Shown here in pieces: positions 1 to 64,000 of a DNA stretch of 64,000 bases. The stretch's first letter is position 1. The number at the start of each line of letters is the position of its first letter. The stretch comes from Zobellia barbeyronii (GTDB lineage: Bacteria; Bacteroidota; Bacteroidia; Flavobacteriales; Flavobacteriaceae): the NCBI RefSeq assembly GCF_018603515.1, contig NZ_JACATN010000002.1, positions 434,001 through 498,000 on the forward strand, in the 5' to 3' direction. The translations under genes were made by a program, and so were the position numbers. The notes under the pieces were generated by a model, which was given only the letters and a program-made list of their open reading frames with translations, was not told the DNA's origin and searched no databases.

Positions 1-1394
1 TTGGTATTACTTCTTGTTCTCCTTGCAACAATACAGGAGGTATTTGGTGGGATTATAATAATGATGGTCATTTAGATTTGTATATGGCCTATTTAGGAGA
101 GCCTAACCGCCTTTATACTAATTTAGGGAATGGTACTTTTATGGAATCCGTTAATGCATTGGGATTAAACGATCCTGGTAGAACATGGTCCTGCCAACCT
201 CTGGATGCCAATAGAGATGGTTGGATGGACCTATATGTGATTAACGATTTTGGATTGAGCAATTTTTATATAAACGAAAAAGGAAAGTCGTTTGTAGATG
301 CCACCGAAACCTACAATCTAAAGAACACAGGTGATGGAATGGGGTCCTCTATTGGTGATTTTAATAACGATGGTTTTTTTGATATTTACGTAACCAATAT
401 TTCAGAAATAAAGAGTAACCCATTGTTTGCAGGTTCATCAGAAGGTCCTTTTAAAAATGTAGGACAAGCGCAAGGAGTTGGTAATGCCCATTTTGGATGG
501 GGAAATCGTTTTTTTGATGCTGATAATGATGGTGACCAAGATTTATATGCCGTAAACGGAATGGCCGATTTAAAATACGACAACAAATTCTTTAAAAATT
601 TGAAAGCAAATGGTACTGATAAATTTACAGATTGGTCTTCTGCATCGGCCACTGATGGTCACGGGAATGGTATGGCCGTAGAAGTATTTGATTTTGATAG
701 CAATGGTTTTCTAGATATTCTTGTTTCAAACGTTAATGATGAACCATATCTGTACCAAAACAATACCGCTAATCCCAATAAGTGGTTACAAGTAGACCTA
801 GAGGGTATAATTTCCAACAGAGATGGATTAGGCGCAACAGCCATTGCCTATACAAAAGATAATGTCATACACAGACTAAAATTTGCTGTAGGCGTTATGG
901 GGCAGAGCATAAAACCTTTACATTTTGGTCTGGGAGAAACCCAAAAAATAGATAGTTTAAAAATTCTTTGGCCAAGCGGAGTAAAAGAGGTGGTTCATAA
1001 TATTTCAACAAATCAAAAAATCAAAATTTTAGAAGAAAAAGGAATGGTCGTAGGAGAATCATTCAATGAAGAAGATATTCAACCAATTGCCGTTAATGAC
1101 GCTTTGCCGGTAATTGATAAAACAATGGAAATGAAAGCTTATTATGATGTTCAAAATGGAGCTGTCACTTTTAAAATAAAGAAAGCTGTTGAGGGAATTA
1201 TATCTCTAAATATATATTCATTACTAGGAAAATCTATCTATACCATCAAAGAAAAAACAGTAATTGACCAAGACTATACCTTAGAATGGGAAGGTCATTC
1301 TAAACAAGGACAAAAACTACCTTCGGGGGTTTATATTTATAGGCTTGAGCTTGAAAATAAATCATGGTATGGAAAAATGCTCATAGGTCACTAA
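1..1394 (+). CDS. FG-GAP/VCBS repeat protein with ASPIC/UnbV region and T9SS C-terminal domain (5' partial)
   Basis: The reading frame is open from base 3, so the N-terminus lies outside the window. The visible part has repeated calcium-binding loops of the type D-x-N-x-D-G-x-x-D (for example DYNNDGHLDLY, DFNNDGFFDIY and DADNDGDQDLY), typical of FG-GAP/VCBS beta-propellers. A stretch resembling the ASPIC/UnbV module follows (WLQVDLEG, then FGLGETQKIDSLKILWPSG). The last ~80 residues look like a type IX secretion sorting domain (SLNIYSLLGKSIY ... LPSGVYIYRLE ... GKMLIGH). Such proteins are usually secreted or surface-attached. In a polysaccharide locus a glycan-binding role is plausible but unproven. 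It lies directly upstream of the GH117-like gene on the same strand, 47 bases away. Family call is firm; function is inferred. Confidence 0.85.
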   Translation, partial: GITSCSPCNNTGGIWWDYNNDGHLDLYMAYLGEPNRLYTNLGNGTFMESVNALGLNDPGRTWSCQPLDANRDGWMDLYVINDFGLSNFYINEKGKSFVDATETYNLKNTGDGMGSSIGDFNNDGFFDIYVTNISEIKSNPLFAGSSEGPFKNVGQAQGVGNAHFGWGNRFFDADNDGDQDLYAVNGMADLKYDNKFFKNLKANGTDKFTDWSSASATDGHGNGMAVEVFDFDSNGFLDILVSNVNDEPYLYQNNTANPNKWLQVDLEGIISNRDGLGATAIAYTKDNVIHRLKFAVGVMGQSIKPLHFGLGETQKIDSLKILWPSGVKEVVHNISTNQKIKILEEKGMVVGESFNEEDIQPIAVNDALPVIDKTMEMKAYYDVQNGAVTFKIKKAVEGIISLNIYSLLGKSIYTIKEKTVIDQDYTLEWEGHSKQGQKLPSGVYIYRLELENKSWYGKMLIGH

Positions 1395-1441
1395 AGTATA
1401 TTAGTATTCAAGGTATAATATTTAAACTCATACAATTAAAA

Positions 1442-2719
1442 ATGAAGAAAACCCTATTTAGCATGGTGTCACTAACACTGTTGATATCCTGTAACCAATC
1501 AAAAGAAGAAAGCCAAAATAAACCAACAACCCCAGAAATAGTTCAAGAAGATTTCCCTTATGGCAACGTACCCAGAGAAAAGCCGGACAGAAAATTAAGT
1601 GCTGCCTTTGAGCGTATATATGATGGTACATATGGCGGACTAGAAGTAACTTCAAATGAGCTTTTTTCAAACTTTAAATACACCCCCTTAGAAGGTTTTG
1701 ACTACCACGGTCACGATGGCACAGTTTCCCGTAGAGACGCTAGTAAAGTAATAAAAGTAGACGACACCTATTATTTTTGGTATACACATCGTGAGACCAG
1801 TGTTCCTCCTGATGAAAATGGTGGAAATGATACTATACCTTCCCGAGACTGGGATTTATCAGAAATATGGTATGCAACAAGTAAAGACGGTTTCACTTGG
1901 AAAGAACAAGGTGTTGCTGTTACAAGAACTGAAAAACCAAACCCAGGCTGGCGCTCCGTCTCAACACCAGACATTTTAGTTTACAAAGGAAAATACTACT
2001 TGTATTACCAAGCTTATTTAAACATGCCAGGCGCACCTGGAACTAAAGGAGACGATTGCCCAGTAGCAGCATCTGTTGCAAATTCTCCTAATGGCCCTTG
2101 GACACCTTCTAACAAAATTGTTCTTGATAATGGCCCCGAAGGTTCATGGGATCAATATGTAATTCATGACCCTTACCCACTTGTACGTGACGGAAAAATA
2201 TATATCTACTACAAAGGAGAGATGGGCGGTAACCCTAAAGTTCGTGCTCAAGGTCTTGCAATTTCAGAGAATCCTTTTGGTCCATTCAAAAAACACCCTT
2301 TAAATCCAGTTATAAATTCTGGTCATGAGACTGCGCTTTTTCCTTTTAAAGAAGGACTTGCTGCATTGGTAAGTCGTCATGGTCTAGAACACAATACTAT
2401 ACAATACGCACCAGACGGTGTAAATTTTGAAGTAGCCGCTATTACAGGGTTAATGCCAATTGCACCTGGCCCATATGTTCCTGATGCATTTACCAACACA
2501 AAAGATGGCCGTGGTATTTCTTGGGGACTGTGCCATTTTAGAAATGTAGGGAAAGCAGAAGGTAAAAGCCATAGCTATTTTGCAAGGTTTGATTGTGACC
2601 TTAGTTTAGATGTAGACGACCCGCTTATGAAAGAAAGCGACATATTAAATCACCCAGATATTTATTTCAAATTTGGGCTTACCGATGAACAACGAAAGCG
2701 CATTAATCAGACGAAATAA
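1442..2719 (+). CDS. Divergent GH117-like glycoside hydrolase, lipoprotein
   Basis: About 425 residues. I place the start at the ATG giving MKKTLFSMVSLTLLISC, a clean lipoprotein signal with lipobox LISC; the frame also runs further upstream, but that would bury the signal. The five-bladed propeller motifs of GH117 are present: RRDAS (near residue 98, where the catalytic base Asp sits), IHDPYP (near 240) and SGHE (near 293, the His/Glu pair used in GH117 catalysis). GH117 enzymes are exo-acting alpha-1,3-(3,6-anhydro)-L-galactosidases on agar-type oligosaccharides. The loops differ clearly from the second GH117 at 13398-14621, so this copy may belong to another subgroup with different specificity. 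A GH43-like relative is the main alternative. It is convergent with the GH2 gene across a shared terminator. Confidence 0.75.
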   Translation: MKKTLFSMVSLTLLISCNQSKEESQNKPTTPEIVQEDFPYGNVPREKPDRKLSAAFERIYDGTYGGLEVTSNELFSNFKYTPLEGFDYHGHDGTVSRRDASKVIKVDDTYYFWYTHRETSVPPDENGGNDTIPSRDWDLSEIWYATSKDGFTWKEQGVAVTRTEKPNPGWRSVSTPDILVYKGKYYLYYQAYLNMPGAPGTKGDDCPVAASVANSPNGPWTPSNKIVLDNGPEGSWDQYVIHDPYPLVRDGKIYIYYKGEMGGNPKVRAQGLAISENPFGPFKKHPLNPVINSGHETALFPFKEGLAALVSRHGLEHNTIQYAPDGVNFEVAAITGLMPIAPGPYVPDAFTNTKDGRGISWGLCHFRNVGKAEGKSHSYFARFDCDLSLDVDDPLMKESDILNHPDIYFKFGLTDEQRKRINQTK

Positions 2720-2738
2720 CTTTAATTCCAAAATAAAC

Positions 2739-2771
2739 AAAAGCTCAATTTCCTAAGAAATTGGGCTTTTG
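2739..2771. terminator. Bidirectional rho-independent terminator
   Basis: An inverted repeat, AAAGCTCAATTTC / GAAATTGGGCTTT with one G-T wobble and a CTAA loop, sits between the convergent GH117-like gene and GH2. It has A-rich and T-rich flanks, so it can end transcription from both sides. It marks the end of the nine-gene minus-strand operon. Confidence 0.75.
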
Positions 2772-2790
2772 CTTTTGTAATAACCTTGTG

Positions 2791-5331
<2,541 letters not shown>

Positions 5332-5428
5332 GAACCAAGTGTTAACTATATGAGTCAAAAAAGCCCAATTGAAAAGCTAATAACAACTGGGCTAACTACT
5401 AAAAAATATTATTGATTAAAGAGTTAAT

Positions 5429-6448
5429 TTACCCCAAACCGTTAGCATAAGCCACAATTACAATACCTGCAATCATACAGCTAAGTCCACCATACAAAAA
5501 ATTTCTAGCTTTTGGGGATGCGCTTACCCATTCTTTGGTAATCAAACCACTAACAATTGCCGTAGCAACACAAGCTGTATTAAAAATAGCATAACCAACT
5601 GTATTTCCTGATTTTCCTAGTTTAAATGCCGCATACGCAAAAAGAGCTGAGGCGGCATAATGGAAAACAGCCATGATTAGAATAAGAAATAAATTCTTTC
5701 CAAAAGCCGGAGTTTTAAAATCTCCCCATGCTTTTTTAGCATTTAGTTGCCATAGGAAGTAAGCCGTCATTACAATGCCACCACTTAAGAAAATAGGAAA
5801 CATTACGGCTACCGCAGTTATCCAATCTGCATTGCCTTGTGCTATACTTGCTTCATGCAGATAAGGTCTTCCTACCGCATTGGCGTAACTAAAGCCGGTA
5901 GCTAAAAGACCCCCAACTACAGCAATCGTAATACCGGTTACCATTGAACCTTTGGTAGATTTACCTTCGGCAGATGCTATTTTTGCTTCATCCTTTTCAC
6001 GGGTAAGACCTGCTTTCCCGTTTAAGATAACACCTAATAAAACTACCAGAATACCAACTAAAATAAAGGTCAATACATTTGATGGTGGTAACCCGTCTTC
6101 AATAAATGGTAAGAGTGAACCTACCAATATAATAGTTCCTATAAAGATTGAAAAACCAAGCGAAAGCCCAATATGGTTAATTGCCTTACTCCACATCATA
6201 ACTCCAATACCCCAAAGAAAACTGGTAAGTCCCATTTTTACCCAGATATCAGTTGGCATATTTCCAAAAATCTCTCCAAACCCCTGAATTAGGGTTAACG
6301 AAGCAATAATAGGCACAACGAACATGGTCAGGAGAAAAAAGAGACTCCATGTATTTTCATACTTGAATCCTTTTGTAAACTTTTCAGGAAGGGCGTAAAG
6401 TCCCAACATCAATCCGGCGAAAATCGCCAATAATACTCCTTCGGTCAT
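5429..6448 (-). CDS. RhaT-family (DMT superfamily) sugar:proton symporter
   Basis: A 339-residue membrane protein with about ten hydrophobic helices, resembling E. coli L-rhamnose:H+ symporter RhaT (N-terminal GLMLGLYALPEKF, central MWSKAINHIGLSLGF, C-terminal ITKEWVSASPKARNFLYGG). No rhamnose isomerase, kinase or aldolase gene is nearby, so rhamnose is unlikely. Its place between aldose epimerase and GH2 in the anhydro-L-galactose operon suggests uptake of that sugar, galactose or a disaccharide across the inner membrane. A hydrophilic insert (GLTREKDEAKIASAEG) separates the two helical halves. Family assignment is strong; substrate is inferred. Confidence 0.82.
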   Translation of the reverse strand: MTEGVLLAIFAGLMLGLYALPEKFTKGFKYENTWSLFFLLTMFVVPIIASLTLIQGFGEIFGNMPTDIWVKMGLTSFLWGIGVMMWSKAINHIGLSLGFSIFIGTIILVGSLLPFIEDGLPPSNVLTFILVGILVVLLGVILNGKAGLTREKDEAKIASAEGKSTKGSMVTGITIAVVGGLLATGFSYANAVGRPYLHEASIAQGNADWITAVAVMFPIFLSGGIVMTAYFLWQLNAKKAWGDFKTPAFGKNLFLILIMAVFHYAASALFAYAAFKLGKSGNTVGYAIFNTACVATAIVSGLITKEWVSASPKARNFLYGGLSCMIAGIVIVAYANGLG

Positions 6449-6494
6449 AATTTGAATATTTAATTAAGGTCTAGCGTACATGACCCTATTTTAT

Positions 6495-7538
6495 TTACCA
6501 GTTGAATTTGAAAATAGTAGTACTGTCATAAGGTTCTCCCGCTTTCAAAATACTCTTAGGAGCGTTCTTTATATTCATTCCGTTCGGGTAGCGATGCGTT
6601 TCACAACAGAAGCCACGGTATTTTCCGTATTGTAATCCTGATTCCCGTTGTAGCTCATCAGAAGTATATTTACCTGTGTACAATAACATTCCAGGTTCTG
6701 TGGTAAAAACTTCCATAGAACGTCCACTTTTGGGCTCTGTTATTTCTGCTACCTTATCCAGTTCAAATCCTTTGTCTTCAAAAAGATAAAAATGTTCAAA
6801 ACCATCTCCCATAGCCTCATGAACTTCTTTTATGGTCTTGGCAGATTGTAAATCATCGGCTTTGCCAACAACAGAAACATTTTCTCCCGTTGCAGCACCT
6901 GTCTCATCCCAAACTTGTTTGGTACTTGAATTTATCATTACGGAGTGACCCTCAACATTTTCTGCAAAACCCGAAAGATTAAAATACGAGTGATTCGTAA
7001 TAGTGAAAGGCGTGTCTTGGTCGGTTATTGCGCCATACTGTATTTTAAGTTCGTTCTCGTTTGTTAATGAGAAAGTCACCTGAACCGTAATATTACCTGG
7101 AAAACCCTCTTCAAGGTGTTTACTTTTTAGTTCCATTTGAACAGTAGCTAATTCATTAGAAAACGAATTCACTTTCCATATTTTCTTATCAAAACCAACT
7201 TTACCTCCATGAAGGTTATTGTCTCCTACAATTTTTGCCAGTTCATATTCCTTTCCGTTCAAAGAAAATTGAGCATCTTTTATTTGCGAACAATAACGAC
7301 CTACAGTTCCGCCAAAATAGGGAGCATTTGCTTTGTAGGCATCAGAAAAATAGTTCTCGAAAGTATCAAAACCACAAACAATTTCTTCTATTTTGCCATT
7401 CTTATTTGGTAACAAAATAGAAGTTATGGTAGCACCATAAGTAGAGATTTTTACGCTTACCCCATTATCATTTTCTAAAGTATATTGGTGGATTGCTTCT
7501 CCTTCAAGTACACCGAAATCCGTTTGCGTTGTTTTCAT
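6495..7538 (-). CDS. galM: Aldose 1-epimerase
   Basis: 347 residues, normal length for GalM. Visible motifs are NNLHGGKVGFDKK, the TNHSYFNLSG strand with the catalytic His, and the C-terminal FCCETHRYPNGMN strand with the catalytic Glu. No clear signal peptide, so cytoplasmic. It interconverts alpha and beta anomers of aldoses such as D-galactose released from the polymer. It is the seventh gene of the operon, 35 bases after the cycloisomerase and 46 before the permease. Confidence 0.9.
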   Translation of the reverse strand: MKTTQTDFGVLEGEAIHQYTLENDNGVSVKISTYGATITSILLPNKNGKIEEIVCGFDTFENYFSDAYKANAPYFGGTVGRYCSQIKDAQFSLNGKEYELAKIVGDNNLHGGKVGFDKKIWKVNSFSNELATVQMELKSKHLEEGFPGNITVQVTFSLTNENELKIQYGAITDQDTPFTITNHSYFNLSGFAENVEGHSVMINSSTKQVWDETGAATGENVSVVGKADDLQSAKTIKEVHEAMGDGFEHFYLFEDKGFELDKVAEITEPKSGRSMEVFTTEPGMLLYTGKYTSDELQRESGLQYGKYRGFCCETHRYPNGMNIKNAPKSILKAGEPYDSTTIFKFNW

Positions 7539-7573
7539 TTTCGTAAGCGTTTTGAAATATTTTAATTCGATGT

Positions 7574-8668
7574 TTAATTAGATTGATAAGGAGCTAATTT
7601 CTCCCAATCAAACTCCACTCCCACTCCTGGCGAATCTGGTGCCACAGCAAGGTGGTTCTCAACAACCAATGGTCTGGTAGTATACTGGTCAATAGGAAAA
7701 CTATGTACCTCTAACCAACCGGAATTAGGTTGCGCAGACACTAAACTTACGTGTAGCTCCTGCATACCGTGGGAACAAGCCGGAATGTTATGTTTATCTG
7801 CCAATCGTGCAGCTGCCAACCAACCTGTAATACCGCCACAGTTAGAAGCATCAGGTTGCACGAAAGATAGTTTTGCCTGATCCATAGCATACTCAAATTC
7901 ATGGATGGTATGTAGGTTTTCACCCATAGCCAACGGAAAGCCCGTTGCATCTGAAATTTGTGAAAAGCCTATATAATTATCCGGAATGATAGGTTCTTCA
8001 AACCATGTGATATCATATTCTTTAAAGCGATTAATGGCTTCAATAGCTTTATCCACAGTCATTGAATAATTGGCATCTACCATGAACGTGATATCTGGAC
8101 CAATAAATTCTCGCACTGCTTTTATGCGTTCAATATCCTCGTCTAGATTTTCACGACCGATTTTAATTTTGACCGCATTGAAACCAGCCGCCAAATAACC
8201 TTCCATATTCTTTAAAAGTTTAGGAATAGGAAACTGTAAATCTATTCCACCGCAATACGCCTTACAGGTCTTACCTGCTCCACCGGCCATTTGCCAAAGT
8301 GGTTTTTCTGCTTTTTTACAACGGATGTCCCACAGTGCAATATCAATCGTGGAAACGGCAAAAGATACAATACCCCCTCTGCCAACATAATGCATATGCC
8401 ACTCAAGAAATTCATAGATTCCCTCTATATCTGTACCATCCTTACCTATTAAGGCCGGTGCAATATCATAATCCACCATCGCCTTAATGGCATTTCCACC
8501 TTTTCCACCGGTATAGGTATATCCGGTTCCAGTGCTACCATCTTCTAAAGTAATAGTAGAAGTGATTAGCTCAAAATGCGTATGGTCTCCATGTTTAGCA
8601 TCGTTCATGACTTCCGGCAACGGAACTCGGAACAACTTACACTCAACCGATTTTATACGTGTACTCAT
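7574..8668 (-). CDS. Enolase-superfamily enzyme, probable 3,6-anhydro-L-galactonate cycloisomerase
   Basis: 364 residues of the mandelate racemase subgroup. Catalytic KxK is at K167/K169 (AVKIKIG), metal ligands at D198 (MVDAN), E224 (WFEEP) and E250 (MGENLH), with catalytic His at H300 (CSHGMQE). Members include sugar-acid dehydratases and the 3,6-anhydro-L-galactonate cycloisomerase of agar-degrading bacteria, which opens the anhydro ring to give 2-keto-3-deoxy-L-galactonate. The aldehyde dehydrogenase that would make its substrate is directly upstream: its TAG stop is immediately adjacent to this ATG, so the two are probably translationally coupled. An ordinary galactonate or fuconate dehydratase is the alternative, but the GH117 operon favours the cycloisomerase. 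Confidence 0.85.
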
Positions 8669-10123
8669 CTATGCCTTGTGTCTAATGTAAAATGTCTTTT
8701 TCTCCATGTATTGCTCAAAGCCATACTTACCATCTTCACCACCGGAACCACTTAATTTGTAACCGTTATGAAAACCTTGGTGCTGCTCCCCATGACCTCT
8801 GTTTACGTATATTTCGCCGTACTCAAGCTCATCGTTACACTTCATTATAGTGCTCATGTCATTGGTAAATATCATAGCCGCAAGTCCGTATTCACAGTCG
8901 TTGGCATACCCAACCACTTCATCAAAAGTTTTGAATTTCAATACTGGCAGAATAGGTCCAAAAGACTCTTCGTGAACAATGGTCATGTTCTGCGTTACGT
9001 TGGTCAAAACCGTTGGTTCAAACCAATATCCCTTTTCAAAAGCGCTTCCTTCTGGTTTTTTACCACCTGTAGCCAATGTAGCACCTTCTTCAAGACTCAC
9101 GGCAACCAAATGCTCCATATGCTTTAATTCAGCTGCATTTACTTTAGGTCCCATATCAGTTTCCGCTAACATTGGGTCTCCCACTTTTATAGCCTTTGTT
9201 TTGGCTATGAATTTTTCCATGAAAGCATCATAAATACCCTCATGCACATACATTCTTTCATTACAGGTGCAAACCTGTCCACAGTTATCAAAACGCGAGT
9301 GCAAAGCAGAATCTACAGCGGCATCAATATCTGCGTCTTCAAAAACAATAAAAGGAGCTTTTCCACCAAGTTCCAACTGAACATGTGTAAGGTTTTGTGC
9401 TGCAGCCCTAGCAATAGACTGGCCAACTGGTGTAGAACCTGTCATGGTCACCATTTTAGTAATAGGACTCTCAACAAGAGCATTACCCATAGCCCTACCT
9501 GGACCTGTCAAAATATTAATAACTCCATCTGGAATACCTACTTTCTTAGCCAAATTACCCAACTCAAGAGTTGCCAATGGTGTTTCAGAAGTTGGTTTTA
9601 TAACGATTGTATTTCCAGCAACTAAAGCAGGACCCAATTTACGACCTGCCAATGCCAATGGAAAGTTCCAAGCTGTAATGGCAACAACAACACCACGAGG
9701 TATTTTCTGAATCCAAATTTGCTCATTAGGATTATCCGAAGGAATAATATCTCCTTCAATTCTTCTGGCGCCTTCACAAGCATACTCAATAAATGAAGCC
9801 GTAACTGCAACTTCACCTTTGGCAACTTTTAGTAATTTACCTTGTTCCTTAACCAAAAGTTCGGCCAAGTAATCTGAGTTCTCTTTTATTTCATTTGCCA
9901 ATTTATATAATAAATCAGCACGAGAACGAGCAGGTAATTTTTTCCATTCTTTTTGAGCCTTTTCAGCAGCTTTTAGTGCTTGATGAGCCTCATCTACTGT
10001 TCCGTTCTGTACTCTTGCTACTATCTCTTCAGTAGTTGGATTTACAATGTCAATGGTTTCTCCTGACGTAGATGTCACCCATTTTCCGTCTATAAATAGT
10101 TGGTATTCTTTAATTGCTGACAT
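8669..10123 (-). CDS. NAD(P)-dependent aldehyde dehydrogenase, probable 3,6-anhydro-L-galactose dehydrogenase
   Basis: 484 residues of the AldA-like aldehyde dehydrogenase family. It shows the oxyanion Asn region (ITAWNFP), cofactor loop (TGSTPVGQS), catalytic Glu (LELGGKAPF) and nucleophilic Cys in DNCGQVCTCNER; the C-terminal GHGEQHQGFHNGYKLSG stretch also looks AldA-like. Cytoplasmic. In agar degraders this enzyme oxidises 3,6-anhydro-L-galactose to the acid, the first step of the known pathway. Neighbours support this: sulfatase 6 bases upstream and the cycloisomerase directly abutting downstream. Lactaldehyde oxidation is the generic alternative. Confidence 0.87.
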   Translation of the reverse strand: MSAIKEYQLFIDGKWVTSTSGETIDIVNPTTEEIVARVQNGTVDEAHQALKAAEKAQKEWKKLPARSRADLLYKLANEIKENSDYLAELLVKEQGKLLKVAKGEVAVTASFIEYACEGARRIEGDIIPSDNPNEQIWIQKIPRGVVVAITAWNFPLALAGRKLGPALVAGNTIVIKPTSETPLATLELGNLAKKVGIPDGVINILTGPGRAMGNALVESPITKMVTMTGSTPVGQSIARAAAQNLTHVQLELGGKAPFIVFEDADIDAAVDSALHSRFDNCGQVCTCNERMYVHEGIYDAFMEKFIAKTKAIKVGDPMLAETDMGPKVNAAELKHMEHLVAVSLEEGATLATGGKKPEGSAFEKGYWFEPTVLTNVTQNMTIVHEESFGPILPVLKFKTFDEVVGYANDCEYGLAAMIFTNDMSTIMKCNDELEYGEIYVNRGHGEQHQGFHNGYKLSGSGGEDGKYGFEQYMEKKTFYIRHKA

Positions 10124-10129
10124 GTTCTT

Positions 10130-11524
10130 TTATGATTTATGTTTTCTATATGTATCCATTCTTTCGGCTGCTTTGCCCTCAAATCTTCTTTCTAATTGCC
10201 AAAGTGGTCGCTCTAAAGTGAGTTCCCAATTAAAAAGCATCTTATAAAGTTCCCGCACTTTCTCAGGATGCTCTGTAGCCAAATCGTTTACCTCTGAAAT
10301 ATCTTCTTTAATGTCGTAGAGTTCTGCCGGACGATCAGGAAAACGAACTAGTTTCCAATCGTTGTGCCTAACAGCACCTCTAGCCTCTTTTTTCCAATAC
10401 AAAGTTTCATGTGGCTTTTCTGTTGTATTCTCCGTTAGAAAAGGAATAAGATCTACTCCGTCCAAATCTTTAATACCACTAACATTACCACCAGCTGCAG
10501 TAACAAAAGTTGGCAGTAAGTCCAACGTGCTAATTGGATTGTTATAAACCGTATTAGGTTTTAACTTTCCTGGCCATGACATCAAAAATGGAACCCGTAT
10601 ACCGCCTTCTAAATGGTTTGCTTTGGTTCCACTTAAAGGGTTGTTAGATGATTCATTTGAATCTGACGGCCCACCATTATCATTCGTAAAAACAATAAGC
10701 GTGTTTTCATCCAGACCCAACTCCTTAATTCGGTTTAAAACTTTGCCACAGGCTTTATCCATAGCGATAGCCATAGCAGCCAAAGTTTTCCTTTTCCCAG
10801 TTAGGCCTTGTATCTTCTTCAAGTCCTCTTCCTTTGCTTCCATTGGCGTGTGTACGGCATTGAAAGCTAGATAAATGAAAAACGGGTTCTTCTGGTTTCT
10901 TTCCATAAAGGAAATAGCCTCGTCTGCCAAACCATCCGTTAGGTAACCTTCATATTCTTCATACTCCCCAAAACCTCTTTCTAACCTATCCTCATCTCTC
11001 TTAGTTTCATTATCAGTCCCATAAGGCATATAACTTCTTGCGCCCCCACGGAAACCATAAAACTCGTCAAAACCTCTTTTAGTAGGATGAAAACGGTCTG
11101 CATTACCTTGATGCCATTTTCCAAAAACAGCTGTTTTATAACCTTGTTCTTTAAGGTAATCTGCCATTGTCTTCTGATCTAACGGAAGCCCCATGTCATC
11201 TCCGGTAGTTCCGTTTTTACTCATCAATCCAGGTACGTTATTCTCTTCAAAACCGAATTTCTGCTGATATTTTCCAGTCAGAAGCCCAGCTCTTGAAGGA
11301 CCACATACTGCCGCAGAGACATAAGCTTGGGTAAAGAGCACCGAATTTTTGGCGAATTTATCCAGTTCAGGAGTTTTAAATTCTTTACTCCCCTGAAACC
11401 CAAAATCGGCATAGCCTGCGTCATCAGATAATATAAAAACGATGTTCGGTTTGTCTTGTGCCCAGCCATTTATAAGCGCAAAAAAGGACACTAAGAACAA
11501 GAATACCTGTCTTGGCAATTTCAT
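10130..11524 (-). CDS. S1-family sulfatase, secreted
   Basis: 464 residues with a type I signal peptide ([23 protein letters not shown], cut near WAQ). The formylglycine motif is C74-G-P-S-R, in [14 protein letters not shown]. Metal-site motifs [12 protein letters not shown] and FTNDNGG are present. Unlike the other three sulfatases here it lacks a lipobox, so it is probably periplasmic. It sits inside the anhydro-L-galactose operon, so a sulfated galactan oligosaccharide is the expected substrate; the exact position hydrolysed cannot be read from sequence. It needs a formylglycine-generating enzyme, and none is encoded in the window. Confidence 0.92.
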
Positions 11525-11569
11525 TTTTCAGTATTTTTCTATTGGAATTTCTACTCTTATTTAAGGTAA

Positions 11570-12340
11570 TTATCTACCCATCCAACCGCCATCTACCAAC
11601 ATGGTAACGCCGCTCATATATGCTGCCGCATCTGAACTTAAAAAGACTATAGGTCCTGCGAAATCTTCAGGTTTACCCCATCTACCAGCTGGTATTCTAG
11701 ATAAAATAGAAGCAGACCTTTCTGGGTCGTTTCTCAACGCCTCCGTATTATCTGTACTAATATAACCTGGTGCTATTGCATTTACATTAACACCTTTACT
11801 TGCCCATTCGTTAGCAAATGCCATTGTCATTTGACCAATTGCGCCTTTACTAGCTGCGTAACCAGGCACTGTAATTCCACCTTGGAAGGTTAACAATGAA
11901 GCCGTGAAAATAATTTTACCTTCACCACGAGCCACCATTTCTTTACCTATTTCACGGGTTAAAACAAATTGTGCTGTTTGGTTTATTTCAATAACCTTAT
12001 CCCAGTATTCATCAGAATGCTCAACTGCAGGAGCTCTTAAAATAGTACCCGCATTATTCACCAAAATATCAATTACGGGAAAGTCGCTTTTTACTTCCTT
12101 TATAAACTCATACAGTGAATCTCTGTTACCAAAATCACAGGCGTATGCTTTAAATTTTCTTCCAGTAGCCTCAACTTCTTGTTCTACCATACTACCGTGC
12201 TTCTCTAACGTAGCACTAACCCCAATAATATCTGCTCCGGCTTCTGCTAATGCTACCGCCATAGCTTTACCAATACCTCTTTTACAACCTGTTACTAAAG
12301 CTGTTTTTCCCTTAAGGCTAAATTGATTTAATATGCTCAT
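11570..12340 (-). CDS. KduD-like SDR, probable 2,5-diketo-3-deoxy-L-galactonate 5-reductase
   Basis: 256-residue classical short-chain dehydrogenase. Cofactor motif TGCKRGIG, NNAG, and active-site Ser with YAASK are visible. The second half closely resembles E. coli KduD (VNAIAPGYISTDNTEALRND and IPAGRWGKPED). KduD interconverts 2,5-diketo-3-deoxygluconate and KDG. In the anhydro-L-galactose route described from agar-degrading bacteria, an SDR performs the matching reduction to KDG after oxidation by a zinc dehydrogenase, and exactly that partner is encoded upstream, 24 bases away. Function is inferred from family plus context. Confidence 0.82.
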   Translation of the reverse strand: MSILNQFSLKGKTALVTGCKRGIGKAMAVALAEAGADIIGVSATLEKHGSMVEQEVEATGRKFKAYACDFGNRDSLYEFIKEVKSDFPVIDILVNNAGTILRAPAVEHSDEYWDKVIEINQTAQFVLTREIGKEMVARGEGKIIFTASLLTFQGGITVPGYAASKGAIGQMTMAFANEWASKGVNVNAIAPGYISTDNTEALRNDPERSASILSRIPAGRWGKPEDFAGPIVFLSSDAAAYMSGVTMLVDGGWMGR

Positions 12341-12364
12341 TTTCTTATGCGTTGTTTCTCGTGA

Positions 12365-13381
12365 TTATTGTTGACAATCCATTAGTACTTTCATACCATC
12401 AGGGTTATTATCTATGTTCTCAAAAACTTGTTGAATATTCGTCAGCGGCTGTACATCCGTGATCATATCTTCAAAAGGAAGCTTGTTCTCCGTAATTAGT
12501 TGAATTGACTTCTCATAATCTTCCTTCTCATAAACACGAGCACCGATCAAGCTAAGTTCTTTCCAGAAAAACTTGAAAAGGTCTACAGGTTTTTTCTCTC
12601 CGTGAATAGCTACCATCAATATTCTACCGCGAATACCAGCAACTTCACACATAATATCTAAAGCAGGTTGTACACCGGCCACTTCAAAAACAACATCTGC
12701 ACGACGGTTGTCCGTTTGTTCTTTTACATATTCTACCAAGTCAACTTTCATAGGGTTTACAGCATGTAACCCCATAGATTTAGCTTTGGCAATACGTTTT
12801 TCGTTCACTTCAGAAATAATAACATTTGCACCCACATCTTTGGCAACCATAGCCACCAAAAGACCTATTGGTCCACCACCCAAAACAACAGCAGTTTCAC
12901 CAGCAACCAATCCGCTTCTGCGAACATCATGCGTAGCAACAGATAATGGCTCTATTAATGCGGCCAATTTTAAATCGGTTTCCGCTTTTAGTTTATGAAG
13001 TACAAATGAAGGTACGTTCCAATATTGTTGCATAGAACCCGGACTATCAATACCAATGAATTTTAGTTCTTCACAAATATGATTGAATCCTTTGTCCGAA
13101 GCTTTCACCTTACGGTCATCCAACGGACGAACAACAACCTTGTCCCCTACTTTATAATCTTGTACACCTTCACCAACGGCATCAATTACACCAGACATTT
13201 CATGACCGATTGTCTGAGGCATAGCTACCCTTTTATCCATCATACCATGATAGATGTGCACATCTGTTCCACAAACACCAGAGTATGCTACTTTAATTCT
13301 AACATCTCCTTTAGCTGGTGCCTCTATCTCTTTTTCTATGACCGAAAACGTTTTGTTTCCTTTGTAAACTGTTGCTTTCAT
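12365..13381 (-). CDS. Zinc-type alcohol dehydrogenase, probable 2-keto-3-deoxy-L-galactonate 5-dehydrogenase
   Basis: 338-residue medium-chain dehydrogenase. Catalytic zinc ligands lie in SGVCGTDVH and IGHEMSG, and the NAD-binding loop is VLGGGPIGLL. The lobe that normally has four structural-zinc cysteines instead reads VRPLDDRKVKASDKGFNHIC, with only one Cys, so the structural zinc is probably absent. In the known anhydro-L-galactose pathway this step oxidises 2-keto-3-deoxy-L-galactonate to the 2,5-diketo acid, feeding the KduD-like SDR next door. It is the second gene of the operon, 16 bases after GH117. A general polyol dehydrogenase is the alternative. Confidence 0.82.
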   Translation of the reverse strand: MKATVYKGNKTFSVIEKEIEAPAKGDVRIKVAYSGVCGTDVHIYHGMMDKRVAMPQTIGHEMSGVIDAVGEGVQDYKVGDKVVVRPLDDRKVKASDKGFNHICEELKFIGIDSPGSMQQYWNVPSFVLHKLKAETDLKLAALIEPLSVATHDVRRSGLVAGETAVVLGGGPIGLLVAMVAKDVGANVIISEVNEKRIAKAKSMGLHAVNPMKVDLVEYVKEQTDNRRADVVFEVAGVQPALDIMCEVAGIRGRILMVAIHGEKKPVDLFKFFWKELSLIGARVYEKEDYEKSIQLITENKLPFEDMITDVQPLTNIQQVFENIDNNPDGMKVLMDCQQ

Positions 13382-13397
13382 TAAATATATCTCTCTA

Positions 13398-14621
13398 TTA
13401 TTTTTTAACTCCTTTAGCTACATGACGTGTTTTTCTTTCCGAAGAAAAGCGCATGATACTCTGGTAATCACCATTATTATAAATATGCGTCAAACCCCAT
13501 CTTAAAATTTCAGTTGGCTCTTTCTCCACATCAGCAGTTCTATTTAGACCAATAGCATGAGCATTTACACCTGGAATTACAGATTTAATGTCAAAATTGA
13601 TACCGTCCGGCGCCCACTGAATTGTATTTTTTTCTGGACCGTCTGTTGTAATCAAAGCTGCTACACCACCGTTATAAGGCCAAACACAGATTTCATGACC
13701 ACTATTACTTATTGGGTTATAAAGCGATTTTACATATGGTCCTTCAGGTTTATCCGCAATAGCTACACCGTGACGAATCTGTCTTCCACCAAAAGTAATC
13801 TGCTCGCCCATTTGCTCTCCTTTATAGTATAAGTAGAACTTTCCTTTATAAGGTAAAATACAAGGGTCATGTACCTTATGACTATCAAAATCTCCTTTTT
13901 TAATTACGGCAAAACGATCTTGCTCCTCACCTTTCCAAACTCCATTATCAGCAGGGCTTAAAATAGGCTCCTCACTTTTAGTCCAAGGTCCGTTTGGAGA
14001 ATCTGCCCATGCCAATCCAACTTGATTTTTAACACGCACATTATATGGTGACTTTACCGTTTGGTAGCTTAGATAATATTTATCTTCCCATTTCATGATT
14101 TCCACAGTAAAAACAGAACGATCATCATATGCTCCTTTTTCTCCTCTAGTTACTGCAGGACCTTCTTCTTTCCATGTCCAACCATCGTCAGAAGTAGCAT
14201 ACCAAATATCACAACGATCCCAAGGGAATACTTTTTCCGTTTCTATATCACCTCCAAAACCTTGAGTTGGACCCGTACTTTTGGTATACCAAACATAGTA
14301 CTTACCATTCTCCTTAATTATAGCACTTGGATCACGACGAACAACTCCTTCTTCATATGCCAAATCACCCTTTAAAGGCTCAAGTCCGTTAAACTGAATA
14401 AACCATTCGTTACCCAAATCTGTTGGCCATTTCAATGCTCTTTTTGATGCAGCACTTAAATGGTTGGTATCCGTAATACCAAGGTGATCAATTTGCTCGG
14501 CGGTAAATGTCACCTTCTCATCATTACCTGAAGTAGATTTCATTTCATTAGTAGTTTTGGGAGAATTGCATGCAGAAACCAGTACAGCAGCAAAAATTAA
14601 AAAATGTGAATATTTGTTCAT
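13398..14621 (-). CDS. GH117 alpha-1,3-(3,6-anhydro)-L-galactosidase, lipoprotein
   Basis: 407 residues, with an N-terminal lipoprotein signal ([18 protein letters not shown]). The sequence follows characterised GH117 enzymes such as Zobellia AhgA/Zg4663: RRDPSAI (base Asp near residue 95), KVHDPC (Asp near 251) and NSGHE (His/Glu near 306). The positions match those known for that enzyme. It removes non-reducing-end 3,6-anhydro-L-galactose from neoagaro-oligosaccharides, giving the sugar that the next genes catabolise. First gene of the nine-gene operon, with an AraC regulator 45 bases upstream on the same strand. This is the strongest single marker of an agar/porphyran target in the window. 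Confidence 0.9.
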
Positions 14622-14666
14622 AATTATGGTTACTTGATCTAAGTTTAAATTTAAGGATTTCGTGTT

Positions 14667-15356
14667 TTAACTAGCGTTACTTAACACACTATAATCAGAT
14701 GGTGACGTGCCGTAAAACCTTCTGAAACATTTACTAAAATAATTAGGATCACCAAAGCCTACTTGATAACTAACCTCTGCAATACGCAACTGCCCTTTCT
14801 CAAGTAATTCACCAGCCCTAAGCAATCTTATATTTCTCATATAATCTTTTGGAGCGTGACCCGTAAGCTTTTTTAATTTTCTAAAAAAAGTAGACCTGCT
14901 CGTATTCATATCAAAAGAAAGGTCATCTACCCAATAGGTGTCATCAGACATGTTTTCATCCATATATGCAGTGATTTTATTTAAAAAATCCTTGTCCCGT
15001 GTATGTAGAGATGAAAATTCTGAAACCTTCTTTTCGAATAAAATTTTTCGCTTCGTGGCGTTCTTTAATACCGTTTTATTTTCGGCATGGTCCTTAAAAA
15101 TCTTGAAACGCTTGGACAAACTATTATCAGCCTCAGTCTCTAAAACTTTAATTTTCAGTCCTAATGAATTTAACGCCCCTAGTAGAATAGCGGGCATATT
15201 TAGTCCCTTGCTAAAGACTTCATTATAAACTGATACATCAGTTCCGCCATTATCAATAAAATCAACTTTTATGCGTAGTTCTCCATTTTCAAACACTCCT
15301 ACGCCATTTTGCGTAGTACCAAGAGCATTCTCTTCTTTAAAAATAGTTGCTTCCAT
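14667..15356 (-). CDS. AraC-family transcriptional regulator
   Basis: 229 residues. The C-terminal ~100 residues are an AraC double helix-turn-helix (WVDDLSFDMNTSRSTFFRKL and IAEVSYQVGFGDPNYFSKCF). The N-terminal ~120 residues match no sensor domain I recognise; there is no cupin and no receiver. The DNA-binding part resembles the output domain of hybrid two-component systems, so it could derive from one. It lies immediately upstream of and co-directional with the GH117 operon and is the natural candidate to control it (inference). Confidence 0.85.
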   Translation of the reverse strand: MEATIFKEENALGTTQNGVGVFENGELRIKVDFIDNGGTDVSVYNEVFSKGLNMPAILLGALNSLGLKIKVLETEADNSLSKRFKIFKDHAENKTVLKNATKRKILFEKKVSEFSSLHTRDKDFLNKITAYMDENMSDDTYWVDDLSFDMNTSRSTFFRKLKKLTGHAPKDYMRNIRLLRAGELLEKGQLRIAEVSYQVGFGDPNYFSKCFRRFYGTSPSDYSVLSNAS

Positions 15357-15510
15357 AAGGTGTTCTTTTTATTCAAATATGAAACTAGTTTCTTATTTGA
15401 ACCAAAAATATATAAAAAATTGATATATCGATATTATTTATATGTGTTTTTTTAAGATTTCTTTCACAAGTGCCCTTGAAAAAATCAAAATGAAGATTTT
15501 GACTACAAAC

Positions 15511-15530
15511 CGGTGATAGCGCTCACACCG
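15511..15530. promoter_or_regulatory. LacI-operator-like 20-bp dyad
   Basis: The 20 bases CGGTGATAGCGCTCACACCG form a near-palindrome (8 of 10 positions symmetric) centred on AGCGCT. The core TGATAGCGCTCACA is very close to the idealised lac-type operator TGTGAGCGCTCACA. It lies about 155 bases upstream of the AraC gene in the IclR-AraC intergenic region. No LacI-family gene is in the window, so the binder is unknown; the nearby IclR protein is an alternative. Confidence 0.45.
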
Positions 15531-15586
15531 ACGTAGACCTATTAAAATAGGCTATTTCATGACCTAAATACGGCCATAATCAACTA

Positions 15587-15610
15587 GTTCACTTACACAT
15601 TGAAGTGAAC
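15587..15610. repeat. Inverted repeat GTTCACTT-N8-AAGTGAAC
   Basis: Perfect 8-base arms separated by 8 bases, between the IclR stop and the AraC gene. There is no strong T-tract, so an operator is as likely as a weak terminator hairpin for IclR. Confidence 0.4.
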
Positions 15611-15639
15611 GAACTTATTTAATGAAATTGAAGAATTGA

Positions 15640-16437
15640 CTATAAGGATTGGGTCAGATACCCTAATTTGGCGGAAATTTTCATGGCGTACTTCTGAATA
15701 ATCTTGCCTTTACTCTCAAATTGAGAAGCTGGTAATCTACCATAGGGAGCAGTAATCCACAGTGCTGCAACAGGATAACCGTGTTCATTAAAAATTGGAG
15801 CTCCTACACAATTAATCCCTTGAATGTCTTCACTATTATCTACAGCATAACCTTTGCTCTTAACTTCTTTGAGCACTGCCTTAAACTCCTTTTTAGAGGT
15901 GATGGTATTCTCTGTATACTTGGTTAGAGTTTTACCCCTTAAAGCTTCATCTGCTTCTTCACTAGGAATGTTTGCCAATACACATTTACCTCCTACAGAG
16001 CTGTGAAGATCAAACTGAGTGCCTGGCTCCACGAAAAGTTTTACCGGGTATGAAGATGGTACTTGTTCCAAAATAGTCCCTGTAGAGCCTAATAACACCC
16101 CTAACATAACAGATTCCTTAAGCTCATCTCTTACAGCACGCATAACATCTATAGAATGCTCTACTAAACTTTGCTCGTTCATTGAAGAAATACCGAGCGT
16201 TAACATCTTTCTGGAAAGAGTTATTTTTTTTGTAGTCTCGTTCTTTTGAAGATAATTTTTAAATATTAAAGTACTGACAATACGAAAAGCACTTGACTTG
16301 GCAATTGATAGTTTTTCAATTATTTCTGCCAAAGTAAGGCCTTTTGGCTGAGTAGCCAATAGTTCTATAATAGATAGTCCTCTTTCTAAATTTGGGACAT
16401 TATAAGTTGATTTTAACTCTACCTTCTCTTTCTTCAT
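15640..16437 (-). CDS. IclR-family transcriptional regulator
   Basis: 265 residues with the standard two-domain layout: an N-terminal winged helix (LERGLSIIELLATQPKGLTLAEI, residues ~15-75) and a C-terminal effector-binding domain (VGGKCVLANIPSEEADEAL and GINCVGAPIFNEHGYPVAALWI). IclR proteins often repress or activate sugar-acid catabolism and bind small acids. Candidate effectors here are KDG-type intermediates of the anhydro-L-galactose route (inference). It lies between the TPR regulator and the AraC gene, all on the minus strand. Confidence 0.9.
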   Translation of the reverse strand: MKKEKVELKSTYNVPNLERGLSIIELLATQPKGLTLAEIIEKLSIAKSSAFRIVSTLIFKNYLQKNETTKKITLSRKMLTLGISSMNEQSLVEHSIDVMRAVRDELKESVMLGVLLGSTGTILEQVPSSYPVKLFVEPGTQFDLHSSVGGKCVLANIPSEEADEALRGKTLTKYTENTITSKKEFKAVLKEVKSKGYAVDNSEDIQGINCVGAPIFNEHGYPVAALWITAPYGRLPASQFESKGKIIQKYAMKISAKLGYLTQSL

Positions 16438-16530
16438 TACACAGAATATTGCTGCAATTTAACACCTTTACTACTGTTTTTCCTAAAATTGTAAGTAGTT
16501 CTTTCTATTTGACTTACAATTATCTAAATG

Positions 16531-18174
16531 CTAGAGCGATGAAATATATTCTTCCAAATTCACCCCTCTCTCCAATTTCATCTTTTTTCGTACTCTATAC
16601 CTTGTCGTATGAACAGATTCTACAGAAATACCAAGAAGCCTAGACATCTCCTTACTAGAGAAATTTAATTTTATAAGAGCACATATTTTCTGATCAGCTT
16701 GGCTGAGTTTTGGATACATAGTGGTAATCTTATGATAAAAAGTTTCATTTACCGCCGTAAACCGAAGCCTAAACTCTTTCCAATTATCTGATCTATTATG
16801 AGAAATAGATTTGAGCACTTGCTTTATTTCTGGTTTTTCTGTGGTGCCTTCCACTTCTTTCAATCTGTCTGCAATATCTTTTAAGAATTCATCTTTTTCA
16901 ACCATTTGCAAAGCAGTAACCGCTAATTCTTTGTTCTTTAATGCTAAAAGTTCTTTCCCTTTTTTAATTTCTAGTTGCCTGTTTTTTCTTAAAAGTTGCT
17001 TTTCCGCTAGATGTTTTGTCCGCATATATTGAAAAAAACCTATCCCTATGATTATCAAAAAAATAAGGGAGCCTAATAAAATAACACGTTGTAGAAAAGA
17101 AATTTCATCTGCTTGTTCTAATTTTTCCAAGCGCTGCTTTTGTACTAGCCGTTCTTGATTTTCTTTTTCAATCCTAAACTCATCTTTAATCTCTAACAGA
17201 CTTTGATTTATTGCTGTTCTACTATCAAAAAATTGAGCATCGATCTCTCTAGCTTTTTTTTGATTTTTAAAAGCTTTTTCAAACTCGCCATGCGCTTCAA
17301 ACAGATTGGCTAATTTTTCATGAACTAAAGATGAAAAATCAACATGACTGTTATATTTTATTGACACTTCCAAGGCTTTTTTATAATAGGTTTTACTCTG
17401 TTTATAGTTAGATAGATTTGCATATACATCACCCATATCAGAATAAACCAAAACTAAATAGGAAGGCCTGTTTTCAATAAACCAAGGCTCTAACTCCTCT
17501 AATAATTGCAATGCTTCTTCATTTTTGTCGTTCACTGATAATTGAAAAGCTTTTTCAAAATGAAGGTAAGCCATAGGTAATTGACCCTTAGCAGGAGCAT
17601 AGTTAACCAAACAACTATCTAGGTAAATTTTTGCCATTTCTGGCTGATTCAATACTCTATGTGTTGCGCTCAACAGATAATAGTTCCGTACTAAATCTGC
17701 TTTTTTCAATTGGCCTTTTTCAACCAGTTTACGATTAATATCAAGAGAGTTCTGTAGATATTCCAAAGCTTCATCCTTCCGCTTAAAAAAGCTATACAGT
17801 CTGCCCAGCCAATTGTACACAGAAGCTTTTAACTCATCATTGTTAGCCTTGTCTGCCAAGAATAATGCAAACCAAAGCGTGTCATAAGATTTATTGTAAT
17901 CTACATGTTGTCCATAAATATATGGCATTTCCAGCAAGGCTTTTACGGCATTTACAGTGTCTCCTTTTTGTAAGAATTCCTCGTGTTTAGACTCTAGTAG
18001 AACTAAAGCACTATCAGGATTATCACGCCTTAACTTTTTCGTTTGATTAAAAAAGACATCGGCCAGAGAATCATGTTTCTTTTCGGAATTTTGCTGCGCA
18101 CTTAACCGACTCGTTGCCGTACAAAGCAAAAAGAAAAATCCAAAAAGTAATATATTCCTTATTGGCAATCTCAT
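16531..18174 (-). CDS. TPR-repeat transmembrane regulator with C-terminal LuxR-like HTH
   Basis: 547 residues. An N-terminal signal-like segment (LLFGFFFLLCTATSRLSAQ) is followed by about 300 residues of TPR-like helices (for example KQSKTYYKKALEVSIKYNS), one transmembrane helix (VILLGSLIFLIIIGIGFFQYM, near residue 360), a coiled coil, and a C-terminal helix-turn-helix (LSQADQKICALIKLNFSSKEM ... LLGISVESVHTTRYRVRKKM). This architecture occurs in Bacteroidetes as membrane-bound regulators with a periplasmic sensor. It begins 3 bases after the stop of the large FG-GAP lipoprotein gene and so is probably co-transcribed with it. Signal unknown. Confidence 0.85.
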   Translation of the reverse strand: MRLPIRNILLFGFFFLLCTATSRLSAQQNSEKKHDSLADVFFNQTKKLRRDNPDSALVLLESKHEEFLQKGDTVNAVKALLEMPYIYGQHVDYNKSYDTLWFALFLADKANNDELKASVYNWLGRLYSFFKRKDEALEYLQNSLDINRKLVEKGQLKKADLVRNYYLLSATHRVLNQPEMAKIYLDSCLVNYAPAKGQLPMAYLHFEKAFQLSVNDKNEEALQLLEELEPWFIENRPSYLVLVYSDMGDVYANLSNYKQSKTYYKKALEVSIKYNSHVDFSSLVHEKLANLFEAHGEFEKAFKNQKKAREIDAQFFDSRTAINQSLLEIKDEFRIEKENQERLVQKQRLEKLEQADEISFLQRVILLGSLIFLIIIGIGFFQYMRTKHLAEKQLLRKNRQLEIKKGKELLALKNKELAVTALQMVEKDEFLKDIADRLKEVEGTTEKPEIKQVLKSISHNRSDNWKEFRLRFTAVNETFYHKITTMYPKLSQADQKICALIKLNFSSKEMSRLLGISVESVHTTRYRVRKKMKLERGVNLEEYISSL

Positions 18175-18177
18175 GTT

Positions 18178-21100
18178 TTAATTAGTAGCTGTTTTTACTT
18201 TGAATAAATCATGCTTGTCATTATTATTGACCACCAGAATAAAACTTCCTGCTTTCGTATTTAATGTGGTCATATTGCGAACATCCTTATCAGCAAAAAA
18301 ACCTGACTTTAAACTTGAAATTACGACAAAATCGCCTTTACCATTTCCTTTAAGGAAATTACCTATTCCCGCATCCGCACGCGTAGTTTCAACCTCAGAT
18401 TGGTAATTGTTGCCCGCCAATAACAGATCTTTTAAACCATCGTTATCAAAATCTTGGAACAATATACTATTGATGGGTGCTATCTGAATTCTATTTTCAA
18501 ATGGTTGAAAACTAAATTTATCTCCATTGTTTATAAATATTCCTGATTTAAATTCTTTTGCCTTATAATGAAGTGCCGTTTGAAGCCCCTCTCCAACAAT
18601 ACCTTTTAAATCCTTACTAGCAAAGTCAGTATAAGTTGGTATGGTTTGCGCCAGATGTGGTAATTGCTGAGTCATACAACCTTTACCCCTAACAGGAACT
18701 TGTTTGCCATGGTACTCTTTTGCCAGTATAACATCTTCCGACCCGTTCATATCAAAATCCGATGTATAGATTTCAAATGGTTTTTCATAAGAAGCATGAA
18801 ACTTAGAATTTAAGCCCAAGTTCCCTGCAACAATATCTTTGTCCCCATCGCCATCTATGTCATCTATTAAGAGTTCGTTCCACCAACCTACGGCATTTGC
18901 TAATTCTGGATATGCATCACTACGTTCTAGCTTATTATTTTTATTAAGAAATACTTGAATCCCCATCCATTCACCAGTCACAACCAAATCAACTTTTTGG
19001 TCATTATTGATGTCTACCCATTTGGCATCAGTTACAAGACCTAACCCTTGTAATTCCGGAGCAAGGTTTTCATTTTGAATTGTAAATTTACCTGCATCAT
19101 TTACCAGTAATAAACTACTTGCTGGATGCGGATATTTACCCGTAATAAGTCTTCCGCCAATGAACAAATCTATATCTCCATCACCGTCATAATCCGAAGG
19201 AACCACAACAGAACCCGAAATACCTACTTCTGGAATAGCATTTTCAGCTTTTTTAAAATTACCTTTGCCGTCGTTTAGATATAACCTATCTACCAACATC
19301 CTAGGGTTCTCCTTGAACTCATAACTGCCGCTAACTACGTAAAGGTCATTATCTCCGTCGCCATCTGCATCAAAAAAGGCAGCGCCAACATCTTCATAAG
19401 AGCTATCCTTTCCAAGAGCAGATGAATTCATCTTTTTAAATGTATTTGACTGGCTTATTAGTAGTTGTCCTGGTTGATCTTTTCCTCCTCCTATAAACAC
19501 GTCTTCTTGCCCATCTCCATTTATATCAGCTTTTGCCAAAGAAGGCCCTAATTGCGACAATTTATGAGGCAGTAAAATCTGTAAATCAAAATCGTTAAAG
19601 TAAGGGTCCGAATGACGGTTGTCAAAAGCGACTTTAGTAAAAAGTAAATCGGCCTTATTTTCTTCTTTTACTTTGGTTTCCGCAAAGCGATAATTTAACT
19701 GTAAAGATTGATTGGCGTCTACATCTTCCAATTCCTGAATTTTTCCGTCAGGCCAAATAACCTCCATCCGTTTTACGGACAAATGTTTACCTAGACCAAA
19801 GTAAAGAGAATTTGGAACCGATGATAAAAAACCTCTTGTTGGTGTAACTTGGCGCGTTTGTTTTGTATCGTCTTCAAAGTACAAATTTACTGTTGTACCT
19901 ACTCCAAAAGTATTCTTTCCGGCAGCAACCAAATCTAGCTCTAAATAGTATTTACGTTGGTTATCAATAGCCCTGTTTTCTAGAAAAGTAGCCTTATCAT
20001 TTATATTATTCACCACGATATCCAAATCGCCATCATTATCAAAATCTGCATACGCCGCTCCGTTTGAGAAAGAAGGTTCACTTTCTACCCACGATTCACT
20101 CGTATCCTCAAATGTCAAATCTCCTTTATTCCGATAAAAGAAATTCTTCAATTTTTGCTGCGGAAGCATCTGAGCAAACTTCAGAAAATCTTCGGCTGTG
20201 GGCTTTCTTTTATTCGTTCTTAAAATTTCTAAAATTTCATTGTTCTTATCGCGGTCAATAACATCTCTATACACACCATTAGTAACGTAAACATCATTAA
20301 AACCGTCCAGATCAAAATCTGCCGATAACAAAGCCCAACTCCAGTCCGTATTGGCAATCCCAGCCATATTCCCGATTTCGCTAAAAGTGCCGTTACCATT
20401 ATTGGTCTGCAACATATTGTGCATGTATTGATGGTGATACCCCTTCTCTACCATGCTTTCAAAATCTGCTATAGAAGTCATGGCCATAGTAGTTTTAGAT
20501 CTAACATAATCTTGCGGATTCATGTCTAAAGTCATTAAATCCAAAAGGCCATCATTATCTATATCAGCCATGTCACTACCCATACTATTGAACGACATAT
20601 GCTTGAAAAGTTTATCGCGCGACTCTGTAAAAGTTCCATCACCATTATTTACATAAGCCAAATCGGGCACGTTGAAATCATTACTGATATAAATATCATC
20701 CCAACCGTCATTATTTAAATCACCAACTTGCGGATTAAGTCCAAAGCCAATGTCATAGAGTAAACCAGCTTTTTTGGATACATCCGTAAAATGTCCTGTA
20801 CCATCATTTTCATAGAGCTTATCACTACCTTTAAGCTCTAAACTTTTAGGGTCTTTTTGAGTTTTGTTTAAATCGATTATTTCTGATCTACTCGTAATAT
20901 CCGGTGTGTTTGACACATACACATCCAAATCATTATCCTTATCATAATCAAAAAATGTAGCTTGAATAGTTCTATTGGCATCAGCAAGACCCAATTCTTC
21001 TGCTCGTTCTGTAAATGACACTCCGGCATCGCCTGAAGGCCCATTATTTATGTAGAGGAGATTTTTAAATTTATTACCATCATCTTGCCATCCGCCTCTG

Positions 21101-21558
21101 GAAACGTAGATATCCAGAAGTCCATCTCCATTTACATCGGCCATAGTAACACCGGTATTAAAACCAGGTTTTTGTTCTATGCCTGCGGCTTCAGTAACAT
21201 CTTTAAAATTAAGATTGCCTGTGTTTAGATATAATTTATCTTCTGATGAATTGGATGTGAAATAAATATCATCATAACCATCATCGTTCAAATCACCAAC
21301 AGCAACACCACCACCAATGTAGGTGTACATGTATTGATAATAATTAGATTCTAATGACTCTTCTAAATGATTTACAAAATCAATGCCTGTTTCTTCCTCA
21401 GAAATTGAAACAAATAAATACTCTTTCGGCGTCTCATCGTTGATTTTTTTTTCATTTTTTTTTGAGTTTTCACAAGAGATAAAACCTAAAAAAATCACAC
21501 TAAAAATAAAATACTTAGCTAAACTTTTTAGCCCGTGAGTCATTCCTGAAAACATCAT
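18178..21558 (-). CDS. Large FG-GAP/VCBS (CRTAC1-like) lipoprotein with ASPIC/UnbV modules
   Basis: 1126 residues. Start candidates are the first, second and sixth codons; each leads into a lipoprotein signal ending GFISC. The body holds many calcium loops of the D-x-N-x-D-G-x-x-D type (DLNDDGYDDIYF, DVNGDGLLDIYV, DADGDGDNDLYV), two propellers' worth, with an ASPIC/UnbV-like segment between (FGLGKHLSVKRMEVIWPDG). Likely anchored in the outer membrane. Such proteins recur in marine polysaccharide loci with unknown but probably glycan-binding roles. It is followed after 3 bases by the TPR regulator and is divergent from the small GT51-like gene. Confidence 0.87.
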   Translation of the reverse strand: MMFSGMTHGLKSLAKYFIFSVIFLGFISCENSKKNEKKINDETPKEYLFVSISEEETGIDFVNHLEESLESNYYQYMYTYIGGGVAVGDLNDDGYDDIYFTSNSSEDKLYLNTGNLNFKDVTEAAGIEQKPGFNTGVTMADVNGDGLLDIYVSRGGWQDDGNKFKNLLYINNGPSGDAGVSFTERAEELGLADANRTIQATFFDYDKDNDLDVYVSNTPDITSRSEIIDLNKTQKDPKSLELKGSDKLYENDGTGHFTDVSKKAGLLYDIGFGLNPQVGDLNNDGWDDIYISNDFNVPDLAYVNNGDGTFTESRDKLFKHMSFNSMGSDMADIDNDGLLDLMTLDMNPQDYVRSKTTMAMTSIADFESMVEKGYHHQYMHNMLQTNNGNGTFSEIGNMAGIANTDWSWALLSADFDLDGFNDVYVTNGVYRDVIDRDKNNEILEILRTNKRKPTAEDFLKFAQMLPQQKLKNFFYRNKGDLTFEDTSESWVESEPSFSNGAAYADFDNDGDLDIVVNNINDKATFLENRAIDNQRKYYLELDLVAAGKNTFGVGTTVNLYFEDDTKQTRQVTPTRGFLSSVPNSLYFGLGKHLSVKRMEVIWPDGKIQELEDVDANQSLQLNYRFAETKVKEENKADLLFTKVAFDNRHSDPYFNDFDLQILLPHKLSQLGPSLAKADINGDGQEDVFIGGGKDQPGQLLISQSNTFKKMNSSALGKDSSYEDVGAAFFDADGDGDNDLYVVSGSYEFKENPRMLVDRLYLNDGKGNFKKAENAIPEVGISGSVVVPSDYDGDGDIDLFIGGRLITGKYPHPASSLLLVNDAGKFTIQNENLAPELQGLGLVTDAKWVDINNDQKVDLVVTGEWMGIQVFLNKNNKLERSDAYPELANAVGWWNELLIDDIDGDGDKDIVAGNLGLNSKFHASYEKPFEIYTSDFDMNGSEDVILAKEYHGKQVPVRGKGCMTQQLPHLAQTIPTYTDFASKDLKGIVGEGLQTALHYKAKEFKSGIFINNGDKFSFQPFENRIQIAPINSILFQDFDNDGLKDLLLAGNNYQSEVETTRADAGIGNFLKGNGKGDFVVISSLKSGFFADKDVRNMTTLNTKAGSFILVVNNNDKHDLFKVKTATN

Positions 21559-21751
21559 AAAAAAGTATTTAAAATATCTATTATTTTACAACCTACAAAA
21601 TACGAAGTTTAATGCTAAATCCCTTGCTCTACAACGGTTTTTTAAGATAAAATAAATGGTATTTGCACTCTCTATAATTTGTTGATAAATAGATAATTAA
21701 TTAGCTTCGTTTTCTACAAAACCATCACATCTAATAATTGAAATAAGAGCC

Positions 21752-22336
21752 ATGACAATTAAAAAGAAAATACTGAAATTTACATTTTTTATCGTGGCCG
21801 TTGGTCTTATTTTTTCACTTGGCTATTATTACTATTTAAGAAGTTCTTGGAATAGCTTTGTTACTGAAAAAGAATTGACCGAATTTGTCACAAAAGTAAA
21901 GTTTGCAAAAGAGTTACCAGAACGATTTTATGAATTGTACGAACAAGAGCATCCCAATATTTTAACTTCTAGCTTGAATCAACAAATAGGAAGTGGTTTG
22001 TTTTCAAAAGACTTTATCAAAAGTCCAAGCCTTTTGGCCGCTATGATTTCTGAATATAGCCGACAAAACGGTGACACTACAAAACTGTCAAACAAAAAGG
22101 CCTACGTTTTAGCTTGGAAATTAGAAGAAGAAACAACCCAAAAGGAGTGTTTAAACTGGGTTTTAGAGAACTATAAATTTGATTTGTATATTCATGGAAT
22201 CAATGAAGTTTCTAATTTTTACTATAAGAAAGAGGTTTCAAAACTTAACGAAAGAGAATTGAGTGACATCATAGCATTAATGCAGAAACCCAGTATTGTT
22301 AATGTGCCGGATCGATCTAATGAGGATTTACATTGA
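21752..22336 (+). CDS. Small membrane-anchored protein resembling a degenerate GT51 transglycosylase
   Basis: 194 residues, with an N-terminal transmembrane anchor (FTFFIVAVGLIFSLGYYYYL). The rest echoes the glycosyltransferase 51 domain of penicillin-binding proteins: LPERFYELYEQEHPNI where the EDxxFxxH motif would be, LAWKLEEE for the RKxxE region, then a spacing resembling YLN...GI..A...YF.K....L...E.A.L...P...NP (IHGINEVSNFYYKKEVSKLNE, ALMQKPSIVNVP). The catalytic signature is not intact, so activity is doubtful. It is the only plus-strand gene between two minus-strand FG-GAP genes and ends 3 bases before the convergent one. It could also simply be a hypothetical protein; the GT51 link is by eye. 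Confidence 0.6.
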   Translation: MTIKKKILKFTFFIVAVGLIFSLGYYYYLRSSWNSFVTEKELTEFVTKVKFAKELPERFYELYEQEHPNILTSSLNQQIGSGLFSKDFIKSPSLLAAMISEYSRQNGDTTKLSNKKAYVLAWKLEEETTQKECLNWVLENYKFDLYIHGINEVSNFYYKKEVSKLNERELSDIIALMQKPSIVNVPDRSNEDLH

Positions 22337-22339
22337 AAA

Positions 22340-23800
22340 TTAATGCAAAGTATTTTCTAATCTTGCCCAAGAAATGTTTTGATTACCTGAAGTACTTGAC
22401 TCTTCCGGCCCAATGTTTAAATTGAACGCACCTAAAAAAAAATCTAAATCACCGTCATTATCAAAATCGTTTACATCAATAGTTTGCCACCTAAAATCTG
22501 GGAGCCCGTTAATTGATTTTGGTATGAATTTTAGTCCTCCCTCATTTAATAGAAGTTGAACACTTTTAAACTTAGGATTTGTAAAATCTCCAAAATTAGA
22601 AACCGTAAGGATATCATTGTCGCCATCTAAATCAAAATCTTCTACCACTACTTTACTTACTCCGTGAATAGGAAAGAAATAACTTTCAGTAAATTCTTTA
22701 TCACCCTTATTTAATAGAACACGTACTCCATGAAAATTTTTAAGAACCGTTGATAAATCCGAATTATCGCCATTACCTATAATAATATCCTTTAAGCCGT
22801 CCCCATCCATATCCTTTAACTCAAAATCTACTGAACCAAAGGCTGGTTGATATTGAACTACTTTTTTACCACTGAATTCATTATTTTCATAATCCCAAAT
22901 CATAATAGATTCATGTTCTTGAGCAAATAAAACCACAATTTCATTTTCATCATCGTCATCCATATTCGCCATTTGCACCTTTATTGCACCAGATAGCGGT
23001 TGTATTAGTTTTTTGCTATAAGTTCCATTTTTTAAATTTTCGAATAGGGAGAAATCTCCAATATTGTTACCGTAGTTACACACAAACACATCATCATATC
23101 CATCAGAATTTATATCGTAAATCAAAAAATTTACTGGTCTTCTCAGACCATCAATGACATTATTCCCTATTTTTAGTTTTCCTTTTGCTTCATCTGAGGG
23201 ATTCATGGAACCTATTGTCAATACGTAATCTAAAGAATCTTTAAATGCTACTTTAACAGGTGGACTATCCAGTTTTTGGTTGTTAAGAATATGGCCATCC
23301 ATATCTACTGTTAATAATTCAGAAGTACTAGCATTCCCTAAAAATAAATTTTCGCCTTCATCGCTATAAGAAGTCATTGAAAGCACTGATAAAGAATCCT
23401 GTAAAAACAGATGAGCTTCGAATAAAGTACTTTTCTCTTGATCTTGAATCAAATTTTGAGGATTACTATTCTTTGATTGATTTAAATAATAATGGACTAT
23501 ATTATCCCAGTCTTCTTGAGACATAGTAGGGCTTAAGCTGTCTTGTGTTTCAGAATTTCTATAGCTATAAATAGGTCCGTGAGACATGCCCATTTTCAAC
23601 CCCATATTTGGTAAGATTTTTTCACCCCACACTCTTCTAGGCAATATTGAAGGTTCTGGAAAGACATGACACGATGCGCAATGAATCTTAGCCAATTTCC
23701 TACCTTCTTCATGCTTATCCTTATTGGTACAGTTTGTTAAAAAACAAAAAAGTACCGCCCCAAAAGCAATTTTAATCTTCAAAATATTCTTTTCGCTCAT
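22340..23800 (-). CDS. FG-GAP repeat lipoprotein with N-terminal cytochrome c-type heme motif
   Basis: About 486 residues from the ATG giving MSEKNILK; another in-frame ATG lies five codons upstream. Lipobox FLTNC. Shortly after comes CASCH, a CxxCH heme-binding motif in RKLAKIHCASCHVFPEPS, followed by a Met-rich stretch (PNMGLKMGMSHG) that could supply an axial ligand. The remainder is an FG-GAP propeller (DINSDGYDDVFV, DMDGDGLKDIII, DFDNDGDLDFFL). The fusion points to a surface or periplasmic protein that binds one heme. Electron-transfer partners are not evident. It lies downstream of SusD on the same strand, past a terminator. Confidence 0.8.
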   Translation of the reverse strand: MSEKNILKIKIAFGAVLFCFLTNCTNKDKHEEGRKLAKIHCASCHVFPEPSILPRRVWGEKILPNMGLKMGMSHGPIYSYRNSETQDSLSPTMSQEDWDNIVHYYLNQSKNSNPQNLIQDQEKSTLFEAHLFLQDSLSVLSMTSYSDEGENLFLGNASTSELLTVDMDGHILNNQKLDSPPVKVAFKDSLDYVLTIGSMNPSDEAKGKLKIGNNVIDGLRRPVNFLIYDINSDGYDDVFVCNYGNNIGDFSLFENLKNGTYSKKLIQPLSGAIKVQMANMDDDDENEIVVLFAQEHESIMIWDYENNEFSGKKVVQYQPAFGSVDFELKDMDGDGLKDIIIGNGDNSDLSTVLKNFHGVRVLLNKGDKEFTESYFFPIHGVSKVVVEDFDLDGDNDILTVSNFGDFTNPKFKSVQLLLNEGGLKFIPKSINGLPDFRWQTIDVNDFDNDGDLDFFLGAFNLNIGPEESSTSGNQNISWARLENTLH

Positions 23801-23910
23801 TAACTTATATTGCATTTAGAACCATTGAATTTATATTATGAGTGTTGTTGTTGTTGAACAACAATCTTAAAAGTAATTCTAAAATACATTACCAAACTCC
23901 ATGAAAAAAT

Positions 23911-23943
23911 AAAACGGCAAGATTTTTTAAATCTTACCGTTTT
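23911..23943 (-). terminator. Rho-independent terminator after susD
   Basis: Hairpin AAAACGG-C-AAGATTT / AAATCTT-A-CCGTTTT with one mismatch and a TTT loop, followed on the minus strand by a T-rich run. It lies just after the SusD stop and ends the susCD transcript. Confidence 0.7.
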
Positions 23944-23970
23944 ACTCAAACTAACTCAACAACTTTATCT

Positions 23971-25587
23971 TTAATTACTAAGGTTAGGGTTTTTCTCAAT
24001 TTCCTGCTGTGGAATCGGCGCATAATAATTGTCCGTTGCCAAAGAACCTAAAATTGGGTTTTGTGCAGTAGTTAAGGGTTTAGGTGAGCCCACACCATTT
24101 TCATCATAAGATGTACCTATAGAAACTTGAGGGTTTCTAGCACCTAATGCTTCTTGTACTTTTTCTTTTCGAACCAAATCGTTCCAACGGATAAATTCAC
24201 CTGCGAATTCCCATTTTCTTTCTGTAAAAGCCAAATCTTGTATACTACCATCTCCGGCTGTTAGATCACTCGGGTCCGGAGTATTAATATCAAGACCTTC
24301 AGCTCTTCTATGCACCATGTTTAATGCTTCCCATGCATCAGCACCAGAAGATCCTGCTTCACCTGAAGCTTCGGCATAAATCAACAAAACCTCTGCGTAT
24401 CTCATATACAAATCACTTCTTAGCGTCTGAAATTGAGCCCAGTCTCCATCGGCTAAATCCCCTACTATTTTCCTAAGTATAGGACTTTGTTGATCTTTAA
24501 ATTCTTCCCACTTAAGTATTTTAGTAGGATTATCTAAGTTAATAGCGCCATCATCTCCAACTGGTAACTCGGCGTAATATGTTGCATCTTTTCTAGTGCC
24601 TTCAGGCATATCTTCAAAAAACCTAATTTCAGCAAATGTCTCTTGCCAACCGTTCAAACCTGGATCAGAAGGAAGTCCTAATTTTCCCATCTTACGATTG
24701 GTTAGATTACCAGCAGAATTGCTATAGGCGATAGTAAATACACCTTCTTGACTAAACCTTCCTGCCAATGACCATAATTTAGCTAAATCAGGCTCTAAAC
24801 CAAATCCGTGAGCAGCCGCATTGTCTATTACTGATTTTGCACTCGCTGCTGCTTGTGCATATTTGCTGGCATCCTTTAATGGGAATCCAGCCCAATCCAT
24901 GTACAATCTTGCCAAAAAAGCCCTGACAGTTCCTTGACTTGGTGTTGTAGATCCTGCAAACGGGCTCTTAACCGGTAATCTTGATTCAGCTTCTAGAAGA
25001 TCACTCTCTATTTGCTCAAAAACTTCTAATTGCGAAGCCAAAGAAGGTTGCTGAAAGGGATCAATTTCAAGAACTAAAGGAATTCTACCATGAATACGCA
25101 TTAAATGATTGAACATTATTCCTCTCAAAAAATACGTCTCCCCTATTAATCTATCTTGCTTACTCGCATCTGAATCGGAAAGTGTTACTCCTTCTACACT
25201 TTGTAAAACAGTATTGGCGGCACGTATCATCTCATAGACACCATTCCAATTTGTTTGTGTTCTAGAGTTTTCAGGGGTAATAAATCTTTGATCATATTCC
25301 CTAAAATCCGCCTTATTACTAGCAACGTGCGTTGTAATATCATCGCCCGACCAACCATTTACATAAAAGGTTGACATCCAAGCTGCCTTGTTTAGCTTAC
25401 CATAGATACCTGTAACACCCAATTCTAGTTGTGCCATTGAGCTATACGTTACAACTTGCAACTCGGAAGCAGCAGGGTTTTCTTCAATATCAAACTGTTC
25501 ACAGCTATTGAAACTGAATGCAAGCATAGCTAGGACAACTATACCCAGTAGCTCTTTAAATGCTTTTTCTACTTTTAATTTTTTCAT
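23971..25587 (-). CDS. susD: SusD/RagB-like glycan-binding lipoprotein
   Basis: About 538 residues from the ATG giving MKKLKVEKAFKELL; a longer frame starting 13 codons upstream would overlap susC. Lipobox FNSC. The N-terminal SusD-like region (NAANTVLQSVEGV ... GETYFLRGIMFNHLMRIHG) and C-terminal RagB/SusD region (VLLIYAEASGEAG, FTERKWEFAGEFIRWNDLVR, PIPQQEIEKNPNLSN) are typical. It caps the SusC channel on the outer membrane and captures oligosaccharides. It follows susC directly and is co-transcribed. Confidence 0.93.
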   Translation of the reverse strand: MKKLKVEKAFKELLGIVVLAMLAFSFNSCEQFDIEENPAASELQVVTYSSMAQLELGVTGIYGKLNKAAWMSTFYVNGWSGDDITTHVASNKADFREYDQRFITPENSRTQTNWNGVYEMIRAANTVLQSVEGVTLSDSDASKQDRLIGETYFLRGIMFNHLMRIHGRIPLVLEIDPFQQPSLASQLEVFEQIESDLLEAESRLPVKSPFAGSTTPSQGTVRAFLARLYMDWAGFPLKDASKYAQAAASAKSVIDNAAAHGFGLEPDLAKLWSLAGRFSQEGVFTIAYSNSAGNLTNRKMGKLGLPSDPGLNGWQETFAEIRFFEDMPEGTRKDATYYAELPVGDDGAINLDNPTKILKWEEFKDQQSPILRKIVGDLADGDWAQFQTLRSDLYMRYAEVLLIYAEASGEAGSSGADAWEALNMVHRRAEGLDINTPDPSDLTAGDGSIQDLAFTERKWEFAGEFIRWNDLVRKEKVQEALGARNPQVSIGTSYDENGVGSPKPLTTAQNPILGSLATDNYYAPIPQQEIEKNPNLSN

Positions 25588-25615
25588 ATTTTCTGTATTT
25601 TCTATTAGCTTTTTT

Positions 25616-28600
25616 TTAGAATCCAACTTTTACCCCTAATGTGAAAGTTCTTGGAATAGGATAAGCTCCAACATTAATACCCGGAGCAACATCTGCATTT
25701 CCTTCGTTCGCTCTTCTAGAGGAGGATTCTGGGTCATAACCGGTAAAATCAGTAATTAAAAACAAATTCTGACCACCACCATAGATCTTAACGTTAGCGC
25801 CTCCTAACCAATCTAAATCTTTCAAGGTATACCCAACAGTAAGGTTGCTTAACCTTATGAAATCTCCTTTTTCAATATATCTTGAAGAATTGTACAACTG
25901 AACGGTTGCAGGAATATCAGTTTCATTGCTAGGTGTCCATTGATTGATTTGGTCTGATGCCAAAAAACTTCTGGAATCCCCAGCACCGCCAGTAATCTGT
26001 GCCTGAGTTAAATTATAAACATCAAATCCATGTGAACCATTTATAAAAAAGTTGAAATCAAAGTTTTTGTAAGATATCGTATTATTGAAACCCCACGTTA
26101 GTGTAGGCATACCATTACCAATAGCACCAAACGCTATTTCTCCATCCGCATCCCTTAAATATTTTGCGTCACCAGGTTTTTTACCAACTGCGTCAGCTGC
26201 CGTCGCCTCCGAACTTTTCCATGTACCTAAGAAAGTAGCTCCTTGAAATTGCCCTAAAGGCTCTCCCAATTGTATAATATTGGCTACCCTAGCCTGCCCA
26301 CCAGGAACTTGGACTTCGCCATCAATTTGATCAAGACCTCCATATAATTCAGTTACCTCATTTTTTACAAAGGACATTGCTAAATTTGCATTCCAATTAA
26401 AATTATCGTTTTGAATAATATCATAGCCCAAGGCGATATCTATACCAACATTTTCAACTGCACCAATATTTTGATTTACATTTCCACCACCGTTAGTTCC
26501 TGATACCGGTACACTTAAAAGTAAATCTGATGTTGTTTTTTTATACCCATCAAGACTAAAATTACCTCTACTGTCATTAAAACCAAAGTCAATACCAACG
26601 TTGGTCTGACTAGTGGTTTCCCAAGAGAGAAATTCATTTGCAAAACTAGTTATAAACGTTCCTGGAGAAGGAGACCCTCCTTCATAAGCATAACTGTTGT
26701 TTCCTAAATTAGCATAAGTTCCAAAAGGATCTATTGCTTGACTACCTACTTGACCCCAACCGGCACGTAACTTTAGGCTACTAACAAAACCTGAATCATC
26801 ACTTGGATTAATAACATTATACCCTGCAGCAAAAGACGGAAAGAAACCCCATTTCTTACCTGTCCTAAATACAGATGTACCATCGTAACGCCCTGTTGCT
26901 GTAATCGATAAATTATTTGCAAGGATGTACTCTGCACGTAACATAAAAGACAATATTTCTCTTGGCACTAAATTATTGCTGATAGAAAATCCTGCTGCAG
27001 TCTCTGCAAAATAAAAACCGTTGGGTAAAAGAAGATTATCTGCATTATAGGTATTTCTCTCATTCTTCTGATTAGAATATTCGTGAACACCGGTTATTTT
27101 CAAATCATGTTTATCATTATAAAGATTTTGCCATGTAAATATGTTACTCATTTGATACGAGGTGAACTTATTTGTGGAAAAATTTGCATCTGGAGTATCA
27201 TTATCCCCTTCTACAGTGTATCGCTGTACGTTATAATTGTTAACCTGCGTTCCGGCAACCAAAGAATAGCTAAAATTATCAGTTATTTTATAATTAGTGT
27301 TTAACGTAGCACTTAATCTTTCATCTACATCGCTTGCCTGCGTTTCGTTTAAGGTAAGAACTGGATTCAAATTCAATGATCCAATACCCCTCGTTGATCG
27401 TCTATTGTATTCACCATTAGCATCGTAAACCGGAGTTGAGGGATCCCAAGTCAAAGCCTTAGCTATTAAACTTCCCTGCCCGTTACCAAAACTTTCAAAA
27501 TTATTTTTCTTTTCTCCCCGACTACCAAATATGTTAAGGCCTACTTTAAATCTATCTGTTACTTGGGCTTCTATATTTGATCTCAGGTTTAATTGTTGAA
27601 AATCTGTATTAATTACTATACCTTCTTCATTTCTATAATTTCCAGATAGAAAATATCTTATTTTACCTTCCGAACCACTTGTTGAAATTTGTAAGTTTTG
27701 GCTAAATCCCGTTCTTAAAATTTCATCTTGATAATTAGTTCCACCATTAGAATCAAGAGCAGCTATTTCCCCATCCGTAAACGTAGGGTTTTGGCCAATA
27801 CTTAACTTTCTTAAATTTTCTATTCTAGCAAATTCACCAACATTATCTGCCAAAGTTGGAAGGTAATTCTGTACTTGTGATACTGTTGTAAAAAAATCAA
27901 CATTTATTTTACCTTTTCCAGTTCCTTTTTTTGTTGAAATAAGAATTACACCATTTGAACCTCGTACACCGTATATTGCCGTTGCAGAAGCATCTTTCAA
28001 TACATCCATAGATGCGATATCATTTGGATTTAGTGTACTAAGATCCCCTCCTAAAACACCATCAATTACAACCAACGGATCGTTATTTCCAGTAATAGAG
28101 TTAACCCCTCTAATACGCACCTTTATACCAGCACCTGGCGCTCCGTTAGCTCTTGCTACAGTCACACCGGCAGCCCTACCTTGTAATGCCTCATCAACCC
28201 TTGTTAATGGTTGATTTTCAAAAGATTCCGCAGTAACACGGGATACGGCTCCTGTAACATCCTTTTTCTTTGTAGTACCATAACCTATTACGACAACTTC
28301 TTCTAACTGACTAGCATCTTCAGCTAATTGTACATTTATAGATGTCTGGTTGCCAACGGTAATATTCTTTGTTGCATAACCTATATAGGAAAATACTAAA
28401 ACATCCTCCGAAGATGCCTCTATAGTATAATTACCATCAAAGTCCGATTGAGTTCCGGTTGTAGAACCTTTTATTACAATATTTGCTCCTGGAACAGGAA
28501 CGCCATCCCCATCTGTAACGTTTCCTGTGACGGCCTGTTGAGCATACAGCCCCTGCATACCCACTGTTGTTAGAAAAAGTGCTAAAAGGCAGCCTTTCCT

Positions 28601-28627
28601 TAATAGTTGTTTAAAGTGTTGTTTCAT
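25616..28627 (-). CDS. susC: SusC/RagA-type TonB-dependent outer-membrane transporter
   Basis: 1003 residues. Signal peptide (to LYAQ), carboxypeptidase-regulatory-like domain (GNVTDGDGVPVPGANIVIKG), the EEVVVIGYG region typical of SusC, plug domain (RIRGVNSITGNNDPLVVIDG) and a C-terminal beta barrel ending in a short strand with terminal Phe (TFTLGVKVGF). It moves oligosaccharides across the outer membrane with TonB-ExbBD energy. It is the only SusCD pair in the window and so the likely entry port for this locus. A long non-coding stretch with repeated boxes precedes it. Confidence 0.95.
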   Translation of the reverse strand: MKQHFKQLLRKGCLLALFLTTVGMQGLYAQQAVTGNVTDGDGVPVPGANIVIKGSTTGTQSDFDGNYTIEASSEDVLVFSYIGYATKNITVGNQTSINVQLAEDASQLEEVVVIGYGTTKKKDVTGAVSRVTAESFENQPLTRVDEALQGRAAGVTVARANGAPGAGIKVRIRGVNSITGNNDPLVVIDGVLGGDLSTLNPNDIASMDVLKDASATAIYGVRGSNGVILISTKKGTGKGKINVDFFTTVSQVQNYLPTLADNVGEFARIENLRKLSIGQNPTFTDGEIAALDSNGGTNYQDEILRTGFSQNLQISTSGSEGKIRYFLSGNYRNEEGIVINTDFQQLNLRSNIEAQVTDRFKVGLNIFGSRGEKKNNFESFGNGQGSLIAKALTWDPSTPVYDANGEYNRRSTRGIGSLNLNPVLTLNETQASDVDERLSATLNTNYKITDNFSYSLVAGTQVNNYNVQRYTVEGDNDTPDANFSTNKFTSYQMSNIFTWQNLYNDKHDLKITGVHEYSNQKNERNTYNADNLLLPNGFYFAETAAGFSISNNLVPREILSFMLRAEYILANNLSITATGRYDGTSVFRTGKKWGFFPSFAAGYNVINPSDDSGFVSSLKLRAGWGQVGSQAIDPFGTYANLGNNSYAYEGGSPSPGTFITSFANEFLSWETTSQTNVGIDFGFNDSRGNFSLDGYKKTTSDLLLSVPVSGTNGGGNVNQNIGAVENVGIDIALGYDIIQNDNFNWNANLAMSFVKNEVTELYGGLDQIDGEVQVPGGQARVANIIQLGEPLGQFQGATFLGTWKSSEATAADAVGKKPGDAKYLRDADGEIAFGAIGNGMPTLTWGFNNTISYKNFDFNFFINGSHGFDVYNLTQAQITGGAGDSRSFLASDQINQWTPSNETDIPATVQLYNSSRYIEKGDFIRLSNLTVGYTLKDLDWLGGANVKIYGGGQNLFLITDFTGYDPESSSRRANEGNADVAPGINVGAYPIPRTFTLGVKVGF

Positions 28628-29211
28628 AATTGTTCTCTTTAGTTTAAAATGATTGAGTTAATACATTTGGTTATTTAGTACTGGTCTTGTTGAATTTTTC
28701 TTAAATATTTCTTAAAAGGAAGTTAGCGTTTTTTGCCTTTGAAAATGAGGATATAATAATTATACGCTGATGAAATTATGAATATAAAGATGTTAATCAC
28801 TATAAACGTCCTAGACAAAAACTAGACAAGTACAATAAAACATTATTTTTAGATTAGATAATATTAGTAAAGACTCCTTAAGATTTAACCTCTAATTAAT
28901 TTGATTAACCACCCTTAAAAACTAAATTAAAATATTGATTATCAATTAAATAACCAACAAAATGAATTTTTAAAAATTGATTTAAAATAACTGAATTGCA
29001 AGTTTACAGCTAATAGAAAGCATAAATTTTTAATCAATAAAAATCTTCTGAAACTATTACATTCAAACTTAAGACTAGACAACATGGGTACATGAGTCCT
29101 ATTTAACCTATCGTAGCACTATTTTACCTTTTGAACATATGTTATACTAATCTTGACATATCTTATATCTAAATATTATGTTAAAAGATGAAGCGAGCGA
29201 CTATTAAACAC
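28628..29211 (-). promoter_or_regulatory. Long AT-rich region upstream of susC with CTAGACAA boxes
   Basis: Together with the terminator and the sulfatase 3' region this is the only gap over 300 bases in the window, and it has no plausible ORF. The motif CTAGACAA occurs three times on the plus strand: at 28811-28818 and 28822-28829 as a direct repeat with an 11-base period, and at 29075-29082. The first pair lies ~185 bases upstream of the susC start. It is a candidate activator site; I could not place a convincing -7/-33 promoter. Confidence 0.5.
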
Positions 29212-29243
29212 AAAAAAGAGGTGAAAATCACCTCTTTTTTTTT
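29212..29243 (-). terminator. Rho-independent terminator after the sulfatase
   Basis: Strong hairpin AAAAAAGAGGTGA / TCACCTCTTTTTT with an AAA loop and T-tracts on both strands. It separates the sulfatase transcript from the susC promoter region. Confidence 0.8.
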
Positions 29244-29288
29244 ATAAAATGCTCTATTTAAAGCAATTATACCATAAAAATAATAGCA

Positions 29289-30893
29289 TTAATCATTGGT
29301 TACTTTACTTCCCCACCAATCATTTTTAGGGTCAAAATCGGGAGACAAAAAGTGGAGTCTTTGTTTTTCTAAGGATGGTAGTTTCTTCTCTACTATTTCC
29401 TTAAGATATGCCTCTTCTTTTTGTAAACTATACTCAGGGTCTTTTGATGGGTATCTTGCCCCAACTTCATCTAAATAGGCGAATAATTGTTCGCTTAATT
29501 GTTTTTGTAAATCTGTATGTTCCGAAGCAACATCTGTTAACTCCTCTAAATCATCCTTTAAGTTGTACAGCTCTTCTCTATCGTCTTCATAATAATGGAT
29601 CAGTTTCCAATCCCCTTTTCTAATAACTGAAGACGGCTCACCTCCTTGATTACCGTAATGCGGATAATGCCAAAACAAAGGACGTTCCTCTAAACTGCCT
29701 CCTTTTAGAATTGGTAATAAACTTTTACCATCTACATGTTGTTCGGGTTTTAAATCAACACCGGCTACATCAAGAATTGTTGGGTAAAAATCGGCTCCGG
29801 TTACGGGTTCTGAGGTAGATGCTCCTCCTTTGACCAACCAAGGAGCTTTAATGAAATATGGCTCACGGATACCACCTTCAAATTGATATCCCTTCCCCCC
29901 TCTTAACGGAAGGTTTGAGGTTGAGAAAGAATCACCCGCAGAAACACCACCATTATCTGATGTAAAGACGACCAATGTATTCTTATCAAGACCTAAAGAG
30001 TCTAAAGTTTGTAACACTCTACCCACGGCATCGTCCATAGCTTCTACCAATCCTGCATAAACAGGATTATCCTGCACTTGGCGTATCGGAAGGAATTTAG
30101 CCATTTTATATCCTGTATCGGCAATACCATTTTTCTCTGCTTTTTTCTGATACTTTGCCCATTTCTCCTTGGTAGTCTGAATTGGTCCGTGAACGGCATA
30201 AAAGGAGAGATAGGCAAAAACAGGCTGACCTGTTTCCGTTGGGTTGTTCTCTTTAAAAAAGTTAACGGTTTCCTCTGCTAAGCGCATGGTTAGATTCTCT
30301 CCGTCTTTATGATGCTCCAAATTTGGGTTGATAAAAGGTGCAAAATAACCTCCGTTTGGACTACCTACATCCCAACCTCCTTTATTGATATCAAAACCAT
30401 GGTCTTCTGGCCACGAACCTTTTTCTCCTAAGTGCCATTTTCCTGCAAAGAAAGTCTTGTACCCTGCCGCTTTCATAGCCTCTGGCAAAGTAGTTTCTAC
30501 AGTGGGAAGATTGTGTTCGTACTCTGGTGGAAGTAACTTATTAAACCTACCTGCTTTTCTCCAATCCGTACCAACCTTTGCTCCGATCCAATCCGTAATT
30601 CCATGTCTTGCCGTGAATGTTCCAAGCATGATACTAGCTCTAGATGGGCTGCAAACCCTACTGGCCGCGTAACCATTAGTGAAATTCATACCTTCATTGG
30701 CAATTCTATCAATATTGGGTGTTTCATAAAACTTACTCCCCGTAACACTTAAGTCATGATACCCATAATCATCTGCTAAAATGAATAACACATTTGGCCT
30801 AACGGCCTTTTCTTCAACTTTCTTTTCGTTATTCTTACAACTCGTCAGAACCATACCGGTTACTGCCAAAATCGAACAGAGAAAATGCTTCAT
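29289..30893 (-). CDS. S1-family sulfatase, lipoprotein
   Basis: 534 residues. Lipoprotein signal MKHFLCSILAVTGMVLTSC. Formylglycine motif C81-S-P-S-R in ASRVCSPSRASIMLG, metal motif FILADDYGYHD and FTSDNGG near the middle. Full length for the arylsulfatase A-like S1 family. Terminators on both sides suggest it is transcribed alone. Substrate is probably a sulfated galactan oligosaccharide; regiochemistry cannot be told from sequence. Confidence 0.92.
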   Translation of the reverse strand: MKHFLCSILAVTGMVLTSCKNNEKKVEEKAVRPNVLFILADDYGYHDLSVTGSKFYETPNIDRIANEGMNFTNGYAASRVCSPSRASIMLGTFTARHGITDWIGAKVGTDWRKAGRFNKLLPPEYEHNLPTVETTLPEAMKAAGYKTFFAGKWHLGEKGSWPEDHGFDINKGGWDVGSPNGGYFAPFINPNLEHHKDGENLTMRLAEETVNFFKENNPTETGQPVFAYLSFYAVHGPIQTTKEKWAKYQKKAEKNGIADTGYKMAKFLPIRQVQDNPVYAGLVEAMDDAVGRVLQTLDSLGLDKNTLVVFTSDNGGVSAGDSFSTSNLPLRGGKGYQFEGGIREPYFIKAPWLVKGGASTSEPVTGADFYPTILDVAGVDLKPEQHVDGKSLLPILKGGSLEERPLFWHYPHYGNQGGEPSSVIRKGDWKLIHYYEDDREELYNLKDDLEELTDVASEHTDLQKQLSEQLFAYLDEVGARYPSKDPEYSLQKEEAYLKEIVEKKLPSLEKQRLHFLSPDFDPKNDWWGSKVTND

Positions 30894-31010
30894 ACGTTTC
30901 TTAAATTTTAACGGTGGATAATTTTTTTCGATAGGAAAGATACTAAATAATAGTGTTGACGGAATCTCACTTCTTACTATTTCTTCTTCTTAATAAAAGG
31001 TTACAAAACG

Positions 31011-31037
31011 ACACTGCCTCTTTAAAAGAGGCAGTGT
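31011..31037 (-). terminator. Rho-independent terminator after the P450 operon
   Basis: Perfect 12-base stem ACACTGCCTCTT / AAGAGGCAGTGT with a three-base loop, 15 bases past the PhyH stop, with a T-rich tail on the minus strand. It marks the 3' end of the six-gene operon. Confidence 0.75.
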
Positions 31038-31052
31038 AATACTTCGTAAATT

Positions 31053-31937
31053 TTATTTCTGATCAAAAAGGAGAGGAAAAAACTTGCCTTCCATTTTTTC
31101 TCCTTTTGGCACCCTAATTGGTGTGCCTCTTAACATTTCCCCATCCGTATCACTCACAGTTCCATCGGAAAAAGCATTTAGAACAAAAGCTCTTCGGCTA
31201 AAATTAGACTTATTCTCATAAGATCCATGAATCATTAATGGATGATGAAAAGAACCATATCCCTTTTTAAGCTCAATGGGAACAGGATTGAAATTCGCCT
31301 TTTGTTCATCGGTCATAAACTCCATAAGGCCTTCCATCTTTCCTGCTAGTTCGGGCTTTTGTAGAAGTCCCCATTTGTGACTTCCTGGCACATAATAAAG
31401 ACAACCGTTTTCTGTAGTGGCATCATCCAGACCTGTCCAACAGGTTAAATGCTGCATAGGGACCGTTCTAATCCAAAAAGAATAATCTTGATGCCAAGCC
31501 ACTACACCACCATGGTTGGAAGGTTTGCAAAACAATTGATCATGCCAAAACCTAACATTATTGTTGCCCAACAATTGACTTGCTGCCATTGTAAAAGCGG
31601 GATTCCATAACAAATCATGAAACCCTTCTGTAATTCGCCAGTGCCCAAGAGAATGAAAAAGTACCGTATTTGGGTCTGTAGATTGGTTCCCATGAAATTC
31701 ATAAAAAAGCTCATGAGCCGGATGCTTAGGGTCACGAATTTCTTCCAACTCCTTTCTCAATACTTCTATCTGAGCTTCGTCCAGCAATTTTATTCCCGAG
31801 ACATAGCCATACTCATGAAAATGGGCTACTTGCTCATCACTAAGCTTATACTGTTCCCATTCTTCAGCTGTTTTTGGCTGCTTAAAAAGGTCTGAAATCA
31901 ATTCGTGGCGGTCCGCCAAATCTTTTACTAACTGCAT
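31053..31937 (-). CDS. Phytanoyl-CoA dioxygenase (PhyH) family Fe(II)/2-oxoglutarate oxygenase
   Basis: 294 residues. The facial-triad signature is visible: HQD in VVAWHQDYSFW (near residue 149), a distal His in HHPLMIHGS (near 232), and an Arg for 2-oxoglutarate binding in SNFSRRAFVLN. No signal peptide, so cytoplasmic. Family members hydroxylate or demethylate diverse small molecules. Here it is the last gene of the P450 operon, 65 bases after the esterase. A second oxidative step on a methylated or otherwise modified sugar is a reasonable guess, but the substrate is unknown. Confidence 0.85.
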   Translation of the reverse strand: MQLVKDLADRHELISDLFKQPKTAEEWEQYKLSDEQVAHFHEYGYVSGIKLLDEAQIEVLRKELEEIRDPKHPAHELFYEFHGNQSTDPNTVLFHSLGHWRITEGFHDLLWNPAFTMAASQLLGNNNVRFWHDQLFCKPSNHGGVVAWHQDYSFWIRTVPMQHLTCWTGLDDATTENGCLYYVPGSHKWGLLQKPELAGKMEGLMEFMTDEQKANFNPVPIELKKGYGSFHHPLMIHGSYENKSNFSRRAFVLNAFSDGTVSDTDGEMLRGTPIRVPKGEKMEGKFFPLLFDQK

Positions 31938-32002
31938 TACTTTTGGTTCTTTAAATTATGGTTGATTATTTATATATGCACTCTAAATACTCTAGGAATT
32001 AT

Positions 32003-32797
32003 TTATTTATAGTTTCTTGCAAAAAATCTTAGTGTATCTCTTACATGTTCACTCCAATAAGACCATTCATGAGCTCCTTTAAACTCCTCATAAACATGAG
32101 GAATGTTATTCTCTTTTAACTGTTTATGCAGCTTCCTGTTGTACTCAATAAGCTGATCTTCACTACCACAGTCAAACCGTAATTTTGGTAGATGCTTTTT
32201 ATTCTTTTCTATAAGACTCCAAACTGAATTCTCCGAAGCAACTTCCTGCTTATAATTATCCAAGGATTCTTCTACAAAAAGATTCATCTGTTCTATATCG
32301 GTAATGGACGAATGTCCGGAAATGGCCTTAAATCTATCACCATATTTCACCCCCAAACGCAAAGCTCCGAAGCCTCCCATGGAAAGTCCGGAAATGAATA
32401 ATTCTGATTTTTTACTTACGGATGTAATATTCTCGATAACAGCATTAGGCACATCATCTACAATCCAACTTTCAAAATCTTTTTGATTATGCGGAAGATA
32501 ACCGGAACCATCTCCCCAAAGTCCGTCTGAAGGCATAGCTATTACCATGGGTGGAATCTCTCCTTTCTCCATCATCTCTAGAGCAGAAATATGCACTCCT
32601 GCCTTCTGAGACCACACCCAAGCACTACCATAAACCCCATGTAACAAAATAACAAGCGGCAAGTCTTCTAGATTTGCCATTGGTGGAACAAATACACAAA
32701 TATCTCCTCTTCCCTTTAGCTTGTCTGTTTTAACCGTTATGAACCTAAGGTTTGCACTCTCGTAGGCCGCATCTGAAATTTCTGTGGTTCTGAACAT
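32003..32797 (-). CDS. Esterase D / S-formylglutathione hydrolase-like alpha/beta hydrolase
   Basis: 264 residues. Oxyanion region VILLHGVYGSAWVW, nucleophile elbow GLSMGG (Ser near residue 140), acid in FDCGSEDQL and His in GAHEWSYW. No signal peptide. The family includes S-formylglutathione hydrolase and CE1-type carbohydrate esterases. It follows the zinc alcohol dehydrogenase by 6 bases in a P450 demethylase operon, so handling of the formyl product of formaldehyde oxidation is the favoured role. A sugar-ester hydrolase is the alternative. Confidence 0.82.
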   Translation of the reverse strand: MFRTTEISDAAYESANLRFITVKTDKLKGRGDICVFVPPMANLEDLPLVILLHGVYGSAWVWSQKAGVHISALEMMEKGEIPPMVIAMPSDGLWGDGSGYLPHNQKDFESWIVDDVPNAVIENITSVSKKSELFISGLSMGGFGALRLGVKYGDRFKAISGHSSITDIEQMNLFVEESLDNYKQEVASENSVWSLIEKNKKHLPKLRFDCGSEDQLIEYNRKLHKQLKENNIPHVYEEFKGAHEWSYWSEHVRDTLRFFARNYK

Positions 32798-32803
32798 GTT
32801 TAT

Positions 32804-33922
32804 TTAATCGAAAACTATTACACCTTTTGCATTTTTACCGGCCAACATATCATCCAACGCCAGTTGCAAATCGTCTAGTTTATATTCTTTGGTTATCATT
32901 TCGTCCAATTTCAAATCCCCTTTTTTATAAAGTCGCACCAGTTTTGGAAAGTCTATTTGAGGTCTACATTTTCCATAAAGCGGATTGATGTAAATTTTAT
33001 CCCATTCAAAAAGACGCATATCTATTGTAATTTCCTCTTCAATACCACTTACCTGAACGGCCGTACCGGCATTACGAATCATCGCTAACGGAGCAGCGCC
33101 TAAAGCAGGAATAGCTGTACATTCAAAAGCATAATCTGCACCTCTACCGCCAAGCATTGTCTTTACCTGTTCAGCAACATTGGCCAAGCCTACATCTGCC
33201 TTATCGGCCAAAATAACATCCGTAGCTCCAAATTGTTTGGCAAGCTCAAGTTTGTTAGGGTTGATATCTACTGCTATTATTTTACCTGCACCTGAAATTT
33301 CACAGGCATTGATTACATTAAGTCCAACTCCACCACAACCTAAAATTACAGCAGAACTACCCGCAGCCAGTTTTGCTGAATTAACAACAGAGCCGTAACC
33401 TGTCATCACGCCACAACTAATAATACTTGCTGCAGAGAAATTCAAATTTTCCTCTTCTATTTTTACCACTGCAGATTCTTTAACCAAAGCATATTCGCTT
33501 AAAGTACCTAGGTTAAAAGAGCGTTCAATAGGTTTTCCTTCCCACTGGCTACCTTCTAAATGCGCATGACCTGGAGTATGACCGTTTCCACCAGCTACTA
33601 CAGGAGAATTGTTTTCACATATATGTTGATTACCTTCTTGACACTGAAAACAGCTTAAACAAGGCGTTGCCCAATTTAAAAGAACTTGATCACCTACTTT
33701 TAAACCTTTTATTTCGGAACCTACTTTTTTAATAATTCCCGCACCTTCATGCCCCATTACAATAGGCTTGCCCCAAGTAAGAGAATCATAATCTGTATGA
33801 CAAAGACCGGCTGCTTTTATTTTTACAAGTAGCTCGTCCGCCTTTGGTTCTGCAACGGTTACGTTAGTAATTATAAAAGTACCATCTCCTTTTGCTACTG
33901 CACTTTTTGATTGAATAGACAT
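32804..33922 (-). CDS. Class III-like zinc alcohol dehydrogenase (probable formaldehyde handling)
   Basis: 372 residues, typical for class I/III alcohol dehydrogenases. Catalytic zinc ligands in CHTDY and MGHEGAG; structural zinc Cys cluster CLSCFQCQEGNQHIC is complete; nucleotide loop ILGCGGVGLN. Demethylation of 6-O-methyl-galactose by P450 releases formaldehyde, and alcohol dehydrogenases clustered with such P450s have been linked to its removal in marine flavobacteria. It sits between the ferredoxin reductase (42 bases) and esterase (6 bases). Whether it needs glutathione or another thiol is not visible. Confidence 0.85.
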   Translation of the reverse strand: MSIQSKSAVAKGDGTFIITNVTVAEPKADELLVKIKAAGLCHTDYDSLTWGKPIVMGHEGAGIIKKVGSEIKGLKVGDQVLLNWATPCLSCFQCQEGNQHICENNSPVVAGGNGHTPGHAHLEGSQWEGKPIERSFNLGTLSEYALVKESAVVKIEEENLNFSAASIISCGVMTGYGSVVNSAKLAAGSSAVILGCGGVGLNVINACEISGAGKIIAVDINPNKLELAKQFGATDVILADKADVGLANVAEQVKTMLGGRGADYAFECTAIPALGAAPLAMIRNAGTAVQVSGIEEEITIDMRLFEWDKIYINPLYGKCRPQIDFPKLVRLYKKGDLKLDEMITKEYKLDDLQLALDDMLAGKNAKGVIVFD

Positions 33923-33964
33923 GTATTATGCTTTTACGTAGTTCTGGACTACTTTTATATTTTG

Positions 33965-35221
33965 TTATTGAGCTATGAGATTTGCCGGTTTGAACTCCGC
34001 CGTTGGGTCACTCAATTTTTTCTTATCAATTTTCTCTCCTCCTTTAATGAATTTTGTACCGTACACATAGGCTTTTGCATTATTTACCGCATCTACGGAT
34101 AAAAGTGTATCACCTTTAAAATACCATACAGAAAAACAGTTTGGCTTATCTGCTTCCTCACGTACAACTACTTCATCGTAACCTTCTGAAAGACCTACCA
34201 TTTGTAATTTTACATCATATTGATCGGACCAAAACCAAGGTATGGCGTTATAACAACATTCTTTACCCGCAATGGCGGCCGCTGCAATTTTAGCCTGGTC
34301 CACGGCATTTTGAACGGATTCTAGCCGGATATGTCGATTGTAATGAATGTTATGGTGAAACGTACAATCACCAATTGCATAAATAGATGGATCACTAGTC
34401 TGTGCCATTTCATTTACCTGTATGCCATTCTCTATGGTCAAACCAGCCTTTTCAGCCAATTCTTTATTTACGTGAATACCCACGCCAACAACAATCATAT
34501 TAGCCTCATAACGGGTTCCGTCTGAGCACACCACCGTGTTCTTATTCTGATTGTTTTCTATGGAAATTACGTTCTTTTCTGTCAGCACCGCAACATCATT
34601 ATCCGAGTGAAGTTTCTGAAAAAAAGCGGACATTTCCGGGGCCGTAACTCTGGCAAGTATGCGCGATTCCCGTTCTAAAACGGTAACAGATGCGCCTAGT
34701 TTTTTTAATGAGGCGGCAGTCTCAAGTCCTATATAGCCCCCGCCAATCACAACTACTTTCAGCGCTTCGTTCTCAACAACCGTCTTTCTAATATTGGCCA
34801 CATCTGCAGCGGATCTAAGCGGAAAAAGATTCTTTGCCGTGTCTAAACCGGGTATGGGCGGCATAATGGGGCGTGCCCCTGTAGCTATCACAAGTTTATC
34901 ATAGTCCAGTGTCGTGCCATCAGCTAAGACTACCTTTTTGTTTTCTCGATCTATAGCATCAACCCAAACTCCTAACTTAAGCTCAATATTCTCCTTTTTA
35001 TAGCTCTCCTCGGACTTAAGCAAGTTTTTCTCAATACCATCCTCACTGGTCAAATAGGCTTTTGACAATGGTGGTCTGTGGTATGGTAGAGTTGGGTCTA
35101 TATCAATTAAGGTAATAGAACCCTGCCAGCCTTCGCGCCTTAGAACGAAAGCAAAGTTCACTCCAGCATGACTAGCACCTATAACCACACAATTTTGATC
35201 GGTATTTTTACTTTCTGACAT
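33965..35221 (-). CDS. FAD-dependent ferredoxin reductase (putidaredoxin reductase-like)
   Basis: 418 residues. Two dinucleotide-binding folds are seen: the FAD motif VVIGASHAGVNFAF near the N-terminus and the NAD motif VVVIGGGYIGLETA in the middle, plus the second FAD motif IYAIGDCTFH. Length and layout match the reductase of class I P450 systems. It passes electrons from NAD(P)H to the ferredoxin encoded 5 bases upstream. The three components form a complete electron chain in one operon. Confidence 0.92.
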   Translation of the reverse strand: MSESKNTDQNCVVIGASHAGVNFAFVLRREGWQGSITLIDIDPTLPYHRPPLSKAYLTSEDGIEKNLLKSEESYKKENIELKLGVWVDAIDRENKKVVLADGTTLDYDKLVIATGARPIMPPIPGLDTAKNLFPLRSAADVANIRKTVVENEALKVVVIGGGYIGLETAASLKKLGASVTVLERESRILARVTAPEMSAFFQKLHSDNDVAVLTEKNVISIENNQNKNTVVCSDGTRYEANMIVVGVGIHVNKELAEKAGLTIENGIQVNEMAQTSDPSIYAIGDCTFHHNIHYNRHIRLESVQNAVDQAKIAAAAIAGKECCYNAIPWFWSDQYDVKLQMVGLSEGYDEVVVREEADKPNCFSVWYFKGDTLLSVDAVNNAKAYVYGTKFIKGGEKIDKKKLSDPTAEFKPANLIAQ

Positions 35222-35226
35222 TTCTT

Positions 35227-35535
35227 TTATTTGGCTACTTTCAACACTACACCATCAATAGCATCAGTGATATCTATTTGACAACAAAGTCTACTGTATT
35301 CATCTGCATTATCATCAAGCTCAAGCATATCGGTCTCAATTTCGCTAGCACTTCCCGTTTTCTCCATATCCTCTGGAGCTACATGTACATGACAGGTAGC
35401 ACAAGAACAAACTCCTCCACAATCGCCATCTATTCCGGGTATTCCATTATCAACGGCAAGAGCCATTACAGAACCGGATGTTCCTTCTAAGGTTATTGTT
35501 TCTTCGTCACTGGTTATAAATGTGATTTTTGCCAT
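35227..35535 (-). CDS. Adrenodoxin-type 2Fe-2S ferredoxin
   Basis: 102 residues. Cluster ligands follow C-x5-C-x2-C in GDCGGVCSCATCHVHV, with the fourth in SRLCCQI. This is the vertebrate/putidaredoxin type that serves P450 enzymes. It is encoded between the P450 and the reductase with 5-base gaps on both sides, so all three are surely co-expressed. Confidence 0.93.
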   Translation of the reverse strand: MAKITFITSDEETITLEGTSGSVMALAVDNGIPGIDGDCGGVCSCATCHVHVAPEDMEKTGSASEIETDMLELDDNADEYSRLCCQIDITDAIDGVVLKVAK

Positions 35536-35540
35536 GGATT

Positions 35541-36704
35541 TTATTTTGTTAAAGGGTTGAATTTCATATTAATACTGTGGAAGCCCACTTTACGTTTAAA
35601 ATGATGCAGGTCTTCTATATTCTCCTTGCAATCAAATATTTCAAACGAACCTACTTTCTCTGCCAATGTCTGAAGTAATATTTTCATTATCTGACGGGCA
35701 TGAGTAGCTCCCAAACAATTATGGTGACTAAAACCAAAACCTACATGCGGATTAATTTTACGGTCCATAACTATTTCATTAGGGTTCTCAAAAACCTTGG
35801 CGTCTCTATTGGCAGACGCCCAACATAAGGAAACTCTAGTATCTGCTTTTGCCGCATGTTCGCACACAAAAGTATCTTCGGTAACCACACGCCCCATTTG
35901 AGTAAGTGGTGAAAAATAACGAATCATTTCCTCTACGGTCTTACCTGTAATTTCAGGTTCTTTACGCAAACGCTCCAATGATTCCGGGTGTTCCGCCAAA
36001 TACGCAATGGCATTGGTAACGGCATTTATGACCGTATCTCTACCTCCTGCAAAAGTTAATACCATTACCCCCTTAACCTCTTCTTTAGTCAATTTTCGAC
36101 CTTCAAATTCAGAATCAAGAAGTATAGAATACATATCACCCGTAGGGTTCTTACTAGCACGTTCTATTTCTGCGTCTATATAATTGTAAAGGATATTCGC
36201 CTTATCTCCATCTAACGCTTCGCCTTCACTTCTAAAAACATGGGTTCCCCAAGAAATCCATGTTTCCGACTCCGAAAAAGGTGTGTTTAAAAGTAAAGTC
36301 AATGCTCTGGACTGCAATTTCAATGCAAAATCGGTTACTACTTCAACAGAATCTTCTTGAAGCACTTCATCAACTATATTTGCTATTTGCTCCGCTAATT
36401 TCTCTTGGTACTCAGGTTGCAAAGGTCTTTTGAACCAAGGTTCTACCAACGCTCTATAAATGCCATGAACCGGTGGATCTACCTCAAAAGGTATTTGACG
36501 CGTTTCACGAATGTTTACCTCCGAAGGAATTACAATCCGCCCTGGCGTAGCACCAGACTGAAATGTTTTGTAATTATGAGCGCTTTTACGAACGTCCTTA
36601 TGGCGTAAAAGCATAGTTACAGGATCGTCCTGGTCGTCCATTTCACCATAACCTTTTGATTCTCTTGTATTTTCAAACGGATCTGGAAACTCACTTTTTT
36701 TCAT
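35541..36704 (-). CDS. Cytochrome P450, probable 6-O-methyl-D-galactose O-demethylase
   Basis: 387 residues, soluble bacterial type. I-helix motif GGRDT (220-224), K-helix E259-x-x-R262, and heme loop FGFSHHNCLG with Cys ligand C330. The loop has Ser326 where the FxxGxxxCxG consensus has Gly. P450s of family CYP236A with their ferredoxin and reductase demethylate 6-O-methyl-D-galactose from porphyran in Zobellia and Formosa; the same three-gene order here strongly suggests the same job. It is the first gene of the operon, divergent from an AraC gene. Assignment to CYP236 itself is inferred from context. Confidence 0.87.
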   Translation of the reverse strand: MKKSEFPDPFENTRESKGYGEMDDQDDPVTMLLRHKDVRKSAHNYKTFQSGATPGRIVIPSEVNIRETRQIPFEVDPPVHGIYRALVEPWFKRPLQPEYQEKLAEQIANIVDEVLQEDSVEVVTDFALKLQSRALTLLLNTPFSESETWISWGTHVFRSEGEALDGDKANILYNYIDAEIERASKNPTGDMYSILLDSEFEGRKLTKEEVKGVMVLTFAGGRDTVINAVTNAIAYLAEHPESLERLRKEPEITGKTVEEMIRYFSPLTQMGRVVTEDTFVCEHAAKADTRVSLCWASANRDAKVFENPNEIVMDRKINPHVGFGFSHHNCLGATHARQIMKILLQTLAEKVGSFEIFDCKENIEDLHHFKRKVGFHSINMKFNPLTK

Positions 36705-36889
36705 ATTGGCGGTATTAACTTTTATAGTTCACTTTCTGCGGAAACACAAAAATGATTATTCTGCGGGCGCTTTCAGTTGCCTTTTTTAGCAAATAAGTAC
36801 CCTATTCTGTACCTTAGTATTAATTTTTACGTATTTTCAAACAAAATAAACAATAGTCAAAGTATCTTACTCCTCAATTTTCATATAGA
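36705..36889. promoter_or_regulatory. Divergent promoter region between the P450 operon and an AraC regulator
   Basis: 185 AT-rich bases between two divergent starts. It must hold promoters for both, but I could not place a convincing TAnnTTTG box. The layout suggests that the AraC protein acts on the P450 operon. Confidence 0.5.
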
Positions 36890-37729
36890 ATGGAACCTGT
36901 ATTAGAGCCCATACATTTAGATGAAAAACGCACGATTACAAGTTTTTTTCATTCTAAAAAAGACTTTGAAACTCCGTGGCATTTTCATCCGCAACATGAA
37001 CTTACCTATATTGAAGAAAGTGTGGGTACTAAATTTGTTGGCGACTATGTTGGTCCTTACCAACCGGGAGAATTGGTTTTATTACGTTCTAACCTTCCCC
37101 ATTGTTGGAAAAACAATACACAACAAAGAGGACTATCCAAATCCATTGTCATACAATGGAATTTAGGTGTATTCCCAAAAGTTCCGGAATTAGCCTCTTT
37201 ATTTCAAATGCTAAGAACTTCTTCTAAAGGATTATTGTTTAATAAAAAGGAAACGGCTTCTCTTATACCCCGATTAAAGAAATGCCCAGAATTAGAAGCT
37301 CATGACCTATATATAGAACTGCTCACCATTTTGGTAAAGTTGTCTAGTTGTAGCTACAAAACATTATCAAGCGCCAGCTTTGTAGAAGATTTACCTTCTG
37401 AATATGGTAGTCGTATGGCGCAGATTCATGATTTTGTAGGCTTAAACTATAACCGTAAAATTTATTTAAAAGAACTAGCAGATCTCGTGAACATGTCCGA
37501 GCAGTCTTTTTCTAGGTTTTTTACTAAAATGATGGGGCGTCCTTTCTTTACTTTTTTAAACGAGTACCGTATTAATATTTCCGCCAGAATGCTTCTGGAC
37601 ACTCATGATTCTGTCTCCCATATTGCTTTTGCTTGTGGTTACGAAACACTCCCTTTCTTCCATAGACAATTTAAAAAATTCATGGGCTCCTCTCCCCTTG
37701 CTTACCAAAGAAAATATGCAAAGGCCTAA
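36890..37729 (+). CDS. AraC-family regulator with cupin sensor domain
   Basis: 279 residues. N-terminal cupin barrel (PWHFHPQHELTYIEESVGTKFVGDY is its core, read in two halves) followed by a C-terminal double helix-turn-helix (LKELADLVNMSEQSFSRFF and SHIAFACGYETLPFFHRQFK). Such regulators bind a sugar directly in the cupin. It lies between the divergent P450 operon and the co-directional GH29/L-galactose genes, so it could control either or both. Confidence 0.88.
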   Translation: MEPVLEPIHLDEKRTITSFFHSKKDFETPWHFHPQHELTYIEESVGTKFVGDYVGPYQPGELVLLRSNLPHCWKNNTQQRGLSKSIVIQWNLGVFPKVPELASLFQMLRTSSKGLLFNKKETASLIPRLKKCPELEAHDLYIELLTILVKLSSCSYKTLSSASFVEDLPSEYGSRMAQIHDFVGLNYNRKIYLKELADLVNMSEQSFSRFFTKMMGRPFFTFLNEYRINISARMLLDTHDSVSHIAFACGYETLPFFHRQFKKFMGSSPLAYQRKYAKA

Positions 37730-37899
37730 AAAACTGCATGTTACCAACCCCTCAAAAACACTACAAATCAAATAAATAACCATTTGTGGTACTTATTTGA
37801 ACAATTCGCTCTTTCGTTTGCTCTATTAAATTGCAATTTAGCAGCTCATTAACAATGCTATTTTCGGGCATCACTAACCAACCCTTTTAAATACTTTCA

Positions 37900-39441
37900 A
37901 TGAATAAAATATTCACACTTTTATTGACCGGTGTAGTTCTTACTTCATGTGGATCAAAAACGGATAAAAAGAAAGAAGAGCCAGCTGCACAAAAAACTGC
38001 GGCTACATACGAAGCTAATTGGGAATCTATAAAAGAACATTATAAAGACCCTGAATGGTTTAATGATAGCAAATTTGGTATTTTCATTCACTGGGGTGCC
38101 TATGCAGTACCAGCGTATGGTTCTGAATGGTATCCAAGACAAATGTATATGGATACAGCTACTTTTAGTGCTCAGTTAAAACTGGGTCAAAAAGGACCTA
38201 ACGCCACATATCTTCATCATAAGGAAACATACGGAGGTCAAAAGACTTTTGGATATAAAGACTTTATACCAATGTTCAAAGCAGAAAAATTCGATGCTAA
38301 AGAATGGATTGATATTTTTAAGAAATCAGGAGCTAAATATGTAATTCCTGTAGCGGACCACCATGATGGTTTTGCTATGTATAAATCCAACACAACTAGA
38401 TGGAATTCAGTAGACATGGGTCCAAAGCGTGATGTTTTGGGTGAGCTTTTTAAAGAAGGTCGTGAGCAAGGCATGATAATGGGAGCTTCTTCCCACTACG
38501 CCTTCAACTGGTCTTTCTATAATAAAAAAGATAAATTTGATACGACAGACCCTGAGTTTGCCGATTTGTATTCCGCTAAAGGAAAAGACCTTACGGAGCC
38601 TGTATCCGAAGAGTTCAAAAAATTATGGTGGGACAGAACAACAGATCTTATAGATAACTATCAGCCAGATATTCTTTGGTTTGACTTCTATCTTGATATT
38701 CCAGACTATAAAGAATACCGTCCTAAAATTGCAGCATATTACTATAACAAAGGTCTTGAGTGGGGCAAAGAAGTAGTGATTAATGATAAGAATTTTGACC
38801 ACGAGGCCTTTCCTGAAGGTTCTGTAATCTACGATTTGGAGCGAGGTAAGCTACCAGGTATTAGAAAACTGCCATGGCAAACGGACACCTCTATTGGAAA
38901 GAACTCTTGGTGTTACGTAACCAACTGGGAATCGCGCACAGCAAATAGCCTTGTAGACGATTTGGTTGATATTGTTTCTAAAAATGGAAACCTATTACTT
39001 AATGTAGGTCCAAAAGCAGATGGTACCATCCCAGAAGATCAAAAAGAAATATTATTCCAAATTGGAGACTGGTTAAATGTAAATGGCGAAGCTATTTATG
39101 ATACGGAATACTGGAGCACTTTTGGCGAAGGTCCTACCGAGGTTAAAAAAGGTCACCATAGTGAGGGACAGAATAAAGGTTTCACCGGTCAAGATATTCG
39201 TTTCACCAAAAAAGGAGATAAGCTTTATGCTATTATGATGGAGTGGCCAGAAGGCAACAAAGTAGATATCAAATCATTGGGTAAAGCTAGTAAATACGGT
39301 AAAGACCTAAATATCAAAAATGTAAGATTACTAGGAAGTGATGCTAAAATCTCCTTTGATGTGAAAGACGATGCGCTTTCAATTTCTAATCTAGGAAGCA
39401 AAACTGGAAATTTTGCTCACGTGCTTGAAATATCATTATAG
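37900..39441 (+). CDS. GH29 alpha-L-fucosidase family lipoprotein, candidate exo-alpha-L-galactosidase
   Basis: 513 residues with lipoprotein signal (MNKIFTLLLTGVVLTSC, Cys17). GH29 hallmarks: KFGIFIHWGAYAVPAYGSEW (59-78), the HHDGF motif at 154-158, and nucleophile D262 in ILWFDFYL. A C-terminal beta-sandwich follows (LYAIMMEWPEGN onward). L-galactose is 6-hydroxy-L-fucose, and some GH29 enzymes remove L-galactose. Directly upstream of an L-galactose-type catabolic operon and near an S1_11-like sulfatase, L-galactose release from porphyran is the best guess. True fucosidase activity cannot be excluded. A terminator separates it from the next gene. Confidence 0.87.
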   Translation: MNKIFTLLLTGVVLTSCGSKTDKKKEEPAAQKTAATYEANWESIKEHYKDPEWFNDSKFGIFIHWGAYAVPAYGSEWYPRQMYMDTATFSAQLKLGQKGPNATYLHHKETYGGQKTFGYKDFIPMFKAEKFDAKEWIDIFKKSGAKYVIPVADHHDGFAMYKSNTTRWNSVDMGPKRDVLGELFKEGREQGMIMGASSHYAFNWSFYNKKDKFDTTDPEFADLYSAKGKDLTEPVSEEFKKLWWDRTTDLIDNYQPDILWFDFYLDIPDYKEYRPKIAAYYYNKGLEWGKEVVINDKNFDHEAFPEGSVIYDLERGKLPGIRKLPWQTDTSIGKNSWCYVTNWESRTANSLVDDLVDIVSKNGNLLLNVGPKADGTIPEDQKEILFQIGDWLNVNGEAIYDTEYWSTFGEGPTEVKKGHHSEGQNKGFTGQDIRFTKKGDKLYAIMMEWPEGNKVDIKSLGKASKYGKDLNIKNVRLLGSDAKISFDVKDDALSISNLGSKTGNFAHVLEISL

Positions 39442-39484
39442 CACCTTAATAAAGAAGTTAGTTGAGTTAGTTTTTTTAATTTAG

Positions 39485-39512
39485 GAGCGCACCTTAAAAG
39501 TGCGCTCTTTTT
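39485..39512 (+). terminator. Rho-independent terminator after GH29
   Basis: Perfect 8-base stem GAGCGCAC / GTGCGCTC with loop CTTAAAA, followed by TTTTT. It separates GH29 from the L-galactonate operon, which therefore needs its own promoter in 39513-39614. Confidence 0.85.
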
Positions 39513-39614
39513 CAGTACTACACAAAATGAATAGGTGATAATTTGTTAAGCGGGATAGTACTTAAAAGAAATAACTCGTTTTAATATAAATGTGATCAAA
39601 AAAATAAATTACAC

Positions 39615-40631
39615 ATGAAATATATTGTATGCGAGAAGCCGGGAGAGTTCATTCTTAAAGAGAAAGAAGAACCTACAAGAAAATCCGGAGAAGCTATATT
39701 AAAAGTAAAAAAGGTAGGTATTTGCGGAACGGACTTACACGCGTATGCAGGTAACCAAGCATTTTTTACCTACCCCAGAATTCTTGGTCACGAACTGGCT
39801 ACCCAAGTAGTTGAAATAGACGAGAATCCTCAAGGTATTAAAGCAGGAGACAATGTTGTAGTTATGCCTTATGTAAGCTGCGGCACTTGTATTGCTTGTA
39901 GAAACGGGAAAACAAATTGTTGTACGAATATCAAAGTTTTAGGTGTTCATACAGATGGTGGAATGCAGGAAAAAATAACTGTTCCTACCAATTTACTTAT
40001 CCCTGCGCAACAGTTAACAGATGACCAAATGGCTGTTGTTGAGCCATTGGCTATTGGTGCGCATGCTATTCGTCGTGCCAATGTTCAACCTGGGGAAACC
40101 ATTGTTGTTGTTGGTTGTGGACCCATTGGTATTGGCATCATGAAGTTGGCGCAAATTGCCGGAGCAAAAGTAATTGCAATAGATATGAACCAGCAGCGTT
40201 TGGATTATGCTAAAAATGACATAGGTGTTGACTATGTTGTTCTAGGAGGAAAAGATGCCGTAGACCAAGTGTCTGAAATTACTAATGGTGATTTAGCTAC
40301 TGCGGTTTTTGATGCAACAGGTCATAAAGGAGCTCTTGAAGCAGGTCCTGATTATATGTCACATGGCGGAAGATACGTTTTGGTTGGCCTTTCTAAAGGC
40401 GAATTGGTATTTACCCATCCAAAAATCCATGCTAAGGAAACAACTATTATGTGCAGTAGAAATGCGACCTTAGAGGATTTTGAACATGTAATTTCTGTTT
40501 TAGAGAAAGGCGGTTTTCCAATTGATTCTTTCATCACCCACAATGTTCCTTATACTGAAATGATAGCCAATTTTGATGGTTGGTTAGACCCGGCAAACGG
40601 AGTTATTAAGGCTACTGTTGATTTTGAGTAA
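39615..40631 (+). CDS. Zinc dehydrogenase, probable L-galactonate 5-dehydrogenase (LgoD-like)
   Basis: 338 residues. Catalytic zinc ligands in GICGTDLHAY and LGHELAT; the structural zinc cluster CGTCIACRNGKTNCC is complete; nucleotide loop VVGCGPIGIG. It resembles E. coli YjjN/LgoD, which oxidises L-galactonate to D-tagaturonate. The next two genes encode altronate dehydratase and tagaturonate reductase, exactly the downstream steps, so the assignment is well supported by context. L-fuconate or another acid is the alternative. Confidence 0.83.
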   Translation: MKYIVCEKPGEFILKEKEEPTRKSGEAILKVKKVGICGTDLHAYAGNQAFFTYPRILGHELATQVVEIDENPQGIKAGDNVVVMPYVSCGTCIACRNGKTNCCTNIKVLGVHTDGGMQEKITVPTNLLIPAQQLTDDQMAVVEPLAIGAHAIRRANVQPGETIVVVGCGPIGIGIMKLAQIAGAKVIAIDMNQQRLDYAKNDIGVDYVVLGGKDAVDQVSEITNGDLATAVFDATGHKGALEAGPDYMSHGGRYVLVGLSKGELVFTHPKIHAKETTIMCSRNATLEDFEHVISVLEKGGFPIDSFITHNVPYTEMIANFDGWLDPANGVIKATVDFE

Positions 40632-40682
40632 ACCAACGTTCATCAACCATACAATTAAGCACAGACAAAAGTAAAGAACACT

Positions 40683-42335
40683 ATGTCAAAGCAATTTTTG
40701 CAAATACATCCAGAAGATAATGTTCTGGCAGCCCTTAAAGATATTTCTAAAGGTTCTGAAATCGTACATAACAATGACCGTTTTCAGTTAACGGTTAACG
40801 TAAAGGCCAAACATAAGTTTACAACTACCAACCTAAATGTTGGCGATAGTATTATTATGTACGGCTCATTGGTGGGCAAGGCTACAAAACCTATTGCCAA
40901 AGGTGAAACCATTACTACTGAAAATGTTGTACATGCTTCTTCGGAATATGCTGTAGGTCAAGAAAAACTGAGTTGGACGGCTCCGGATGTCAGCAAGTGG
41001 AAAGATGTTACTTTCAACGGATACCATAGAGCAGACGGAAGTGTGGGCACAGCCAATCATTGGTTGGTGATTCCCTTGGTTTTCTGCGAGAATAGAAATG
41101 TAGATGTAATGAAATCTGCATTATTAAAATCTCTAGGTTACCACACCACTACCGACTTTGTAGTTGATACCGAGGTTCTTGTAAACCAATATAAAAACGG
41201 AGCTTCCGATGATGAACTTTTATCTTCGGACATTATTAAAACTCCTGAAGATATAAAGCAAAACCGGACCTTCCCAAACGTTGATGGTATCAAATTTTTG
41301 AACCATGACGGAGGTTGTGGAGGTATTCGTCAAGACTCAGAAACCCTCTGTAACCTGTTAGCTGGATACATTACACATCCCAATACTGCAGGTGCAACAA
41401 TTTTGAGTTTAGGTTGCCAAAATGCGCAATTCAAATTATTAGAAGCTGCTATAGCTAAGCTTGACCCTAATTTTAAAAAGCCGCTACATATTCTAGAACA
41501 ACAAAAAAGTTCTAGTGAACGTCAGTTTATAGAAGAGGCGGTTAAAAAGACATTTGTAGGGTTGATAGAAGCCAATAAAACAGAAAGAAAACCTGCTCCA
41601 CTAACCAAACTTGTTTTAGGTTTGGAATGTGGTGGGTCTGATGGTTTTTCAGGAATATCTGCGAATCCATCTTTAGGTTATGCTTCGGATTTGTTAGTGG
41701 GTCTTGGAGCTACTACCGTCCTTTCAGAATTCCCTGAACTGAACGGTGTTGAGCAAGAACTCATTAACCGTTGTGAAACGGAAGAAAATGCAACCAAGTT
41801 TGCTAAACTAATGCGCGCTTATTCGGACAAGGCAGTTTCTGTTGGCTCTGGATTTGAGAATAACCCTTCACCTGGAAATATAAAAGACGGACTTATTACC
41901 GATGCCATGAAATCTGCCGGTGCGGCCAAAAAAGGCGGTACAAGTCCCGTTACCGATGTACTAGATTACACGGAGCCAGTTAGAAAGAAAGGCCTAAATC
42001 TTTTATGTACACCTGGTAATGATGTAGAAAGCACAACAGGTCTTGCCGGATCAGGATGTAACGTAATCTGTTTTACAACAGGATTAGGTACACCAACCGG
42101 GAACCCTATTGCTCCGGTCATTAAACTATCCAGCAACAATATACTCAGTAGCCGCATGAAAGACATTATCGACTTTAATACGGGAACGGTAATTACGGGC
42201 GAGGATACTATTGAGACCAAAGGCGAGGAACTACTTGAATATATTATTAAGGTAGCCAGCGGAGAGATTATTCCTGCTGCAGTGCGCTTAGGCCAAGAAG
42301 ACTTTATTCCTTGGAAACGAGGCATATCGCTTTAA
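40683..42335 (+). CDS. uxaA: Altronate dehydratase
   Basis: 550 residues, the full-length UxaA form: an N-terminal SAF domain (to about residue 90, MSKQFLQIHPEDNVLAALKD) fused to the catalytic C-terminal part (HDGGCGGIRQDSETL, LGLECGGSDGFSGISANPSLG, GLAGSGCNVICFTTG). Conserved Cys residues in these motifs bind the metal. It dehydrates D-altronate to 2-keto-3-deoxy-D-gluconate. Second gene of the operon, 51 bases after the dehydrogenase. Confidence 0.92.
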   Translation: MSKQFLQIHPEDNVLAALKDISKGSEIVHNNDRFQLTVNVKAKHKFTTTNLNVGDSIIMYGSLVGKATKPIAKGETITTENVVHASSEYAVGQEKLSWTAPDVSKWKDVTFNGYHRADGSVGTANHWLVIPLVFCENRNVDVMKSALLKSLGYHTTTDFVVDTEVLVNQYKNGASDDELLSSDIIKTPEDIKQNRTFPNVDGIKFLNHDGGCGGIRQDSETLCNLLAGYITHPNTAGATILSLGCQNAQFKLLEAAIAKLDPNFKKPLHILEQQKSSSERQFIEEAVKKTFVGLIEANKTERKPAPLTKLVLGLECGGSDGFSGISANPSLGYASDLLVGLGATTVLSEFPELNGVEQELINRCETEENATKFAKLMRAYSDKAVSVGSGFENNPSPGNIKDGLITDAMKSAGAAKKGGTSPVTDVLDYTEPVRKKGLNLLCTPGNDVESTTGLAGSGCNVICFTTGLGTPTGNPIAPVIKLSSNNILSSRMKDIIDFNTGTVITGEDTIETKGEELLEYIIKVASGEIIPAAVRLGQEDFIPWKRGISL

Positions 42336-42374
42336 GTATCTCAACTAAATTGTAACTTGACAAACAGCTATTTA

Positions 42375-43823
42375 ATGCAAATTTTAAATCATACTACCGT
42401 ACCAAACAGAGTGCAACGCCCATTGAAGGTTATGCAGTTTGGCGGTGGAAACTTTTTACGTGCCTTTGTAGATTGGATGGTACACGTACTCAACCAAGAA
42501 ACTAATTTTAACAGTGACATTGCCATTATAAAACCAACAGCAGGAGGTGATTATGCCGAACTAAAAGGGCAAGACGGACTTTTTACCGTTGTTCTTGACG
42601 GAATTAAAAATGGAAAACTCGTTGCCGAAAAAACATTAGTTACCGAAGTACAACAAGTAATCCACTCCTATAATGAATGGGCCGCTTATCTAAAATTGGC
42701 CGAAAACGAAGATTTACGTTTTATCATTTCCAACACTACCGAAGCAGGAATTAAATTTAATGCCGACGATAAGTTTGATGTAAGCCCACCAAAAGAATTT
42801 CCAGCGAAATTAACGGTTTGGCTTTACCACCGTTTCAAGCATTTTAAAGCAGACCCTTCAAAAGGATGCATATTACTTCCGTGTGAATTAATTGAAGACA
42901 ACGGAGCTGCTTTGAAAAAAGCAGTTTTACAATATGCTGATCATTGGGAATTAGAAGATGGTTTTAAGAATTGGGTCAATACATCTAATCATTTTTGCAG
43001 CACATTGGTAGACCGTATTGTTTCTGGTTACCCTTCTGATCGTGCAAAAGAAATTGAGCAAGAACTGGGTTATAAAGATGACCTTTTAGTTGCTGGTGAG
43101 TACTATCACAGCTGGGTAATCCAAGCTAATGAAACCGTACAAAAAGAACTTCCGTTTGCTCAAACAGACCTTAACGTAGAATTCGTAGATGACCTTGCCC
43201 CGTACCGTGAGATGAAAGTTCGCATTTTAAACGGTGCTCATACTTCTATGGTTCCTGTTGGATATTTGGCAGGCATTCGTTTTGTAAAAGAGGCGATGGA
43301 AAATGAAGAAGTAAGTAATTTTGTGGAGAGTCTTCTTTTAGAAGAAGCCGCAAAAACACTGGATTTTCCTGATGATGTAAAAAACAAATTTGTTGCAGAC
43401 GTTCTTGACCGTTTTCGCAATCCACTTTTGAAACATCAACTTATCAGCATCTCTTTAAATAGCACTTCTAAATTTGTTGCTCGTTTATTACCTACCCTAA
43501 AGGATTACTACAACGCACAAGGTAAGCTCCCAAAACGTATTGTTTTTGGACTTTCGGCTATGCTCCGTTTTTATAAGGGTGAGTTTAATGGTGAAAACAT
43601 TGCTCTTAATGATGACAAGTCCGTACTGGATTTCTTTGCATCAGAATGGCATAAAGTAGACGATGGCACTTCTAGTTTAGCTGCATTTGTAAATATAGTC
43701 CTTAAAAACACCACTATTTGGGGTGAAGATTTAACCCAAATTGACGGCTTAACAAATAGTGTAGCCAAGAACATTGAAAATATTGAAGCAGATGGAGTTG
43801 CTGTCTGCTTAAAGAATTTATAA
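42375..43823 (+). CDS. uxaB: Tagaturonate reductase (altronate oxidoreductase)
   Basis: About 482 residues of the mannitol dehydrogenase family. I start at the ATG of MQILNHTT; a TTG six codons upstream also opens the frame. Rossmann motif MQFGGGNFLRAFVDWM, family signature ILNGAHTSMVPVGYLAG (catalytic-domain helix with the conserved Asn and His). It reduces D-tagaturonate to D-altronate with NADH. Together with UxaA it converts tagaturonate to KDG. No uronate isomerase gene (uxaC) is present, so the tagaturonate is more likely to come from L-galactonate than from galacturonate. Confidence 0.9.
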   Translation: MQILNHTTVPNRVQRPLKVMQFGGGNFLRAFVDWMVHVLNQETNFNSDIAIIKPTAGGDYAELKGQDGLFTVVLDGIKNGKLVAEKTLVTEVQQVIHSYNEWAAYLKLAENEDLRFIISNTTEAGIKFNADDKFDVSPPKEFPAKLTVWLYHRFKHFKADPSKGCILLPCELIEDNGAALKKAVLQYADHWELEDGFKNWVNTSNHFCSTLVDRIVSGYPSDRAKEIEQELGYKDDLLVAGEYYHSWVIQANETVQKELPFAQTDLNVEFVDDLAPYREMKVRILNGAHTSMVPVGYLAGIRFVKEAMENEEVSNFVESLLLEEAAKTLDFPDDVKNKFVADVLDRFRNPLLKHQLISISLNSTSKFVARLLPTLKDYYNAQGKLPKRIVFGLSAMLRFYKGEFNGENIALNDDKSVLDFFASEWHKVDDGTSSLAAFVNIVLKNTTIWGEDLTQIDGLTNSVAKNIENIEADGVAVCLKNL

Positions 43824-43849
43824 TCAAATTCGGTTTTAAAAATTAAAAC

Positions 43850-44677
43850 ATGACAATAGATAGTCACCAGCATTTTTGGCGCTACGAACCGGTTAAACAT
43901 TCTTGGATCGATGATAGCATGTCTAACATACGGAAAGATTTTCTTCCGGAAGATTTACAAAAAGTGTATCAAGAAAATGAGATTGATGGTTGTGTTGCCG
44001 TGCAAGCGGACCAAACTCTTGAGGAAACCGACTTCTTATTAGACTTAGCCAAACAAAACGATTTCATAAAAGGAATTGTAGGTTGGGCAGACCTTAGGTC
44101 TGAAGATATTGATGCTGTACTGGAAAAATATAGCTCTGACAAAAATCTAAAAGGTTGGCGACATGTCGTGCAAGGTGAGCCTGATCCTAATTTCTTGCTA
44201 CGTCCAGATTTTTTAAAAGGAATTTCAAAGCTGGAAAAATATAATCACACCTATGACATTTTGGTTTTTCCTCATCAATTAGGGGCTGTTTTGGAGTTTG
44301 TGAAAAAATTTCCAAACCAGAAATTCGTTATAGACCATATAGCCAAACCTTACATTAAAGATAATTTTTATGACGGTTGGGCCACCTTAATGAAAGAAAT
44401 AGGAAAACATGAAAATGTGTCTTGTAAACTTTCAGGTATGATTACCGAGGCTGATTACAATTTATGGACGTCAGAACAACTCCAGCCCTACATGCATTTG
44501 ACCTTAGAGGCCTTTGGAAGTGAACGTTTAATGTTCGGTTCTGATTGGCCGGTATGTCTGGTTGCCGGGAATTACGGACAAGTAAAAAGTATTGTAACGC
44601 ATTTTATTTCAACGCTTAGTAGCCAAGATCAGGAAATGATTATGGGTAAGAATGCACAAGAATTCTATAATTTATAA
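43850..44677 (+). CDS. Amidohydrolase-family sugar lactonase, probable L-galactono/L-fucono-1,5-lactonase
   Basis: 275 residues, COG3618-type. N-terminal metal motif IDSHQHFW (HxH), VGWADLRSED, conserved His in FVIDHIAKP, and C-terminal Asp in MFGSDWPVC. The family hydrolyses 1,5-lactones of L-fucose and L-galactose. Next to the sugar dehydrogenase that would make the lactone and upstream of permease and mutarotase, it provides the L-galactonate used by the zinc dehydrogenase at 39615. Cytoplasmic. Confidence 0.87.
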   Translation: MTIDSHQHFWRYEPVKHSWIDDSMSNIRKDFLPEDLQKVYQENEIDGCVAVQADQTLEETDFLLDLAKQNDFIKGIVGWADLRSEDIDAVLEKYSSDKNLKGWRHVVQGEPDPNFLLRPDFLKGISKLEKYNHTYDILVFPHQLGAVLEFVKKFPNQKFVIDHIAKPYIKDNFYDGWATLMKEIGKHENVSCKLSGMITEADYNLWTSEQLQPYMHLTLEAFGSERLMFGSDWPVCLVAGNYGQVKSIVTHFISTLSSQDQEMIMGKNAQEFYNL

Positions 44678-44755
44678 ACCAAAATTGTATGGGCATACTT
44701 GAGCGCTTTTTTTGCTAGTATACACCCCTAACAATGCTTAAAATAAGAGAACCTA

Positions 44756-45550
44756 ATGGATTTAAATTTAAAAGGAAAAGTAGTCGTAATTAGCGGTGCT
44801 GCCGGTAAAGAAGGAAGCATAGGAGAAACAATTTTACAACGTTTAGCTGAAGAAGGAGCTATCCCAGCCGTAATTGATCGTAATGCTCGTGGTTTTGGTT
44901 ATGTTGAAGCAATTCAGAAGAAGGGTATTGATGCTATTTTTTGCCAGACCGATGTGACAAATCCTGATCAGATTGAAAACGCCGTAAAAACAATTGCAGA
45001 AAAATATGGCCGTATAGATGTGGTTATAAACAATGTGGGAGTAAACGACGGTGTTGGTCTAGATGCTAGCTACGAAGAGTTTATGGATTCTCTTAAACTT
45101 AATATGGTGAGCTATTTTCTTATTGTAAAACATGCACTACCCTTCCTTATAAAATCAAAAGGTAATATTTTGAACATTGGTTCTAAAGTGGCCTTAACGG
45201 GACAAGGTAGGACTTCTGGTTACGCTGCTTCTAAAGGTGGTGTTTTAGGTCTTACCCGTGAGTGGGCAGTAGATCTGATCAAACATGACATACGTTCTAA
45301 CGCAATTATAATTGCGGAAAGCTGGACGCCATCTTACGACACATGGATCAGAACTTTACCAGACGGTGAGGCAAAATTACAATCCATCGTAAAGAAAATT
45401 CCTTTGGAAAATAGAATGACGAGCACCAATGAAATAGCGGATACTTGTTTATTCACAATCTCGGATAGATCATCGCATACTACAGGTCAGTTTATTTTTG
45501 TAGACGGCGGATATGTGCATCTAGACCGTTCATTATTGACTGAAGATTAA
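44756..45550 (+). CDS. SDR sugar dehydrogenase, probable L-galactose/L-fucose 1-dehydrogenase
   Basis: 264 residues. Cofactor motif SGAAGKEGSIG, NNVG, active-site Ser in NIGSKVALTG and YAASKGG. The C-terminal stretch (AESWTPSYDTWI, HTTGQFIFVDGGYVHLDR) resembles bacterial L-fucose dehydrogenases. It would oxidise the sugar at C1 to the lactone. The operon has no fuculose or deoxy-keto acid cleavage enzymes, so L-galactose fits better than L-fucose. A GAGCGCTT half-site of lac type lies about 50 bases upstream. Confidence 0.83.
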   Translation: MDLNLKGKVVVISGAAGKEGSIGETILQRLAEEGAIPAVIDRNARGFGYVEAIQKKGIDAIFCQTDVTNPDQIENAVKTIAEKYGRIDVVINNVGVNDGVGLDASYEEFMDSLKLNMVSYFLIVKHALPFLIKSKGNILNIGSKVALTGQGRTSGYAASKGGVLGLTREWAVDLIKHDIRSNAIIIAESWTPSYDTWIRTLPDGEAKLQSIVKKIPLENRMTSTNEIADTCLFTISDRSSHTTGQFIFVDGGYVHLDRSLLTED

Positions 45551-45574
45551 ACCAACCCACTCTAAAATATACCA

Positions 45575-46918
45575 ATGACAAAAAACACCAAAACACCTGT
45601 AGTACCAACGCACTTGCTGGTACCCTTCATAGCTGCAACTTCTATTTTTGCACTTTGGGGTTTTGCCAATGATTTGACAAACCCAATGGTTTCGGCTTTT
45701 AAAAAGGTAATGATTCTTTCTAATGAAGAAGCTTACAACGTACAGTTCGCATTTTATTTTGGGTATGGTGTTATGGCGATTCCAGCCGCATTGTTCATTC
45801 GTAAATTCAGTTATAAATCAGGACTATTACTTGGTTTGGCACTCTATGCTTTAGGTGCCATCCTGTTTTATCCTGCAGCTGAAAATGGTTCATACACCTA
45901 TTTTCTTATCTCACTTTTTGTTATCACTTGTGGACTGGGCTTTCTAGAAACTACTTCCAACCCCTTAATTCTTTCTATGGGAGACAAGGAAACAGCTACA
46001 CAGAGACTAAATTTGGCGCAATCCTTCAACCCTATTGGTTCATTGACAGGTATGCTTATTGCCAAATTTGTAGTGTTGGATAGAATTCTATCCGCAGATT
46101 ATGCAGACAGTTCTGAAATTGTAGCCCTAGGTTCCGAAAAAGCTGCAGAAATAAAGGCTTTTGATTTGAATATTATCAGTGGCCCGTACATAGCCGTAGG
46201 TGTTTTTGTAGCCTTGGTATTTTTTGTTATTTGGAAAACTAAAATTCCTGCAATGACAATGGGAGACCATTTATCCATTAAAGAATCTTTAGACCGTATT
46301 TTTAAGAGTAAGACTTTTGTATTGGGTGTAATAGCGCAAATGTTCTATGTTGGCGCTCAGATTATGTGCTGGACGGCTATCTTTCAATTAGTTGAATATT
46401 TAAATGAATCTCAAAACTTAGGTGTTGATGCTACCTGGTGGAATATTACCGCCATGGTGTCTTTTGTTGTTACTCGTTTTATAGGTACGGCATTGATGAA
46501 AAAAATAAATCCCGCTAAAATGTTAGCCTATTTTGGCTTGGCAGCTGCACTTATGTGCGGTGGTATTATAATGACCTCGGGCATTCTAAGCTTAGTGTTT
46601 TTAGTACTAGTTTCCGTATTCATGTCTATCATGTTCCCTACCATCTACGGTCTTGCGCTAAAAGATATGGGCGAAGAAGCAAAACTGGCTTCATCCGGAC
46701 TTATTATGGCCATTGTAGGAGGTGCCTTTTTACCGAAGCTACAAGCTAGTATAATGGATTTTGGCGATACCGTAAACGGACAAGAGGTTTTTGGCGATAA
46801 AATAGCCGGAAACATTACAGAAATTCATTTTTCGTTCTTGTTGCCTATGATATGTCTTCTTTTTGTTGCATTTTACGGTATGTACGCTTATAAAGTAACC
46901 AAAACTAAAATTGCTTAA
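45575..46918 (+). CDS. fucP: FucP-type MFS sugar:proton symporter
   Basis: 447 residues, about twelve hydrophobic helices. FucP signatures: FALWGFANDLTNPMVSAFKK (N-terminal helix), FVITCGLGFLETTSNPLIL, LAQSFNPIGSLTGML, FMSIMFPTIYGLALKDMG. E. coli FucP also takes L-galactose. Here it probably imports L-galactose across the inner membrane. Sixth gene of the operon (24 bases after the SDR) and followed within 5 bases by the mutarotase. Confidence 0.9.
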   Translation: MTKNTKTPVVPTHLLVPFIAATSIFALWGFANDLTNPMVSAFKKVMILSNEEAYNVQFAFYFGYGVMAIPAALFIRKFSYKSGLLLGLALYALGAILFYPAAENGSYTYFLISLFVITCGLGFLETTSNPLILSMGDKETATQRLNLAQSFNPIGSLTGMLIAKFVVLDRILSADYADSSEIVALGSEKAAEIKAFDLNIISGPYIAVGVFVALVFFVIWKTKIPAMTMGDHLSIKESLDRIFKSKTFVLGVIAQMFYVGAQIMCWTAIFQLVEYLNESQNLGVDATWWNITAMVSFVVTRFIGTALMKKINPAKMLAYFGLAAALMCGGIIMTSGILSLVFLVLVSVFMSIMFPTIYGLALKDMGEEAKLASSGLIMAIVGGAFLPKLQASIMDFGDTVNGQEVFGDKIAGNITEIHFSFLLPMICLLFVAFYGMYAYKVTKTKIA

Positions 46919-46922
46919 TATC

Positions 46923-47264
46923 ATGCAAACAAAAAGATACTGTTACTCTTGTGATCTTAAAGATGATCCAAAACTTATTGCCGAGTACAAAGAATACCAT
47001 GCTGAGGGTAACGCCAGACCAGCTATAACCAAAAGCATTAAAGATGCCGGTATTGTAGATATGCAGATTTTCTTGACCGGAAACCGTATGTTTATGATTA
47101 TGGAAGTTGATGAGACCTTTGATGCCAAAAGAAAAGCTGAAATGGATGCCAGCGACCCTGCTGTACAAGAATGGGAACAACTAATGTGGAAATACCAACA
47201 AGGTCTCCCTTGGGCTAAAAATGGAGAAAAATGGATTGAACTAGAGCGTATTTTTAAGCTCTAA
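46923..47264 (+). CDS. RhaM-like L-sugar mutarotase (DUF718)
   Basis: 113 residues from the ATG of MQTKRYCYSCDL, which gives the usual length and avoids overlap with fucP. It matches the L-rhamnose mutarotase family (ferredoxin-like fold; YKEYHAEG with the conserved His, AGIVDMQIFLTGNRMFMIME, WEQLMWKYQQ). It interconverts anomers of an L-sugar so the dehydrogenase gets the right one. Last gene of the operon before a terminator. Confidence 0.85.
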   Translation: MQTKRYCYSCDLKDDPKLIAEYKEYHAEGNARPAITKSIKDAGIVDMQIFLTGNRMFMIMEVDETFDAKRKAEMDASDPAVQEWEQLMWKYQQGLPWAKNGEKWIELERIFKL

Positions 47265-47282
47265 ACATACCTCATAAAAAAA

Positions 47283-47330
47283 CTGAGCGCAGTCGAAAAC
47301 CTGAATATTTTGGTTTTCTTCTGCGCTCAG
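47283..47330. terminator. Long hairpin terminator, flavobacterial CTGAGCGCAG repeat type
   Basis: Outer arms CTGAGCGCAG / CTGCGCTCAG are perfect; inner arms GAAAACC / GGTTTTC extend the stem. It lies between convergent genes and probably ends both transcripts. The CTGAGCGCAGTCGAAA half is a repeat I associate with intergenic regions of many flavobacterial genomes. Confidence 0.65.
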
Positions 47331-47355
47331 CTATTTGTTCTAAACTGTACTTTAT

Positions 47356-49035
47356 CTAATCGTTCCAGTGGGCATCAATAACCTTTTGAATGTGTGGATA
47401 TTTTTCATCCGTCTCATTCAAGTCTTCACGAAGCCTCAACAATTCTTTCTTCAAATCTGCTATGGTTTCTGCATAAGCAGGATCTGCATAAGCATTGTTC
47501 ATTTCCTTTGGATCGTTCTTTAAATCATAGAACTCCCAAGCTGCAGGTGTATCCTGATCAAAGTCATTGCCCCAGTTTTCTTTATCCCATTCAGCATTTG
47601 GGTCACTAGTATCTACATAGTACTTTCCATAGAAAAAGATAAGCTTATGGTCCTTGGTACGAACTCCAAAGTGGGCAGGGTTTTGGTGACGGTGTGCCAT
47701 ATGCATCCAATACCTGTAATAAGTGGACTTCTGCCAATCTGCTGGCTCCTCACCTGTTTCTAAGATTGTTTTAAAGCTTTTTCCTTGCATATAATCAGGT
47801 GTGCTTCCGCCAGCCAATTCAATAAGCGTAGGTGCAAAATCTGTATTGTTGATTATAGCATCGGTGCGAGTTCCTGCTTTGATTTTTTCTGGGTAACGTA
47901 CAAAAAACGGCATCCGCATAGATTCCTCGTACATCCATCTTTTATCAATAAAATCATGCTCACCTAACATAAATCCTTGGTCTCCGGTGTAAACAATTAT
48001 AGTATTATCCAGAAGACCTTCCTTCTCTAAATAATCCATTAAACGTTTTACGTTATCATCAACCCCTTTTACACAACGTAAATATTTTTTTACGTAATCT
48101 TGATAAACTTTACTGGCATGTTTCTTTTCTGCATCATCCATCTCCCATTTTACAAATTCCTCAGGGCGAATATCATCTGCATTTCGGTAAACACGGTGAA
48201 CAGAACTATCTACATAGATATTCATAGCTTGGTTACGAATCATATTTCTATGTGAAACAGATGAACCTATTATTCTAGTCAAAGAATCATTCTTACCACG
48301 TGTGGCAATTGAACCGTTGTTTCCCCTTTCGTAAAGACTTTCTGGTTCAGGAATAAATGTATCTGCTAAATACTCTTCATAACGAGGAGCATTTTCAAAA
48401 TCATCATGAGGTGCTTTAAACTGATGCACTAAAAAGAAAGGCTTATTAGGGTCTCTTTCATTCTTTAACCAATCTAAAGAAATATCGGTAACCATATCAG
48501 AAGAATGCCCTTTAGTCTGAACCGTATTTTTAGGCCATGGCTTATCTCCACGAACCCTAAACTCTGGATCAAAATATTTTCCTTGCCCTGGTAGAACCTT
48601 ATAATAGTCAAAAGCTGCAGGCTCTTCTTTTAAGTGCCATTTACCAACAACAGCAGTTTGGTAGCCCAACTTTTTCATTTCAATTGGAAGAAACTGGCGC
48701 GCCGGTTCAATACGGCCATCTAAATCCAAAACTCCATTTAATTGGGAGTTCTGACCCGTAATAATCGCCGCACGACTAGGCGTACAGATAGAATTACTAA
48801 CAAAGCAATTGTCAAAGATGATACCTTCCTTGGCTATCTTATCTAATGTTGGAGTGGGGTTTAATTTTGCCAACCGGCTACCATAGATTCCAAAACCTTG
48901 GGTAGTATGGTCATCAGCCATAATATAAATGATGTTCGGTTTTTTTTCGGTGATTACCGCCTTCTCTTCTTTACAGGAAGAAAACACAATAAGCAACAAA
49001 AGAGCATACAGTACATTGTTCTTTTTGTAGCGCAT
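47356..49035 (-). CDS. S1_11-like sulfatase, lipoprotein, candidate L-galactose-6-sulfatase
   Basis: 559 residues. Lipoprotein signal with Cys21 (LIVFSSC). Formylglycine motif C84-T-P-S-R. The region MADDHTTQGFGIYGSRLAKL and NSICTPSRAAIITGQNSQ looks like the N-acetylglucosamine-6-sulfatase branch, S1_11, which removes 6-sulfates. In porphyran loci of gut Bacteroides, an S1_11 enzyme desulfates L-galactose-6-sulfate before an exo-alpha-L-galactosidase. The adjacent L-galactose operon and GH29 make the same role likely here. The subfamily call is by eye. Confidence 0.87.
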   Translation of the reverse strand: MRYKKNNVLYALLLLIVFSSCKEEKAVITEKKPNIIYIMADDHTTQGFGIYGSRLAKLNPTPTLDKIAKEGIIFDNCFVSNSICTPSRAAIITGQNSQLNGVLDLDGRIEPARQFLPIEMKKLGYQTAVVGKWHLKEEPAAFDYYKVLPGQGKYFDPEFRVRGDKPWPKNTVQTKGHSSDMVTDISLDWLKNERDPNKPFFLVHQFKAPHDDFENAPRYEEYLADTFIPEPESLYERGNNGSIATRGKNDSLTRIIGSSVSHRNMIRNQAMNIYVDSSVHRVYRNADDIRPEEFVKWEMDDAEKKHASKVYQDYVKKYLRCVKGVDDNVKRLMDYLEKEGLLDNTIIVYTGDQGFMLGEHDFIDKRWMYEESMRMPFFVRYPEKIKAGTRTDAIINNTDFAPTLIELAGGSTPDYMQGKSFKTILETGEEPADWQKSTYYRYWMHMAHRHQNPAHFGVRTKDHKLIFFYGKYYVDTSDPNAEWDKENWGNDFDQDTPAAWEFYDLKNDPKEMNNAYADPAYAETIADLKKELLRLREDLNETDEKYPHIQKVIDAHWND

Positions 49036-49197
49036 TTAACTTTTGAATTATGTTAATAAGAGTTTGATCAAAGTCGAAGACTTTAATCTGAAAATTACGA
49101 TTATTTGAAAGAGAGGAATAAAAGAAATGATCAATTATTGACAACAAATGTCTTTAATTAAACTTCCAAAATTTGATTATTAATAAAGCAACAGTAG

Positions 49198-50301
49198 TTA
49201 CACCCTTTCCAATTTAATAGGTGCCGTTCTGTTAGCGTTCCATTGGCACACGTAAAGGTTCTTATCCTCATCTACAAAAACATCGTGGCCATGATTAAAA
49301 ACAGCTTTTTCAGACTGATACATTTGCTGAAGTTTACCATTTTTATATTCTGGAGCATCTCCTCCAGGGTTAGAAACTACTTTATTCTCGCCGTCCATAA
49401 TGGTTACAAAACCAGAATCGTTAAAACGATTACCCTGTTTGTTCTCTGACCAGCATACACCTGCATAGACATTATCATCATCAAGAACCGGTCTACAAAC
49501 ATAAGCTCCTGGTAATTCTACGGTCTTAATAAACTTACCATCTAGAGTGAAAAATTTAAAGCTTTTATCTGAACGTGAAGTAACTATTAAGACTGGATTT
49601 TGTTTATCTCTGTAATCTACTGCTACACCATGCGCGTTGTGTAGATTATAATTCTTATCACTATTATCGTGACCACCCCATTTGCGGATGAATTCTCCTT
49701 TATGATTAAACTGAAGAATAAAGTCAGAACCATAACCATCTGCAACATATACATCCCCATTAGGGCCTATTGCGGTTTCAGTTGGTAAATATTCTTGCTC
49801 TTTAGTATAGACACCAATGGTATGAGGGTCAGGTAAATTGAATAAAAGTCGCCCGTCTATTGTTGTCTTACTAACGGTTCCGGCTTGTTTGCTCCATTTA
49901 CCGGTGCGGTCTACAAACCACCCACAATCCACAATGTATAGCATGTCCTCACCACCTTCATCATGAAGTGTAAGTCCGTGCCCACCAGGATAACGCGTAC
50001 CCCAATAGTCAAGTAATTTTCCAGATTTATCGAAAACCAAAATATTATTATCCGTATGGTCTCCCAACATAATAAGCCTTCCCTTACTATCCATCTGCAT
50101 TTCGTGACAGTTTAATATAGGATTATGAGCTACAGACATTTTTGCCCAGTCTTTAACCACCTTATATTTAAAATCACCGTGACCTATAATTTGTTCTTCC
50201 ATTACATTTTTCTTTAAAATACTAAAACCGAAAGATGATGCAGTAGACAAAGCAGCGGCGCCTAAGACAGATTTTTTAAGAAAACTTCTTCTTTTGGTCA
50301 T
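49198..50301 (-). CDS. Tat-exported NHL/six-bladed beta-propeller protein
   Basis: 367 residues. Tat signal RRSFLKKSVLGAAALST at the N-terminus. The body has NHL-like strands (DSKGRLIMLGDHTDNNILVFDKSGKLLDYWG, read in two parts; GPNGDVYVADGYGSDFILQF; GHDVFVDEDKNLYVCQW) and reaches six blades. Resembles peptidyl-hydroxyglycine lyase-like or smp-30-like propellers, but I see no clear active site. It is encoded after DUF1501 and the DUF1553 protein, probably in the same transcript, and before the S1_11-like sulfatase. Function unknown. Confidence 0.8.
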   Translation of the reverse strand: MTKRRSFLKKSVLGAAALSTASSFGFSILKKNVMEEQIIGHGDFKYKVVKDWAKMSVAHNPILNCHEMQMDSKGRLIMLGDHTDNNILVFDKSGKLLDYWGTRYPGGHGLTLHDEGGEDMLYIVDCGWFVDRTGKWSKQAGTVSKTTIDGRLLFNLPDPHTIGVYTKEQEYLPTETAIGPNGDVYVADGYGSDFILQFNHKGEFIRKWGGHDNSDKNYNLHNAHGVAVDYRDKQNPVLIVTSRSDKSFKFFTLDGKFIKTVELPGAYVCRPVLDDDNVYAGVCWSENKQGNRFNDSGFVTIMDGENKVVSNPGGDAPEYKNGKLQQMYQSEKAVFNHGHDVFVDEDKNLYVCQWNANRTAPIKLERV

Positions 50302-50360
50302 ATGATACTGATTATTTTAATTGGTAAATTACAATGAAAGTTAATAAACAGTGGGTAAAT

Positions 50361-51878
50361 TTAGGTCAATAAATCTTTGACCACATGCCCGTGAACATCA
50401 GTAAGACGGTAGCGCCTACCTTGATGTTTGAAAGTCAACCTCTCATGATCTACTCCAAATAAATGCATAAGGGTAGCATGAAAATCATGAACATGAACAG
50501 GGTCTTGGGTTACATTGTAACTAAAATCGTCCGTCGCTCCATAGGTAAAACCAGGCTTCACTCCTGCTCCTGCCATCCACATTGTAAATGCTTTTGGGTG
50601 ATGATCACGTCCGTAATTCTCGCTGGTCAACTGACCTTGAGAGTAAACGGTACGCCCAAATTCTCCACCCCAAACTACGAGTGTATCTTCAAACATGCCT
50701 CTTTGCTTTAAATCCTTAATTAAAGCTGCAGTTGCTTGATCTGTTTTTTTAGATTGACTTTTTACACCTCCTGGGCAATAGTTGTGCTGATCCCACCCTT
50801 GGTGATAGAGTTGTACAAATTTTACTCCTTTTTCAAGTAGTTTTCTTGCCATTAAACAGTTGGCAGCATATGTACCCGGGTCTCTACTGTCTTCTCCGTA
50901 CATATCAAAAATATATTCCGGTTCGTTGGTCAAATCGGTTACTTCAGGAATAGAAGTTTGCATTTTAAATGCCATTTCATACTGAGACATTCTAGATTGA
51001 ATTTCAGGATCACCATAGGCATCAGTCTGTAATTCATTTAAATGTTTTAAGTAATCTAGCATATCCCTTCTATCATTACCATCGTAATTTTCTGGATCAC
51101 TTAAATACAGTACGGGATCTTTACCAGATCTAAATTGAACACCTTGGTGCTCCGTTGGTAAAAAGCCATTACCCCATAAACTGGCTTTTAACGGTTGTCC
51201 TTTACCGTTTTTAGAGACCAATGCTATAAAGGTTGGCAAGTTTTCATTGTCAGAACCTAAACCGTAGCTTAACCAAGAACCTATTGCAGGTCTACCAGGT
51301 AATTGATTTCCTGTCTGCATAAAGGTAATTGCAGGGGTGTGGTTAATCTGGTCCGTTTGCATACTTTTTATGAAACATAAATCATCTACAACCTCAGATA
51401 AATAAGGCATGGCATCACTTACCCAAGCACGTGATTCTCCATATTGATTGAATTTAAAAGTAGATGGTGCTATAGGCAAAGTACTTTGGCTACCACTCAT
51501 TCCCGTAAGTCTTTGACCACTTATAACGGAAGGAGGTAATTCTTGGCCGAACATATCACTAAGCTTCGGTTTGTAATCGAACAAATCCATCTGGGAAGGC
51601 CCTCCACTTTGAAAAAGGTAGATTATTCTTTTTGCCTTTGGTGCATGGTGAGGTAATCCTAATCGGTTTTTATTATAAGCCTTTAAAATTTCTTCTTCCG
51701 TACTCTCTTTACCAATACCGGCAAATGCTTTCTCGGCTCCTAGTAAACTGCCCAAAGCTATGGCACCAATACCAAGTGACGTTTGTTTTAAGAAATGTCT
51801 TCTATCTAACTGCTTCTCGATTTGTTGCAAATCTTTATTTGTAGAAGTCAGTTTGCTATGGTGATGATTATTACACAT
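50361..51878 (-). CDS. Tat-exported DUF1501 protein (alkaline phosphatase clan)
   Basis: 505 residues. Tat signal DRRHFLKQTSLGIGAIALGS. DUF1501 motifs: LFQSGGPSQMDLFDYKP, YHQGWDQHNYCPGG, GGEFGRTVYSQG, GRDHHPKAF and HDFHATLMHLFGVDHERLTF. The fold belongs with alkaline phosphatases and sulfatases, but no reaction is established. Found as a pair with PSCyt/DUF1553 proteins, mostly in Planctomycetes and in marine Bacteroidetes loci. It lies 26 bases after its partner gene. Confidence 0.88.
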   Translation of the reverse strand: MCNNHHHSKLTSTNKDLQQIEKQLDRRHFLKQTSLGIGAIALGSLLGAEKAFAGIGKESTEEEILKAYNKNRLGLPHHAPKAKRIIYLFQSGGPSQMDLFDYKPKLSDMFGQELPPSVISGQRLTGMSGSQSTLPIAPSTFKFNQYGESRAWVSDAMPYLSEVVDDLCFIKSMQTDQINHTPAITFMQTGNQLPGRPAIGSWLSYGLGSDNENLPTFIALVSKNGKGQPLKASLWGNGFLPTEHQGVQFRSGKDPVLYLSDPENYDGNDRRDMLDYLKHLNELQTDAYGDPEIQSRMSQYEMAFKMQTSIPEVTDLTNEPEYIFDMYGEDSRDPGTYAANCLMARKLLEKGVKFVQLYHQGWDQHNYCPGGVKSQSKKTDQATAALIKDLKQRGMFEDTLVVWGGEFGRTVYSQGQLTSENYGRDHHPKAFTMWMAGAGVKPGFTYGATDDFSYNVTQDPVHVHDFHATLMHLFGVDHERLTFKHQGRRYRLTDVHGHVVKDLLT

Positions 51879-51904
51879 ACGTTCTTTTCTTAGCTGTTAA
51901 CAAT

Positions 51905-54900
51905 TTATCTTTTGGTGATACTGGCATCTGCATTCATAATAGTACTTGCCACTACTGCGTTGGCAGCTATTGATGCTTTATCATCTGTCTCGGAAATTTT
52001 AAAGGCTCCCGTTTGCAACCAACCTTTGGTTTTGTCTAAGTTTTTATTAAACTTTTGATATTCCTCATTTTGCAACTTAGCCAGTACATCTAGCTCTTTA
52101 TCAGTGATATTTCTGCCCGCCAGTTTTTTAAAGGTCATTGCAATACCTGTTCTTATATCCTTAGCCTCCGTCATTTGCTTACCTAAAACCCTTGAAGCTT
52201 CTATATAAGTAGGGTCGTTTAAAATCACCAATGCTTGTAACGGTGTATTTGTTTTTTGTCTTCTACTGGAACACAAATCTCTGGTAGGCGCATCAAATGT
52301 TGAAATTGTAGGGTTAGGAACGGTACGTTTCCATATGGTGTACATACTTCTTCTGTAAAGACCTTCCTCGCCATCTTGCACGTAGGTACCTCCATTTACT
52401 TTCCATAAACCATCTGGTTGGTAAGGCCTAACACTTTCTCCTCCTATAGTTTCATTTAATAATCCTGAAGCATAGAGCGCATTATCTCTTAACATTTCTC
52501 CTGACAAACGTGCTGAAGGCCCTCTAGCCAACCATTTGTTTTCTTTATCTTTTTTAAGAAGTTCTTCGCTAATGACTGAACTCTGCTGATAGGTACTGGA
52601 CAACATTATGGTCTTATGCAATGCTTTCACATCCCATCCTGATTCTACAAATTGAATGGCCAACCAGTCTAATAATTTTGGATGACTAGGCAACTCTCCT
52701 TGGTTACCAAAATCTTCTGAGGTCACGACCAGTCCCCTTCCAAAAAGGTTCTGCCAATACCTATTAACAGCTACTCTGGCAGTTAACGGATTATCTTTAT
52801 CAGTTATCCATTTAGCCAATCCCAATCTATTTTTAGGAAGGCTGCCATCTATTGGAAATATTTCTGTTGGCACGTTTGGAAACACGGAGTCTGTAGGAGA
52901 ATCATAATTACCCCTATCCAAAATATAGCTTTGTCTGGGTGTTTCTCGCTCCTTCATTACCATAATCTGTTTTATTGGCTCAATACTATCTACCAGAACC
53001 TTACGGTCATTCTTTAAAGCTACAACTGCCTCATTGTATGTTTTAGAGTAGTTAAATAAATAATACTTCTCAAGTTGCTCCTTGTCTTCGTCAGTAAGTG
53101 TAGCATATGATTTTTCGACCAAGTTTTTTAGCTTATCAGTAGTACTGATCTGCATTACCTCAATGTCACTTATCTCTTTATCAAAGACCAATAAATCATC
53201 AACAATGGCACTACCAATTCCCTTTCCTCTCCATATGGCACCTATTCTAAGACCTGGTTCTACAGTTCCTTTATAGATAGGGTCTCTCATTTTATTAAAA
53301 ACAATATCCTTGTAAAGATTATCAAAAGTGGTCTTTGTCTGCAGCTTTTCTCCATCCATGTAAACTCCTATTCCATCTGCCTTACTAGAACCGTCATAGG
53401 TTAGGGTAACCTGTACCCATTTTTCCTTTGGAATCTCTTTTATAGATTCTACCACCATGGAATTGTCTGGCCAAACATGAGCAAACAAAGCTTCTAATTT
53501 ATTTTCTTTAATTTTTAAGTGATAACCTCTAAAACTATGTAGTTCCGGCCCTTGCATTTTGTGGAAAATAACTCCCTCTTCAAGATCCTTTGGAATAAAT
53601 ACTTTTATAGATATACTGAAAGGTTCGTTACGCTTATAAACCCCAATATTATCCAAGTCTAACCAGGTATCACCATCCATAAAAAGCCCTTTACCCGTGG
53701 CTCCTTCTTTGAAAACGGCTTTCTCATTGTCCACAAATTGTTGACGCATGCGAATATGGTTTTTACCATTTCCGCCAGCCTTATTTACCAGCTTTTGATT
53801 GTTAAAATCAATAGCCGCTACCAAGCCCTTAGGGCGATTTTTTATAGGAATATTTTTGAAAGAATTACTTGAAAGCCATTGCTCAAATTTATCGTTCTCA
53901 GTCTTGGCCGTAATCTCTAATTTCTCTTCAGATTCGTCTACGATTTTTTCCAGATAGGCAAGAACACCTTCTTGTTCTTTTGTGGGCAACATCATAGCTG
54001 GTACCGGGGTTGCCAAATCCCAAGGAATCAATCCTGTCTCATCTACATTATTGAAAAAACTATACATTTCAAAATAGTTCTTTTGCGAAATAGGATCGTA
54101 CTTATGATCATGGCATTTGGCGCAAGCATATGACAAGCCTAATATACCTTGACTAACCGTAGCTGTTCTATCTGCAACATATTCTGATCTAAATTCTTCA
54201 TCTATAATACCACCTTCTAAATTCTGAGGGTGTAGCCTGTTAAATGTTGTTGCCAAAAGTTGCTCCTTTGTGGCATTTTCAAATAAATCACCCGCCAACT
54301 GCCATGTAATGAATTCATCATAAGGCATATTTTTATTGAAAGATTTAATTACCCAATCTCTCCAAGGCGAAGTATCTCTATATCTATCATTACTATAGCC
54401 GTGGGTATCTGCATAACGGGAGACATCCATCCAATCTAAAGTCATCTGTTCACCATAATGTGATGAAGCTAGCAAACGGTCAATTTGCTTCTCAAAAGCA
54501 TTTTCAGAGTTGTCCTTCACAAAGGATTTCATCTCTTCCAAAGTAGGTGGTAAACCTGTTAAGTCTATGGAGGCGCGTCTTAATAATAATTCCTTATCCG
54601 CTCTTTTAGATGGAGAAATTCCTTTCTCTTCTAAGTTGGCCAAAACAAAATTATCAATAGGACTATTCACTAAATCCGTTTGCTTCACTTTTGGAATTTC
54701 GTGATCTACAGGTTTTAAAAATGCCCAATGATCTTTGTATTCCGCCCCTTGTTCTATCCATTTTACCAACATGGCTTTTTCATTGGGAGATAAATTTAAA
54801 TGCGATGCAGGTGCTGGCATTATAATTTCCGGGTCGTCCGTCAGTATACGTCTTACAACCTCACTATTTCCAGGGTTTCCTGGGTCTATAGAATACAGCC

Positions 54901-55153
54901 CGGGCGTATTCGGAGATTCCGCATACGCTAACTCAGGATCATGCAATTGTAGCCCTCCCTTAATTTTTGCTTTATCCGGCCCATGACAGATAAAACATTT
55001 ATCTGATAAGATGGGTTTAACGTGCTGATTAAAATCTACTTTTTTCGGCAGCTTTGTATAGGCTAGTTCTACATCTTCAGGAAGGTCTGGACCTCCGCAT
55101 GAAAACAGAACTAAAGCTAAAGAAAAGACGATGTAGTTTGTTAATTTGAACAT
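51905..55153 (-). CDS. PSCyt1-DUF1549-LamG-DUF1553 heme lipoprotein
   Basis: 1082 residues. Lipobox LVLFSC (Cys19). Planctomycete-type cytochrome c domain with CFICH (C53, C56, H57) and PAPASHLNLS, then DUF1549/PSCyt2 (FVLANLEEKGISPSKRAD, RRASIDLTGLPPT), a laminin-G-like domain in the middle (residues ~450-640: GLFMDGDTWLDLDN, WVQVTLTYDGSS, AIVDDLLVFDKEIS), and DUF1553 at the end (NPLTARVAVNRYWQNLFGRG). The LamG part may bind a glycan. It is the first gene of the operon that ends with the sulfatase. No reaction is known for the family. Confidence 0.87.
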   Translation of the reverse strand: MFKLTNYIVFSLALVLFSCGGPDLPEDVELAYTKLPKKVDFNQHVKPILSDKCFICHGPDKAKIKGGLQLHDPELAYAESPNTPGLYSIDPGNPGNSEVVRRILTDDPEIIMPAPASHLNLSPNEKAMLVKWIEQGAEYKDHWAFLKPVDHEIPKVKQTDLVNSPIDNFVLANLEEKGISPSKRADKELLLRRASIDLTGLPPTLEEMKSFVKDNSENAFEKQIDRLLASSHYGEQMTLDWMDVSRYADTHGYSNDRYRDTSPWRDWVIKSFNKNMPYDEFITWQLAGDLFENATKEQLLATTFNRLHPQNLEGGIIDEEFRSEYVADRTATVSQGILGLSYACAKCHDHKYDPISQKNYFEMYSFFNNVDETGLIPWDLATPVPAMMLPTKEQEGVLAYLEKIVDESEEKLEITAKTENDKFEQWLSSNSFKNIPIKNRPKGLVAAIDFNNQKLVNKAGGNGKNHIRMRQQFVDNEKAVFKEGATGKGLFMDGDTWLDLDNIGVYKRNEPFSISIKVFIPKDLEEGVIFHKMQGPELHSFRGYHLKIKENKLEALFAHVWPDNSMVVESIKEIPKEKWVQVTLTYDGSSKADGIGVYMDGEKLQTKTTFDNLYKDIVFNKMRDPIYKGTVEPGLRIGAIWRGKGIGSAIVDDLLVFDKEISDIEVMQISTTDKLKNLVEKSYATLTDEDKEQLEKYYLFNYSKTYNEAVVALKNDRKVLVDSIEPIKQIMVMKERETPRQSYILDRGNYDSPTDSVFPNVPTEIFPIDGSLPKNRLGLAKWITDKDNPLTARVAVNRYWQNLFGRGLVVTSEDFGNQGELPSHPKLLDWLAIQFVESGWDVKALHKTIMLSSTYQQSSVISEELLKKDKENKWLARGPSARLSGEMLRDNALYASGLLNETIGGESVRPYQPDGLWKVNGGTYVQDGEEGLYRRSMYTIWKRTVPNPTISTFDAPTRDLCSSRRQKTNTPLQALVILNDPTYIEASRVLGKQMTEAKDIRTGIAMTFKKLAGRNITDKELDVLAKLQNEEYQKFNKNLDKTKGWLQTGAFKISETDDKASIAANAVVASTIMNADASITKR

Positions 55154-55384
55154 TATTTATGACAAAGTTTATGTTTTCCACAAACTTAAATCATTTGTAT
55201 TGCCGATTTCTTGTATAAATCAGGCTATGAGTTGTACATATCCGACATTTTTTTAACAGTGTATTGCTAGATACTAAAATGAAAATTTTATCAAAAACAC
55301 CTGAAAACCAATTATTATAAGCTTTATTCTTATCTTTAATTCTTAAAGAATAGTATTTAAAATCCGATAAAACACATTTTCCTT
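55154..55384. promoter_or_regulatory. Divergent promoter region, PSCyt operon versus AraC
   Basis: 231 AT-rich bases between divergent starts. I see no clear hairpin or box; the position implies promoters for both and a possible AraC target. Confidence 0.45.
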
Positions 55385-56248
55385 ATGAACAAGATATTAC
55401 AATCATTGAAGCTTACTTTTCTTCATGGAGGTTACTCAAGGCTAAATTCTGAGTGGGATTATGACAATGTTATCAGTCCTTTTTCCCGGTTATATTTAGT
55501 GACCAAGGGCACTGCCAAAATGTACCATAGTTATGAAGAATTTGACCTTGAGCCGGACCACATTTATCTTGTTCCAAGTTTTACCTATAGCCGTTTTAAA
55601 TGTGATGATCATTTAGAGCTTTATTATATTCACTTTATTGAAGAACTAGGAGATAGACTTTCTATTTACGACGTAAAAGATTTTAGATATGATATTGAGG
55701 CCACAGATGATCATTTTAGTTATTTCAAAAACATTATACAACTTCATCCTAAGCGTTATCTAGTAGATGATGACCCTAAAATTTATGATAATCAAAAGTT
55801 TTTGGTTGAAACAGAAAGGAAAAACGATTTGCTATCTGCTAAATCATTTATAGAAACCCAAGGGCTTCTCCAACTCCTGTTCGCTTCTTTTGTGCAAAAT
55901 AGCAAAAGTTCAAAATTGAATATAAGAAGTGATTTTCATGAAGTCCTTAACTATATAAAAGGACATTTACACGAACAGCTTACCGTTGCAGATCTTGCAA
56001 AGTATTTTAACCTTAGCCCCGATCATTTTTCTAGGGTTTTTCAGCAAAAATTTGGGATACGGCCTAGTAAGTATATTCAGACTATACGCATTGAACGTTC
56101 AGAGACGCTTTTACTTACCACAAATAATACTTTGGCAGAGATAGCAGAAAAAACAGGACTTGGCACCGTATCCTATCTTTCTAGAATGTTTAAATTGAAA
56201 AATGGAATAACCCCCGGAGCTTTTCGGAAAAAAAGGCCCGGAGGTTAA
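55385..56248 (+). CDS. AraC-family regulator with cupin-like sensor
   Basis: 287 residues. N-terminal arabinose-binding-like barrel (PFSRLYLVTKGTAKMYHSYE, FDLEPDHIYLVPSF) and C-terminal AraC helix-turn-helix (LTVADLAKYFNLSPDHFSRV; LAEIAEKTGLGTVSYLSRMF). It is divergent from the PSCyt/DUF1501 operon, so it probably regulates it, and convergent with the Gfo/Idh gene, 3 bases apart. Confidence 0.88.
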   Translation: MNKILQSLKLTFLHGGYSRLNSEWDYDNVISPFSRLYLVTKGTAKMYHSYEEFDLEPDHIYLVPSFTYSRFKCDDHLELYYIHFIEELGDRLSIYDVKDFRYDIEATDDHFSYFKNIIQLHPKRYLVDDDPKIYDNQKFLVETERKNDLLSAKSFIETQGLLQLLFASFVQNSKSSKLNIRSDFHEVLNYIKGHLHEQLTVADLAKYFNLSPDHFSRVFQQKFGIRPSKYIQTIRIERSETLLLTTNNTLAEIAEKTGLGTVSYLSRMFKLKNGITPGAFRKKRPGG

Positions 56249-56251
56249 TCT

Positions 56252-57574
56252 TTAATATTTTCTGTTTTTTCTACTTTTCATTTTATTAGCCTCACTGTCA
56301 CCCACAAATTTTTCCTTTTCTGGATTCCATTCTAAAGTGCGTCCTAGTTGATACGCTATGTTACAGATATTACCAACGCTAGCCGAACGATGACCTATTT
56401 CAACATCAGCTATTAGTGGTGTATCCTTCTTAATAGCATCTATCCAATTTTGGTAATGGTTGCCTCTAGATTTTAAATCATCTTCTGGTGTTACCTGAGA
56501 TTCTAAAATACTTGGCGGGTCTGTTTCAAGATAACTTCTACTAATATCTAGATTGCCTTTACTTCCCATAAAACGAACTCCCCATCCTCTTCCAAAGTCT
56601 TCATGAACCATTTCAACTCCGTTTTCATAAAACATCTGCATACCCCTCACCGCTTTTTTATCTGTAGGAGGTATAAATTTTACCGGGCCGGTTCTGTCCA
56701 TGCCCAATCCCCATTGAGCAATATCAAACATGTGCGCACCCCAATCCGTTAATATACCACCACCGGTTTCACTAAAAAGTCTCCAATCCGGAAAAAATGC
56801 AGCACTTGTTGATGGCGATAATCTTTCATTATAGGGTAATAGTGGCGCTGGACCGCACCATTGGTTCCAGTTGACTTCTGATGGTACTGGTTCAGATGCC
56901 ATATTAAAAGGAATAGCTGGATCACCAACATTTACCAATACTTTTTTGATATCTCCCAAATGACCGTTTCTTACCATTTCAGTAGCCTTTTGAAAGCTGG
57001 TCCAGGAACGTTGCATACTTCCCGTTTGAAAAACTTTACCTGTGTTTTTCACTGTTTTGACTACATCTATACCTTCTTGTACCATTAGGGTCATGGGCTT
57101 TTCACAATATACATGTTTCCCAGATTCCATAGCGCCAATAGCTTGGATAGCATGCCAGTGATCAGGTGTTGCTATAACAACTGCATCTATATCATCTCTT
57201 TCAAAAAGCTCTAGATAATTACCTGTAGTTGTCAGACCCTTATAGTTCTGTTGCCTTCTTTTATCTGCATATAATTGGCTTACATGCGCTTTAAACCATT
57301 CGTTTTTTGTTGTCCATACATCAGAACCGGCAACAATTTGTGCTTGATCCGTATTTGCTATAAAAGCGTTAGAAAGAGTTATACTTTGTTTTCCTAAACC
57401 TATGTAACCTAAATTAACCCTGTCACTAGGTGCCGTAAACCCTCTACCCAATACGTGACGAGGTACAATACTTATTGCTCCGGCAACTAAAGCAGTTTTA
57501 GATATGAACGACCTACGTGATAATTGAACATTTAAACTTTGCTTTGTTTCAACGTCTTTTTTGGTCTTTTTCAT
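56252..57574 (-). CDS. Tat-exported Gfo/Idh/MocA oxidoreductase
   Basis: 440 residues. Tat signal LSRRSFISKTALVAGAISIV. Rossmann start VNLGYIGLGKQSITLSNAF, the family motif CEKPMTLMVQEG and WHAIQAIGAMESGKHVYCEK (read around residue 150), and the C-terminal domain with GGGILTDWGAHMFDIAQWG. Usually such exported members act on sugars with a tightly held NAD(P). It overlaps the upstream sulfatase by 4 bases (ATGA), so the two are coupled. Substrate unknown. Confidence 0.88.
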   Translation of the reverse strand: MKKTKKDVETKQSLNVQLSRRSFISKTALVAGAISIVPRHVLGRGFTAPSDRVNLGYIGLGKQSITLSNAFIANTDQAQIVAGSDVWTTKNEWFKAHVSQLYADKRRQQNYKGLTTTGNYLELFERDDIDAVVIATPDHWHAIQAIGAMESGKHVYCEKPMTLMVQEGIDVVKTVKNTGKVFQTGSMQRSWTSFQKATEMVRNGHLGDIKKVLVNVGDPAIPFNMASEPVPSEVNWNQWCGPAPLLPYNERLSPSTSAAFFPDWRLFSETGGGILTDWGAHMFDIAQWGLGMDRTGPVKFIPPTDKKAVRGMQMFYENGVEMVHEDFGRGWGVRFMGSKGNLDISRSYLETDPPSILESQVTPEDDLKSRGNHYQNWIDAIKKDTPLIADVEIGHRSASVGNICNIAYQLGRTLEWNPEKEKFVGDSEANKMKSRKNRKY

Positions 57575-59406
57575 AGATTCGCTTTTTTATTAATGACTAT
57601 ATAATATGCAGGAATTCTACCTCCCTCTACCGTTAAAAAATCACTGTGGAGTTCGTAGCTTCCTTTTTTCAAATTCCCTTCTAGTTGAACATAGGGCCTA
57701 TCTACATCTGCATTTTCTTTAAGTGTAATATCTCCCAATTGCACTTCTGCTCTTTCAAACACAATGCTTCTCCCTACCGGCAACTCATCAACTGTAGAAG
57801 AAGCCATAATTTCATCTGAGGCTGCATTTAACGATAAGCCAGATTCTGGTGGATACCTGTATAGTTTAAATTCATAATCTCCATCTTCAACAATATTTAC
57901 GCTATAGTACCCATTTGGCGCATATTCTCCTTGCCGTATTTGAACCTGGTTCCAAGGAATATTATTTGTAGTGTGCATGTCATGAACCGTTATTGTAACA
58001 GGGTTTGCTTCTTTATGACCTACAGGGATTTCTGCATACCTCATTTCTGGTTCTATGCTTGTCCACCATGAATCGTAAAATGACTGCATCTTTTGAACAA
58101 TTTCCGGGTGTTCAGAAGCCACATCGTTTTTTTGACCTGGATCTGTTACCGTATTATATAATTCAGCTCCATCTATTAATCGCCATTCTGTGCTCATTAC
58201 ACAGCTGTTCTTTCCTTTTTCCGGCCATTGACCTCGTTGGGTGTCAATTACCAGCATACGTTCGGAATCATTCCCTTTTGCTGTTAAAACCGATGTCATA
58301 TCAGTCCCGTCCAATGGCTTTTTAGATTTGAAAGAAACTCCCGCCATTCTTGTAAGAGTAGGTAATAAATCAACATTTGCCACCAACTCATTGCTCACAG
58401 CTCCTTTTTCTATATCCCCATCTGGCCAACTAATGTAAAACGGAACCTTATGGCCACCATCATAATGACTTCCTTTAGTACCTCTTAGACCAGCATTGTA
58501 GCCTGAAACACTACCATCCTTATTCTTTGCGATTCCTGCTGCAGTACCATTATCCGTTGTGAAAATGATTATCGTATTATCGAATAATTTTTCATCCTTT
58601 AGAAAAGAAACCAGCTTTCCAAAGTTCTCGTCAATATTGGTAATCATACCATAAAAACGTTTCTGTGCATCCGTCAATGGTGCGTCTTCATACATTTTGG
58701 CATACTCTTCCGGCACATTAAATGGTGAATGTGCTGCATTAAGAGGTAAGTACAAAAAAAAAGGTTCCTCTTTAGTACGTTGTACATATTTAATTGCCTC
58801 GTTAAACCATACATCCGTAGCGTAACCCTTTACTTTTTCTGGTTCTCCATTTCTAAAATACGTATCATCAAAATACGTATTGTTCCAATAATCCGGTGTT
58901 TGCTGAACTCCGCCTCCACCATTATAAAGTGTTTCTTGAAAACCTCGATCAAAGGGTCTAAACGGATAATTATCACCCAAGTGCCACTTTCCGAACATTG
59001 CTGTTTTATAGCCGCCTTCTTCAAAAACTTGCGCTATAGTTTTTTCATCTTCCAATAAAATTGAACACCCTCCAATAGTATGCCATGCATTATTCCTATT
59101 ACCATTACGCCCGGTCATAAGACCAGCACGACTGGGTGCACAGGTGGTACCAACGTGAAAATTGGTAAGCTCCATAGCTTCCTTTCCAAAAGCAGAAAGA
59201 TATGGTGTTTTTATATATGGATTACCGTGGGCCGCTAAATCTCCATACCCTTGGTCATCCGTAAAAACTATTATGACGTTTGGTTTCTCTTCCGCAGTTA
59301 TTAAAGTAGGAACGGTACCTTTTTCTACTTTCTTTTCCTCTCCACAAGAAATGCATACTAATAGACAAGCTAGAAGGCTAATTTTGATGAGCATATTATT
59401 TTTCAT
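57571..59406 (-). CDS. S1-family sulfatase lipoprotein with C-terminal beta-domain
   Basis: 611 residues. Lipoprotein signal with Cys21 (LLVCISC). Formylglycine motif C89-A-P-S-R in GTTCAPSRAGLMTGR; metal motifs FTDDQGYGD and FTTDNGTAAG. The sulfatase core ends near residue 455; the last ~150 residues (ITVHDMHTTNNIPWNQVQI ... GSYELHSDFLTVEGG) form an added beta-sandwich-like domain that may bind a glycan. Its start lies 9 bases after the hybrid sensor gene, and it overlaps the Gfo/Idh gene. Confidence 0.91.
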   Translation of the reverse strand: MKNNMLIKISLLACLLVCISCGEEKKVEKGTVPTLITAEEKPNVIIVFTDDQGYGDLAAHGNPYIKTPYLSAFGKEAMELTNFHVGTTCAPSRAGLMTGRNGNRNNAWHTIGGCSILLEDEKTIAQVFEEGGYKTAMFGKWHLGDNYPFRPFDRGFQETLYNGGGGVQQTPDYWNNTYFDDTYFRNGEPEKVKGYATDVWFNEAIKYVQRTKEEPFFLYLPLNAAHSPFNVPEEYAKMYEDAPLTDAQKRFYGMITNIDENFGKLVSFLKDEKLFDNTIIIFTTDNGTAAGIAKNKDGSVSGYNAGLRGTKGSHYDGGHKVPFYISWPDGDIEKGAVSNELVANVDLLPTLTRMAGVSFKSKKPLDGTDMTSVLTAKGNDSERMLVIDTQRGQWPEKGKNSCVMSTEWRLIDGAELYNTVTDPGQKNDVASEHPEIVQKMQSFYDSWWTSIEPEMRYAEIPVGHKEANPVTITVHDMHTTNNIPWNQVQIRQGEYAPNGYYSVNIVEDGDYEFKLYRYPPESGLSLNAASDEIMASSTVDELPVGRSIVFERAEVQLGDITLKENADVDRPYVQLEGNLKKGSYELHSDFLTVEGGRIPAYYIVINKKANL

Positions 59407-59415
59407 AGTATCAAT

Positions 59416-62400
59416 CTAAGAGGTTGTCTTTTTTTCTTTTAGTTTGGAAACATATTCACTGGGAATCACTCCAAATTGCTTTTTGAAGCATTTTGAAAAA
59501 TACGACGCCGTGTTAAAACCGGTCTTGTACATAATTTCTTTAACGGATAAATCACTCTGCTCAAAAAGCTGCACAGCTCTTTTAAGACGAATGTTTCTGA
59601 TGAACTCACTAGAAGAAAGCCCCGTAATCTCTTTAAATTTCATATAAAGGTTACTACGACTATACCCCATTTCCTTCACCAGCATCTCCACATTAAAATC
59701 TGTATTCATCATGTGCTTCTCTACAATTTCAATAGCGGTTTGCAGAAAAGATTCATCTACGGAAGTTACGGTAATCTCCGTTGGCTGTAAAGTTATATTC
59801 CGCGTAAACTGTCTACGAAGTTGATCTCTTTGTTTTAAGATATTTGACAGTGTTAGTTGAAGGAGCTCCATATCAAAAGGTTTTCTAATATACCCTTCTA
59901 CCCCCATTTTTAAGTTTTCTATCTCACTTTCTTCAGATGCTTTTGCTGTAAGCATGACTATAGGAATATGGCTTGTTTCCTTTTCTGTCTTCAATTTTTC
60001 TGCAAACTCAGTACCATTCATTACGGGCATCAAAATATCTGTTAAAATGATATTTGGCATAAGGCTCTTTGCCATTTTTAATGCCTGTTTACCATTTTCA
60101 GCTTCGCAAATGACGTATTCACTATCTAGCGCTTGTTTTACCAACGTGCGGATATCTGCATTATCATCAACAATAAGTAATATAGGCTGTTTAGGACGTG
60201 ATTTTGAAACATCTTCATCAAGAATTTCATCATTGATACCAATGGCAAAAGACTCCGTTTCGGAAGAACGTACTAAGAAATCACTTTCCGAAACTTCTTT
60301 AATACTTACCTCGGGAATATTCATGAATGTTTCCTTATCCATTGGAAGTCTCACCACAAAATCGGTTCCTTTATTCGGCTTACTTTTAACTACTATGGAA
60401 CCTTGGTGCAGTTCTATTAGGTTTTTGGTAAACGATAAGCCAATACCCGCTCCCTGTAGATTTCTTCGGTCTTTTTTATCTTGAGTATTAAACCGCTCAA
60501 AAATAGTATTCACCCTATTTTTTGCTATTCCAAAACCAGAATCCCTAACTTTTATAACTACGTTTTTGGTCTGCCCCGTAATGTTAGTGGCCTCTTCTGT
60601 TGATATCTCTATATTTATATGACCACCGTCTGGTGTATACTTAAAAGCATTGGACAAAAGGTTGTTCATTATTTTCTCTAGGGCATCATGATCAAACCAG
60701 GACATAAGTGGGTCCTCTGTAGAAGAAATACTAAAATCTACATTTTGTTTGTGTGCCAAAAATTGAAATGGCTGCCCCACTTCTTGTATAAATTCAACTA
60801 CATTACTATTACGTACTACCAAGTGCATTTTTCCTTGATCAATCTTTCTAAAGTCCAATAACTGATTTACAAGTTTGAGCAAATAATTAGTGTTCTTGTA
60901 CATAATATTGTACTGCTCCTGAACCTTGGTCTGACTTACTTTTGAACCATCTTTACGCAAATACTCTAGCGGTCCTTTTATTAAGGTTAATGGTGTTCTA
61001 AACTCATGAGAAATGTTAGTAAAAAACTCCAGTTTCACCTGCTGCATTTCTTCGGATTTAGCTTTCTCTAGATGATTTAATTCCAGCTGATGCTTCTTAC
61101 TCGTCCTAATAAAAGTATATCTCCAAAACAACCAAAGAACTCCTAAAACCAGAAGTCCATAAAACAAATACGCTCCAGAACTTTGCCAGATCGGAGGTGT
61201 AATCTTAATTTTTATTTTAGAAGGAGACTGATCCCAAAGACCGTCATTATTAGAGGCTTTCACCTTAAAAGTATAATCTCCCGGCTCTAAGTTGGTATAG
61301 GTTGCAAATCGTTTGCCAGAAGTTGTTTGAACCCAATCGTTATCAAAACCTTCAAGCATATAAGCAAACTTATTTTTTAAAGGAGCTGCATAATGTAGAG
61401 CTGCAAATTCAAAAGAAAAGTTGTTCTGTTCGTAGCTTAATTGAATATTATCAATCTGATTAATACTTTTTTTCAAAAGAATATTATCGTTTACTTTTTC
61501 TCCGACCCTTACGGACTTATTGGAAATCAGTAAATCTGTAATTACGGTTTCCGCAGGTTGTTCATTATCACTTATCTCTTCAGGATAGAAAGCATTAAAA
61601 CCGTTTATACCTCCAAAAAGCATCTCACCATCACTCCTTTTTACACAGGCCAATTCTTGAAATTCATTATCCTGCAGACCATCACTTTCATTGTAGTTCT
61701 TAAATGTTTCATTCTTAGGATTAAATTTGGAGAGCCCCATATTGGTAGAAAGCCATAAATTTCCTTCCCTATCTTCTAAAATACCTTTAATAACATTATT
61801 TGGCAGCCCATCTCTAATGGAATAAGAAACAAAAGTATCTTCCCCTCCTTCTTTACGGGGTACAAATTTATTAAGCCCACCACCAAAAGTACCCACCCAT
61901 AAAACTCCTGCTGTACTTTGATATAATGAGAGTATGTAGTTATGACTTATAGATTTAGCATCTTTCTTGTCGTTTTTGTAGGTTACAAATTTTGGCTGTT
62001 TTTTATAGCGTTCAACAGCATTCAACATGCTTAGACCATCACCCGATGCAAACCAAATATTGCCTTTATCATCCTCAAAAATATCTCGTATAATATTACT
62101 AGGTAACGCATTGGGCTGTTTAGGATAACTTTTAAAAACTGATTTATTATAACCCTTACCATCTTCATTTTTAATCCACCTGTGAATACCCGAAGTATAC
62201 GTACCAATCCACAGGTTTTGCTTGGAATCATTTAGTAGGCTGAACACTCCATTCATCAGGTTTTGAGGAACTATGTCTGACTCTCTTACTTTACTTGGGT
62301 TACTAATATCCAAAAGGTATAGACCAGGAGTACTTTCCGCTCCAATAAGTAAAGTCTTCTTATTATCTATCTTGGTTTCAGTTATTGCAAATGTTCTTGA

Positions 62401-63636
62401 AATTGAGCTAAAGTGCTTAAACTTATTATAATTTCCGTCGTCGTCCGTTTTAAGTAACATGTTGAGACCTCCACCTTCGGTACCTACCCACACCGTTCCA
62501 TTACTATCCTCATACATTGCTCTAATCTTGTCATAGCTTAAACTTTGTGGGTCAGGTGTGTTTCTGACATTCAAGAACAACTTTTTACCAGGATCAAAAG
62601 TATTAACGCCACCTCCATTGGTACCTACCCAAATGATTCCGGTATTATCTAGGTACAATGATTTTATTATGTTCTTACTAATACTTCCAATATCTCTAGA
62701 ATCGTAAGTAAAGCGTTTGACAAACTGAGGGATTTTATCCGGTGAACTATTTTCAAAATAGAACAAGCCTTCATTGGATCCTGCCCATAAACGATTGTTA
62801 TTATCCACCAAAACATTGTTGAAATTGGTGTCATCAATCTTCGCAAGTGTTCTTCCTCTACCTTTTATTTGGCAAAAAAGCCCTGCGTTTGTTGCTATAA
62901 TTAGTCGTCCTAAATTATCTTCGGTAATACCTTTTACGACGCAGTCTGGAAGCCCTACAGATTTGCTGACATTGCCAAAATAATCTCTACCGTTCGAGTC
63001 CTTTTTCAACTTAAAAAGACCAGCAGCGCCGCCAACTAAAATTTGTCCGTTCTTATCTTCATAAATGGAATAAATAGAGCTACCATCCCAACCTATAATG
63101 AACGGATCTTGCTCTGAATTAAAATGTTGGAATTTGACCTTGTCCGGAGAAAGATTAAGGTCTATCATATCCAAACCATCACGAACACCAATCCATAACC
63201 GGTTTTTACTGTCCTTAAACAAAGTTGTAACATGATTACCTATCAAGCTAGACGGATCATCCTCATCATTGAGGTAAGAAGTAAAATTACCAGTAGCTGC
63301 ATTATAAAAATTAAGTCCACTCCCTGTTGTGCCCACCCAAAGGTTACCTGTTTCATCTCCAGTAATATCAGAAACTAAATTACTACTAATACGATTTGGT
63401 TTATTTGCACTTGGGTTGTATCCCGTGAATTTATAACCATCATACTTATTAAGACCATCATGCGTACCAAACCACATAAAGCCCTGCTTATCTTGATAAA
63501 TGGTATTAATATCACTCTGTGAAAGGCCATCACTGGTTGTAATGTGTTTGAAACTGATGTGGTTTTGGGCACTACCCAGAATGGTATATAAAGTACCAAT
63601 AATTACAAGTGTATAATTAATAAGTTTTCCTTTCAT
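59416..63636 (-). CDS. Hybrid two-component system sensor/regulator (HTCS)
   Basis: 1406 residues. Signal peptide, about 700 residues of two-component propeller repeats (for example DKQGFMWFGTHDGLNKYDGY, GNLWVGTTGSGLNFY), Y_Y_Y domain (near 745-800), one transmembrane helix near 827, HisKA with His near 877 (FFTNISHEFRTPL), HATPase (NNLLSNAFKYTPDGG near 992), receiver with Asp near 1199 (NIILTDILMPVMNG), and AraC helix-turn-helix at 1289-1400. It senses a periplasmic oligosaccharide and activates a PUL. It probably controls this locus; the direct ligand is unknown. First gene upstream of the sulfatase and Gfo/Idh. Confidence 0.95.
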   Translation of the reverse strand: MKGKLINYTLVIIGTLYTILGSAQNHISFKHITTSDGLSQSDINTIYQDKQGFMWFGTHDGLNKYDGYKFTGYNPSANKPNRISSNLVSDITGDETGNLWVGTTGSGLNFYNAATGNFTSYLNDEDDPSSLIGNHVTTLFKDSKNRLWIGVRDGLDMIDLNLSPDKVKFQHFNSEQDPFIIGWDGSSIYSIYEDKNGQILVGGAAGLFKLKKDSNGRDYFGNVSKSVGLPDCVVKGITEDNLGRLIIATNAGLFCQIKGRGRTLAKIDDTNFNNVLVDNNNRLWAGSNEGLFYFENSSPDKIPQFVKRFTYDSRDIGSISKNIIKSLYLDNTGIIWVGTNGGGVNTFDPGKKLFLNVRNTPDPQSLSYDKIRAMYEDSNGTVWVGTEGGGLNMLLKTDDDGNYNKFKHFSSISRTFAITETKIDNKKTLLIGAESTPGLYLLDISNPSKVRESDIVPQNLMNGVFSLLNDSKQNLWIGTYTSGIHRWIKNEDGKGYNKSVFKSYPKQPNALPSNIIRDIFEDDKGNIWFASGDGLSMLNAVERYKKQPKFVTYKNDKKDAKSISHNYILSLYQSTAGVLWVGTFGGGLNKFVPRKEGGEDTFVSYSIRDGLPNNVIKGILEDREGNLWLSTNMGLSKFNPKNETFKNYNESDGLQDNEFQELACVKRSDGEMLFGGINGFNAFYPEEISDNEQPAETVITDLLISNKSVRVGEKVNDNILLKKSINQIDNIQLSYEQNNFSFEFAALHYAAPLKNKFAYMLEGFDNDWVQTTSGKRFATYTNLEPGDYTFKVKASNNDGLWDQSPSKIKIKITPPIWQSSGAYLFYGLLVLGVLWLFWRYTFIRTSKKHQLELNHLEKAKSEEMQQVKLEFFTNISHEFRTPLTLIKGPLEYLRKDGSKVSQTKVQEQYNIMYKNTNYLLKLVNQLLDFRKIDQGKMHLVVRNSNVVEFIQEVGQPFQFLAHKQNVDFSISSTEDPLMSWFDHDALEKIMNNLLSNAFKYTPDGGHINIEISTEEATNITGQTKNVVIKVRDSGFGIAKNRVNTIFERFNTQDKKDRRNLQGAGIGLSFTKNLIELHQGSIVVKSKPNKGTDFVVRLPMDKETFMNIPEVSIKEVSESDFLVRSSETESFAIGINDEILDEDVSKSRPKQPILLIVDDNADIRTLVKQALDSEYVICEAENGKQALKMAKSLMPNIILTDILMPVMNGTEFAEKLKTEKETSHIPIVMLTAKASEESEIENLKMGVEGYIRKPFDMELLQLTLSNILKQRDQLRRQFTRNITLQPTEITVTSVDESFLQTAIEIVEKHMMNTDFNVEMLVKEMGYSRSNLYMKFKEITGLSSSEFIRNIRLKRAVQLFEQSDLSVKEIMYKTGFNTASYFSKCFKKQFGVIPSEYVSKLKEKKTTS

Positions 63637-63662
63637 ATTGGTATTTCTGCGCTTTCGTCTTC

Positions 63663-64000
63663 CTAGTTCATGCTATCTACCACAACTTCTCTACTAATTC
63701 CATCCCTATTATAAATAATTACCTTATCCATAGATTCATGAACCTGAATTATGTTTGATGGTTGAGATAAATAACCAGCTCCAAAATAATACTCCTGTTT
63801 TTCTACATTTCCATTTTTAAAATAGATTTTGGCATTAACTTCTCCCGGCTCCAATTCTATAATTGGAAATTTTATTTTTTGCTTAAAACGTTTTACTTTA
63901 TTGGAATTTACAGACGCAACCCACAACATAGTAGAATCATTTAAGGGCACACTTACCAAAGCCCGAGCATCTTTCTCTACTTTAAAACCAGTTTCTGTAT
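63663..64000 (-). CDS. C-terminal end of a probable FG-GAP/VCBS repeat protein (partial)
   Basis: The frame is open to the right edge, so only the C-terminal ~112 residues are seen. The stretch resembles the tail of large FG-GAP/CRTAC1 proteins (KVEKDARALVSVPLNDSTMLWVASVNSNKVKRFK read in two halves, and YYFGAGYLSQPSNIIQVHES). It ends 26 bases before the sensor gene on the same strand and may share its transcript. Family call is tentative because the repeats themselves lie outside. Confidence 0.6.
   Translation of the reverse strand, partial: TETGFKVEKDARALVSVPLNDSTMLWVASVNSNKVKRFKQKIKFPIIELEPGEVNAKIYFKNGNVEKQEYYFGAGYLSQPSNIIQVHESMDKVIIYNRDGISREVVVDSMN

Follow-up and report, generated by a model that had tools for sequence, protein, structure and literature searches.

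The window analysed here, a stretch of 64,000 nucleotides from Zobellia barbeyronii, carries a set of genes that encode a GH29 enzyme, a zinc dehydrogenase, UxaA, UxaB, a COG3618-type lactonase, an SDR, FucP and a RhaM-type mutarotase. All of these genes (37900 to 47264) are intact ORFs that lie tightly packed on one strand, and their family assignments are concordant (Pfam; NCBIfam). Indeed, the set of dehydrogenase, lactonase, LgoD-like dehydrogenase, UxaB and UxaA, with permease and mutarotase, that a preliminary description of this DNA had reported is present, and its order is kept in Zobellia. The interval given in that description is correct for these genes, but misses a sulfatase gene on the minus strand (47356 to 49035).

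The zinc dehydrogenase (39615 to 40631, plus strand, as are all genes of the set), with ADH_N/ADH_zinc_N domains (Pfam), is 41% identical to Escherichia coli LgoD over 337 amino acids and is probably an L-galactonate 5-dehydrogenase that yields D-tagaturonate. The UxaB-family reductase (42357 to 43823; the start may be the in-frame ATG at 42375 rather than the listed TTG) scores 665 bits against the NCBIfam tagaturonate reductase model (cut-off 359), is 44% identical to E. coli UxaB and probably reduces D-tagaturonate to D-altronate. The UxaA-family protein (40683 to 42335), probably the D-altronate dehydratase that forms KDG, has the Pfam domains GD_AH_C, GD_AH_second and SAF and 31% identity to E. 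coli UxaA; we found no second copy in its own genome at E 0.001. The probable L-galactose 1-dehydrogenase is the SDR (44756 to 45550), which has a YxxxK motif, 4gkb as its best solved structure and a score of 354.8 bits against the NCBIfam L-fucose dehydrogenase model NF052481 (cut-off 300). The name of this model is no proof of the substrate of the SDR. The COG3618-type amidohydrolase (43850 to 44677), a probable L-galactono-1,5-lactonase, matches only 4dlf among solved structures, and it is the only copy found in the Zobellia genome. It scores 271 bits against the NCBIfam L-fucono-1,5-lactonase model, under the cut-off of 400, while the FucP-type sugar:H+ symporter (45575 to 46918), probably the L-galactose importer, scores 461 bits against TIGR00885 fucP (cut-off 280). 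Thus, the prediction that such genes would be mislabelled as fucose genes holds for the SDR and the permease, but not for the lactonase. The RhaM-type mutarotase (46911 to 47264; Pfam rhaM) may likewise start at an in-frame ATG, at 46923, rather than at the listed TTG.

The likely regulator of the set is an AraC-type protein with a cupin domain (36890 to 37729, plus strand; Pfam HTH_18 and Cupin_2), which is encoded upstream of GH29 in all four named Zobellia loci, and relatives of which (41-71% identity) lie 5′ of GH29 or the dehydrogenase in L057, L060, L067 and L071. GH29 is probably its own transcript, because a 10-pair hairpin with a T tail (39483 to 39512, plus strand), a probable intrinsic terminator, separates it from the dehydrogenase. 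This hairpin, which is missing from the list of a consensus terminator scan, has a folding energy of -15.7 kcal/mol, and none of 200 shuffles folds equally well. The pattern that we take to be the Bacteroidota promoter (TTG, 17-23 bases, TANNTTTG) has 9 matches in the window compared to a mean of 8.75 in 20 shuffles, and sigma-70-like sites are fewer in the window than in shuffles (27 versus a mean of 36.4).

The two exported enzymes bear on the substrate. Members of GH29 are mostly alpha-L-fucosidases. The GH29 protein of the window (37900 to 39441, plus strand), a lipoprotein judging by eye from its lipobox-like N-terminus, is probably an exo-alpha-L-galactosidase: its top solved structure, 7snk (433 bits), is named alpha-L-fucosidase, the second and third, 7ljj and 7lnp (427 and 425 bits), are named Exo-alpha-L-galactosidase, and these three stand 126-135 bits higher than the next, 4ni3 (299 bits). 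The sulfatase, an S1-family lipoprotein and a probable exo-L-galactose-6-sulfatase, has the active-site motif CTPSR at residue 84, and its best solved structure is 7lha, Exo-L-galactose-6-sulfatase (E 8e-192), as expected of a porphyran exo-sulfatase. We take the PDB entries closest to these two proteins to be the gut PUL-PorB pair bacple_01702 and bacple_01701, and the closest solved relatives thus appear to be of the PUL-PorB kind. In that system, according to the part of PMC12316285 available to us, the S1_11 enzyme (bacple_01701) and the GH29 enzyme (bacple_01702) desulfate porphyran and release L-galactose from it; galactonate, lactonase and altronate are unmentioned in the main text.

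The surroundings of the set are those of agar and porphyran use. A cytochrome P450 gene (35541 to 36704, minus strand) matches 6g5o over residues 1-387 with 779 bits and is assigned to 6-O-methyl-D-galactose demethylation; we presume that 6g5o derives from the 6-O-methyl-D-galactose demethylase P450. The title of the 6g5o entry reads only Cytochrome P450. Genes for an esterase, an ADH, a ferredoxin reductase and a ferredoxin (32003 to 35535, minus strand; Pfam) complete a demethylation set that matches the one described in the accessible part of PMC10033563, where L-galactose-6-sulfate is also given as one main unit of porphyran. Also on the minus strand are a GH117 3,6-anhydro-alpha-L-galactosidase (13398 to 14621; 3p2n, 911 bits, residues 1-407), the 3,6-anhydro-L-galactonate cycloisomerase and aldehyde dehydrogenase of the 3,6-anhydro-L-galactose (AHG) branch (7574 to 10123; 5xd7, 622 bits; Aldedh), and a KduD-like SDR with a second zinc dehydrogenase (11570 to 13381). 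The KduD-like SDR scores 324 bits against the KduD model, slightly under the cut-off of 339, and by analogy with what PMC10163077 and PMC5943477 describe in the parts available, these last two enzymes would probably carry the AHG product to KDG. Because the GH29 enzyme and the sulfatase are nearest to porphyran enzymes and the gene surroundings are those of agar and porphyran, the most likely substrate is L-galactose-6-sulfate.

The window is probably the counterpart of the ZGAL_4655-4690 region of Zobellia galactanivorans, because a count of genes from zgal_4674 (ADH) gives GH29 as 4679 and the beta-propeller-like gene as 4688, as printed. Counted in this way, zgal_4680, 4684 and 4682 are the probable equivalents of the zinc dehydrogenase, the SDR and UxaB, respectively. 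Around this agar/porphyran region the AHG genes and the demethylase have been treated (PMC5613140, PMC10033563 and PMC5698469, each in the part available), and we found no naming of zgal_4679-4682, 4684 or 4687 in the main texts of the literature searched.

The gene set is not a chance assembly, since gene order is the same in 4/4 named Zobellia loci (L011-L014) and the zinc dehydrogenase is present in all nine Zobellia genomes searched. Across the Flavobacteriaceae, dehydrogenase matches at E 1e-95 or better occur in 83 of 397 genomes and 57 of 237 genera. We examined 60 loci (58 genomes) from these 83 matches outside Zobellia, and read a further six of the remaining 23 (G111, G134, G151, G161, G238 and G303), covering neighbourhoods within about 19.5 kb. 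The full set of dehydrogenase, UxaA, UxaB, lactonase and either SDR or AKR is found in 26 of the 60 loci. None of the 26 full sets has an FAH hydrolase gene, compared to 5 of the 14 cores without both Uxa genes (Fisher value 0.003, indicative only, since it treats related loci as independent). Porphyran markers accompany 11/26 full sets and 1/14 other cores; 15/26 full sets have no porphyran marker within the stretch read. KDG kinase or aldolase genes occur in 6/26 full sets, and in four of the 60 relatives (L061, L071, L092 and L107) both KdgK and KdgA lie between the dehydrogenase and UxaA. In five of the 60, an AKR (PF00248) that has no NCBIfam match above cut-off replaces the SDR. The UxaB proteins of relatives fall into two identity groups (about 47-50% and 53-70%), which do not, by eye, track porphyran markers.

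Elsewhere in the Zobellia genome, we found a second cluster, on contig C31, that is of the fucose type by resemblance. It contains genes for an SDR, a FucP, an FAH-family hydrolase, a further SDR, an enolase-superfamily dehydratase and an LldD-like enzyme, neighboured by a sulfatase, SusCD and another GH29-family gene; a lactonase was not found in this cluster. Its SDR and FucP are 53% and 52% identical to those of the window and score higher on the L-fucose models (408 versus 355 bits for the SDR, 515 versus 461 bits for FucP). The best model for its FAH hydrolase is the 2,4-didehydro-3-deoxy-L-rhamnonate one (359 bits, under the cut-off of 500), and its enolase-superfamily dehydratase passed no named model cut-off. 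Fuconate dehydratase, KDF dehydrogenase and FAH hydrolase are missing from the window set, and look-alikes of them are on C31. The window set is therefore not the sole fucose candidate, since this separate cluster has its own SDR and FucP. A uxaC gene lies on contig C11 beside TRAP transporter genes, not with the window uxaA and uxaB, and genes for KDG kinase (KdgK) and KDPG aldolase (KdgA) are present on contig C32. Thus, the absence of uxaC and fucose cleavage enzymes that had been noted is true of the locus, but not of the genome.

We consider it highly probable that the window set is the L-galactose arm of the region with which Zobellia uses red-algal galactans (porphyran/agar). The L-galactose reading, already put forward in the preliminary description, is backed by the structure matches of GH29 and the sulfatase, the porphyran/agar surroundings, the separate C31 cluster, KdgK and KdgA in relatives, and the Luteolibacter route discussed below. 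The enzyme activities, substrate choices and regulation proposed are predicted from sequence. The S1 sulfatase, at the surface or in the periplasm, would take off the 6-sulfate and GH29 would release terminal alpha-L-galactose, as suggested by close relatives; FucP would then import L-galactose, with RhaM equilibrating its anomers. The SDR would oxidize L-galactose to L-galactono-lactone, the COG3618 lactonase would open this to L-galactonate, and the zinc dehydrogenase would oxidize C5 to give D-tagaturonate, which UxaB would reduce to D-altronate; UxaA would dehydrate this altronate to KDG. The KDG kinase and KDPG aldolase of C32 would yield pyruvate and glyceraldehyde-3-phosphate, and the AHG branch probably drains into the same KDG pool.

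The chemistry from L-galactose to KDG is already known. In Luteolibacter sp. LG18, the available part of PMC12632266 describes lguABCDEF for L-galactose to L-galactonate, D-tagaturonate, D-altronate, KDG and KDPG, with the tagaturonate-altronate-KDG steps supported by gene disruption; the view that steps past tagaturonate are unknown for L-galactose is thus unsupported. As in the window, genes for a dehydrogenase and for UxaB-type and UxaA-type enzymes are clustered there with a regulator. However, LguA, which uses NADP and has no L-fucose activity, was grouped with plant GalDH and BVU_0219 (PMC12632266, part available), while the first enzyme of the window set is an SDR. The Luteolibacter genes named in the figure legend of that paper, in the part available, include no lactonase, GH29, sulfatase, FucP or RhaM, all of which the Zobellia set has. 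Luteolibacter belongs to another phylum, the Verrucomicrobiota, and the likeness of the two sets is one of description, not sequence. We take the LguA group (plant GalDH, BVU_0219) to be aldo-keto reductases, and the first enzyme of Bacteroides (Phocaeicola) vulgatus, set apart by description, to be of another family than the window SDR; an aldo-keto reductase L-galactose dehydrogenase of the Lgu/B. vulgatus type is thus not what the window has at this step. The later Lgu-type functions do have counterparts: the LgoD-like gene, by comparison with E. coli, is the candidate L-galactonate dehydrogenase, UxaB- and UxaA-type genes are in the cluster, and KDG kinase and KDPG aldolase genes are in the genome. 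B. vulgatus BVU_0219/0222 converts L-galactose to D-tagaturonate, like the window set, as cited in PMC12632266 (part available). In E. coli, the route through lgoD, uxaA and uxaB (41%, 31% and 44% identity to the window genes) starts at L-galactonate, and the genes are scattered rather than clustered as in Zobellia.

The alternative that survives best, although we hold it to be appreciably less probable than the L-galactose arm, is a common front end, in which SDR, lactonase, FucP and mutarotase handle both L-galactose and L-fucose and only the zinc dehydrogenase with UxaB/UxaA forms the L-galactose branch. The presence of only the window-type SDR in 16 of 22 genomes (E 1e-60; hand-picked, not random) points to a shared first step. 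Moreover, the five window-type SDRs that lie beside FAH genes nest within the 41-row window-type clade (in a tree with long-branch warnings), only one lactonase was found in the Zobellia genome, and in all 16 genomes (again hand-picked) in which one or more loci are missing UxaA or UxaB, both are encoded somewhere in the genome. On the other hand, Zobellia, G018, G389 and G394 keep both SDR types, so that the window copy is not the sole fucose candidate there, and the two types split at 100/100 support, with long-branch warnings. The two types are separated by a set of positions that would need a substrate-bound structure to be read as specificity. Window-like dehydrogenases (69-78%) occur with FAH genes in 7/60 loci (L084, L090, L103, L110, L112, L081 and L093), in two of which (L081 and L093) dehydrogenase and FAH adjoin a fucose-type SDR, and more distant ones (45-52%) occur with FAH genes in L217 and L224-L227. 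A pure L-galactose reading leaves the role of these dehydrogenases unexplained. Because relatives of both the dehydrogenase and the SDR occur in fucose-type clusters, the early steps may be common to both sugars.

It is very unlikely that the set serves L-fucose use, with the UxaA-family enzyme acting as an L-fuconate dehydratase, even though the SDR, lactonase and permease models are named for L-fucose, the top GH29 match is named alpha-L-fucosidase in a family with mostly that activity, and a UxaA-family pair in the Campylobacter jejuni fucose cluster (Cj0482/Cj0483) has been hypothesised to act on L-fuconate (PMC9100392, part available). Such a pathway has no place for UxaB, the set is without KDF dehydrogenase or FAH hydrolase, and GH29 and the sulfatase match L-galactose enzymes. 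KdgK and KdgA lie within sister gene runs, and fucose, like other 6-deoxy sugars, offers no phosphorylation site at C6. We rejected the plain L-fucose reading on account of the C31 cluster.

We give a similarly low probability to a role of UxaA and UxaB in D-galacturonate use, with uxaC encoded elsewhere and the cluster made of chance neighbours. This would account for uxaC and a sole UxaA-family gene in the genome, but uxaC maps to a different contig, next to TRAP transporter genes, and the occurrence of the full set in 26/60 loci speaks against chance. A side role of UxaA/UxaB in galacturonate use is possible, because of that sole UxaA copy and the uxaC gene on C11. Least probable of all is a pathway for both L-glucose and L-galactose like that of Luteolibacter LG18 (PMC12632266, part available), which has the same downstream steps but needs a 5-keto-L-gluconate 4-epimerase, of which there is none among the cluster genes (Pfam), and has LguA, grouped with plant GalDH and BVU_0219, in place of an SDR.

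If the L-galactose reading is correct, the Zobellia route departs from the known one at its first step, which an SDR catalyses in place of an aldo-keto reductase. A broader proposal, on which we are evenly divided, is that in marine Bacteroidota an SDR of the L-fucose dehydrogenase family replaced the aldo-keto reductase at the L-galactose step, and that the addition of a single zinc dehydrogenase made an L-galactose branch, dependent on borrowed UxaB/UxaA, out of a fucose-type front end; together with the AHG branch, both L-sugars of red-algal galactans would then enter one KDG pool. If so, many "fucose" clusters of marine Flavobacteriaceae would be L-galactose or dual clusters. We found no description, in the literature searched, of marine flavobacterial use of the freed L-galactose. 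The window offers a full list of genes to test, in a genus in which gene deletion has been done (PMC10033563, part available). With zinc dehydrogenase matches in 83/397 genomes, the labelling of SDR and FucP genes as fucose genes in marine Flavobacteriaceae may mislead.

By Pfam and NCBIfam assignment, positions 36890-49035 of the window, which lies on contig C22 of its genome, encode an AraC-type regulator, a GH29 enzyme, a zinc dehydrogenase, UxaA, UxaB, a COG3618-type lactonase, an SDR, FucP and RhaM, with an S1 sulfatase on the opposite strand. These families, together with a gene arrangement that is preserved in 4/4 named Zobellia loci, confirm the gene set placed by the preliminary description at 37900-47264. 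The closest named loci are those of Zobellia amurskyensis, Z. russellii and Z. uliginosa; one named locus (L012) carries additional sequence between RhaM and the sulfatase, and the zinc dehydrogenase was found in all nine of the Zobellia genomes searched. A terminator-like hairpin at 39483-39512 lies between the GH29 gene and the dehydrogenase gene, so GH29 is probably transcribed separately.

The sugar source is indicated by the two exo-enzymes and their surroundings. Among solved structures, GH29 matches 7snk (named alpha-L-fucosidase) at 433 bits and the exo-alpha-L-galactosidases 7ljj and 7lnp at 427 and 425 bits, while the next fucosidase structure is far weaker, at 299 bits. The sulfatase matches 7lha, an exo-L-galactose-6-sulfatase (E 8e-192), and a comparable sulfatase and GH29 pair is described for the gut PUL-PorB (PMC12316285). 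The rest of the window carries red-algal galactan genes: a P450 (6g5o, 779 bits) accompanied by ferredoxin, reductase, ADH and esterase, a set known from PMC10033563; a GH117 (3p2n, 911 bits); and a 3,6-anhydro-L-galactose cycloisomerase (5xd7, 622 bits) with an aldehyde dehydrogenase alongside. Counting genes from zgal_4674 (ADH), we infer that the window corresponds to ZGAL_4655-4690 of Z. galactanivorans; the same count puts a beta-propeller-like gene at ZGAL_4688, in agreement with the tag printed in PMC5613140.

Three genes follow the sulfatase at 49198-55153 (reverse strand), one without a Pfam match, one DUF1501 and one for a PSD1-type cytochrome protein, which by gene count are ZGAL_4688-4690. 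PMC5613140 calls the counterpart of the first beta-propeller-like and prints ZGAL_4688-4690 as agar-responsive, with an unclear link. In one relative's locus (L211) all three adjoin GH117 and the zinc dehydrogenase, and in another (L059) two of the three are present. A PhyH-family dioxygenase lies at 31053-31937 (reverse strand), with copies at ≥60% identity in 14/60 relatives, of which 9 show neither the P450 nor its ADH within the stretch that was read; our guess is that it demethylates some other methylated sugar.

Within the cell, the SDR, lactonase, LgoD-like dehydrogenase, UxaB and UxaA would convert L-galactose in turn to the lactone, L-galactonate, tagaturonate, altronate and KDG. E. 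coli LgoD shares 41% identity with the zinc dehydrogenase (30% with the window's second zinc dehydrogenase, 12365-13381), and E. coli UxaB and UxaA share 44% and 31% with their counterparts in the window; genes for KDG kinase and KDPG aldolase are on contig C32 of the same genome. The GH29 and sulfatase matches and the galactan surroundings support the L-galactose reading first proposed, and we consider it very likely, judging from sequence, that the set is the L-galactose arm of a porphyran/agar region. In Luteolibacter LG18, the steps from tagaturonate onward are known and disrupting these genes impairs growth on L-galactose, but the first enzyme, LguA, falls into one group with BVU_0219 and plant GalDH (PMC12632266), whereas in Zobellia it would be an SDR. 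New relative to the known pathway are the SDR start, the tie to porphyran-type exo-enzymes and the wide spread in the family. We found no description of the route in marine flavobacteria in the open-licence literature searched (titles, abstract openings and some passages). In Flammeovirga pacifica, the UxaB and UxaA genes have been read as galacturonate use (PMC5385347), which illustrates the labels such genes receive.

The dehydrogenase is matched at E 1e-95 or better in 83/397 Flavobacteriaceae genomes (57/237 genera), and in 23/395 genomes from a draw across the class, a figure that counts the genome of the window. We read 60 neighbourhoods from 58 genomes; 26 hold UxaA, UxaB, lactonase and an SDR or AKR together, with FucP in 24 of the 26 and a gene for KDG kinase or KDPG aldolase in six. 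Porphyran markers, for which we took GH29, sulfatase, the P450 and the ADH that goes with it, occur in 11/26 full sets, compared to 1/14 loci that have lactonase and SDR/AKR but lack at least one of the Uxa genes. KdgK and KdgA sit between the dehydrogenase and UxaA in L061, L071, L092 and L107. An aldo-keto reductase, the class to which plant GalDH and BVU_0219 belong, takes the SDR's position between lactonase and FucP in 5/60 (L066, L070, L077, L089, L095), so that the first enzyme has been exchanged naturally. In other settings (L086, L087, L100, L102, L105, L108) the dehydrogenase is paired with UxaB while lactonase, SDR and FucP are missing; such pairs perhaps serve C5 epimerisation of another aldonate.

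The first steps might also be used for L-fucose, a tentative proposal that is compatible with the L-galactose arm. The FAH hydrolase that marks fucose-type clusters is found in none of the 26 full sets as read; its presence in 7/60 loci overall counts against an exclusive L-galactose reading. Five of these (L084, L090, L103, L110, L112) combine it with a window-like dehydrogenase (69-78%), lactonase and a window-type SDR, and two (L081, L093) with a dehydrogenase-UxaB pair and an SDR of the type on contig C31. Also in favour of shared steps, the lactonase is single-copy in the Zobellia genome, and among 22 chosen genomes 16 have the window-type SDR only; 4 have both types and 2 the C31 type only. 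The C31-type dehydratase was detected in 7 of 17 chosen genomes. In 16 further selected genomes, one or more dehydrogenase loci lack UxaA or UxaB, yet all 16 hold both genes somewhere (UxaA 55-79%, UxaB 42-64% identity), so a candidate dual cluster that borrows UxaB and UxaA from elsewhere in the genome would offer an explanation. In L217, L224, L225, L226 and L227, distant zinc dehydrogenases (45-52%) are part of L-fucose-type clusters that also contain FAH and KDF-dehydrogenase-like genes.

As had been anticipated for annotation pipelines, NCBI models name the window SDR L-fucose dehydrogenase and the permease FucP; both proteins and their C31 equivalents pass the L-fucose cut-offs (NCBIfam), with C31 scoring higher for the SDR (408 versus 355 bits) and the permease (515 versus 461 bits). 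The C31 set, a second one in the same genome, comprises an LldD-like enzyme, FucP (52% identical to the window copy), two SDRs (one of them 53% identical to the window SDR), an enolase-superfamily dehydratase and a hydrolase of the FAH family. It has no lactonase, and sulfatases, SusCD and one more gene of the GH29 family lie close by. L-fucose use is only the best reading of this set, because neither the hydrolase nor the dehydratase reaches a curated cut-off: the best model for the hydrolase is 2,4-didehydro-3-deoxy-L-rhamnonate (359 against 500) and that for the dehydratase is talarate/galactarate dehydratase (146 bits, with 500 required). A tree of 45 SDRs separates the 4 rows of the C31 type from the 41 rows of the window type at 100/100 and carries long-branch warnings. 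YxxxK is present in 41/41 rows of the window type versus YxxxN in 8/8 rows (four genomes, each twice) of the C31 type, which in the Zobellia genome is encoded on C31 at L124:12777-13568 (reverse strand).
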